NCBI GenBank assembly: GCA_018262835.1 | Contig: JADFDP010000019.1 | Location: 1 to 36,755, forward strand | DNA length: 36,755 bases | Reading direction: 5' to 3' | DNA from: Candidatus Aminicenantota bacterium | Lineage (GTDB): Bacteria > Acidobacteriota > Aminicenantia > UBA2199 | In this document: positions 1-36,755 of the stretch, piece by piece | Layout: each line of letters opens with the position of its first letter | Position numbering within the stretch: position 1 is the stretch's first letter | Notes under the pieces: generated by a model | What the model saw: only the letters and a program-made list of their open reading frames with translations | Databases searched by the model: none | What the model was told of the DNA's origin: nothing | Made by a program: the position numbers and the translations under genes

Positions 1-1
1 C

Positions 2-289
2 GACGGCACCTATGTCCCCTGCCACCAGTTGCCGCAGATAAAACTGGGGATGGTGGGACAGAATTCACTACTCGATGTGTGGCGAAACAGTCCTGGCTTG
101 GTGGAGTTGAGAAAAAGGCATGAAATCGCGTTGAGCTCGATCCCTAATTGCCAAAAATGCGATTATATCAAATATTGTACTGGCGGTTGCCCAGGTGTGG
201 CATATGCCATCACCGGCGATGTCAACACCATCAATCCCAAAGATTGCTACCGGGCCTATATCGGAGAAGACCCCGTTTATGACTATTAA
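2..289 (+). CDS. Radical SAM/SPASM protein, C-terminal fragment (5' end outside the window)
   Basis: The frame is open from the first bases, so only the last 95 residues of a longer protein are visible. They form a SPASM-type tail: a Cys near the start of the fragment, then NCQKC, YCTGGC and a final Cys before an aromatic end. Such tails bind auxiliary [4Fe-4S] clusters in radical SAM enzymes that modify ribosomal peptides. The radical SAM core lies upstream of position 1 and cannot be checked. The stop overlaps the next radical SAM gene by 11 bases, so the two are translationally coupled. That pairing matches the two radical SAM proteins of the second cassette at 4921 and 6953. Family is clear; the substrate is inferred from the precursor at 1410. 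Confidence 0.8.
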   Translation, partial: DGTYVPCHQLPQIKLGMVGQNSLLDVWRNSPGLVELRKRHEIALSSIPNCQKCDYIKYCTGGCPGVAYAITGDVNTINPKDCYRAYIGEDPVYDY

Positions 290-1400
290 AGACAAAACCA
301 AAAAAAGACTTCCATTGCTGACCACATACTACATGTATATTACCGGCGGCTGCAACCTTGCGTGCCAGCACTGCTGGATTTCTCCCTCCTTCGAAAAAGA
401 TGGGGGGAGCGGCGAATGCCTGGATTTCGATTTATATAAAATCGCAATAGACGAAGGGATTCCCCTTGGGCTGAAACAGATCAAATTCACGGGCGGCGAA
501 CCCTTGCTTCATCCCGATTTCGTGAAAATGGCTGACCATGCCACCGGAAAGGGGATCCGGACCTGGATGGAGACCAACGGCACGCTGCTGACGTCAGAAA
601 TTGCTTTTTATTTGAAGGACAAGACTTCCCTGGATTTTATTTCAGTCAGTCTTGACGGAGCGCTTGCTTCAACCAATGACAGTTTTAGGAATGTAAAGGG
701 GAGTTTTGATCTGGCAACACGGGGCATCGAATTTCTGGTAAAAGCCGGCTATAAACCACAAATTATAATGAGTCTTTTCAATGGTAATTTCAAGGAAATT
801 GAGGCGATGGTGAAGATAGCCATTGGTTCGGGCTGCGGTTCACTGAAATTCAATATCATTCAATCATCGGGCCGAGGCGAAAAATTGGTTAAAGATGAAA
901 AACTTCTTTCCATTCATGAATTGATTGACCTTGGTCACTGGATTGAAAATGATTTGCAAAAAAAATATTCTATCCCTTTATTTTTCAGCTGGCCAATGGC
1001 ATTTCATAGCATAAGACGGTTACAAAAGGATAAAGGTGCAAATTGCAATCTATTTAATATTTTGGGGGTTCTAAGCTCTGGTGAAATAGCACTGTGCGGA
1101 ATTGGCAATCAGGAAAAAAAATTGGTTTTTGGACAATTGGGTGAAGATGAAATCAGTGAAATATGGAAAAAGAATTTAGGATTAAGAAGACTTCGAAAAA
1201 TTATCCCCATAGAACTCGAAGGAGTTTGTCGTCAATGTATGTTTAAAAATCGTTGTTTGGGTTCTTGTATTGCTCAAAATTATCATTCACAAAAGCGTTT
1301 AACGGCGCCTTTTTGGTTTTGCCAAGAGGCGGAGAATTATGGATTATTTCCAAAAAATAAATTTTTGTTATATAATACAAAAAAGTTTATGTTATCTTGA
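279..1400 (+). CDS. Radical SAM/SPASM peptide-modifying enzyme (cassette 1)
   Basis: A 373-aa protein if started at the ATG at 279, which overlaps the upstream stop and follows GGAG at 263-266; an in-frame start at 195 would lie deep in the upstream gene and is less likely. The CxxxCxxC motif that binds the SAM-cleaving [4Fe-4S] cluster is C25-x3-C29-x2-C32, followed by a GGEPLLHPDF segment typical of the core. The C-terminal third has SPASM cysteines (CRQC, CLGSC and a late Cys). The opening resembles ScmF-type proteins of the SynChlorMet cassettes, judged from memory only. It probably acts on the 76-aa peptide 9 bases downstream. Base composition drops from mixed to strongly AT-rich within this gene, near position 880. 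Confidence 0.87.
   Translation: MTIKDKTKKRLPLLTTYYMYITGGCNLACQHCWISPSFEKDGGSGECLDFDLYKIAIDEGIPLGLKQIKFTGGEPLLHPDFVKMADHATGKGIRTWMETNGTLLTSEIAFYLKDKTSLDFISVSLDGALASTNDSFRNVKGSFDLATRGIEFLVKAGYKPQIIMSLFNGNFKEIEAMVKIAIGSGCGSLKFNIIQSSGRGEKLVKDEKLLSIHELIDLGHWIENDLQKKYSIPLFFSWPMAFHSIRRLQKDKGANCNLFNILGVLSSGEIALCGIGNQEKKLVFGQLGEDEISEIWKKNLGLRRLRKIIPIELEGVCRQCMFKNRCLGSCIAQNYHSQKRLTAPFWFCQEAENYGLFPKNKFLLYNTKKFMLS
1347..1376 (+). promoter_or_regulatory. Possible sigma-70 promoter for the Cys-rich precursor
   Basis: A perfect -10 hexamer TATAAT (1371-1376) lies in the last codons of the radical SAM gene, with a weak -35 (TTTCCA, 1347-1352) 18 bases upstream. It would start transcription about 25 bases before the precursor ATG, allowing the peptide to be made in excess over its enzymes. 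The surrounding DNA is very AT-rich, so a chance match is quite possible. Confidence 0.3.
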
Positions 1401-1409
1401 GGAGAAAAA

Positions 1410-1640
1410 ATGAAAAAAAGAATTTATGAGAAACCGAAATCGACAAGTCTTGATTCCCTTGATGTTGTCCATGGAGCGTGTTGGTCTGGCAATATCGAGC
1501 AAAAATTAGTCGGCTGTCAGCCAACAGGATCGACCGCGGTCGATCCATGCAATGTTGGTGGAAAAGTTTATGAGCGGAATGTTTGCACTAATGGAGATTT
1601 TGCAGGTGCCAGTTGCTTCAGTGGATCGGATGCCGGTTAA
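1410..1640 (+). CDS. Cysteine-rich RiPP precursor candidate (cassette 1)
   Basis: A 76-aa peptide with a strong ribosome site (GAGGAGA, about 1398-1404). The N-terminus carries a KxxYEKP motif, a leader feature seen in several families of radical SAM-modified peptides, followed by SLDSLDVVHG. The second half is small, Gly/Ser/Ala-rich and holds five cysteines: C24, C36, C47, C58 and C68, spaced about 10-12 residues apart. This pattern suits thioether cross-linking (sactipeptide or ranthipeptide type) by the adjacent radical SAM/SPASM enzymes, but the modification is inferred. A GCW sequence near residue 24 may mark the leader/core border. No homologue of its core is seen elsewhere in the window. 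Confidence 0.75.
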   Translation: MKKRIYEKPKSTSLDSLDVVHGACWSGNIEQKLVGCQPTGSTAVDPCNVGGKVYERNVCTNGDFAGASCFSGSDAG

Positions 1641-1720
1641 GGAGATTTTAGAGCAAAAAAGAATGGAATTTTATTGTATTAAAATATCAGTAGAATTTTA
1701 ACAATTTATTTAATTCATAC

Positions 1721-2584
1721 GTGATTGAAATCAATTCATATTCTCTTCAGGGAAAGCTTTTAATTCAATCTTCTGAAAATGTTTTAAGTTCTTTATTCCA
1801 AAATAACAAAGAACCTATTTCGAGAAAATTAACTTTTGTAACCCCCAATCCAATTATAGGCGACCATTTATTTCGAAATGATTTATGGATAAATATTTAT
1901 CAGGCTTGGCACAATATAATTTATTTAAAAAAAAGTTCGTCCATAAGTAATTGGAGAGTGATTTACAAATATGGCCATGAGGTCATCCCTGGAATGAAAT
2001 TATTTAAATTAAGGGATGATTGTGATTCTTCGTATTTTTATTTATTAAATGAAGAGGAAACAGAATCTTTTTCAATTTTTAATATTCTTCTTTTTAAACT
2101 TAAAGCATGGTCGCATATAAAAAATAATAGGGGTTTTTTTCATAGTGCAGGAATTATTATCCATGATTGTGCATATCTGTTTTTAGGCCCTTCCGGCACT
2201 GGGAAAAGTACAATCTCAGCTTTCTGTGAGCAATTGGGATTTGAAGTTGTTCATGATGACCATGTCGTTGTTCACAAATCAGAAAATGGATATTTTTATT
2301 TATCAGATTTTTCCAGTAAAAAGCCTCAAGTTTTTTTAAAATCTATATTTTTTTTAATTCAAGATAGAAATGATAAACTTGTCCCACTTTTCCACTCAAA
2401 AATTGCCCAATGTTTATTTAAAAGTTTTTTTGAAACTATTGGAGAAAAAATTCTTTATGGGAATTGTTTAATAAATGCATTTAAATTTTCTTCTGAGCTT
2501 GCCCGAATTGTCCCCGGGTATGAGCTTCATTTTACAAAATCACTCGCTTTTTGGAAAATTATACAGGATGGAAACGCTTTATGA
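1721..2584 (+). CDS. HPr-kinase-like ATPase of the peptide cassette (ScmC-like)
   Basis: A 287-aa protein related to the C-terminal domain of HPr kinase/phosphorylase. FHSAG (about 140-144) precedes a Walker A GPSGTGKS (156-163), and a DD pair follows at 179-180. True HPr kinases have an extra N-terminal domain and a conserved C-terminal signature that I do not see, and no HPr gene is nearby. HPr-kinase-like proteins recur with PqqD and radical SAM genes in peptide cassettes; their substrate there is not known to me. The start is GTG at 1721, the only standard start after the in-frame stop at 1691, with no clear ribosome site. The gene is strongly AT-rich: positions 2041-2100 contain 11 G/C out of 60. 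Confidence 0.75.
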   Translation: MIEINSYSLQGKLLIQSSENVLSSLFQNNKEPISRKLTFVTPNPIIGDHLFRNDLWINIYQAWHNIIYLKKSSSISNWRVIYKYGHEVIPGMKLFKLRDDCDSSYFYLLNEEETESFSIFNILLFKLKAWSHIKNNRGFFHSAGIIIHDCAYLFLGPSGTGKSTISAFCEQLGFEVVHDDHVVVHKSENGYFYLSDFSSKKPQVFLKSIFFLIQDRNDKLVPLFHSKIAQCLFKSFFETIGEKILYGNCLINAFKFSSELARIVPGYELHFTKSLAFWKIIQDGNAL

Positions 2585-3224
2585 TAATTTTGTAAAGACT
2601 AAGCCTCTTCCCGATTGGGCTATCGAAAAAAAAATTAATAATTGGTTTTTTTACTCCGGAAAAAGCATGAACCCTGTCTTTAAAGACGGGGATATTATTT
2701 ATACAAAATCAGGGGACAAAATCGTTCCTGGTGATGTCATCGTATTTCGGGAGAAAAATAACAAGAAAATCACGGTACATCGGGTTGTTTACCTCACTAA
2801 GGAAGGATTTTTAACCCGTGGGGACAATAATACATTTTTTGATCGTGCCCCGGTTGCTCGAGAACAAATATTGGGCATTGCAAAATTCATTGATAATGGG
2901 AGCCAAGTTAAGGTTGTTAATGACGGAGATACAAGTTTAAAAAAAATAAAAATAAAATGGAGAATGCTGGACTTAACAAGGGCTTTGAAATTTCCCTATC
3001 GGTTTTTTTACCAAACTTTTAAAAAGACCGGAATCATGCATTTTCTTTTTGGGAAGTGGTTTGAAAAAAAAGTGACTATAATATATCTAGAAAACACTGC
3101 CGGTCCTTTAACGAAGCTTGCTTATAAGGGCAAAACCATAGCTGTGCAGTGGTCTAACGGACTGTTTAGTTGTAAAAAACTATTTGATCTGCTGATCGAT
3201 GAACATAAAATATTTTTTAATTAA
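2568..3224 (+). CDS. S24/S26-family serine protease, Sec11-like Ser/His type (cassette 1)
   Basis: A 218-aa protein whose ATG overlaps the end of the HPr-kinase-like gene by 17 bases. SGKSMNP (residues 30-36) supplies a candidate catalytic Ser33; GDVIVF and VHRVV follow, with His71, then TRGDNN (83-88) and Asp92. A His in place of the usual catalytic Lys is typical of the Sec11/SipW branch of type I signal peptidases. No N-terminal membrane anchor is obvious, which is unusual for a signal peptidase. A role in removing the leader of the precursor at 1410 is inferred from position. An upstream start at 2475 would lie inside the preceding gene and is rejected. Confidence 0.75.
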   Translation: METLYDNFVKTKPLPDWAIEKKINNWFFYSGKSMNPVFKDGDIIYTKSGDKIVPGDVIVFREKNNKKITVHRVVYLTKEGFLTRGDNNTFFDRAPVAREQILGIAKFIDNGSQVKVVNDGDTSLKKIKIKWRMLDLTRALKFPYRFFYQTFKKTGIMHFLFGKWFEKKVTIIYLENTAGPLTKLAYKGKTIAVQWSNGLFSCKKLFDLLIDEHKIFFN

Positions 3225-3231
3225 TAAAAAT

Positions 3232-3522
3232 TTATTTTTTATCAATGATTTTTCCGATGAATCCATTTGCTTTCAAATCATCTAAAAAGTCGTTCACTTG
3301 GACTTCAATTTCTGTTTCGGGTATGTTGTCATAGGATTTCTTTAAGGTGACTACAATGGCCGGAAGGTCTTTCTTGCCATCACAATGCTTCCAGATGAAC
3401 AACCCGGTGGAGTTGATTACCCGAATCTTGTTGGTATCGGGGTTGAATAGCAATGCCCCGTTGGGGTCCTTTTCGCGCAGGACCACATCAGGGTTGCGAA
3501 TGAGTAATCCATTATCTGACAT
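3232..3522 (-). CDS. PqqD-like peptide carrier (RRE domain), opposite strand
   Basis: A 96-aa protein with the PqqD layout: an N-terminal beta-rich half containing GALLFNPDTNKIRVIN, a G-x-F-I-W segment and a C-terminal helical part ending in DFLDDLKANGFI. PqqD proteins bind the leader peptide and deliver it to the radical SAM enzyme. It is convergent with the protease gene (7 bases between stops) and divergent from cassette 2. It has its own promoter (3557-3585). Composition is nearer to cassette 1 than to cassette 2, and cassette 2 has its own PqqD at 6140, so this one most likely serves cassette 1. Confidence 0.8.
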   Translation of the reverse strand: MSDNGLLIRNPDVVLREKDPNGALLFNPDTNKIRVINSTGLFIWKHCDGKKDLPAIVVTLKKSYDNIPETEIEVQVNDFLDDLKANGFIGKIIDKK

Positions 3523-3556
3523 TGGTTTTTACTAATCTTTTCATAATGAAAAAATA

Positions 3557-3585
3557 AGTATAGAATTACCAAAATTAATTGTCAA
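3557..3585 (-). promoter_or_regulatory. Sigma-70 promoter for the PqqD-like gene
   Basis: Read on the minus strand, a consensus -35 TTGACA (3585-3580), a 17-base spacer and -10 TATACT (3562-3557) lie upstream of the PqqD-like ATG at 3522. The predicted start is near 3550, giving a leader of about 28 bases. It is the best sigma-70 match seen in the window. Confidence 0.7.
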
Positions 3586-3619
3586 CAAATAAATACACGC
3601 CCTTGTCGGGTGCATTAGG

Positions 3620-3648
3620 TTGACTAAAAAACAAATTTGTATTATAAA
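3620..3648 (+). promoter_or_regulatory. Sigma-70 promoter for cassette 2
   Basis: A -35 TTGACT (3620-3625), exact 17-base spacer and -10 TATAAA (3643-3648) lie upstream of the precursor at 3672, with a predicted start near 3655. It is back-to-back with the PqqD promoter; the two -35 elements are 34 bases apart. The segment between them contains an imperfect inverted repeat (CCC-TTGTC-GGG core, about 3600-3610) that could be an operator, but this is weak. Confidence 0.65.
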
Positions 3649-3671
3649 TCCTGTGTGAAAAGGACATGGGA

Positions 3672-3851
3672 ATGAGCAAGCGCGTTTTGAAAAATCGGGG
3701 AAAATGGTCAAAGCCGCAATTGGTCATCATCGGCCGGGGAAAAGCCGGGGAAAATGTGTTGGCCGCATGCAAAGGCAACGGCGCCCGGAATCCGGTACAT
3801 GGCTACGGGCCCTGCCATCACACGCAATGCCTGACAAACCTCCCATCGTAG
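3672..3851 (+). CDS. RiPP precursor candidate of cassette 2 (KW-KP / GRG / ENVL leader type)
   Basis: A 59-aa peptide (61 aa if the ATG at 3666 is used; AAGGA at 3660-3664 is better spaced for 3672). The leader part has KWSKPQL, GRG and ENVLAACK; the tail has YGPC and C53, giving cysteines at 33, 48 and 53 with several His and Asn. It is the first gene after the promoter at 3620 and precedes the modifying enzymes. The peptide at 23913 shares KW-x-(K/R)P-x-L, GRG and ENVL-x2-CK in the same order, which strongly supports both being real. The core product is unknown. It shares no obvious sequence with the precursor at 1410. Confidence 0.72.
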   Translation: MSKRVLKNRGKWSKPQLVIIGRGKAGENVLAACKGNGARNPVHGYGPCHHTQCLTNLPS

Positions 3852-4891
3852 CCGGTATTTTTTCATCAAAAAAAATAAAAAACCAGGGACATGCTGATTC
3901 CGGGCAGGGGAAAGAAATCGCCTGTTTTGGCGGCGATGCGTTTCCCGGCGGTTCAAAAAAGCATTCGCATTGCCGCTATTTCCGCATCGCCGGGATCCGC
4001 ATTCGCCTGGAATCGGACCTGCCCATCCACGACTCCACTTTTGCCGCCAAATTCGAAAAATTTCGGATACCGAGGCCCCATTCGGAAGTGGTCAGGATCG
4101 CGCATCACTTTTCTCTCCCCATCATCCAGCCGGACAAGCTTGGACGGGAAATCTACCGCAAGGCGCCCTGGGCGATCTACCGCCGAGGTTCTTCCTGGAT
4201 CTACCTGGGCATCCGGCCCGGCCGTAAAATGCATTCTGCTTACTCGATGGCGATATTCAATGAAGCGCATACGTTCGGGCAGATCCATCATGAGGAAAGC
4301 AGTCTCTTCAGCCAGGGCAACCTGCATTCCCTGACTTTGTTTCCCACCGATCAGATCTGGCTGGCTCGGCTGCTGGCCGGTCGCCAGGGATTTATTTTCC
4401 ACGCCGCGGGAATGAAGGTCGGCGGCCGGGGGCTGCTCTTCGCCGGACACTCCGAGGCCGGAAAATCGACTGCGGTCATCCTGCTCCAGGGGCGGGGAGA
4501 AATCTTGTGCGATGACCGGATCATCGTCCGCCGCTGGCCCGATGGATTCCGCATCCACGGCACCTGGAGCCACGGTGACGTGCCGCAGGTATCGCCCGCC
4601 GCAGCGCCGCTGCGGGCCGTCCTGTTCCTGGAAAAGGCGAAATCCAACCGGCTGATTCCGATCGCGGATCCGCGGGAGGTCCTGAAACGCATCCTGCCCC
4701 TGCTGATCAAGCCGCTGGTCACGGCCGACTGGTGGGAAAAAACTTTGGCCGTGGTTGAAAAACTCGTCCGCGAAGTGCCGGCTTACCGTTTGCAATTCGA
4801 CCAAAGTGGAAAGATAAATGAAATCATTCGCGAACTGGTCACAAACCGCCAAAACAAAAACAAGCCGCGACGCCAGGGCCGGTTGCCTTGA
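3827..4891 (+). CDS. HPr-kinase-like ATPase of cassette 2
   Basis: A 354-aa protein if started at the ATG at 3827, which overlaps the precursor end by 25 bases. No ribosome site is clear, and the first 48 or so residues look poorly conserved; the family-like part begins near YFRIAGIRI (51-59). FHAAG (191-195), Walker A GHSEAGKS (207-214) and a DD pair (229-230) match the order in the cassette 1 protein at 1721, so the two are counterparts. The final part includes a VPAYRLQFD segment like VPGYELHFT at the end of the other copy. The substrate is unknown. Composition is GC-rich, in sharp contrast to the cassette 1 copy (46 G/C of 60 at 4561-4620). Confidence 0.75.
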   Translation: MPDKPPIVAGIFSSKKIKNQGHADSGQGKEIACFGGDAFPGGSKKHSHCRYFRIAGIRIRLESDLPIHDSTFAAKFEKFRIPRPHSEVVRIAHHFSLPIIQPDKLGREIYRKAPWAIYRRGSSWIYLGIRPGRKMHSAYSMAIFNEAHTFGQIHHEESSLFSQGNLHSLTLFPTDQIWLARLLAGRQGFIFHAAGMKVGGRGLLFAGHSEAGKSTAVILLQGRGEILCDDRIIVRRWPDGFRIHGTWSHGDVPQVSPAAAPLRAVLFLEKAKSNRLIPIADPREVLKRILPLLIKPLVTADWWEKTLAVVEKLVREVPAYRLQFDQSGKINEIIRELVTNRQNKNKPRRQGRLP

Positions 4892-4920
4892 GCCTTGCCT
4901 CCTGCTACAATGGAAACGCC

Positions 4921-6129
4921 ATGAAACGCTCGACCGTACCCCAGCCAAACGGTTCTGCCCGGGATACGGCATGCTATATTAAAAAAAAGGATTTGAACCG
5001 CGAGCCCATCTGGGGAGGGAAGGAGCCGCCCATTTCCCAGCTTGACATCGAATTGACCGAACGCTGCGACAACGATTGCATCCACTGCTCCATCAACCTT
5101 CCTGAAAATGACGCCAAGGCGAAAAAAAAGGAATTGAGCGCCAGGCAATGGAAAGACATCCTGAAACAGGCCGCTGACCTGGGAGTCATGACGGTGCGCT
5201 TTACCGGCGGGGAGCCGCTGCTGCGCGAGGACTTTGCGGATTTGTACGCCTTTGCCCGCTGTTTGGGCTTGAAAGTCATTTTATTCACCAACGCCCGCGG
5301 TATCACTCCGCAACTGGCCGCTTTGTTTGTCAAGATGCCGGCGCTGGAAAAGATCGAGGTCAGCGTGTACGGCATGCACCGGAAATCGTACGAAGCCGTC
5401 TCGCGCCGACCGGGGTCTTATGCGGAATTCCTCCGCGGGATCCATTGGCTCACCAAGAGCCATATCCCCTTCGTGGTTAAGGGTGCATTTTTGTCAGCCA
5501 ACAAAAAAGAGATCGCTGAGTTCGAGTCCTGGGCGGCGACCATTCCCTGGATGGACAGGCCCCCTTCCTATTCAATGACTTTCGACCTGCGCGGCCGCCG
5601 CGATTCCCCCAAAAAGAACCGGCTGATAAAAACCTTGCGGGCCACGCCGGGGGAAGTCATAGGCATCCTCAATCGCCACATGGAGGCCTATCGCCGGGAG
5701 ATGAGCCGGTTCTGCCGAAAGTTTCTCGGCTTGCCTGGGAAAAAACTGTTCGCTTGCGGCGCCGGCCGGGCCGTTTGCGTGGATGCCTACGGCCGCTTTC
5801 AGCCCTGTCTTTCGTTGCGGGCGCCGGATTTGGCTTATGACCTGAAAAAGGGGACATTGCGGGATGCCCTGACCCGCGTTCTCCCTAAGTTGAAAAAAGC
5901 ATCCGCGGTCAATCCCCTGTACCTGAAACGCTGCAGCCGTTGTTTTATTAAAGGGTTTTGCGAGCAATGCCCGGCCAAATCCTGGGCTGAGCATGGATCT
6001 TTGGATACCCCGGTCGAGTATCTCTGCGGAATCGCCCATGCCCAGGCCCGGGACCTGGGGCTGCTGGCCGCAGGCGAGAAGGGATGGGAAGTTTCCGCTT
6101 GGCGTGCCCGGATCACCAAAATGAAATGA
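4921..6129 (+). CDS. Radical SAM/SPASM peptide-modifying enzyme A (cassette 2)
   Basis: A 402-aa protein started at the ATG at 4921; an in-frame TTG at 4888 overlaps the previous stop and is less likely. The radical SAM motif is C49-x3-C53-x2-C56 (CDNDCIHC), followed by FTGGEPLLREDF. The C-terminal region has CGAG, PCLSL, CSRC, CEQC and YLCGIAHA, a SPASM-type set for auxiliary Fe-S clusters. It is closely similar in layout to the protein at 6953 (both have LDIEL/FDLEI, SINLP/YINLP, KKELS and a Cys-Gly-Ala-Gly motif), so the pair probably arose by duplication. It likely acts on the precursor at 3672 with the PqqD that follows after 10 bases. Confidence 0.88.
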   Translation: MKRSTVPQPNGSARDTACYIKKKDLNREPIWGGKEPPISQLDIELTERCDNDCIHCSINLPENDAKAKKKELSARQWKDILKQAADLGVMTVRFTGGEPLLREDFADLYAFARCLGLKVILFTNARGITPQLAALFVKMPALEKIEVSVYGMHRKSYEAVSRRPGSYAEFLRGIHWLTKSHIPFVVKGAFLSANKKEIAEFESWAATIPWMDRPPSYSMTFDLRGRRDSPKKNRLIKTLRATPGEVIGILNRHMEAYRREMSRFCRKFLGLPGKKLFACGAGRAVCVDAYGRFQPCLSLRAPDLAYDLKKGTLRDALTRVLPKLKKASAVNPLYLKRCSRCFIKGFCEQCPAKSWAEHGSLDTPVEYLCGIAHAQARDLGLLAAGEKGWEVSAWRARITKMK

Positions 6130-6139
6130 GAGGCAATCG

Positions 6140-6451
6140 ATGAAACTCACGGCAAAAGCCGGCGCGGTTTATGCTCCTTCCGGGGATATCGTGGCGCGCG
6201 AGATCGAGGGCGAGATCATCATCGTGCCTTTGACCGCCGGCATCGGCGACGCCGAGGATGATCTTTTTTCGCTGAACGAGACCGGCCGGGCTTTCTGGAA
6301 ACTCCTGGACGGAAAAAAGACCCTGGCCCAGATCGCCAGAACGCTCGCTGAAAAATACGATGCCCCGCCGGCCAGGATCGAAAAGGATATCCTGGGCCTG
6401 GCGGCCGAACTGCTCAAACGACGCATCATCAATGAAAAAAAATCCTTCTGA
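6140..6451 (+). CDS. PqqD-like peptide carrier (RRE) of cassette 2
   Basis: A 103-aa protein with the PqqD pattern: beta-strand half ending LFSLNETGRAFWKLLDGKKT, then a helical half with LAEKYDAPPARIEKDI and ELLKRRII. The ATG follows GAGAGG with normal spacing. It should bind the leader of the precursor at 3672 and present it to the radical SAM enzymes on either side of it. Its 3' end overlaps the protease gene by 20 bases. The conserved N-E-T-G-x-x-F/I-W segment is also present as N-S-T-G-L-F-I-W in the cassette 1 copy. Confidence 0.85.
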   Translation: MKLTAKAGAVYAPSGDIVAREIEGEIIIVPLTAGIGDAEDDLFSLNETGRAFWKLLDGKKTLAQIARTLAEKYDAPPARIEKDILGLAAELLKRRIINEKKSF

Positions 6452-6956
6452 AGCGGAACCCGGCGAAGATCGGGATGAGGGATTTTCCCTTTCGGCCCCG
6501 GTCATTATGGAGCTGATCGAGGCGGTCCATGAGAAAGGGGCGTCGTTCAGGTTTAAAGCCAAGGGCTACAGCATGACCCCGGCCATTCGCAGCAATGACG
6601 TCATCACCGTATCGCCCCTGAATGACATGATGCCCCGCCGCGGCGACGTGCTGGCCTTCCGTCATCCCGAGCGGCCGCAGATGCTGGTCCACCGCGTGCT
6701 GCACGCCATGGCGAGAAAATATTTTATCAAGGGCGACAATTGCCCTGAAGCCGATGGCTGGATCCCGGCGGAAAACATCCTGGGATTGATCACCAAAGTG
6801 GAGCGGCAGGGCAAGGCCCGTTTTTGGCCGAACCGTTCGGCACCTTCATTCGGGTCGAACTATTATCTGCTGTTTTATCCCCTATGGCCCCCCGTGCGCC
6901 GGGTTCTGGTCAAGGCCTGGCGCCGGCTGCGCCAGGCCAGCAAGCCGGGAAAATGA
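6432..6956 (+). CDS. S24/S26-family serine protease, Ser/His type (cassette 2)
   Basis: A 174-aa protein started at the ATG at 6432 inside the PqqD 3' end. KGYSMTP (44-50) holds candidate catalytic Ser47; RGDVLAF (70-76), LVHRVL with His87, and IKGDN (99-103, Asp102) follow in Sec11-like order. His replaces the Lys of classical bacterial signal peptidases, as in the cassette 1 copy at 2568. There is a hydrophobic patch near YYLLFYPLWPPV (about 140-151) but no N-terminal anchor. The likely role, leader removal or processing, is inferred from the gene neighbourhood. Its TGA overlaps the next ATG (ATGA). Confidence 0.78.
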   Translation: MKKNPSEAEPGEDRDEGFSLSAPVIMELIEAVHEKGASFRFKAKGYSMTPAIRSNDVITVSPLNDMMPRRGDVLAFRHPERPQMLVHRVLHAMARKYFIKGDNCPEADGWIPAENILGLITKVERQGKARFWPNRSAPSFGSNYYLLFYPLWPPVRRVLVKAWRRLRQASKPGK

Positions 6957-8086
6957 AAAAAAAATTTGCGGCAGCGACCGCGCTGCCGGAATTCCCGCTG
7001 TGGGGCCGGCTCGAGAAAAAACGCGTGCCCTTCTCCTTCGACCTTGAGATCACCGCCCGCTGCAACCATGACTGCCGCCATTGCTATATCAACCTGCCGG
7101 CCGGGGATCGGGCTGCCCAAAAGAAGGAATTGTCCCTTGCCCGGATCGGACGCATCGCCGGCCAGGCGGTCGAGCTGGGTGCCTTATGGTGCCTGCTCAG
7201 CGGCGGCGAGCCTTTGCTGCGCAAAGATTTTGCCGACATATACGTCATGCTGAAAAAGAAAGGTCTTTTGCTGTCGGTGTTCACCAACGCCAGCCTGGTC
7301 ACCGCTGAGCATGTCGCCTTGTTCAAGAAATATCCGCCCCGGGATGTCGAGGTCACGGTTTATGGAGCCACGCCCGAGACCCATGAGCGGGTCACCCGCC
7401 ATCCGGGCTCATATGCCGCGTTCCGTCGCGGCCTCGATCTGCTTCTGAAAAGCAACATCAAGGTGCGCTTGAAGGCCATGGCCCTGCGCGCCAATGTCGG
7501 GGAACTCGCTGCCATCGCCGCTTTCTGCCGGCAACACACCAAGGACTATTTTCGTTTTGATCCCCTGCTTCACCTGCGCTTTGACGGCGATGCCGGGCGC
7601 AACCGGGAGATCCTTGCCGAGCGTCTGTCCCCCGAAGAGATCGTGGCCATTGAACAAGCCGACGAGGAGCGTTCGGAAGCGCTGAAAAAAAATTGTGAGC
7701 AACTGATCTTTCCCGATGAGGGTCAGCGGAGCTGTCAGCACTTATTTCACTGCGGCGCGGGAAACGCCAGCTTTGCCGTCAGCTATGACGGCTATTTCCG
7801 CTTGTGCTCTTCGCTCTGGCATCCCGATTGCATATGCGACCTGAAAAAAATGACCCTGGCCGAGGCCTGGCAGCGCTTCGTTCCCCGGGTGCGCGCCATG
7901 ACTTCCGCCCAACCCGAGTTTCTGGAAAAATGCCGCTCCTGCCCGATCATCAACCTCTGCCTGTGGTGCCCGGCCAACGCCCACCTGGAGAGCGGCCGCC
8001 TCGACGCCTGGAGCGAGTATTTCTGCAAAGTGGCGCACGCCCGTGCCCGGTCCATCGGCAAAAGCGGCGGCCGTTTCCGAAAATAA
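6953..8086 (+). CDS. Radical SAM/SPASM peptide-modifying enzyme B (cassette 2)
   Basis: A 377-aa protein started at the ATG at 6953, overlapping the protease stop. The radical SAM motif is C37-x3-C41-x2-C44 (CNHDCRHC), followed by LSGGEPLLRKDF. The tail has HCGAG, LCSSL, CRSC, CLWC and a final FCKVAHA, matching the SPASM-type set of the protein at 4921. Having two related enzymes for one short precursor suggests two different modifications or a partner/scaffold role for one of them. It is the last gene of the cassette; the next gene is on the other strand. Confidence 0.88.
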   Translation: MKKKFAAATALPEFPLWGRLEKKRVPFSFDLEITARCNHDCRHCYINLPAGDRAAQKKELSLARIGRIAGQAVELGALWCLLSGGEPLLRKDFADIYVMLKKKGLLLSVFTNASLVTAEHVALFKKYPPRDVEVTVYGATPETHERVTRHPGSYAAFRRGLDLLLKSNIKVRLKAMALRANVGELAAIAAFCRQHTKDYFRFDPLLHLRFDGDAGRNREILAERLSPEEIVAIEQADEERSEALKKNCEQLIFPDEGQRSCQHLFHCGAGNASFAVSYDGYFRLCSSLWHPDCICDLKKMTLAEAWQRFVPRVRAMTSAQPEFLEKCRSCPIINLCLWCPANAHLESGRLDAWSEYFCKVAHARARSIGKSGGRFRK

Positions 8087-8107
8087 AACGATTCCGGGGC
8101 AAAGGTT

Positions 8108-8863
8108 TTAATTTTTTTTCGCCTTGGTTTTGAGCAGCAGCTCGCGGCGCTTGGCTTCGGGGAAGCGTTCGATGGCGTAGCGCAGGCTGGTGCGGGGAAT
8201 GTCGGGTCCGTGGGCGAGCAGGAACCGTTCCAGCCGGGGCATGTCGCGCTTGCCGGCTTCGCGCAGGACCCAGCCGTTGGCTTTTTGGATCAGGTCGTCG
8301 GCCACCGGGAAGAGGGCAATGGCCTGCTGGTAGATGATATCCAAGAAGCCGGCTTGCTTTGTCAACTTGAGGAATGAAACGATCGCCGCCCGCTTGACCC
8401 AGCGATTGGGGTGGCGGGGCCAGGTTTTGATCTCCTTGACCAGCTCCGGGTAGCGGAGGAGCAGCGTGCCCATGATCTCCGGGCAGAAAATGTCCACCGA
8501 AGCCCAGTTGTCGAGATAGTTTTTTGCCAGCCACTCCTTGACCTGGCCGCAAAGTTCGGGCGGGAACGCTTTTTTGTAGCGGGCCAGGATCAGGGCGGCG
8601 ATGCCCTTGGCTTCCAGTTCGGGCCTGGGGAAGAGGATGGCGCACAATTGGAGCGCCTGGGCGATGCCCCATTCTTTTTTTACGCCGAGATACAATTCGG
8701 CGGCCAGGGCCCGGACCCTGGGCGACGGGATGCCGAAGGAACGCACGGTTTCCTTGAAGTATTTCTGGACCTGGCGGGCTCTTTCCGGGTCGGCCTTGGC
8801 GGCCAGTTTTTCCAGGGCTTGGCGGGCGATGGCTTGCGGAGTCAATCCGATTGACGGCATCAT
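8108..8863 (-). CDS. alkD: AlkD-type DNA glycosylase (DNA alkylation repair)
   Basis: A 251-aa protein, the usual size for AlkD, a HEAT-like repeat enzyme that excises alkylated bases such as 3- and 7-methylpurines. The family region LDNWASVDIFCPEIMG (118-133) contains Asp124, at the position of the catalytic Asp. Later features are RWVKRAAIVS, QKANGWVLREAG and RTSLRYAIERFP, all typical. A strong ribosome site (AGGAGGA) precedes two consecutive ATG codons; I use the first. It is a single gene, convergent with cassette 2. The alkyltransferase-like gene at 16896 belongs to the same general repair theme. Confidence 0.88.
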   Translation of the reverse strand: MMPSIGLTPQAIARQALEKLAAKADPERARQVQKYFKETVRSFGIPSPRVRALAAELYLGVKKEWGIAQALQLCAILFPRPELEAKGIAALILARYKKAFPPELCGQVKEWLAKNYLDNWASVDIFCPEIMGTLLLRYPELVKEIKTWPRHPNRWVKRAAIVSFLKLTKQAGFLDIIYQQAIALFPVADDLIQKANGWVLREAGKRDMPRLERFLLAHGPDIPRTSLRYAIERFPEAKRRELLLKTKAKKN

Positions 8864-9061
8864 TTCCTCCTGTCTGAAGATAAAAGCGCTGCGGCCATTT
8901 TAATGGATTGCTCCCGGATTGCCAAGATGCTGTCACGGCCTGCAATTTGTTTAAAGGACTTTGCTGATTGCTTTTCGGCTGACGGATCGCCCTGTTTGCG
9001 GGTGAACTTTTATTCCAGGAATTTCGTTTACTATTCTCAGTTCCGCCAAGCGAGGTAGCGC

Positions 9062-10150
9062 ATGAAAATCAAAAAAGTTTTGCTCATTGGATTTCTGGTT
9101 CTGTTGATGGTGGGGGCTCTGCTTTTTCTCTTTTCCCCAAAAAACGATAAAAATGGCGGCCTGAAATTCGTCGCGGTCAAAAAAGGGAACATTTCCGAAA
9201 AGGCATTGGCCGTAGGCACCATCGAGCCCGAAAAAGAAATCAAGGTGAAGTCGACCATTCCGGGGATCGTCGCGGAAGTGTACTTCAAGGTGGGCGACCG
9301 CATCGAAAAGGACAAGCCCCTGTTCAAGATTTCCCCCAATCCCACTCCCTTGGAATACGTGGAGGCCCGGCGCAACATGGAAGTCGCGCAGATACTCAGG
9401 GAAAAAATCCAGAATGAGCGGGACCGCAAAGTGAAGATGTACAAGGCGCAGCTGGTTTCCGATTCGGAAATGGAGGAGACGGAGTCCCGCTTCAATGAGA
9501 CCTCCCTGCGTTACAAAATCGCCCAGGAGCGCTTTGAGCTGCTGGAAAAAGGACGGATCCAAATGGTCAACCGTTCGGTGGACTCCATCGTGAAATCGCC
9601 GATGTCGGGAATCGTTCTGCAGCAAAGCGCCTTCGAGGGTGATGCCGTGGTGCCCCTGACCAATTTCCAGCCCGGCACCGAAATGTGCTCCATGGCCGAT
9701 ATGGGCATGCTGCGCTTCAAAGGGAAAGTCGATGAGATCGATGTCGGCAAATTGCTGCCGGGCATGATCGCCGACATCCAGGTCGGAGCGCTGCTCGATG
9801 CCAAGGTGACCGGCCGGCTGGAGCGCATCTATCCCAAGGCCGAAAAGGAGGGCAACGCCACCATGTTCGGCCTTGAAATCGCCATTATCGATGCCGGGAA
9901 GGTCACGCTGCGCGCCGGGTATTCGGCCACGGCCTACCTCAAGATCAAGGACAAAAAAGACATCCTGATCATCCCGGAACGGTTGATCACCTTCGAGAAC
10001 GACAAGCGTTACGTGGAAACGATGCGGAACGGTAAAATCGAAAAAAAGGAGGTCCAGATCGGGCTTTCCGATGGCTTGAATATCGAGATCCTTTCCGGAT
10101 TGCGGGCCGGCGAGCCAGTGGTCGAGCGACCGCCCCGGGAGATCGAATGA
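9062..10150 (+). CDS. Periplasmic adaptor (HlyD/MacA-type membrane fusion protein)
   Basis: A 362-aa protein with one N-terminal membrane segment (about 5-25) and the standard adaptor layout: a biotinyl-lipoyl-like half motif (KVKSTIPGIVAEVYFKVGDR), a coiled-coil hairpin (about 100-170), the second lipoyl half (SPMSGIVLQQSAFEGDAV) and a beta-barrel region. GAGGT precedes the ATG. It overlaps the next gene by 4 bases and would link the permeases at 10147 and 11376 across the periplasm to an outer-membrane channel, which is not encoded here. The substrate is unknown; MacA relatives handle peptides, macrolides or lipids. Export of a cassette product is possible but unsupported. Confidence 0.85.
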   Translation: MKIKKVLLIGFLVLLMVGALLFLFSPKNDKNGGLKFVAVKKGNISEKALAVGTIEPEKEIKVKSTIPGIVAEVYFKVGDRIEKDKPLFKISPNPTPLEYVEARRNMEVAQILREKIQNERDRKVKMYKAQLVSDSEMEETESRFNETSLRYKIAQERFELLEKGRIQMVNRSVDSIVKSPMSGIVLQQSAFEGDAVVPLTNFQPGTEMCSMADMGMLRFKGKVDEIDVGKLLPGMIADIQVGALLDAKVTGRLERIYPKAEKEGNATMFGLEIAIIDAGKVTLRAGYSATAYLKIKDKKDILIIPERLITFENDKRYVETMRNGKIEKKEVQIGLSDGLNIEILSGLRAGEPVVERPPREIE

Positions 10151-11373
10151 TCCTGGCTTTTTTCCGCAACCTGTCCCGCGACCTGGTGCGCCAGCCCCTG
10201 CGGACCATCCTGACCCTTTCCGGTGTGACCTGGGGAACATTCGCCGTGATCCTGCTGCTGGCTTTCGGCACCGGCATCGGCAAGCAGCAAATGAAGCAAT
10301 TCCGCGGGCTCGGGCAGAGCATCATCCTGGTGTTTCCCGGGCAGACCACGATGACATACAACGGGCTGCCCAAAGGCCGTCCGGTCCAGGTAACCCCCGA
10401 TGAACTGCGCCGGGTCAAGGAACGGGTGCCGGGAGTCCGGACGCTTTCACCGGAATTCATATCGAGCCGCAACATTCGCTATGGCCGGGAGCAGCTGCTC
10501 AATACCGTGCGCGGCGTGGATGTGCCGTTCGAAAGCATCCGCAACACCATCCCGGGCCATGGGCGCTTCATCAATGATATCGATGTGCAGGAACGCCGGC
10601 GCAATTGCTTCCTGGGCGCGACCATCGCCAAAAACCTCTTCAAGGGCCTGGACCCGGTCGGCCAGCGGGTGATGATCGAGGGCGTGCCTTTTACCGTCGT
10701 CGGCGTGATGATCGAAAAGGACCAGAACAGCAATTACAACGGCCAGCGCGACACGCATTGCGCCTTCATTCCCTGGACCACCTACATGACCCTGTACGGC
10801 GAGAAATATGTCCAGAATTTCATTGTCCAGCCGAGCGATCCGGCCCTGTCCAAGCAGACCATCGCCGCCTTGCGGAACTATTTAGGCGAACGGCTGGGAT
10901 TCAATGCCCAGGACAAGGACGCCTTGTTCGTCTGGGATTTTTCCGACTTCGAGCGGCAGTTCAACGTGTTCTTTACGGCCTTCAACATTTTCCTGGGGAT
11001 CATCGGCTCGTTTACCCTGCTGGTGGGCGGCGTGGGGGTGGCCTCGATCATGATGGTGGTGGTGGAGGAGCGGGTGCGGGAAATCGGCATCAAGCTGGCG
11101 GTCGGCGCCAAGCGCCGCGATATCCTGTGGCAGTTTTTTGCCGAAGCCAATTGCATCATCCTGATCGGCGGCGCCATGGGTTTCTTCCTGGCGGCATTGC
11201 TGCTGGCCCTGCTGCCGGTTGAGAAACTCCAGGAATATATCGGCATCCCCAAGCTCAATCCCCTGGTAGGAATCGTCACCGTGCTGATCCTCGTGGCCAT
11301 CGGTACCCTGTCCGGCCTGACGCCGGCGCGCCGGGCCGCGGCCACCGATCCGATCGTGGCGCTCAGGAAGTAA
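10147..11373 (+). CDS. ABC transporter permease, MacB/FtsX type (first)
   Basis: A 408-aa protein with one membrane segment near the N-terminus (about 20-45), a large MacB-type periplasmic domain containing GRFINDIDVQERR and GVPFTVVGVM, and three C-terminal membrane segments of the FtsX domain. VEERVREIGIKLAVGAKRRDIL is the usual cytoplasmic coupling segment that meets the ATPase. It lacks an ATP-binding domain, unlike true MacB; that is supplied by the gene at 12642. Its start overlaps the adaptor stop, and the next permease begins 2 bases after its stop. Confidence 0.87.
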   Translation: MILAFFRNLSRDLVRQPLRTILTLSGVTWGTFAVILLLAFGTGIGKQQMKQFRGLGQSIILVFPGQTTMTYNGLPKGRPVQVTPDELRRVKERVPGVRTLSPEFISSRNIRYGREQLLNTVRGVDVPFESIRNTIPGHGRFINDIDVQERRRNCFLGATIAKNLFKGLDPVGQRVMIEGVPFTVVGVMIEKDQNSNYNGQRDTHCAFIPWTTYMTLYGEKYVQNFIVQPSDPALSKQTIAALRNYLGERLGFNAQDKDALFVWDFSDFERQFNVFFTAFNIFLGIIGSFTLLVGGVGVASIMMVVVEERVREIGIKLAVGAKRRDILWQFFAEANCIILIGGAMGFFLAALLLALLPVEKLQEYIGIPKLNPLVGIVTVLILVAIGTLSGLTPARRAAATDPIVALRK

Positions 11374-11375
11374 CC

Positions 11376-12626
11376 ATGCGTGTGCAGCTTCTGCATTTAT
11401 TCTGGAATGAATTCCGCAAGCGCCGGGAAAAAACCAGCCTGATCACGTTCGCCATCGCCTGGGGAGCGCTGTCATTGCTGCTGCTGATGTCCTTCGGCCG
11501 CGGTCTTTCCAACGCCGGCAGCGTCAATTTCAAGGGTCTGGGCAACACCCTCATCATGGTATCACGGGGCCAGACCAGCAAGCCCTACCAGGGACTGCCG
11601 CGCGCCCGGCGCATTCACATCCACATGGAAGATCTGGAATTGCTCAAGCGTCAGATCCCGGGCATTGCCATGATCTCTCCCGAGGCCAACAACAACCACA
11701 GTATCTCCTATCACAGCAAGGAGTCCAACCGCTCGATCAATGGCGTTTACCCCTGTTTTGCCGAGATGCGTTCCCAGGTCCCCCAGGCCGGCGGCCGTTT
11801 CATCAATGACCTGGATCAGGAAAAAGCCCGCCGCGTGGCCTTTATCGGCTGGAATGTGGCCAAGGAGCTCTTCGGCGGCGGCAATCCGGTCGGCAAGGAG
11901 ATTCGCATCGAGCGGACGCCTTTCACGGTGGTCGGGGTCATGAAAAAAAAGCAGCAAAGCTCCACCTACCAGGGGCCTGATTCGGAAACCGTCTATATCC
12001 CTTTCTCCACTTTCTGCCAGATCGATTTCCAGCGCTTTCTGGACCGCATTCATATCCGCCCAGCCGATCCCAAGGATGCCTTGTTCATGGAGAACCAGGT
12101 GCGCCGCATTTTGGGACGCAAGTACCGCTTCGCCGATGACGATGCCAATGCCGTGAATTTCTGGAACACGATCCGGGATTATGAAACCGGGGCCAAGATA
12201 TTCAAGGGCATTGAAATTTTTCTGAGCATCATCGGCGGCCTGACGCTGCTCATCGGCGCCGTGGGCGTGACCAACCTGATGTATGCCGTTGTCAAGGAGC
12301 GGACCCGGGAGATCGGCATCAAGATGGCCCTGGGGGCGCGCCGGCGCCATATTGTCATGCAGTTCTTCCTGGAGACCTCCGTCATTTTTTTCAAGGGGAC
12401 ACTGTGGGGGACCCTGGTGGCATTCAATATCGTTAGCCTGGTGAACTTGATTCCTGTCGGTTATGAGGATTTCGGCATAAAAGCCTACCTGCTGCGGCCG
12501 ATCTTTTCGTTCGACATCCTGATTATTTTCCTGGTGGTTCTTTGCGTTTTGGTCTTTGTTTCCGGAATTTTTCCGGCCTTGCGGGCTTCGCGGCAGAACC
12601 CGATCGACGCCCTGCGTTATGAATAG
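11376..12626 (+). CDS. ABC transporter permease, MacB/FtsX type (second)
   Basis: A 416-aa protein with the same layout as the preceding permease: N-terminal membrane segment, periplasmic MacB-type domain (GGRFINDLDQEKARR, RTPFTVVGVMKKK) and FtsX domain with VKERTREIGIKMALGARRRHIV. The two permeases are clearly related but diverged, so they probably form a heterodimer rather than being a recent duplication. The last residues (ALRASRQNPIDALRYE) match the family ending. Transport substrate is unknown. Confidence 0.87.
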   Translation: MRVQLLHLFWNEFRKRREKTSLITFAIAWGALSLLLLMSFGRGLSNAGSVNFKGLGNTLIMVSRGQTSKPYQGLPRARRIHIHMEDLELLKRQIPGIAMISPEANNNHSISYHSKESNRSINGVYPCFAEMRSQVPQAGGRFINDLDQEKARRVAFIGWNVAKELFGGGNPVGKEIRIERTPFTVVGVMKKKQQSSTYQGPDSETVYIPFSTFCQIDFQRFLDRIHIRPADPKDALFMENQVRRILGRKYRFADDDANAVNFWNTIRDYETGAKIFKGIEIFLSIIGGLTLLIGAVGVTNLMYAVVKERTREIGIKMALGARRRHIVMQFFLETSVIFFKGTLWGTLVAFNIVSLVNLIPVGYEDFGIKAYLLRPIFSFDILIIFLVVLCVLVFVSGIFPALRASRQNPIDALRYE

Positions 12627-12641
12627 CATCCGAGGTGGATC

Positions 12642-13319
12642 ATGATCGAATTCCGCAATATCTCGAAAGTGTATAAAATGGGCGAAGTCGAATTCGTCGC
12701 CCTCAAGGGCGTCTTCATTGCCGTGCAGAAAGGCGGCTTCATCTCCATCATGGGCCCATCCGGTTCCGGCAAGTCCACCCTGATGAACATCATCGGCTGT
12801 CTCGATACCCCGACCGAAGGATCTTATTATCTCGATGGTGAAAATGTTTCCGGGCTGACCTTCGACCAATTGTCGACCATCCGCAACCGCAAGGTCGGCT
12901 TTGTTTTTCAGAATTTCAATTTGCTGCCCTACGCCTCGGCTTATGAAAATATCGAGCTGCCGATGTTGTTCAACGGCAAAAAAAACACCGAGCGCAAGCG
13001 CCGGGTCAATGAGTTGCTGGAAATGGTGGGCTTGCTGCCCTGGGCCAGGCACCGGCCGACCGAAATGTCCGGAGGACAGCAGCAGCGGGTGGCCATTGCC
13101 CGGGCCTTGGCCATGGATCCGCCGATCATTCTGGCCGATGAGCCGACCGGCAATCTCGATTCCAAGAGCGGCCACGAAATCATGGATATTTTTTCCCGGC
13201 TGTGGAAGGAAGGCCGGACCATTCTCATGGTGACGCACGATCCGGCCATCGCCGCCTTTTCCCAAAGCACCATTCGCCTTCTGGACGGGGCAGTCCAGGA
13301 GAATGGCGCCGCCCATTGA
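12642..13319 (+). CDS. ABC transporter ATPase, MacB/LolD type
   Basis: A 225-aa ATP-binding subunit. Walker A is GPSGSGKS (38-45), the signature is MSGGQQQRVAIARA, and Walker B is ILADEPTGNLD, with a switch His in VTHDP. The GNLDSKSG stretch is typical of the LolD/MacB/FtsE group that energises mechanotransmission rather than substrate passage through the membrane. It ends the four-gene operon begun at 9062. GAGGTGG precedes the ATG. Confidence 0.93.
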   Translation: MIEFRNISKVYKMGEVEFVALKGVFIAVQKGGFISIMGPSGSGKSTLMNIIGCLDTPTEGSYYLDGENVSGLTFDQLSTIRNRKVGFVFQNFNLLPYASAYENIELPMLFNGKKNTERKRRVNELLEMVGLLPWARHRPTEMSGGQQQRVAIARALAMDPPIILADEPTGNLDSKSGHEIMDIFSRLWKEGRTILMVTHDPAIAAFSQSTIRLLDGAVQENGAAH

Positions 13320-13387
13320 TTTAGCGCTTTTCCGGCGCCGCTCCCCGCGAGTTTTGCTTTTTTGTCCGGCCTGTGATACAAGAAACA

Positions 13388-13999
13388 ATGCCCCCGATAA
13401 ATACTCCGTTTTTTTTCACCCTGTCGTTCGAACAAAATACGAATGAATGGCTTTCCTGGCGGCGCCAGGGCATCGGCGCCTCGGATGCCCCGGTCATCAT
13501 GGGCCATTCGCCCTGGCAAAAGGCCCACCAGTTGCTGCGCATCAAGACCGGGCAAAACGAAGAACGGCCGGCCAACGGCGCCATGCAGCGGGGCAAGATG
13601 CTCGAACCGCTGGCCCGGCGGGAGTATGTCCGCCACGCCGGTATCGAAGTCGATCCCGTCTGCGTGCAGTCGCGGGAATACGCCTGGATGCGGGCCAGCC
13701 TGGACGGCTTGAGCGCCGATGGGCGCCGCGTGGTGGAGATCAAGTGCCCCGGGGAGAGAGACCACCAGCTGGCCGATTCGGGTTTGGTCCCGGAGAAATA
13801 TTGCGCCCAGCTGCAGCATATCCTGGCCGTCACCGGCCTGACGGAGATCCATTACTGGAGCTTCCGCCCAGGCCACACCGTGTTGCTGAAGGTTGCCCGG
13901 GACGAGCATTTTATCGCCGCCCTGATTGAAAAAGAGGCCGCTTTCTGGACTCAGGTCTGCGCGACCTCAGACGGACGCATGGCGTCCGCGACCGGATAG
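13388..13999 (+). CDS. YqaJ-type phage recombination exonuclease family protein
   Basis: A 203-aa protein (208 aa from GTG at 13373; the ATG is preferred). It has the YqaJ/lambda-exonuclease nuclease fold motifs: R-x-x-GIGASDAP near the start, RGKMLEPLARREY with a candidate catalytic Glu, ASLDG followed by VVEIKCP (the D...E-x-K metal site), and a QLQHILAVTG helix. Such proteins resect double-stranded DNA in phage recombination systems. No annealing protein, integrase or other phage gene is adjacent, so it is either a lone domesticated copy or a remnant. A TTGCTT/TACAAG promoter-like pair (13354-13382) sits so close that transcription would start at the ATG. Confidence 0.78.
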   Translation: MPPINTPFFFTLSFEQNTNEWLSWRRQGIGASDAPVIMGHSPWQKAHQLLRIKTGQNEERPANGAMQRGKMLEPLARREYVRHAGIEVDPVCVQSREYAWMRASLDGLSADGRRVVEIKCPGERDHQLADSGLVPEKYCAQLQHILAVTGLTEIHYWSFRPGHTVLLKVARDEHFIAALIEKEAAFWTQVCATSDGRMASATG

Positions 14000-14054
14000 C
14001 ATCCGGTCCCATTCAACGAGTACCCGGCTTGGGTGCCGGAGGTATAGAGGCCTC

Positions 14055-15869
14055 TCAGGCCTTGGTCGTTCGCTCCAGGCGATTCATCACCGAAAAAATG
14101 AATGTGGCCGAGAGCAGGCAGCAGATGATAAAGATTCCCCATATTTGCCACAACTCGATCTTATCCCAGAAGAAGCCGCCGATGAACAGCAGCTTGTTGC
14201 CCGTGGCGGTGGCCAGCAGCCAGCCGCCCTGCATCAGGCCCTGGAAACGGAGCGGCGAGACCTTGGAAACGAACGAAAGGCCCATGGGGCTGAGGAACAG
14301 CTCGGCAATGGTCAGGATCAGATAGCTGCTGATGAGCCAGGCGGGTGAAACCCGCCCCCATTCGGTCAAATTTTCGCTGGCGATCAGCTTGGGAGCCACC
14401 AGCTCCAGCGAGGCGACAAGCATGATGACGAAGCCGATGGCGGCAATGATCATGCCGATGCCGATCTTTCTCGGGGTCGACGGCTCGATATTCCTGTTTC
14501 TGAGCCAGGCAAAGATGCCCATCACCGGAAAGGTAAGCGCCACGATGAACAGGGGGTTGAATGACTGGAAGATCTCCGGTGAAATGGGATTCATAACCTG
14601 GTAGCCGGAAACGAAGTAATACGTCAGGGCCCCCAGCCCCACGAACATGGCCAAGCCGATGGTCCTGTGCGCGAGCTTCTTTTTAATGATAAGCAGGACC
14701 AGACCGGCGACGCAGCCGATAAAGGCCAGGATGGAATTGAGGTTGAAGAAGATATTGTTGATCGGGCCAACTTCTTTTACCGTATAGTCCCGGGCAAAAA
14801 AGGTCTGGGTCAAGCCGTTTTGATGGAAGGACATCCAGAAAAAGATGACCACGACGAATACCAGTACCAGGGCCACAACACTGGGCATCTCTTCCTTGGT
14901 CGAAGTCTTGAATATGAAGGCCACAAAACCAATGAACAGGCCCATGGCCAAGCCGAGAGAAAGCTGATGGAAAGCGAAGTGAAATAGGGCTGCCGTGATG
15001 GCGATGAACACCAACCCGATGACAATGCCTGGCATATTGGCGATCCGCTGAGAACCCGTCGCTTTCTCGGTCTTTTTTGCCAAGCTCTTGGTCTTGGCGG
15101 GCAGGTGCTTGTTGAAAACGACATAAACCAGCAGCGAAATGACCATGGCTGCCGCTGCCAGGCCAAACGCGTAATTGTATCCTTTGGAAAAGGCGTTGAT
15201 GTAATGCTGGGCAAATTCCTTGAGCTGGTCCGTACCCGATACCGCCAGGTTCGATACTTTGCCGGCCAGGCTCTCCAGATTGGCAATCGAGGTGCTGTCG
15301 GTCATCCGGCCGTTCAAATAGGCATGACACATGGCCGGCAGGCTGCCGTCATGGGCGAAGCCTTGCGTCTTGAGAAACCAGTTGCGAACGCCCGTGGCCA
15401 CGAAAGGCGCGAAGAAAGCGCCGACATTGATGCCCATATAGAAGATCATGAAAGCGGTGTCCCGTAGCTTGGAATACTTCGGGTCGTCATACAGTTGACC
15501 GACCACCGCCTGCAGGTTGCCTTTGAAAAGGCCGTTGCCGAAGGCGATGACGAACAGGCCGACCAGGGTGAGGTGAAGAGGCATTCCCGGTATGGCGATC
15601 ACCCCATACCCGATGAACATGACGATGATGCCGGACAGGATGACCATCTTGTACTTGCTGGTGCTGTCGGCGAGCATGCCGCCGAACAGCGCCAAAGCAT
15701 AAATGGCAAAATAGAACCAGCTGTAATAACCGCTCGCCGCTTCTGCGGAGAGGTCATACCTGGCTTGCAGGAACAGAACCAGGATGGCCATCATGGTGTA
15801 GAAGCCGAAGCGTTCGCCCATGTTGGCAAAAAAGGCGACGAACAATCCCTTGGGGTGATCCTTGAACAT
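14055..15869 (-). CDS. POT/PTR family peptide:proton symporter
   Basis: A 604-aa polytopic membrane protein. The start at 15869 is set by GGAGG upstream and by the first membrane helix (GLFVAFFANMGERFGFY); longer frames upstream run over the neighbouring gene. Family signs are GGMLADSTSKYKMVILSG, FGNGLFKGNLQAVVGQLYDD, RDTAFMIFYMGINVGAFFAPF (PTR2 signature) and SPLRFQGLMQGGWLLA. It imports di- and tripeptides. In the usual ExxER motif of helix 1 the first Glu is Asn here (NMGER), which may change proton coupling. A long internal region (about 230-360) includes an extra loop rich in Lys and Thr. It is divergent from the gene at 15996. Confidence 0.88.
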   Translation of the reverse strand: MFKDHPKGLFVAFFANMGERFGFYTMMAILVLFLQARYDLSAEAASGYYSWFYFAIYALALFGGMLADSTSKYKMVILSGIIVMFIGYGVIAIPGMPLHLTLVGLFVIAFGNGLFKGNLQAVVGQLYDDPKYSKLRDTAFMIFYMGINVGAFFAPFVATGVRNWFLKTQGFAHDGSLPAMCHAYLNGRMTDSTSIANLESLAGKVSNLAVSGTDQLKEFAQHYINAFSKGYNYAFGLAAAAMVISLLVYVVFNKHLPAKTKSLAKKTEKATGSQRIANMPGIVIGLVFIAITAALFHFAFHQLSLGLAMGLFIGFVAFIFKTSTKEEMPSVVALVLVFVVVIFFWMSFHQNGLTQTFFARDYTVKEVGPINNIFFNLNSILAFIGCVAGLVLLIIKKKLAHRTIGLAMFVGLGALTYYFVSGYQVMNPISPEIFQSFNPLFIVALTFPVMGIFAWLRNRNIEPSTPRKIGIGMIIAAIGFVIMLVASLELVAPKLIASENLTEWGRVSPAWLISSYLILTIAELFLSPMGLSFVSKVSPLRFQGLMQGGWLLATATGNKLLFIGGFFWDKIELWQIWGIFIICCLLSATFIFSVMNRLERTTKA

Positions 15870-15995
15870 CGGCAGACCTCCAGAATTGATTCCAAATTTT
15901 GAAAAAATCATCATAACCGCCCGGCGTTTTTTTTGCAACCGCGGCGTGCTACAATTGGATGCAGTTCCGGTTGCCGCCGGGATCAAGGAGGAGCC

Positions 15996-16595
15996 ATGTG
16001 GAACAACCGCTTTTCCCTGGAGCAGATGAGGGCGAACGCCCGCATTGCGCCCATGCGGACGGAGAAGGGCCGGGCGCGCGGGATCCTGTTCCTTTTCACC
16101 ATTTTCGGCGTGGCCTTCTGCATCAGCCTGCTGTACCAGGCCATGCGCCCGATCATGCGCCTGGGCGGCATGGTCGCCAGCGGCGGCCCCTACGCCATCG
16201 AGCATCCCGCCCCCTCCTGGGTGTGGGTCATGCCGGTCGCCATCATCATCGGCATGGCTTGTTTTTTCCTCAACCTTTTCAGCGGCCCCGATCCCGATGG
16301 CGTCAACTTGATGCCGCTGGCCTGGCCGGCGCTATTTCTTTCGCTGGGCTGGAATTTCCTGGAGTTCGCTTTTGCGCCTCCCGGCGGCGGTTTTGCCTGG
16401 GGTTGGCTGGTCTGCGGCGTGACATTCGTTCTGATGGGCGGCTTGCCCCTGCTGTTTGCTTTCAGGCCGGTGCGGGATAAGATAAAACTCAGGCTGCAGA
16501 ACGGTGTCGGCATGGGACCGTACCTGGTGCAGTGGCTGCTGGTGGCCGCCGGGATCATTGCTGCCGGTTATTTTTTTAAAAATATCGTGGCTTGA
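15996..16595 (+). CDS. Conserved-looking membrane protein of unknown function
   Basis: A 199-aa protein started at the ATG at 15996 after AAGGAGGAG. About five membrane-spanning stretches are visible: near 28-46 (GILFLFTIFGVAFCISLLY), 74-94, about 106-122, 129-150 and a final one (VQWLLVAAGIIAAGYFF). A short basic N-terminus suggests the cytoplasmic side. I do not recognise the family. It is followed after 3 bases by the helix-hairpin-helix gene, so the three genes at 15996-17309 are probably one transcript; a functional link to DNA repair is not evident from the sequence. Confidence 0.75.
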   Translation: MWNNRFSLEQMRANARIAPMRTEKGRARGILFLFTIFGVAFCISLLYQAMRPIMRLGGMVASGGPYAIEHPAPSWVWVMPVAIIIGMACFFLNLFSGPDPDGVNLMPLAWPALFLSLGWNFLEFAFAPPGGGFAWGWLVCGVTFVLMGGLPLLFAFRPVRDKIKLRLQNGVGMGPYLVQWLLVAAGIIAAGYFFKNIVA

Positions 16596-16598
16596 ACC

Positions 16599-16892
16599 AT
16601 GAAAACCCATGTTGTTTCCAAAGCCGATTCCCTGCGTTCCTTGCCCAATATCGGCCCGGTGATCGAAAAGAAGCTGAAGCGGATCGGAATATTCAGCAAA
16701 GAGGATTTCCTGTGCCGCGATCCGTATGAAATCTTCGACGCGTTGCGCCGGGAAATCGATCCCACCTTGTGCCGTTGCGCCCTGGCCTCATTGGTCGGCG
16801 CCAAGCTCGGGCAGCCCTGGCACCGGATCACCAAGGCCACGGCCCGGGAATATGAAAAACGCCACCCGGACCATGTTTGGGGGAAATGCTGA
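16599..16892 (+). CDS. Small helix-hairpin-helix protein (Cdd1 / 'pathogenicity locus' family)
   Basis: A 97-aa protein with a helix-hairpin-helix start, LRSLPNIGPVIEKKLKRIGI (12-31), then LCRDPYEIFDALRREID and a C-terminal PWHRITKATAREYEKRHP region. Length and order fit the Cdd1 family, also annotated as mitomycin-resistance-like, whose members are thought to bind DNA but lack a defined activity. It is 3 bases after the upstream stop and 3 bases before the alkyltransferase-like gene, an arrangement that suggests a common DNA-related role for the last two. Confidence 0.75.
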   Translation: MKTHVVSKADSLRSLPNIGPVIEKKLKRIGIFSKEDFLCRDPYEIFDALRREIDPTLCRCALASLVGAKLGQPWHRITKATAREYEKRHPDHVWGKC

Positions 16893-16895
16893 GCC

Positions 16896-17309
16896 ATGGC
16901 GCGCGCGCTGCGCTCGAAGCTGGCGAGCCATACCTTATGGAAAGGGCGGCGGCCCGCTGCCCCTTCTTCGGGGACCTTCACGGCCGACCCTTTCTGCGCG
17001 TCTGTCCGTCAATGGATCGCAGCCATTCCGGCAGGAAAAGTAGCCACTTACGGCCAGATCGCCCATCTGGCCGGCAAGCCCTGGGGGGCACGCCAGGTGG
17101 CCTGGATCCTCCATTCCCAGTCGGACAAGTACCGGCTGCCCTGGCAGCGGGTGATCGGCGCCAATGGCCGGATCTCGCTGCCGCCGGGCAAGGGTTTCGC
17201 CGAACAGCGCCGCCTGTTGACGGTTGAAGGGGTGGCGGTGGCTGGGAGCGGCCGCATCGACCTGAATGTTTATCGCTGGCTGGCCGAGGATGAATTTCCC
17301 GCTGAATGA
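16896..17309 (+). CDS. Alkyltransferase-like protein (ATL), MGMT fold without the active Cys
   Basis: A 137-aa protein. Residues from about 35 on match the DNA-binding domain of O6-alkylguanine transferases: FCASVRQWIAAIPAGKVATYG, GARQVAWILHS and PWQRVIGANGRIS. In active transferases the motif is PCHRV; here the Cys is Trp, as in ATL proteins, which bind alkylated bases and flag them for nucleotide excision repair without repairing them. The first 30 or so residues are low-complexity and may be an overlong start; no better start with a ribosome site was found. Last gene before the terminator at 17311. Confidence 0.83.
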   Translation: MARALRSKLASHTLWKGRRPAAPSSGTFTADPFCASVRQWIAAIPAGKVATYGQIAHLAGKPWGARQVAWILHSQSDKYRLPWQRVIGANGRISLPPGKGFAEQRRLLTVEGVAVAGSGRIDLNVYRWLAEDEFPAE

Positions 17310-17343
17310 AAAAGGGACCGGCCGGGCCGGCCCCTGATTTTTC
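17309..17343. terminator. Bidirectional Rho-independent terminator
   Basis: A GC-rich hairpin at 17314-17334 (about 8 pairs plus one A-C mismatch, 3-base loop) is followed on the plus strand by TGATTTTTC and preceded by AAAAA, which reads as a T-run on the minus strand. It separates the convergent genes at 16896 and 17357 and can serve both. Confidence 0.75.
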
Positions 17344-17356
17344 TGCTTAAACCGGT

Positions 17357-18244
17357 TTATTTTGTTTTGCGCAGCAGGATGTCGCCGTTGAAGGTTTTCA
17401 GCGTGATCTCCTGGCCGCCGCCGTTGATGGTGCCGGTGACGGCATTCTCAAAAGTCACCCGGTAGCGCCCGCCATGTGAACGCTTGTCTTCGACTGTTTT
17501 CTGAGGCGTTGTTTTCATGGCAAGTTCGAAATCGCTGTATATTTCTCCCTGGTTGTCGATCTTCAGCTTGAGGCTGGCTTTTGTGTCGGCCGGAAGCGTC
17601 ACGTCGACATCGCCATTGAGGGTGATCAGGGACATGGCCTTGCCGGGGTCGATTTTGTTGAAGCTGACGCGGATGTCTCCGTTCACGGTTTGGGCCACGG
17701 CCGAACCGCTGATGCGAGACAGGGTGATGGCGCCGTTGACGTTTTCGACTTCGAATTCCCCGCGGACGTTTTCCACCGTGATGCTGCCGCCGTTAACGCA
17801 ATGCAGCTTCAGCGATGTGGCCCAGGGAACCTGGACGACCAGGTCGATGGATGCTTTCCAGGAGCTGGTTTCGATCTTCATGATATTGTTGTCTTCTTCC
17901 ACGCTCCAACCGGCGGCGGTGCTTTTCAGCTGGCGCATGCCCGCGTGCTTGTCCTTTCTCGCGTCCCTATCATCATCGATCTCGTCCTCATCTTTTTCAT
18001 CGTCTTCTTCATCCTCATCCGCGATGACGCGGCCGCGCGGCTTGGCCTCGACGATCACTTCCTTGCCGTCATAGCCCTTGACGATGATGCCGCCGTTGAT
18101 CAGGCTGGCCTTGACCAGGCCGGGCTTGCCCGGATCGCTGAAGGGAACGACGACGCGGTCAGGTGACGCAGCCTGGCTCCACAGCGCGGCGGTGGCAGCC
18201 GCCAGGACCAGGAGCAAGAAAAATACTTTTTTCATAGTTGTCAT
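17357..18244 (-). CDS. Exported DUF4097-type beta-helix protein (second of a pair)
   Basis: A 295-aa protein with a signal peptide (MKKVFFLLLVLAAATAALWSQA) and repeating beta-strand units of the DUF4097 kind: NGGIIVKGYDGKEVIVEA, NGGSITVENVRGEFEVENVNG, VNGDIRV, LNGDVDVTL and FNGDILL. An acidic patch of Asp/Glu (about 75-92) interrupts the first repeats. The start is at 18244, with AAGGAG correctly spaced; a second ATG lies 9 bases on. The role is unknown; such proteins often sit beside ECF sigma or other envelope-stress genes, as here. It is 16 bases downstream of its paralogue. Confidence 0.8.
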   Translation of the reverse strand: MTTMKKVFFLLLVLAAATAALWSQAASPDRVVVPFSDPGKPGLVKASLINGGIIVKGYDGKEVIVEAKPRGRVIADEDEEDDEKDEDEIDDDRDARKDKHAGMRQLKSTAAGWSVEEDNNIMKIETSSWKASIDLVVQVPWATSLKLHCVNGGSITVENVRGEFEVENVNGAITLSRISGSAVAQTVNGDIRVSFNKIDPGKAMSLITLNGDVDVTLPADTKASLKLKIDNQGEIYSDFELAMKTTPQKTVEDKRSHGGRYRVTFENAVTGTINGGGQEITLKTFNGDILLRKTK

Positions 18245-18260
18245 GTAGATCTCCTTATAT

Positions 18261-19115
18261 CTAGTTGCTTTTGCCGGCGATGACGATATCGCCGTTCAGC
18301 GTTTCCATCTTGATCTCGGGCCCGCCATTGCCCACGCGCACGCCCTGGAAGCTGTGGCTGCGGTAGACATAGTGGCCTTTTTCCCGCTTTTCCGTTCCCG
18401 CCCTGGCCGGCAGGTAGCTGACCGGGAAATCGGTGAAAATTTCGCCGTTGAAGGTCTTCAGCTGGAAATCGGCGGCGAGGCCGGGGAGGAAGTTGATATC
18501 CAGGTCGCCGTTAATCGTGGAGAAAACGCAGGCGGCGGCGGGGTTTTCCCGGAAAACGGTGCGGATGCGGCCGTTGACCGTCTTGCAGTTGACCGGGCCC
18601 GAGATGCCTTTCATCTCAATGTGGCCGTTGACGTTGCGGATGGTGAAATCTCCCTTGACGTTCTGCACCAGGATGTCGCCGGCATTGACGGTTTTCAGGA
18701 TCAGGTTGGTTTGCTTCGGAACCTCCAGCGTGAAATCATAGGTCACTACATAATCGCGGTCGGGCCGGTCATGGGAGCCGTTGCGGCAGCGAAAAGGGCC
18801 GTCGACATAAATATCCAACTGGTTGTCCTTTTCGGCCATTTCCAGGGTGACTTCGCGTTCGGCCTTGAGCAGGTCGTCCTGGCTGTCGGCGCGCAGGCTT
18901 TTTTTCGCCTCCAGGCGCACCGAGGTCGCTGACGCGCCGCTGACGGTGATTGAACCAAAAACATTGTCGATCTTGACGGTCTTTTCCTTTTCGGGAAAAC
19001 TGAACTGGAAAACCTGCTGGATGGCGTCTTTTTTCTCCAGGCGGTATGTCTCGTGACCCGATACCAGGGCCGGGATCAGAAAAATCAGCAGCAGGGCCGG
19101 GATTAATTTTTTCAT
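18261..19115 (-). CDS. Exported DUF4097-type beta-helix protein (first of a pair)
   Basis: A 284-aa protein with a signal peptide (LIPALLLIFLIPALVSG) and DUF4097-type repeats (VNAGDILVQNVKGDFTIRNVNG, TVNGRIRTVF, TINGDLDINF, TFNGEIFTDF, TLNGDIVIAG). The strong GGAGG ribosome site precedes the ATG at 19115. It is preceded by a copy of the TGTAACC/GGTATT promoter (19150-19177), so it can be transcribed apart from the sigma factor. Probably periplasmic or surface-exposed; function unknown. Confidence 0.8.
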   Translation of the reverse strand: MKKLIPALLLIFLIPALVSGHETYRLEKKDAIQQVFQFSFPEKEKTVKIDNVFGSITVSGASATSVRLEAKKSLRADSQDDLLKAEREVTLEMAEKDNQLDIYVDGPFRCRNGSHDRPDRDYVVTYDFTLEVPKQTNLILKTVNAGDILVQNVKGDFTIRNVNGHIEMKGISGPVNCKTVNGRIRTVFRENPAAACVFSTINGDLDINFLPGLAADFQLKTFNGEIFTDFPVSYLPARAGTEKREKGHYVYRSHSFQGVRVGNGGPEIKMETLNGDIVIAGKSN

Positions 19116-19149
19116 TTTACCTCCTTGCCTCTTGGGCGTTCAGGGAGGT

Positions 19150-19177
19150 AATACCCGGCCGCAGCACAAAGGTTACA
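19150..19177 (-). promoter_or_regulatory. Probable ECF-sigma promoter before the DUF4097 pair
   Basis: On the minus strand, TGTAACC (19177-19171) and GGTATT (19155-19150) are separated by exactly 15 bases, as in the copy before the sigma gene (20634-20661). Both also share TTT after the first element. The predicted start is near 19143, giving a leader of about 28 bases to the ATG at 19115. Confidence 0.65.
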
Positions 19178-19217
19178 GCCGGAGAGGGCGAGGAAGCGGT
19201 TTTTTCCCTTCGCGGGC

Positions 19218-20054
19218 TCATATGATTTTATTGATGCCAAGCTGGGCTCTTTGCTGGACTTCGGGGATGATCTTCTTGTCGGTCAGCAGTTTCTTTAAGG
19301 CCGCCGCGGCGCGCCTTTCCTTGAGCGACACCATCAAGTCGATCAGGGCGATCTGCACCAATGGCGAACTCTGTTGGCCCAGCGCTGCGGTCAAGGCCGC
19401 GCGCACCGGCTCGCGGTCGCTGAACAGGTACAGGGCGTCCACCGCTGAAAGGCGCACGTTGACGCTGGGGTCGTTGTGCAAAGTTTCCAGCAGTGCCGCG
19501 ATCAGGGCCGGGGCGGGGTCCTGCACGCGGGAGGTCAGTGCAATTCCCTGCAAGCGGGCGGATGCCGAGGGCTGGTTGAGAAGCGAGAGGGTCATCTGCT
19601 GCTGCAGGTTGTTGACTTCCCGGCTCAGGCGTTCGAGCTTTCCGGGATCGTTCTTTTGGCCGCCGCCCATGAAGAACCCGGCGCCGAATCCGGCAATGAC
19701 GATCAGGGTCGCGGCCGCCAGGCGCAGGGCCGGGGCGGCGGGGCGCAGAACCCGCGCCGCCGGGCGCAAGTCCGGCAGAAAACGGCGCAGTTGCCGCCGC
19801 CACGATTGCGGAACGGCATGGGCCGCTTCAAGGCGGTGGAGTTCGAGCTGGCGGTAAAAATTTCGGCGCAGCTCCGGGCTGGGCTGCTCCTCGGGCAAAA
19901 TGCCCAGGCGGGTCCAGGTTTCGTGCAGCTCCTGCCATTCCTGCCAGCAGGCGGGGCAGGAATGCAGGTGTTGCCTGAGCTCTTCGGCCTGGCCGCCTTC
20001 GAGGCCATCGTGGAGCAAATCCGGTATCCGTTTTTTGGCTTCCTGGCAGTTCAT
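19218..20054 (-). CDS. Zinc-finger anti-sigma factor fused to HEAT-like repeats
   Basis: A 278-aa protein. The first 40 residues hold the anti-sigma zinc-finger pattern C3...H29-x3-C33-x2-C36. A membrane segment follows (about 109-131, LRLAAATLIVIAGFGAGFF), then a short coiled-coil-like stretch (LERLSREVNNLQQQM) and a C-terminal set of HEAT-type helices (DPSVNVRLSAVDALYLF, SSPLVQIALIDLMVSL). It should hold the sigma factor at 20051 at the inner membrane until a signal is sensed by the outer HEAT part. Its start overlaps the sigma stop (ATGA), supporting pair production. The HEAT extension is not part of the simplest anti-sigma factors. Confidence 0.82.
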   Translation of the reverse strand: MNCQEAKKRIPDLLHDGLEGGQAEELRQHLHSCPACWQEWQELHETWTRLGILPEEQPSPELRRNFYRQLELHRLEAAHAVPQSWRRQLRRFLPDLRPAARVLRPAAPALRLAAATLIVIAGFGAGFFMGGGQKNDPGKLERLSREVNNLQQQMTLSLLNQPSASARLQGIALTSRVQDPAPALIAALLETLHNDPSVNVRLSAVDALYLFSDREPVRAALTAALGQQSSPLVQIALIDLMVSLKERRAAAALKKLLTDKKIIPEVQQRAQLGINKII

Positions 20055-20599
20055 CGTGTTCCTCCTTGCAGGTCCAGGTAATGCCGGCGCAGGTCCTTGA
20101 GCGAGCGGTGCACCTGCACCTTCACCGATTCGACGCTGCAGGCGAGCAGGGTGGCGATCTCCTGGTATTTCAGGTCCTGAAAGCGCGACAGCAGCAGCAC
20201 TTCGCGCTTGCGCAGCGGCAACCTTTCCAATGCCCTGGACAGCAGGTCGGCCTCCTGTTCGCTTTCGGCTTTTTGCGGCGGCAGGGGCTGAGGGCTGGGT
20301 TCCTGCTCCCAGACCTCGTCGATGGAAATTTCCGGGCGGCGGGCGCGCAGGTGGTCGATATGGGCGTTGCGGCCGATCTGGTACATCCAGGTGGAGAACT
20401 TGCTGTCGCCGCGGTAGGTGAGGCGGTATTTGAGTATGCGCAGAAATACCTCCTGCACCAGGTCTTCGCTCACCGGGCGGCTGGCGGTCAGGCGCAGAAA
20501 AAAATTGAACAGGCGGACGTGGTGCCTTTCAAAGAGGATGGCCAGCATTTCCACCCGGCCTTCCCGCACCTGCGCCATCACCTGATCATCGTCCGGCAT
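20051..20599 (-). CDS. ECF-family RNA polymerase sigma factor
   Basis: A 182-aa sigma factor with region 2 (FERHHVRLFNFFLRLTASRPVSEDLVQEVFLRIL, then FSTWMYQIGRNAHIDHLR) and region 4 (ERLPLRKREVLLLSRFQDLKYQEIATLLACSVESVKVQVHRSLKDLR). The ATG at 20599 has GGGAG at good spacing; a GTG 6 bases earlier does not. A proline-rich linker (PSPQPLPPQ) joins the two regions. It is upstream of its anti-sigma partner and the DUF4097 pair, and has a promoter matching the one in front of that pair, so it probably controls itself. Confidence 0.92.
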   Translation of the reverse strand: MPDDDQVMAQVREGRVEMLAILFERHHVRLFNFFLRLTASRPVSEDLVQEVFLRILKYRLTYRGDSKFSTWMYQIGRNAHIDHLRARRPEISIDEVWEQEPSPQPLPPQKAESEQEADLLSRALERLPLRKREVLLLSRFQDLKYQEIATLLACSVESVKVQVHRSLKDLRRHYLDLQGGTR

Positions 20600-20633
20600 C
20601 GCCACTCCCTTGTTTTGTTTTCATTATAAAAGG

Positions 20634-20661
20634 AATACCTGCATTTGGCAAAAAGGTTACA
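20634..20661 (-). promoter_or_regulatory. Probable autoregulated ECF-sigma promoter
   Basis: On the minus strand, TGTAACC (20661-20655), 15 bases, then GGTATT (20639-20634). The spacing and both elements are the same as at 19150-19177. Start near 20627, about 28 bases before the sigma ATG. Confidence 0.65.
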
Positions 20662-20704
20662 AATAACTATCGGGCCTTTAGGGCATCAGCGCGGCCCGGT
20701 GAAA

Positions 20705-20733
20705 TTGACTTTAGCTGGGGGAACCAGTATGAT
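20705..20733 (+). promoter_or_regulatory. Sigma-70-type promoter for the NtrC-like activator
   Basis: A -35 TTGACT (20705-20710), 17-base spacer and -10 TATGAT (20728-20733). The predicted start near 20740 leaves about 10 bases before the ATG at 20750. It makes the upstream in-frame ATG at 20729 unlikely, since that codon would not be transcribed. Confidence 0.5.
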
Positions 20734-20749
20734 AAAAAAAGGGGAAGCC

Positions 20750-22171
20750 ATGGACGAAAAGCGCAATGATCCATTGCCCATATTGCTGGTCGACGACGAA
20801 ACCCAGGTCCTGCTTCTTTACAGCGGCCTGCTCAAGGGAGCCGGGATCGAAACGGTCGTCACCCTGGATGACAGCCGCCGCGTGCTCCCGTTCCTGCGGG
20901 AGAACCGGGCCGCGGCCGTGCTGACCGACATGAACATGCCCTTTCTCGGCGGCCGGGAGCTGCTGACCCAGATCAAGCAGGAGTTTCCGGAAGTGCCGGT
21001 CCTGATCGTCACCGGCGTGAACGATATCGGGACCGCGGTCGAGTGCATGCGCCTGGGAGCCAGCGACTACCTGGTCAAGCCGGTGGAAAAAAGCCGCCTG
21101 ATCTCCAGTTTGCAGCGCACCCTGGAAATCGCGCGCTTGCAGGATCAAGTGTCATCCCTTACCCGGCACTTGCTGAGTGAAGGCCTGCGCACTCCCGGCG
21201 CTTTCGCCCACCTGGTCACCGGCAGCCGGAAAATGCTCGCCCTTTTCAAATACATCGAAGTCGTTGCCGAATCACCTTATCCCGCCCTGATCGTCGGGGA
21301 AACGGGTGTCGGCAAAGAACTGGTCGCGCGCGCTCTCCACCTGGCCGGCGACCCCCATCGCCCGTTCGTCGGCGTGAATGTGGCCGGGCTCGACGACAAC
21401 ATGTTCTCCGACACCCTCTTCGGCCACAAAAAGGGGGCCTTCACCGGTGCCGAAGCCCATCGCGACGGCCTGATCTCCCAGGCCCAGGACGGCACCCTAT
21501 TCCTTGATGAAATCGGCGATCTGAACCCCACTTCCCAGGTCAAGCTTCTGCGTCTCATCCAGGAAAAGGAGTATTATCCCCTGGGGATTGACCAGCCGAA
21601 AAAAACCAACGCCCGTATCGTCTGCTCGACCAACCACGACCTCAAGAAGCTGGTCGAAAAGGGGTCCTTCCGCAACGACCTTTATTTCCGGCTCAACACC
21701 CACGTGGTCGTCGTCCCGCCGCTGCGCGAACGCAGGGATGACATCCCGATGCTCCTGGGCCATTTCCTGGAAGAATCGGCTCAAGCGCTGCGCAAGCGGA
21801 TTCCGACGACGCCGCCCGAACTGTTGGCCCTCCTTGCCGCCTACGATTTTCCGGGCAATGTCCGCGAACTGCAGACCCTGGTTGCCGACGCCGTCTCCCG
21901 CCACCGTGCCGGGGTGCTTTCCATGGAAAGCTTCCGCAAAGCGATCGGCGCCGGTTCTCTGAATGCTTCAGCCAAGGGCCCGGATGCGGCGGGCCTGAGC
22001 ACCGAAGCCTATCTGGCGAACCTACCGACCCTCAAGCAGGCCGAGGAATTTCTGATCCGCCGTGCCCTGGAACAGGCCAAGGACAACCAAGGCATCGCCG
22101 CCTCGCTGTTGGGGGTTACCCGCCAGGCCCTGAACAAGCGCCTGGTGCGCGAAAAGAAAAAAAAATCCTGA
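20750..22171 (+). CDS. NtrC-type sigma-54-dependent response regulator
   Basis: A 473-aa protein with three parts. The receiver domain (about 9-125) has DD15-16, phosphoacceptor Asp60 (LTDMNMP) and Lys110. The AAA+ domain has Walker A GETGVGKE (183-190), GAFTGA (229-234, the loop that contacts sigma-54), Walker B LFLDEIGD and an arginine region (FRNDLYFRL). The C-terminal Fis-type helix-turn-helix is DNQGIAASLLGVTRQALNKRL. Its receiver suggests a histidine kinase partner, perhaps one of the kinases at 24091-35572. Immediately downstream is a good -24/-12 promoter (22421), the most likely target. AGGGGAA precedes the chosen ATG. Confidence 0.93.
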   Translation: MDEKRNDPLPILLVDDETQVLLLYSGLLKGAGIETVVTLDDSRRVLPFLRENRAAAVLTDMNMPFLGGRELLTQIKQEFPEVPVLIVTGVNDIGTAVECMRLGASDYLVKPVEKSRLISSLQRTLEIARLQDQVSSLTRHLLSEGLRTPGAFAHLVTGSRKMLALFKYIEVVAESPYPALIVGETGVGKELVARALHLAGDPHRPFVGVNVAGLDDNMFSDTLFGHKKGAFTGAEAHRDGLISQAQDGTLFLDEIGDLNPTSQVKLLRLIQEKEYYPLGIDQPKKTNARIVCSTNHDLKKLVEKGSFRNDLYFRLNTHVVVVPPLRERRDDIPMLLGHFLEESAQALRKRIPTTPPELLALLAAYDFPGNVRELQTLVADAVSRHRAGVLSMESFRKAIGAGSLNASAKGPDAAGLSTEAYLANLPTLKQAEEFLIRRALEQAKDNQGIAASLLGVTRQALNKRLVREKKKKS

Positions 22172-22420
22172 AAGCCGGCTGAAATCCTCCAGACGCCGCG
22201 GCATCCTCTTTTCCATTTTAAACCGATTCCCCCACACCCTGCGCCATTCGTTTCTTATGGACAAAAGTTGCTTGCTTGGTGAATACCCTGTGATATAGAG
22301 CGTCTCCGGCTCATTGCTTTCGCGGGCTGCAATGTTTGTCGCGGCCGGCCTTTCTGCGGCATGGCATGGACATATAAAGCAAAATCATTGTCAGTAAAGC
22401 ATTTCGGGACATATTTGGAC

Positions 22421-22437
22421 TTGGTACGATCCGTGCA
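22421..22437 (+). promoter_or_regulatory. Sigma-54 (-24/-12) promoter
   Basis: TTGGTACGATCCGTGCA matches the consensus YTGGCACGRNNNTTGCW at 12 of the 14 defined positions, with GG and GC exactly 10 bases apart. Transcription should start near 22448, 25 bases before the ATG at 22473. The activator gene ends 250 bases upstream. The rest of the 22172-22420 gap shows no gene and no clear activator-binding repeat or terminator. Confidence 0.7.
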
Positions 22438-22468
22438 CCTCCTGGAGTGGAACAAACCACTGGAGGTG
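22436..22468 (+). repeat. Inverted repeat spanning the -12 region and ribosome site
   Basis: CACCTCC (22436-22442) and AGTGG (22446-22450) pair with CCACT (22457-22461) and GGAGGTG (22462-22468) around a 6-base loop, with TGG bulged. The 3' arm is the ribosome site of the gene at 22473. The sigma-54 start near 22448 would leave the left arm out of the message, so hiding of the ribosome site would only occur in read-through RNA. It may also be a DNA operator. Confidence 0.5.
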
Positions 22469-22472
22469 GACG

Positions 22473-23297
22473 ATGAAAAAAAGAACAATCAAGTCATTGG
22501 CGGTCGCGGTTTTACTGGCGGCTTTGCTCGCTTTTCCGGCCCACAAGCTCTCGGCGGTAACCGAGGGTACGATAATACTGGGAAATGTCATGGGCAGCGG
22601 GGTGACCACTCTGGTGCGCGGTTTCCTTCAGGGCCAGGTGCACAACTTCAAGGACGCGGTCAAGTGCCTGGCTTACGGGTCGGCTTCGGGATACGGCTTC
22701 TATCAATCAAAGAAACTGGTCGCCGCCGATCGCGTTTTCGGCGGCATCCTGCTGGCCAATCTCTCGGCCTCGGTGATAGACAATGTCACATCCGGAGAAG
22801 GACCGTTCTCCTATCTCGGCTTTTCCCTGCCCCTGGTTCGTATCGAGGTCGCCACGCCCTTGGCGCGGCAAAAACGTTCGCTGCTGCGGGTCACGGTGTC
22901 GCCGCGTGATGCCATCAGCCTGGCGCTCAGCTTTAAAAAGTCGGACCGGGTTTCGCTGCGCAACGGCATGCTGGCTTTCGAGGCCGACACGCCACTGGCC
23001 AGCCACGTTCTCGGCTGGGCCTACAGCCTTTTCCCCACCACGCTCAGCGGAACGGACGAGTCGGTTTACCGCCACGAAATGGTGCACGTAGTGCAGAGCC
23101 TGCAGCTCATGGCCGCGTCCCCGGAACCGTTTGTCAAGAGCTACCGGCGCGAAGAGGGCAAGGCCAAGCTGCTGAGCTTCGCCGGATTTCGCATGCAGGC
23201 CATCGGCCTGGCCAACGATCTGACCCTCTCCAAGGTCCAGTCCTATTCAAAATACTGGAGAGAGGCTGAAGCTTATCAGCTGGTACAATCCCTGTGA
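22473..23297 (+). CDS. Exported HExxH (zincin-type) putative metalloprotease
   Basis: A 274-aa protein with a signal peptide (about 1-28, ending KLSA) and a HEMVHVVQS motif (His201-Glu202-x2-His205), the zinc site of many metalloproteases. REAEAY (263-268) supplies possible Glu third ligands in gluzincin fashion. The middle contains small glycine-rich stretches and no further recognised domain. GGAGGTG precedes the ATG. It is the first gene of a sigma-54 operon ending in a RiPP-like precursor, so trimming of the exported peptide is an attractive role, but that is inferred. I cannot name the family; DUF4157-like proteins share the HE-x-x-H-VVQ pattern. Confidence 0.65.
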   Translation: MKKRTIKSLAVAVLLAALLAFPAHKLSAVTEGTIILGNVMGSGVTTLVRGFLQGQVHNFKDAVKCLAYGSASGYGFYQSKKLVAADRVFGGILLANLSASVIDNVTSGEGPFSYLGFSLPLVRIEVATPLARQKRSLLRVTVSPRDAISLALSFKKSDRVSLRNGMLAFEADTPLASHVLGWAYSLFPTTLSGTDESVYRHEMVHVVQSLQLMAASPEPFVKSYRREEGKAKLLSFAGFRMQAIGLANDLTLSKVQSYSKYWREAEAYQLVQSL

Positions 23298-23326
23298 TGG
23301 GGCGCAAGGAGAATCGGGGGGAAAAC

Positions 23327-23842
23327 ATGGGAAACCTTATGGAAATGGGAACAGTTCAAGCTCTGGGCGGCACGGAATTGGAATTGAGTCTGGCTAATGA
23401 GCTGCGCGTGCCCAAGCGCGAGGTCACGGCCGATGTCACTTTCCTTTACGCCGGGGATCAACCGCAGCCGTGCCTGTTTTACCTCAGCTTTTACTCGCCG
23501 CGGCGCTGCGGCGAAGAGAGCCTGTCCGAGTATCTCAACTCGGTGCACTCCTTCTTGCCCCTGCGCGACAAGGCCAGCGGCGAGTTTTTCATCGTCCATG
23601 TCAACCAGATCCTGACCGTGCGGGAAGCGCCGGTAATGGATATGAGCGGCGGTCGGCCGCTGCAGTTGCATTTGCAGAACGGCGCCGCGCTGCAACTGGT
23701 TTCATGCGAGCCGCGCCATGCCTGGCGTTCCCGGCCGATCGATCTGCTCAACGATGCGGAACGTTTCGTCGCTTTCTTCCAGGACGATCACTCCCGCATT
23801 CATGTGAACAAGCGCCACATTGCCCGGGTGGAAGGACTATGA
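23327..23842 (+). CDS. Unknown 171-aa protein in the sigma-54 operon
   Basis: The ATG at 23327 follows a GGGGGGAAAA ribosome site; in-frame starts 30 or 33 bases earlier are possible but less well placed. No signal peptide or membrane segment is visible. Two similar segments occur, FIVHVNQILTVRE (about 88-100) and SRIHVNKRHIARVEG (about 156-170), each with the pattern HVN-x3-I-x-x-VE, reminiscent of FlbD-type small beta proteins. The protein is not recognised beyond that. Its stop overlaps the next small ORF by 4 bases. Confidence 0.65.
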   Translation: MGNLMEMGTVQALGGTELELSLANELRVPKREVTADVTFLYAGDQPQPCLFYLSFYSPRRCGEESLSEYLNSVHSFLPLRDKASGEFFIVHVNQILTVREAPVMDMSGGRPLQLHLQNGAALQLVSCEPRHAWRSRPIDLLNDAERFVAFFQDDHSRIHVNKRHIARVEGL

Positions 23843-23916
23843 CCATGACCCCGGCCCTGCAATTCATTGATGCCCTGGATAAATTCCTCGGCAGCAAAAT
23901 CGGAGGAAAATCGTGA
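23839..23916 (+). CDS. Possible 25-aa small ORF between the unknown gene and the precursor
   Basis: ATG at 23839 overlaps the upstream stop (ATGA) and its TGA overlaps the GTG of the precursor at 23913, so it would couple translation through the operon. AAGGA lies just upstream. The peptide (MTMTPALQFIDALDKF...) has an amphipathic helix-like pattern. It could be a real small protein or only a translational bridge. Confidence 0.4.
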   Translation: MTMTPALQFIDALDKFLGSKIGGKS

Positions 23917-24089
23917 AAAGCAAAATGAAATGGATCCGGCCAAAATTGATCGTGCTGGGCCGGGGGCGGCTTGAAGAAAACGTGCTGCTGGGATGCAAGA
24001 CCATGGGAATGGTCGGGCCTCAGAGGCCGGCCCATCAGGCTTGCATGCACCCGGCGCACGGACCCTGCCAGGTGCAAACGAATTCCTGA
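23913..24089 (+). CDS. RiPP precursor candidate, paralogue of the peptide at 3672
   Basis: A 58-aa peptide with a GTG start and a good ribosome site (GGAGGA, 23902-23907); an ATG at 23925 is an alternative. It shares with the precursor at 3672 the order KW-x-(K/R)P-(Q/K)-L, GRG, ENVL-x2-CK and a tail with GPC, and has cysteines at 28, 44 and 52. The core differs (CMHPAHGPC here against GPCHHTQC there). No modifying enzyme is adjacent; the cassette 2 enzymes at 3827-8086 are the obvious candidates. It ends one base before the convergent kinase stop at 24091. It is too short to be found by size filters. Confidence 0.7.
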   Translation: MKSKMKWIRPKLIVLGRGRLEENVLLGCKTMGMVGPQRPAHQACMHPAHGPCQVQTNS

Positions 24090-24090
24090 T

Positions 24091-26334
24091 TCAGCCCAGA
24101 ACCTCGCCGATCTTCTCCATGATCGATGCGCGCGAGCTGGGTTTTTCGACAAAATGCACCTTGGGCAGCTCCAAGCCGGCGCGCTTCAAGTACCCTTCGC
24201 TGTGGCCGGAAGTGAAGATCACGGCTGCTCCGGGATGGAGTTTCCGGACCCGGGTGGCGACTTCGACTCCTGAAATGCCGGGCAGGACGACATCGCAGAA
24301 GAGCAGGTCGATGCGTTTCATTTCTTCTGCGATTTTCAGGGCCTGCTTGCCGTCGGCGGCCATTTGCACCGCCAGGCCCATGGATTCCAGGATCTCGCGC
24401 ATCAGCTCGCGGATGTCCTGCTCGTCTTCGACCAGCAGCACCGAGCGGCCGTCGAAACGCCGCTCTGCGCCCGGCGCCGGCTCCTGGGTCGACGTCTCGC
24501 TGATGCGCGGCAGGATGATGATGAATGTTGAGCCCTGGCCCGCTTCGCTCTCGGCCCAGACCGCGCCGTGGTTCTGGCTGACGATGCCGAACACCGAGGC
24601 CAGGCCCAGGCCCGTGCCCTCGCCCTTGGGCTTGGTGGTGTAGAACGGCTCAAAAACCCGCGCCAGAACCTGGGGCGTCATGCCCGTGCCGCTGTCACGC
24701 ACGCGGATGGCCGTGTGGTCACCGGCCGACAGCCCCGGATGCTCGGCGGCCAGGGCTTCGTCGACGCGCATCGGCAGTGATTCGAGGGTCAGCCTCCCAC
24801 CGGCGGGCATGGCGTCGCGGGCGTTAAGCACCAGATTGATCAGCACCTGTTCGATCTGCGCGGAGTCGATGAGCATGCGGCCGGCGTCGGCATGCAGCTC
24901 AAGCTGGAGTTCGATCCCCTCTCCCAGGAGACGGCGCACCATTCGCTCCAGGTCCTTGATGGTGCGGTTGACGTCGAGGACCGTGGGCGCGGCGGCCTGG
25001 TGGCGGCTGAATCCCAGGATCTTGGCCACCAGTTTGGAGGCGTTCATCCCCGCCTGCAGCATGAGGCGCAGGCGGTCGCTGTTGCTGTTGCTTTCATTTT
25101 CGTAGAGCAGCATCTCGGAGTAGCCGTTGATGATGGTCAGGTAGTTGTTGAAGTCGTGGGCGATGCCGCTGGCCAGGCGTCCCAGGGAATCCAGCTTGGC
25201 GGCCTGGATCAGCTGCTCCTCAAGCCTCTTTTCCTTGGTGAAGTCGGAAGCGATGCTGACGTAATGGCTGATGGCTCCCTTGTCGTCAAATACAGGGGAG
25301 ATGATGCTGCGCTGGTGGTACTGCGAGCCGTCCTGGCGCTGGTTGATGAATTCTCCCGCCCACGACCTGCCGCTGGCGATGATCTCCCACATCTGCCGGG
25401 TGGCTTCATCGGATATTTTTTCGCTTTTCAGGAAATTGATATTCCTGCCCAGTGCCTCCACCGAGTTGTAGCCGGTCAAGATCTCAAAGGCCGGGTTGGT
25501 GTAGACGATGACGCCTTGGCGGTCGGTGATGAGCACCGACTCGCTGGATGAGTGGATCGCCGTCTGCAGCAGGGTGAGCGTCTCCTCGCGTTTCTTTTTT
25601 TCGGTGACGTCGCGGATGATGCCCTGGATGCCGCTTATTTTTCCGTCCTTGTCGACCATGGCATTGGCGGTTTCCATGCCCTGGATGATGTCGCCTTTCT
25701 TGTTTTTAAGTTTCAGTTCGTATTCTTTCAGGCTTTTTTTGCTTTTAATCTGAGTAAAAAATATTTTTCGATCTCGGGGATCGGCATAGAGCCGATCCGG
25801 CTGGCTTCCCAGTAGCTCGTTGCGTTCATAACCGAATAGTTTCAATCCGGCCGGATTGATCTCCAGCAGGCTTCCCGACTTGTCGGAAATGTAGATCACG
25901 TCCTGGGAATTTTCGAACAGGGAGCGGAACCGGGCCTCGCTCTCCTTGAGCCTCATTTCGAAGCCGTGCTTGTACAGGGCCATTTCGATGGTGGTCTTCA
26001 GCTCGATCTCCTGGAAGGGCTTGGGAATGTAGCCATAGGGCTTTGTTTTCTTGGCCCGCTCCAGGGTGGGTTCGTCGGCATAGGCGGTCAAGTAGATGAT
26101 CGGGATATCCAGGTGCTCCAGGATCTGCTCGGCGGCGGCGATGCCGTCCACGGCGCCTTGCAGGCGGATATCCATCAGGATCAGGTCGGGTTTTTTCTCC
26201 AATGCCTCGGCCACGGCCGCTTCGCCCGAATTGAGGATGTCGATCACTTCATAGTCGAATTTTTTCAGGGCCCCGGCGATGACCGAAGCGATGATGGCTT
26301 CGTCTTCGACGATCAGGATCTTGGCTTTGGCCAT
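24091..26334 (-). CDS. Hybrid histidine kinase, REC-PAS-PAS-HisKA-HATPase-REC
   Basis: A 747-aa soluble protein; AAGGAGGAG precedes the ATG. N-terminal receiver (about 1-125, phosphoacceptor Asp55 in LILMDIRL), two PAS domains (about 135-255 and 255-380), dimerisation/phosphoacceptor region with GIAHDFNN, ATPase domain (LNARDAMPAGG, DSGTGM, GEGTGLGLASVFGIV), and a C-terminal receiver (LLFCDVVLPG). Receivers at both ends indicate a phosphorelay whose input comes from another kinase, plausibly one encoded upstream. It has no membrane segment. It is the last gene of the minus-strand signalling block and convergent with the sigma-54 operon. Confidence 0.92.
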   Translation of the reverse strand: MAKAKILIVEDEAIIASVIAGALKKFDYEVIDILNSGEAAVAEALEKKPDLILMDIRLQGAVDGIAAAEQILEHLDIPIIYLTAYADEPTLERAKKTKPYGYIPKPFQEIELKTTIEMALYKHGFEMRLKESEARFRSLFENSQDVIYISDKSGSLLEINPAGLKLFGYERNELLGSQPDRLYADPRDRKIFFTQIKSKKSLKEYELKLKNKKGDIIQGMETANAMVDKDGKISGIQGIIRDVTEKKKREETLTLLQTAIHSSSESVLITDRQGVIVYTNPAFEILTGYNSVEALGRNINFLKSEKISDEATRQMWEIIASGRSWAGEFINQRQDGSQYHQRSIISPVFDDKGAISHYVSIASDFTKEKRLEEQLIQAAKLDSLGRLASGIAHDFNNYLTIINGYSEMLLYENESNSNSDRLRLMLQAGMNASKLVAKILGFSRHQAAAPTVLDVNRTIKDLERMVRRLLGEGIELQLELHADAGRMLIDSAQIEQVLINLVLNARDAMPAGGRLTLESLPMRVDEALAAEHPGLSAGDHTAIRVRDSGTGMTPQVLARVFEPFYTTKPKGEGTGLGLASVFGIVSQNHGAVWAESEAGQGSTFIIILPRISETSTQEPAPGAERRFDGRSVLLVEDEQDIRELMREILESMGLAVQMAADGKQALKIAEEMKRIDLLFCDVVLPGISGVEVATRVRKLHPGAAVIFTSGHSEGYLKRAGLELPKVHFVEKPSSRASIMEKIGEVLG

Positions 26335-26348
26335 GCTTCTGCTCCTCC

Positions 26349-28475
26349 TTATTTTGATTGCATCTTGGGAAAGGCGACCCGGAATTCCGTCCCGGCCTCG
26401 CTGCTGGCTCTCAAGCGGCCGCCCAACTGGCCGGCCAGCATGCCGACCAGTTGCAGGCCGAAGCTTGTGCTGGTGGAAATATCGAAGCCCGCGGGCAGCG
26501 GCACGCCGTTGTTGGATACGGTTAAGGTGTACAGCGGTTGAAGGGCTAGTTTTGAAGGGGCACGGCGCGCCGTGTCCCCATCACCGGCTGTGATCTCGCA
26601 AAATTCGATCCGGATGCGGCCATGGCGGTCGTTCGGGAAGGCGTATTTCAGCGCGTTGCTGACCAGCTCGTTGATGATCAGGCCGCAGGGTATGGTGCGG
26701 TCGATGTCCAGTTCGATATCGGCGATCGCGGTTTCCAGATCGATCCTTCCCGGCCGGGTGTTGTAGGCCGCGAACAGGGACTTGGCCAATTCGCTGAAAT
26801 ATTCTCCGAGTCTGATGTGGGTCATATCCATTTTCCGGTAGAGTTTTTCATAGATGGTCATCATGGCGCGGATGCGGTTCTGGCTTTCCTGCAGGACCAT
26901 GATGGTTTTCGGGTCGTTGATCCGTTGCACCTGGATCTGCAGCAGCGAGCCGATGACCAGCATGTTGTTTTTCACCCGATGGTGAACTTCCTTGAGCAGC
27001 AGTTCCTTTTCAGCCAGCATTTTCCGGATCTTCTCCTCGTCGCGCTTGCGGTCGCTGATGTCACGGAAAATGGCGAAAGCCCCTGAAGCTTCTTCCTGCG
27101 TGTCCGGCGATGGCATGGCCGTGACCAGCAGTGTGCGTTCCGTGCCGTCGGGCCGGCGGATGCGCAGTTCGTAGTTCCCTTTTTCCCCCCGGCCGCGGCT
27201 ACGGCTTTGCTCCTCCACCCGGCTCAATTCGTCGGTGGGCAGGAATTCCTTCAGGTTGCGCCCGGTCAGGCTGCCGGGCGTCACGCCGAAGATCTCCTCG
27301 GCGGCCGGATTGGCGAAAATGAATTTTTCTTCCCGGTCGGTAATGCCGATGCCTTCCCCCTGGTGCTCAACCATTTGGCGATAGCGGTTTTCGCTTTCCT
27401 GCAAAGCGGCATCAATAGTGAGCTGGCGGCGCAGAAAACTGACCTGCTGCCGGCGCCAGGAATAGGCAATCGAAAAGGTGACAAGCAAAAAAACCGCCAA
27501 GGTTAGGGCATACATCACCCATTGCTGGCGGGCCACCAGGTTGCGGACTTCGTCCTGATCGATCTTGGCGATCAGCGACCAGGAGGTGCCGGGAACGTGG
27601 TGGATGTCGGCCAAGACGGGGACGCCTCGGTAATCCGGGCCCGCGACGAAACCGACCTCGCCGCGCGCCGCCCGGACGGCCGGTGTCTCTTTTTTGGCGA
27701 ACGGATGGCGCAGGCGCAGGGCCGTATGGCGGCGGTGGCGCAGCTCGTTCAGATAGACCACCTCATCGCCTTCGCGGCGTACGAGCAGGGTTTCGGCCGA
27801 TGGGCTGGCGGTGGGCCAGGACTGGATCAGGGGGAAGAGGAAATGTCCGGGATCGATGCTGAGGATCAATGCACCATGATGCTGGTGAGCTTTTTCGGGA
27901 TTCAGGTTGATCGGGACCCGCAGGTCCAGATTGATCCGGCCCAATGACCTTGAATAGTACAGGTCGGAAAGCGAAACCTCGCCTGTGGCCAGAATGGCCC
28001 GGACAATCCGGATATCTTCCGGGTTGGGGGGCACTTGCCTTGGCCCTGGCGGCCACAGCAATTGGCCCTGACCGTCGAGGAAGCGGATCGAGGCGAAGCC
28101 TTCGAAATTCTGGATAGCACGGATCCAGGATGCGATAGTTTTTTGATTTTCACTTTGCTGCTTGATGCCCCTGTTTTCATGAAACATGCTTCCGAAATTC
28201 AAAACGCTGCGCAGGAAACGCCCGTCATCCACTATTTCTTGCAGCCAGGCGTTTATTTGATTCATTTTCAAAGTAGCGATGGCCCGCAATTCATTAATCT
28301 TTTCAGTTTTGATCCGGCTGATTTGCCGCTGCGTATACAGAAAACCGGCAATCATAATGAACGCCATTAAGATGAAGTTCACCACCAGAACGGGCCAGGG
28401 CAGGTGTATGCTGCGGGACGAAACGTCTTTTTTGCCGTTCGCTTTTTCCTGCTTCAATCCTTTTTCAGCCGCCAT
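26349..28475 (-). CDS. Membrane sensor kinase with Cache-like, PAS and HisKA_2 domains
   Basis: A 708-aa protein. Membrane helices at about 26-46 and 320-342 flank a roughly 270-residue periplasmic region with Cache-like features (SLSDLYYSRSLGRINLDLRVPI, GTSWSLIAKIDQDEV). A PAS domain (about 365-480) and a HisKA_2 region with KEVHHRVKNN follow, then an ATPase domain (NELVSNALKYAFP, VSNNG). A palindrome-encoded insert, GDTARRAP, lies at about 632-640 inside the ATPase domain. Its ATG overlaps the upstream gene's end by 11 bases, and the hybrid kinase follows 14 bases after its stop. The stimulus is unknown. Confidence 0.9.
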   Translation of the reverse strand: MAAEKGLKQEKANGKKDVSSRSIHLPWPVLVVNFILMAFIMIAGFLYTQRQISRIKTEKINELRAIATLKMNQINAWLQEIVDDGRFLRSVLNFGSMFHENRGIKQQSENQKTIASWIRAIQNFEGFASIRFLDGQGQLLWPPGPRQVPPNPEDIRIVRAILATGEVSLSDLYYSRSLGRINLDLRVPINLNPEKAHQHHGALILSIDPGHFLFPLIQSWPTASPSAETLLVRREGDEVVYLNELRHRRHTALRLRHPFAKKETPAVRAARGEVGFVAGPDYRGVPVLADIHHVPGTSWSLIAKIDQDEVRNLVARQQWVMYALTLAVFLLVTFSIAYSWRRQQVSFLRRQLTIDAALQESENRYRQMVEHQGEGIGITDREEKFIFANPAAEEIFGVTPGSLTGRNLKEFLPTDELSRVEEQSRSRGRGEKGNYELRIRRPDGTERTLLVTAMPSPDTQEEASGAFAIFRDISDRKRDEEKIRKMLAEKELLLKEVHHRVKNNMLVIGSLLQIQVQRINDPKTIMVLQESQNRIRAMMTIYEKLYRKMDMTHIRLGEYFSELAKSLFAAYNTRPGRIDLETAIADIELDIDRTIPCGLIINELVSNALKYAFPNDRHGRIRIEFCEITAGDGDTARRAPSKLALQPLYTLTVSNNGVPLPAGFDISTSTSFGLQLVGMLAGQLGGRLRASSEAGTEFRVAFPKMQSK
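26557..26579. repeat. Near-palindrome inside a kinase gene (GGGGCAC...GTGTCCCC)
   Basis: A 23-base inverted repeat with arms GGGG-CACGGC and GCCGTG-T-CCCC, broken by one extra T. It is translated as GDTARRAP in the ATPase domain of the 708-aa kinase. It resembles the palindrome at 33136 (shared GGGACA/TGTCCC ends and CGCG centre). Confidence 0.65.
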
Positions 28476-31400
28476 GATCCTTGCCCTTGCCGTTTTTGTC
28501 GGTCGGAATTCCAGGGAAGAGAAGATGGAATTCCGTGCCCGGGCCGGTCTTGACCTTGAGCTCGGCCTGCAGCTGGTTGGCCAGCATGGAGACCAGGTTC
28601 ATGCCCAGCGTTTTTTGCTGTTCGGGAACCTGGCCGGCCGGAAGACCGACGCCGTCATCGGCGACGATCAGTTCGCAGATGGGCGGGCGGTACAGCTTGC
28701 CGCTGTCCGTCTTCACACCGATGAACATGGAGTCCTTCTGCCCGTGCAACCCGATGCGGATCTCCCCCCGCCGCCCGTCCGGAAAAGCGTGCTTCAGGGC
28801 GTTGGTAACCAGTTCATTGACGATCAGTCCCAGCGGGATCGCTTTTTCGATGGTGAAGAAAATAGGTTCCATTTCGTATTTGATGGCAATGGTGCCGGCG
28901 CTGACGCCGTGTGAAATGAAAAGGTTTTCGGCCAGAGCGCGCAAATAATCATCGAAAGCGATCTCGGCCAGGTTGTGCGAGCGGTAAAGCTTTTCGTGGA
29001 TCAGGGCGATGGAGCGGATGCGGTCCTGGCTTTCCCGGAAAATTTCAGCCAGGGATTTTCCGGCCGATTGTTCGGCCTGAAGGGTCAGCAGCCCGGAAAT
29101 GATCTGCAGGTTGTTCTTGACCCGGTGGTGGATCTCCTGCAGCAGCACTTCTTTTTCCTTGAGAGATGAGCGAATATGCTCTTCTGCATGCTTGTGCTCG
29201 GTTATGTCATTGGCGAAGCCGTACCAGAGAATACTTCCATCCGCCAGTTTGTACGGATCGGACTGGCCCGTCATCCAGCGCACCGGTTGTCCCGGAAGCT
29301 GAACCCTGAATTCAGCCCGCCAGGGCGTTAGCATTCGCGCCGAAATTTCGATGGCCGCTTTGACCTTTTGCCGGTCGTCCGCAAGTATCGGCTTGAAAAT
29401 AGCGGCAGCATCCTTGATCACGTCCGGCGGCGAAACGCCGAATATGCCCTGGATGGCATTTGAACTGTAGGGAATGCAATATGACCCGTCAGTTCTGCGC
29501 AGGAATGTGAAGATCATGCCGGGAATCTGCGCGGACAGGTTTTGCAGCAGCCGGTCGCGTTCCTTGAGCTGCTCCGCGGCTTGATAGCGTTCGCTGATGT
29601 CGCGGGCGGTGACCATGAAGCGGCTGTCGGGCTGTCCACCTTCCCCTTTGACGGCGATGGACAACTCGAACCAGGCGGCGCCGCTTGGCAGGTCCAGCCT
29701 GTAAACGGCACCACGGTGAAAACCGTTTTGAAACGCTTCATCCAGGGCCTCATGAATGATTTGAACAACTTCAGGCGGCAGCACTTCATCGATGGTTTTG
29801 CCTAGAAATGTATTGGGGGCGACATAAAGGCTTCTGTCGCTGGGGGCGTTGTAAGCAAATATCCGTCCCGAGCGGTCCACTTCAAAAAGCAAATCGGGAA
29901 TCGCCTTCAGGGTGGCGATATGCCGGTCCAATGTATCCTGCAGGTTTTTTTCTGACCGCTTGCGCTCGATGTATATGCTCAACTGACTGGCGACCATTTC
30001 CAATACATGGATGCTGCTTTGGTCATAGGCATCCGCCTTGTCATAACTCTGCACCACGATCGCCCCCAGCGCTTTTTCGTTGATCAGCAGCGGCACGCCC
30101 AGCCAGGTTTCAGCGCGCGAACCGATCAGAACGACCGTTCCAGACTGGGCCATCTGCCGGATCTGTTCCTTGCTCAACAACAGGGGCTGCTTCTGGCGGA
30201 TCACGAGGCCGGTCAGCGATTTTTCGGCGCGCCATTGGGGCACGGCATCTTTTTCGTCTTTTTCGAAAGGAGCGGAAAGCATGCCGCTTGCCTCATCGTA
30301 TAGAGCGATCAGAAAGTTGGTCGTATCGAGCAGTGCACCCAATTCTTTTCTTACCGTTTCGAAAAGAGTCAAGAAAGTTTCAGCCGTAACCACGGCATTG
30401 GCGATTTTATACTGGATGTGCTGGATTGTTTCCGCGCGCTTGCGTTCGTTGATGTCTTTGGAAACAGCCAGGAAACCGATGGCTCTTCCCTGTGCGTCGC
30501 GGAGGTGCGACAGGGAATTTTCAACCCAGACGATGGATCCGTCCTTGCGGTATTCCTGCAATTCCAGGGAGCGGCTGCGCTGGGGATTGGCGCCCCCGCT
30601 CGCCTCCAGCGCCATTTCCTCGCTGAAAACTTCCTGGATTTTTGCATAGGAATCCGCGGTCAGCGTTTGCTGCAGGGTCAGGCTCAGCGCCTCCTCGACC
30701 GTGTAGCCGCGCAACTTGAATATGGATGGACTGACGTAGGTGAATCTTAGATCCTGGTCCAGCACGGTGATGGTTTCGGCCGTGTTGTCGGCGATCAGGC
30801 GGTATTTTTCCTCGCTTTCGCGCAGCCTGGCCTCTGACCGCCTGCGATCGGATACATCGCGGCAGACAAGCAGCAGGCCGATATTCCGTCCCGCGGCATC
30901 GCGGAGCGGCGACGACGAAATTTCCCCCCAAAACGGCCGGCGATCGTGTTTCAGCAGCCTGTATTCATTGATTTGCGGCAGCGAGTGGCCGGAGAGGATC
31001 TCGACCATCCTTGCCTGCACCCTGGAAATTTCTCCGGGTTCGACAAAATCAGCGATCGAGAGCCCCGCTAAATTGTTTTGGCTTGGAATGCCGAAGACTT
31101 CGCTGGTTTTAGGCGAGGCGAAAGTGACCCGGCCGCCGGCGTCGATAATGATGATGGCGTCGGGCGAGGTCTCCACCAGGGTGCGGTAGTATTCTTCGGA
31201 TTCGCGCAGGCGGATTTCCATTTTATTTTTTTCGGTGATGTCGCGGGCAATTCCCTGAAAGCCGATGAGCTGGTTGCCCTTGTAAAAGGGGGCGGAAAGA
31301 ATGGAGATATAATGGGGTTCCCCGTCCTTTCCTTTCACCATGTATTCCGCGGCCTCATTTTTTGTTTCCCCCTTCAGGATGACGGCCAACCGCTGTTTAT

Positions 31401-32943
31401 GGAGCTCCATGTATTGCGCGGGCACGATGTCCCCGATTTTCAGGGAAAGGAATTCCGCTTCGCTGTAGCTCAGCCCATCACACATGGCTTGGTTGACGGA
31501 CAGAAAATTCCCCTGCAGGTCGACGACGAAAATGCCGTCCGGGCTCTGAGTGACCAGGGTGCGGTATTTTGTTTCGCTCTCGCGCAGCGCGGTTTCAACC
31601 TGCTTGCGCGAACTGATATCCACCAGCGCGCCATAAAGGATCGGCTGTTGCGGTGGTTCCGGATTTGTTGTGCATTCGGCGAACGATTGCACCCAGATGA
31701 CATTGCCGTTTTTGTGGCGCAGGCGCAGTTCGCAGATGCCGCTGTTGCCAGTGGTCAGCCCGGTGACGTGTTTTTCGAACTCGGGAATTTCTTCCGTCAG
31801 CACCAGCTTGCCCCAGCATTTCATGGCGATGAGTTCTTCAATGGTGTAGCCGGTGATGCGCTCGGCGGCGCCGGTCATCCATGACAACGAATACATTCCT
31901 TCCTTGTCAAGAAGGCAGGAATAGGAGATGTCGGAAATCGTCGCGGAAATATGACGGAAACGCTCCTCGCCGGAGCGCAGGGATCTTTCGGCCATCAGCC
32001 GCTTGATGGCCACGGCGGCCAAGTTGGCCAGCGCTTCGATCTGGGAGGCATTTTTCAACCTGTTGCCTTTTTTGAAAAATACGGTGACGCCGCCGAAAAG
32101 CTTATTTTCCCAGGAGAAACCCATGGTGTGCATGCTGTCGATGGCCAATAGCTTCTCGATGGAGCGGCACAGCGAGCGCGGCAGCTTGCGGTTGAAAAGA
32201 CCGTACAGGCCGTCGCTTGCCGGCAGCAGCCGCCGGGAAACGAAGTCGCTGAAATCGTCCGGCCGCATGTCTTTGAGATAGAAGACCATCTGCATGGGGT
32301 CGATGTGGAAGCGGCGGCGCATGGTTTCCCGGAACGGCTCGAAGCCCGTGATGATCTTGGGGCGTACGGCCTGCAGTTTCTCGTCGTAGAGGGAGAGCAG
32401 CAGGTAATCGGCTCCGGATATGGCGCAAATCGTCTTGGCCAGATAATCGTAGACTTTGTCCAGGTCATTGAAATGAACGAAGCGGTCGGCCGCCTGGGCC
32501 AGGAGCTGCAATTCCTCTTCGTTGTTTTTCTTTTCCAGCTTCAGGCGCGCGGTTTCGACCACCCGGTTGACCGACGGGCCCAGCCGGGCCAGGTTGTCCT
32601 TGAAGATGTAATCGGAAGCCCCCCGGGAAAGCATCTCGATGGCCTTCTCTTCGCCGATCGATCCGGAGACGAAGATGAACGGAATGTCAGGCGCTTTCTG
32701 GCGTGCGACCTCCAGGGCGGCCAGTCCGTCGAACGCAGGCAGCTTGAAATCGGACAGGATGACCTGGGGCAGGAAATCGGCCAGGGCCTTGGCGAATGCC
32801 CTCTTTCCCTCCACGATCCTGGAAGTGAATGCGATCTTGGCCCGCCGCAGCTCGCGTTCGACCAGTTCGGCGTCTACGGGGTTGTCCTCCAGGATCAGCA
32901 CCCGCAACGGGCCGGGATCAGGATTGTTCTTGAGTTTTTTCAT
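28465..32943 (-). CDS. Very large REC / GAF / multi-PAS HisKA_2 sensor kinase
   Basis: A 1492-aa soluble protein from the ATG at 32943 (a TTG 9 bases earlier is also open; no clear ribosome site, but it overlaps the upstream stop by 26 bases). The order seen is N-terminal receiver (LILEDNPVDAEL, phosphoacceptor Asp in LSDFKLPAFDG, SDYIFKDN), a GAF-like region (about 145-320), four PAS domains (about 330-820), a GAF domain (about 850-990), two more PAS domains (about 1000-1245), HisKA_2 (LLQEIHHRVKNNLQIISGLL) and an ATPase domain (VTNALKHAFPDGRRGEIRIG, VADDGVGLPAG). Many stacked sensors suggest integration of several cytoplasmic signals. PAS borders are approximate. Confidence 0.9.
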   Translation of the reverse strand: MKKLKNNPDPGPLRVLILEDNPVDAELVERELRRAKIAFTSRIVEGKRAFAKALADFLPQVILSDFKLPAFDGLAALEVARQKAPDIPFIFVSGSIGEEKAIEMLSRGASDYIFKDNLARLGPSVNRVVETARLKLEKKNNEEELQLLAQAADRFVHFNDLDKVYDYLAKTICAISGADYLLLSLYDEKLQAVRPKIITGFEPFRETMRRRFHIDPMQMVFYLKDMRPDDFSDFVSRRLLPASDGLYGLFNRKLPRSLCRSIEKLLAIDSMHTMGFSWENKLFGGVTVFFKKGNRLKNASQIEALANLAAVAIKRLMAERSLRSGEERFRHISATISDISYSCLLDKEGMYSLSWMTGAAERITGYTIEELIAMKCWGKLVLTEEIPEFEKHVTGLTTGNSGICELRLRHKNGNVIWVQSFAECTTNPEPPQQPILYGALVDISSRKQVETALRESETKYRTLVTQSPDGIFVVDLQGNFLSVNQAMCDGLSYSEAEFLSLKIGDIVPAQYMELHKQRLAVILKGETKNEAAEYMVKGKDGEPHYISILSAPFYKGNQLIGFQGIARDITEKNKMEIRLRESEEYYRTLVETSPDAIIIIDAGGRVTFASPKTSEVFGIPSQNNLAGLSIADFVEPGEISRVQARMVEILSGHSLPQINEYRLLKHDRRPFWGEISSSPLRDAAGRNIGLLLVCRDVSDRRRSEARLRESEEKYRLIADNTAETITVLDQDLRFTYVSPSIFKLRGYTVEEALSLTLQQTLTADSYAKIQEVFSEEMALEASGGANPQRSRSLELQEYRKDGSIVWVENSLSHLRDAQGRAIGFLAVSKDINERKRAETIQHIQYKIANAVVTAETFLTLFETVRKELGALLDTTNFLIALYDEASGMLSAPFEKDEKDAVPQWRAEKSLTGLVIRQKQPLLLSKEQIRQMAQSGTVVLIGSRAETWLGVPLLINEKALGAIVVQSYDKADAYDQSSIHVLEMVASQLSIYIERKRSEKNLQDTLDRHIATLKAIPDLLFEVDRSGRIFAYNAPSDRSLYVAPNTFLGKTIDEVLPPEVVQIIHEALDEAFQNGFHRGAVYRLDLPSGAAWFELSIAVKGEGGQPDSRFMVTARDISERYQAAEQLKERDRLLQNLSAQIPGMIFTFLRRTDGSYCIPYSSNAIQGIFGVSPPDVIKDAAAIFKPILADDRQKVKAAIEISARMLTPWRAEFRVQLPGQPVRWMTGQSDPYKLADGSILWYGFANDITEHKHAEEHIRSSLKEKEVLLQEIHHRVKNNLQIISGLLTLQAEQSAGKSLAEIFRESQDRIRSIALIHEKLYRSHNLAEIAFDDYLRALAENLFISHGVSAGTIAIKYEMEPIFFTIEKAIPLGLIVNELVTNALKHAFPDGRRGEIRIGLHGQKDSMFIGVKTDSGKLYRPPICELIVADDGVGLPAGQVPEQQKTLGMNLVSMLANQLQAELKVKTGPGTEFHLLFPGIPTDKNGKGKDHGG

Positions 32944-35572
32944 TTTGATCAAAAAGGATGTGAACAGCGGTGCCGGCGGTTGATTCCATGGCGAACTGCC
33001 CCGCCAGCTGCTGGGTCAGCATGCCGACCAATTGCAGGCCAAGGCTTTTCTGGTTTTTCGCATCAAATCCGGCAGGCAGGCCAACGCCGTTGTCGGCGAC
33101 GGTCAGTTCGAAGGTATAGACACGGCCCAGGTCGGTAGGGACAGGTCGCGACCTGTCCCTATACTCTTGCAACCCAATGCGAATCTCCCCCGTCCGCCCG
33201 TCGGCGAAAGCGTGCTTCATGGCGTTGGTCACCAGTTCGTTGATGATCAGGGCCAGGGGGATGGCTTTGTCGATGCTCAGCTGCAAGGGCAGCACATCGA
33301 AGATAATATTCGGCGGCATGGCCAGTTGGGCGTGTGAGCTGAGCAGGTTGCCGCACAGGCTGCGGATATAGTCGGCCATGTTGATGCTGGCCATGTTGCC
33401 CGACTGGTAGAGCGTCTGGTGGATCAGGGCCATGGTCCAGATGCGGCTCTGGCTCTCCTTGATCATGCGCTGTAGCCGCTCGTCGTTGATCTGCGCCGCC
33501 TGCAGGGTCAGCAGCCCGGAGATGACCTGCAGGTTGTTCTTCACCCGGTGGTGGATCTCCTTGAGCAGCACTTCCTTTTCATGCAAGGATGCCTGGATTT
33601 GTTTCTCGGCCTGCTTGCGCTCGGTGATGTCAACCAGAATACCGCGAATACCGGTTGGTTGTCCTGAGGTCTGGATGAGTGCCGAATAGAGGAGAATGGG
33701 GAATTCTGATCCGTTTTTGCGCAGGGCGGTATATTCGTTGCCGCCGGTGGATGCACCGGCCATAAGCCGTTTTATGTTTGTGGCGGCGCGCGTTCGGTCT
33801 CCGGGAACAAGCATCTGCCAGATCTGCAGCCCGCCCTTGAAATCGTTTTTATGGTAGCCGAAGGATGCAAAGGCGGCGCAGTTGACGAAGGTCAGCATAC
33901 CCTGCAGGTCGGTTTCGAAAACCGTCTGCGGCAGGAGCTCGGCCAGTTCTCGGTATTTTTTTTCGCTTTCGTACAGTGATTTCTCGGTTTGCTTGCGTTC
34001 GCTGATATCCTGACAGATGCCGATCATCTGGATGGGACGGCCTGAATTGTCATAAACACCTACACCCACGGCGTTGATCCAGCGGATCTGGCCGCCGGGC
34101 AATATGATCCGATAATCGCTGTCCAGGGTTTTGTGTTGTTTCAAGGCCTGATCAATACTGTTTTCGGCACCCTCCCGATCTTCCGGGTACAGTACTGTCC
34201 GCCACGATGCGAACGAAGCGCTGTTTGACTGCGGATCGAGTCCAAACAATTTAAACATCTGCGGCGACCATTCGATATGGTTGGTGAGAACATTCCAGTC
34301 CCAAGTGCCCGCCTTGGCAGAGTAGAGTGCCAATTCCAGACGACTGGATGTGGCCTGCTGCAATTCCTCCGCCCGCTTGCGCTCGGTGATATCGCTAATA
34401 ATGTGAGCGGCACCGGTTATGGCCCCGTCATTATTTTTAATCGGATCGACAATTATGTCAAGCGTGCGCTCGGCGATCACGAGCTCCATGGATTCCCGCT
34501 TTTTACTCTTCAGCATTTTCTTAAAGGGGCAATGCCGGTCGGGTTGTTGATCGGAGTGGATCAATTTGTAGCACTTTTTTCCGATGATCTCTTTGAATGG
34601 TTTGTTGATTATGTCGGCAAAGGCCTGGTTTGCCTGCATGATGGTTTGGTCAACCGCCAACAATGCTATTCCGTCCTTGATGGCATCAAAAGTGATGTTC
34701 CATTTTTGTGCTGCTTTTTCGATCTGTCCCTGCGTGTGCTTGCGTTCCGTGATGTCGCGGATGTAACCGCCCACCCCGATGCGGCCGTCGGTGAGTTTTA
34801 CCGGGAATTTTCGGGTTTCGAAGGTCAGGCCGCCGATCGTTTCCTCACTGACATGGATCCTGTTTTCGGCCAGCGCCTGCCTGTCGGTTTTCCGGCATCG
34901 GGCGGCCGCGCTTTTGTCCATCAGTTCCGCATCGGTCTTGCCGATGATCTCGATTTCCGATTTTTCGTAAAAGCGGCATAATTCCCTGTTGGCCAACAGG
35001 TGCCGTAAGCGATCGTCCTTGAGAAAAGCCATGTCAGCACTGGCATTAATGAAGGCGTGATAGAGCTGCTCATTGGCTTGCAGTGCTGCTTCCGTCCGGG
35101 CCTTTTCGGACTGCAGGCGGCGCGTTTCCAGGGCATGCTTGGCCGCTTCGCCCAGGCGGGCCATGCGATCCTTCAGCAGGTAGTCGTCGGCGCCCTGCTT
35201 CATGCATTCGACCGTGATCTCTTCGCTGACCGTGCCGGTGACAATGATGAACGGAGTGAAGGGTGCATTTTTTTTGCGCAGTGCCAGGGCCTGCAAGGCG
35301 TCGAATTTCGGCAGCTTGTAGTCGGCCAGGATGAGGTCGGGTTGGAACGCCTTCAATGACTTTAGATAGTTGCTTTTGCTTTCAACCCGCCGCGAAACAA
35401 AAGTGATGCCGTCTTTTTTCAGCTGCCGTTCCATCAACTCGGCGTCGGCGGGGTTGTCCTCGAGGATCAGCACGCGCAGTTTCTTTTCTTTCTTGTTTTG
35501 CCCTTTTTCCCCGGGTTTCTTCTTATTCTCGGTGCTTGCTTTGATCGATTTCTTTGTCTTTGCTTGCTTCAT
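32918..35572 (-). CDS. REC / multi-PAS HisKA_2 sensor kinase
   Basis: An 884-aa soluble protein with a Lys-rich start (about 1-32), a receiver (LRVLILEDNPADAELM, phosphoacceptor Asp84 in LADYKLPKFD), about four PAS domains (about 160-660), HisKA_2 (LLKEIHHRVKNNLQVISGLL) and an ATPase domain (VTNAMKHAFADGRTGEIRIG, VADNGVGLPAG). The receiver and catalytic parts are clearly related to those of the gene at 28465, so the two probably arose by duplication with different PAS gain. A perfect palindrome encodes YRDRSRPVPT at about 804-813 in the ATPase domain. The receiver with downstream kinase suggests control by another kinase. Confidence 0.9.
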   Translation of the reverse strand: MKQAKTKKSIKASTENKKKPGEKGQNKKEKKLRVLILEDNPADAELMERQLKKDGITFVSRRVESKSNYLKSLKAFQPDLILADYKLPKFDALQALALRKKNAPFTPFIIVTGTVSEEITVECMKQGADDYLLKDRMARLGEAAKHALETRRLQSEKARTEAALQANEQLYHAFINASADMAFLKDDRLRHLLANRELCRFYEKSEIEIIGKTDAELMDKSAAARCRKTDRQALAENRIHVSEETIGGLTFETRKFPVKLTDGRIGVGGYIRDITERKHTQGQIEKAAQKWNITFDAIKDGIALLAVDQTIMQANQAFADIINKPFKEIIGKKCYKLIHSDQQPDRHCPFKKMLKSKKRESMELVIAERTLDIIVDPIKNNDGAITGAAHIISDITERKRAEELQQATSSRLELALYSAKAGTWDWNVLTNHIEWSPQMFKLFGLDPQSNSASFASWRTVLYPEDREGAENSIDQALKQHKTLDSDYRIILPGGQIRWINAVGVGVYDNSGRPIQMIGICQDISERKQTEKSLYESEKKYRELAELLPQTVFETDLQGMLTFVNCAAFASFGYHKNDFKGGLQIWQMLVPGDRTRAATNIKRLMAGASTGGNEYTALRKNGSEFPILLYSALIQTSGQPTGIRGILVDITERKQAEKQIQASLHEKEVLLKEIHHRVKNNLQVISGLLTLQAAQINDERLQRMIKESQSRIWTMALIHQTLYQSGNMASINMADYIRSLCGNLLSSHAQLAMPPNIIFDVLPLQLSIDKAIPLALIINELVTNAMKHAFADGRTGEIRIGLQEYRDRSRPVPTDLGRVYTFELTVADNGVGLPAGFDAKNQKSLGLQLVGMLTQQLAGQFAMESTAGTAVHILFDQNEKTQEQS
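33136..33161. repeat. Perfect 26-bp palindrome inside a kinase gene
   Basis: Two 13-base arms (TAGGGACAGGTCG and its reverse complement) meet at CGCG with no loop. It lies in frame in the ATPase domain of the 884-aa kinase, at the same place where the 708-aa kinase has the related palindrome at 26557. It could form a hairpin in DNA or RNA. Confidence 0.85.
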
Positions 35573-35605
35573 CTTATCTCTTTTGTTGCCTCTTTTTCCT
35601 CTCCA

Positions 35606-35790
35606 TACCCTAGCCCCTAAACCCTGTACCCTTTCTTTATCTTGTCCCCCGTACCCTAGCCCCTAGACCCTGTACCCTGAATACCGTGACGCGTAACGCG
35701 TGACGCGTGATATGAAAGAACCCGAGTTTTTTCATTGCCTTTTCTTCACCCTCGACCCTATGCCCTACACCCTAGACCCTTCTTAAAACG
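35606..35790. repeat. CCCTA-rich minisatellite with a TGACGCG triplet repeat
   Basis: A 27-base unit of ACCCTAG/CCCTA-type sequence occurs at 35606-35632 and 35652-35678 with one mismatch, with a degenerate third stretch at about 35747-35789 that runs into the 3' end of the response regulator gene. Between them are three 7-base units, TGACGCG, TAACGCG and TGACGCG (35687-35707). The gap between the 884-aa kinase and the response regulator holds no other gene. Confidence 0.75.
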
Positions 35791-36226
35791 GCGCCTGATT
35801 AAGCAGCACCCAATAAAGGCCCAGTTGCGAAACCGCCTCCACAAACTTATCGAAATCGAGTGGCTTGACTACGTAGCTGTTGACGCCCAGTTTGTAGCTT
35901 TCTACGATATCGCTCTCCTCTTTGGAAGAAGTAAGCACCACTACCGGGATCAGCCGTGTCTTGGGATCGGCTTTCATGCGCCGCAGGACCTCGCGGCCGT
36001 CGACTTTTGGCAGTTTGAGGTCCAAAAAAACGACTTTCGGCGGCGGCTGGGTGTTCTTCCCTTCATAGGCGCCGCTGGCGAACAGGTAGTCCAGGGCCTG
36101 CACGCCGTCACTGACCACCTGCACCTTGTTGGTCAGGTTGTGCTTTTTCAAGGCCCGCAGCGTCAGTTCGACGTCGTTCGGGTTGTCTTCGACCAGCAGG
36201 ATCTCCATGGGATTCATTTGCTTCAT
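35783..36226 (-). CDS. Single-domain response regulator (Rcp1-like)
   Basis: A 147-aa receiver-only protein: [14 protein letters not shown], phosphoacceptor Asp in [17 protein letters not shown] and a conserved Lys in YVVKPLDF. The ATG at 36226 has GGAGGG upstream; a TTG 27 bases earlier is open but unlikely. The extended loop around [15 protein letters not shown] and the overall pattern are like the small regulators paired with phytochrome-type kinases such as Rcp1. The upstream kinase fragment at 36302 is of the fitting type. No output domain is present, so it would pass phosphate on, or act by protein contact. Confidence 0.92.
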
Positions 36227-36301
36227 TTTATCCCTCCCTCTCGTTCGATCCAAGTATATTTACCATTATAGGCGTCTGACAAATAAAACACAATCCAGGC
36301 T

Positions 36302-36755
36302 TCATTGTACAACCTTTTTATCTGGAGGCATTTCTGTTGCGGGGGCGGACCCGGCCGGCAGGGTGAAATAAAAAGTCGCCCCTCCCTTGGGCGCGCTTTC
36401 AGCCCAGACGCGCCCGCCGTGGCGCAGAATGATGCGCTGGACAATGGCCAGGCCGACGCCGGTGCCCTCGAACTCATCGGCGCCGTGCAAACGCTGGAAC
36501 ACGCCGAAAAGCTTGTCGACGTACTCCATGTCGAAGCCGACGCCGTTGTCTTTGATAAAATATACATTCTCCGTCTTTTCAGCCCGGCCGCCAAGCACGA
36601 TGCGCGCCGGGTTCCGCGTGCGGGTGAACTTGACGGCATTGGCCAGCAGGTTCTGCAGGACAAGTTGGAGCATGGAGTGGTCGCCTGCGGCGGCGGGAAG
36701 GGCGTTGACCTCCAATTCGATACGCCGGCCTTTTTCCAGACTTTTCAAATCTGAA
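36302..36755 (-). CDS. Histidine kinase, C-terminal ATPase domain (5' end outside the window)
   Basis: The last 150 or so residues of a kinase that enters from the right edge. They contain [13 protein letters not shown] (N box), [12 protein letters not shown] (G1), [27 protein letters not shown] (F and G2) and [16 protein letters not shown]. The FQRLH-x-x-x-EFEGTG pattern is typical of phytochrome-like and light- or redox-sensing kinases. The sensor part is not visible. It is followed 75 bases later by the response regulator at 35783. Confidence 0.9.

Follow-up and report, generated by a model that had tools for sequence, protein, structure and literature searches.

Several described peptide systems resemble parts of the locus presented here. 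The prochlorosins and synechococsins are each made by one modification machine (ProcM, SyncM) that serves numerous precursors dispersed across the genome (PMC10783134). In lasso peptide systems, HPr-kinase-related lasso kinases phosphorylate the C-terminal serine and the leaders carry a YxxPxL motif (PMC10368454). The nearest named set to the enzymes described below is SynChlorMet (SCM; NCBIfam TIGR04248-TIGR04251), in which an HPr-kinase-like protein is found with a PqqD relative and two radical SAM/SPASM proteins. We analysed a 36,755-nt stretch of a Candidatus Aminicenantota bacterium genome (the window), in which an enzyme cassette of this general make-up, cassette 2, opens with a precursor gene, pre1. 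A second precursor gene, pre2, lies about 18-20 kb away in an operon with a sigma-54 promoter. We consider it likely that pre2 is a genuine RiPP precursor under sigma-54 control which is matured by the distant cassette 2, according to the scheme given below.

The pre2 gene (23913..24089, forward strand, as all features below unless the reverse strand is given) encodes a 58-aa peptide with the translation (V/M)KSKMKWIRPKLIVLGRGRLEENVLLGCKTMGMVGPQRPAHQACMHPAHGPCQVQTNS, and its GTG start is positioned behind GGAGG. The leader covers approximately residues 1-29, ends with ..ENVLLGCK and contains the motif W7-x2-P10-x-L12 ... E22-x-VL-x2-CK. It is followed by a Cys-bearing core with C-x5-S at the C-terminus. 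Pre1 (3666..3851, translation MGMSKRVLKNRGKWSKPQLVIIGRGKAGENVLAACKGNGARNPVHGYGPCHHTQCLTNLPS) is 61 aa long when read from the first ATG and 59 aa from the second; genes were called with a simple script. When the whole own genome was searched with pre2 as the query, pre1 was found at E 3.6e-7 and no other match was significant. We built a family HMM from 61 homologues that belong to other genera and phyla; it picked exactly two of the 900 ORFs in the window, pre2 and pre1, at E 8e-16 and 5e-13. These searches confirm the original prediction that the 58-aa peptide is akin to the precursor near position 3672, and the two cores are as unlike as it had stated. The distance from pre2 is 17.8 kb to the start of the PqqD gene, 19.0 kb to the first radical SAM gene and 20.2 kb to pre1, close to the 20 kb that had been given for the likely enzymes. 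A sigma-70 promoter had also been proposed for pre1. The elements TTGACT-N17-TATAAA can be read by eye at about 3620, but the promoter scanner did not list them.

The family was gathered from 148 related genomes, with whole pre2 as the query, and from a named genome collection, which was scanned with the leader-anchored pattern PEExVL[TL]xCK. Together they gave 100 distinct precursors. The hosts are Aminicenantes, other Acidobacteriota, Chloroflexi, Desulfobacteraceae, Geobacter, Smithella, Omnitrophota, KSB1, Calditrichota, Kiritimatiellae, Thermoleophilia and methanogens, so the family apparently spans bacteria and methanogenic archaea. It is also apparently without a name so far: it matched no model in Pfam, NCBIfam or PHROGs, and we found no description of it in the open-access literature searched. 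W-x2-P-x-[LIVM] is present in 93 of the 100 precursors and E-x-[VIL]L-x2-CK in 97, and the span from the W to the K of CK is 23 residues in 89 of the 90 that could be measured. The GRG that was also claimed for pre1 and pre2 is not family-wide. In 96/100 precursors the peptide ends in Ser or Thr (against 4-28% at the next eleven positions). The pattern used for the collection covers leader residues only, so it did not select for the C-terminal Ser at those loci. Cys is found at position -7 in 71/100, and most members have two to four core Cys. Pre2 is a short gene with a ribosome-binding site, and its family combines leader motifs that are kept in 93-98 of the 100 members with variable cores, as expected of an RRE-dependent RiPP precursor. 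At L109, L117, L128 and in genome G164 (locus L135), methanogens included, there are 4-8 precursors per genome with differing cores, which is a library-like arrangement.

The genes that fill cassette 2 (3666-8086) match kinase, radical SAM, PqqD and S24/S26 profiles only. They encode an HPr-kinase-like enzyme (3704..4891, with the real start probably at about 3827) that has weak HprK/ScmC matches, radical SAM protein 2 (4888..6129; PF04055), a predicted PqqD-like leader-binding protein (6140..6451; PF05402, E 5.9e-17), an S24/S26-like peptidase (6435..6956; profile matches) and radical SAM/SPASM protein 3 (6956..8086; PF04055, SPASM weak). The HPr-kinase-like sequence carries the P-loop GHSEAGKS, an upstream His and a CDD motif, comparable to H..G-x4-GK[ST]..DD. 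In many relatives (for example L038, L040, L041, L052 and L117) this gene is fused to an N-terminal radical SAM/SPASM domain, giving a protein of about 670 aa, and the window has the kinase part only. A set of genes for HlyD, two MacB-like permeases and an ABC ATPase (9062..13319) is a candidate exporter; its orthologues adjoin the cassette in L050 and L052.

The leader pattern had been expected to occur in homologues near radical SAM/PqqD genes, and this was borne out. In 29 of the 46 named loci the precursor is found with radical SAM 2, radical SAM 3 or PqqD of the cassette-2 type, and in 25 of the 46 with the HPr-kinase-like enzyme. The linkage to enzymes and PqqD expected of RRE-dependent RiPP precursors is thus seen for the homologues, whereas the enzymes for pre2 lie about 18-20 kb off. 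Relatives of the window's genome likewise have the precursor beside the kinase, radical SAM, PqqD and S26 genes of the cassette. Across 16 genomes of the genus, all of them draft assemblies, precursor and radical SAM 3 are both present in 8, the precursor alone in 2, the enzyme alone in 0 and neither in 6 (Fisher p 0.0035, not corrected for relatedness). The two exceptions are G012, where a radical SAM stub lies beside the precursor at a contig end, and G014 (86% complete), where pre2 is present and the cassette-2 radical SAM is not detectable, which speaks against maturation of pre2 by cassette 2.

The machine to which pre2 belongs is indicated by a Kiritimatiellae precursor (L129) that lies inside a cassette. 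Its core reads ..AGPNRPAAQACAHPARGPCSAIAVT and shares 71% identity over 21 residues with the pre2 core ..VGPQRPAHQACMHPAHGPCQVQTNS. This near-identity ties pre2 to the cassette-2 type of machine, and since pre2 is closer to the L129 precursor than to pre1, it is not a local duplicate of pre1. Precursors away from a single machine were found, besides pre2, in G150, G155, G161 and G164. The draft assembly G150 contains one complete cassette. The contig that carries it lacks a precursor, and both precursors of this genome were found on contigs other than this one. The other three genomes have both cassette-side and remote precursors. The split arrangement, which the original prediction regarded as the strongest candidate for an undescribed system, is not unique to this locus, as dispersed precursors recur in other phyla. 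From this recurrence, in-trans supply of precursors seems to be customary in the family. Comparison, through the co-occurrence, the linkage and the L129 core, gives good support to maturation of pre2 by cassette 2 in trans; that two substrates share one machine, as had been suggested, is inferred from this comparison.

It is unlikely that pre2 is matured by another cassette of the same genome, either cassette 1 (195-3522) or cassette 3 (contig C22), even though cassette 3 is present in 5/5 genomes with pre2, including G014, in which no cassette 2 was detectable. Cassette 3 is also found in genomes without pre2 (G002, G003 and G007), and family members elsewhere accompany enzymes of the cassette-2 types. 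Moreover, both cassettes encode precursors of their own with different leaders (YEKP.. and YxKPxLRVV..GCK), which score 0.1-6.9 bits against the family HMM, compared with 79.8 for pre2. Cassette 1 itself resembles the SynChlorMet set, with a radical SAM protein that scores 380 bits to ScmF (cut-off 400) and with ScmC- and ScmD-like proteins, and a 76-aa ORF at 1410-1640 (MKKRIYEKPKSTSLDSLDVVHGACW..) is likely its precursor. Cassette 3, which was seen at L073, L074, L062, L064 and L065, contains a very large subtilase-containing protein, PqqD, a radical SAM protein, an HPr-kinase-like gene and a 60-aa precursor of the form KxYxKPxLRVV..GCK..C..C..GS.

Pre2 follows the genes for an exported HExxH protein (operon gene 1, 22473..23297) and a DUF6812 protein (operon gene 2, 23294..23842; Pfam PF20660), with no maturation enzyme nearby, as originally predicted. 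A sigma-54 (-24/-12) promoter TGGTACGATCCGTGCA (22422..22437) is positioned directly upstream of the first gene and at the same place in 7 orthologous loci. It is preceded by a conserved pair of activator half-sites, GACAAAAGTTGC (22260..22271) and an inverted second one (22329..22340, reverse strand). The half-sites are 67-69 bp apart in 7 orthologous loci, where the promoter comes 92-93 bp after the second; G006 has a similar -24/-12 site. In a genome-wide pattern search the paired pattern occurred only once in the own genome. The conserved promoter and the unique upstream pair support the separate sigma-54 control that had been proposed for pre2. The presumed regulator is an NtrC-like sigma-54 activator with a receiver domain and GAFTGA (20645..22171; Pfam Sigma54_activat, Response_reg), whose gene adjoins the operon in 5/5 genomes with pre2. 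A receiver-PAS-histidine kinase-receiver protein (24091..26334, reverse strand) is encoded convergently to the operon and is retained together with it. Upstream of the orphan precursors of other phyla, a sigma-54 promoter scan gave nothing better than shuffles, so the sigma-54 control appears to be special to the genus. The remote precursors in L098, L115 and L122 lie directly downstream of histidine kinase/response regulator genes, without a sigma-54 site.

In the exported HExxH protein, H201, E202, H205, Q208, E264 and E266 are invariant in an alignment of 11 sequences. It had no match in Pfam and none to PDB folds; we rejected its assignment to a known peptidase, as neither sequence nor fold matched. 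The core of its structural model is fairly confident (pLDDT 77) and perhaps represents a new metalloprotease-like fold. The protein is also present without pre2.

The NtrC-like gene, the HExxH and DUF6812 genes, pre2 and the convergent histidine kinase are kept in five genomes (G000, G009, G013, G014 and G015), and the DUF6812 gene is kept in the operon of 6 genus genomes. G012 has the HExxH-DUF6812 operon with a clean loss of pre2. This means that the operon works without pre2 and does not depend on it; pre2 is a retained operon member with its own role. In G015, a PilT/PilU-like ATPase gene (L035:10168-11559, PF00437) is intact between DUF6812 and pre2, while G009 and G014 (L034, L036) have clear deletion remnants of it next to an intact pre2. 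The gap in the window between DUF6812 and pre2 (23843..23912) is possibly a remnant of the same gene, by a weak likeness at the protein level only; the gap gave no DNA-level match to the PilT gene. The presence of a PilT-like gene hints at a link between the sigma-54 operon and type IV pili.

The clean loss in G012 and the PilT remnants in relatives' operons could also mean that a stray precursor copy lies in the operon and has lost its maturation, so that pre2 would be a relic or an unmodified decoy. This would agree with a pN/pS near 1 among the three closest pre2 copies (0.69-0.97, few changes), but over longer distances from the window copy the ratio is 0.34-0.42. All five genomes have pre2 in intact form, although in at least two of them the adjoining PilT gene has decayed; every leader and C-terminal motif is retained, and the promoter and its upstream sites are conserved. 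Together these findings make such a relic very unlikely. That the Cys/Ser conservation, with two to four core Cys in most members, stems from a small peptide with a metal-binding or structural function, unmodified and sharing its leader by descent only, is also very unlikely. A fixed W-CK spacing (23 residues, 89/90) with cores free to vary is a mark of leader-guided modification, and the family is linked in many phyla to genes for radical SAM proteins, PqqD and peptidases.

For pre2 matured by cassette 2, we infer the leader binding, the modification chemistry, the C-terminal phosphorylation and the export of the product as follows. The PqqD-like protein of the cassette-2 type would read and hold the W-x2-P-x-L leader of pre2. 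The two radical SAM enzymes would then modify the Cys-bearing core, probably by thioether or other cross-links, and the HPr-kinase-like enzyme would probably phosphorylate the C-terminal Ser. The S26-like peptidase would cleave the leader and free the product, which the MacAB-like transporter may export. Cassette 2 would serve pre1 and pre2 alike, and synthesis of pre2 would require that the promoter of the HExxH-DUF6812-(PilT)-pre2 operon is activated by the neighbouring NtrC-like protein. The kinase step is proposed because lasso kinases act on a C-terminal Ser in systems whose leaders carry YxxPxL, and because the family ends in Ser/Thr and the cassette holds a kinase. However, the C-terminal Ser could serve another purpose, e.g. 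export or recognition.

More tentatively, and with the balance somewhat against it, the family could represent widespread radical-SAM-cross-linked, C-terminal-Ser-phosphorylated peptides, with one cassette and scattered precursors under different signal circuits, here a two-component/sigma-54 switch. In that case the product may be a surface or signalling peptide made under particular conditions, given that the switch is linked to a PilT-like motor gene. The precursor family gives a widespread enzyme cassette its substrates, and the occurrence of a near-invariant C-terminal Ser/Thr together with an HPr-kinase-like enzyme leads to a precise prediction that can be tested. If cassette 2 modifies pre2, as it very probably does, a single peptide-modifying machine can receive substrates that are under separate control, and the split locus illustrates how transcription alone could switch the machine between products. 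Mining tools limited to enzyme neighbourhoods will miss precursors such as pre2.

Compared with the described systems, the cassette-2 proteins score far below the curated SCM cut-offs (in bits, 40.3 against 125 for ScmC, 28.3 against 100 for ScmD, 92.5 against 400 for ScmE and 72 against 400 for ScmF), and we therefore rejected SCM as the home of the precursor family. SCM cassettes occur together with the cassette-2 type in some genomes, and the true ScmC matches sit in separate cassettes which resemble cassette 1 of the window. Lasso systems, with their lasso kinases and B1 leader-binding protein, share with cassette 2 a PqqD-like binder, an HPr-kinase-related enzyme and a C-terminal Ser, here as the proposed target. 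Where phosphorylated lasso peptides of the paeninodin type have YxxPxL, the precursors here have WxxPxL, with W in place of Y in 93/100. No lasso cyclase or B2 protease was found among the profile matches of the cassette 2 genes, which encode radical SAM enzymes instead, and the precursor core is Cys-bearing. Sactipeptide and ranthipeptide maturases are also radical SAM/SPASM enzymes that act on Cys-bearing peptides. The cassette 2 radical SAM proteins match the StsB and AlbA models weakly, far below the family cut-offs, and those systems differ in having another leader, while cassette 2 adds the HPr-kinase-like enzyme. The prochlorosins, like the pre2 system, have precursors away from one machine, but they use a lanthipeptide synthetase and Nif11-type leaders; neither a LanM synthetase nor a Nif11-type leader was matched in the cassette proteins or the precursors. 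Here the machine consists of radical SAM, PqqD and kinase proteins, and the remote precursor sits in a sigma-54 operon. One machine with scattered precursors is already known from prochlorosins; the precursor family and its regulated split form seem to be undescribed.
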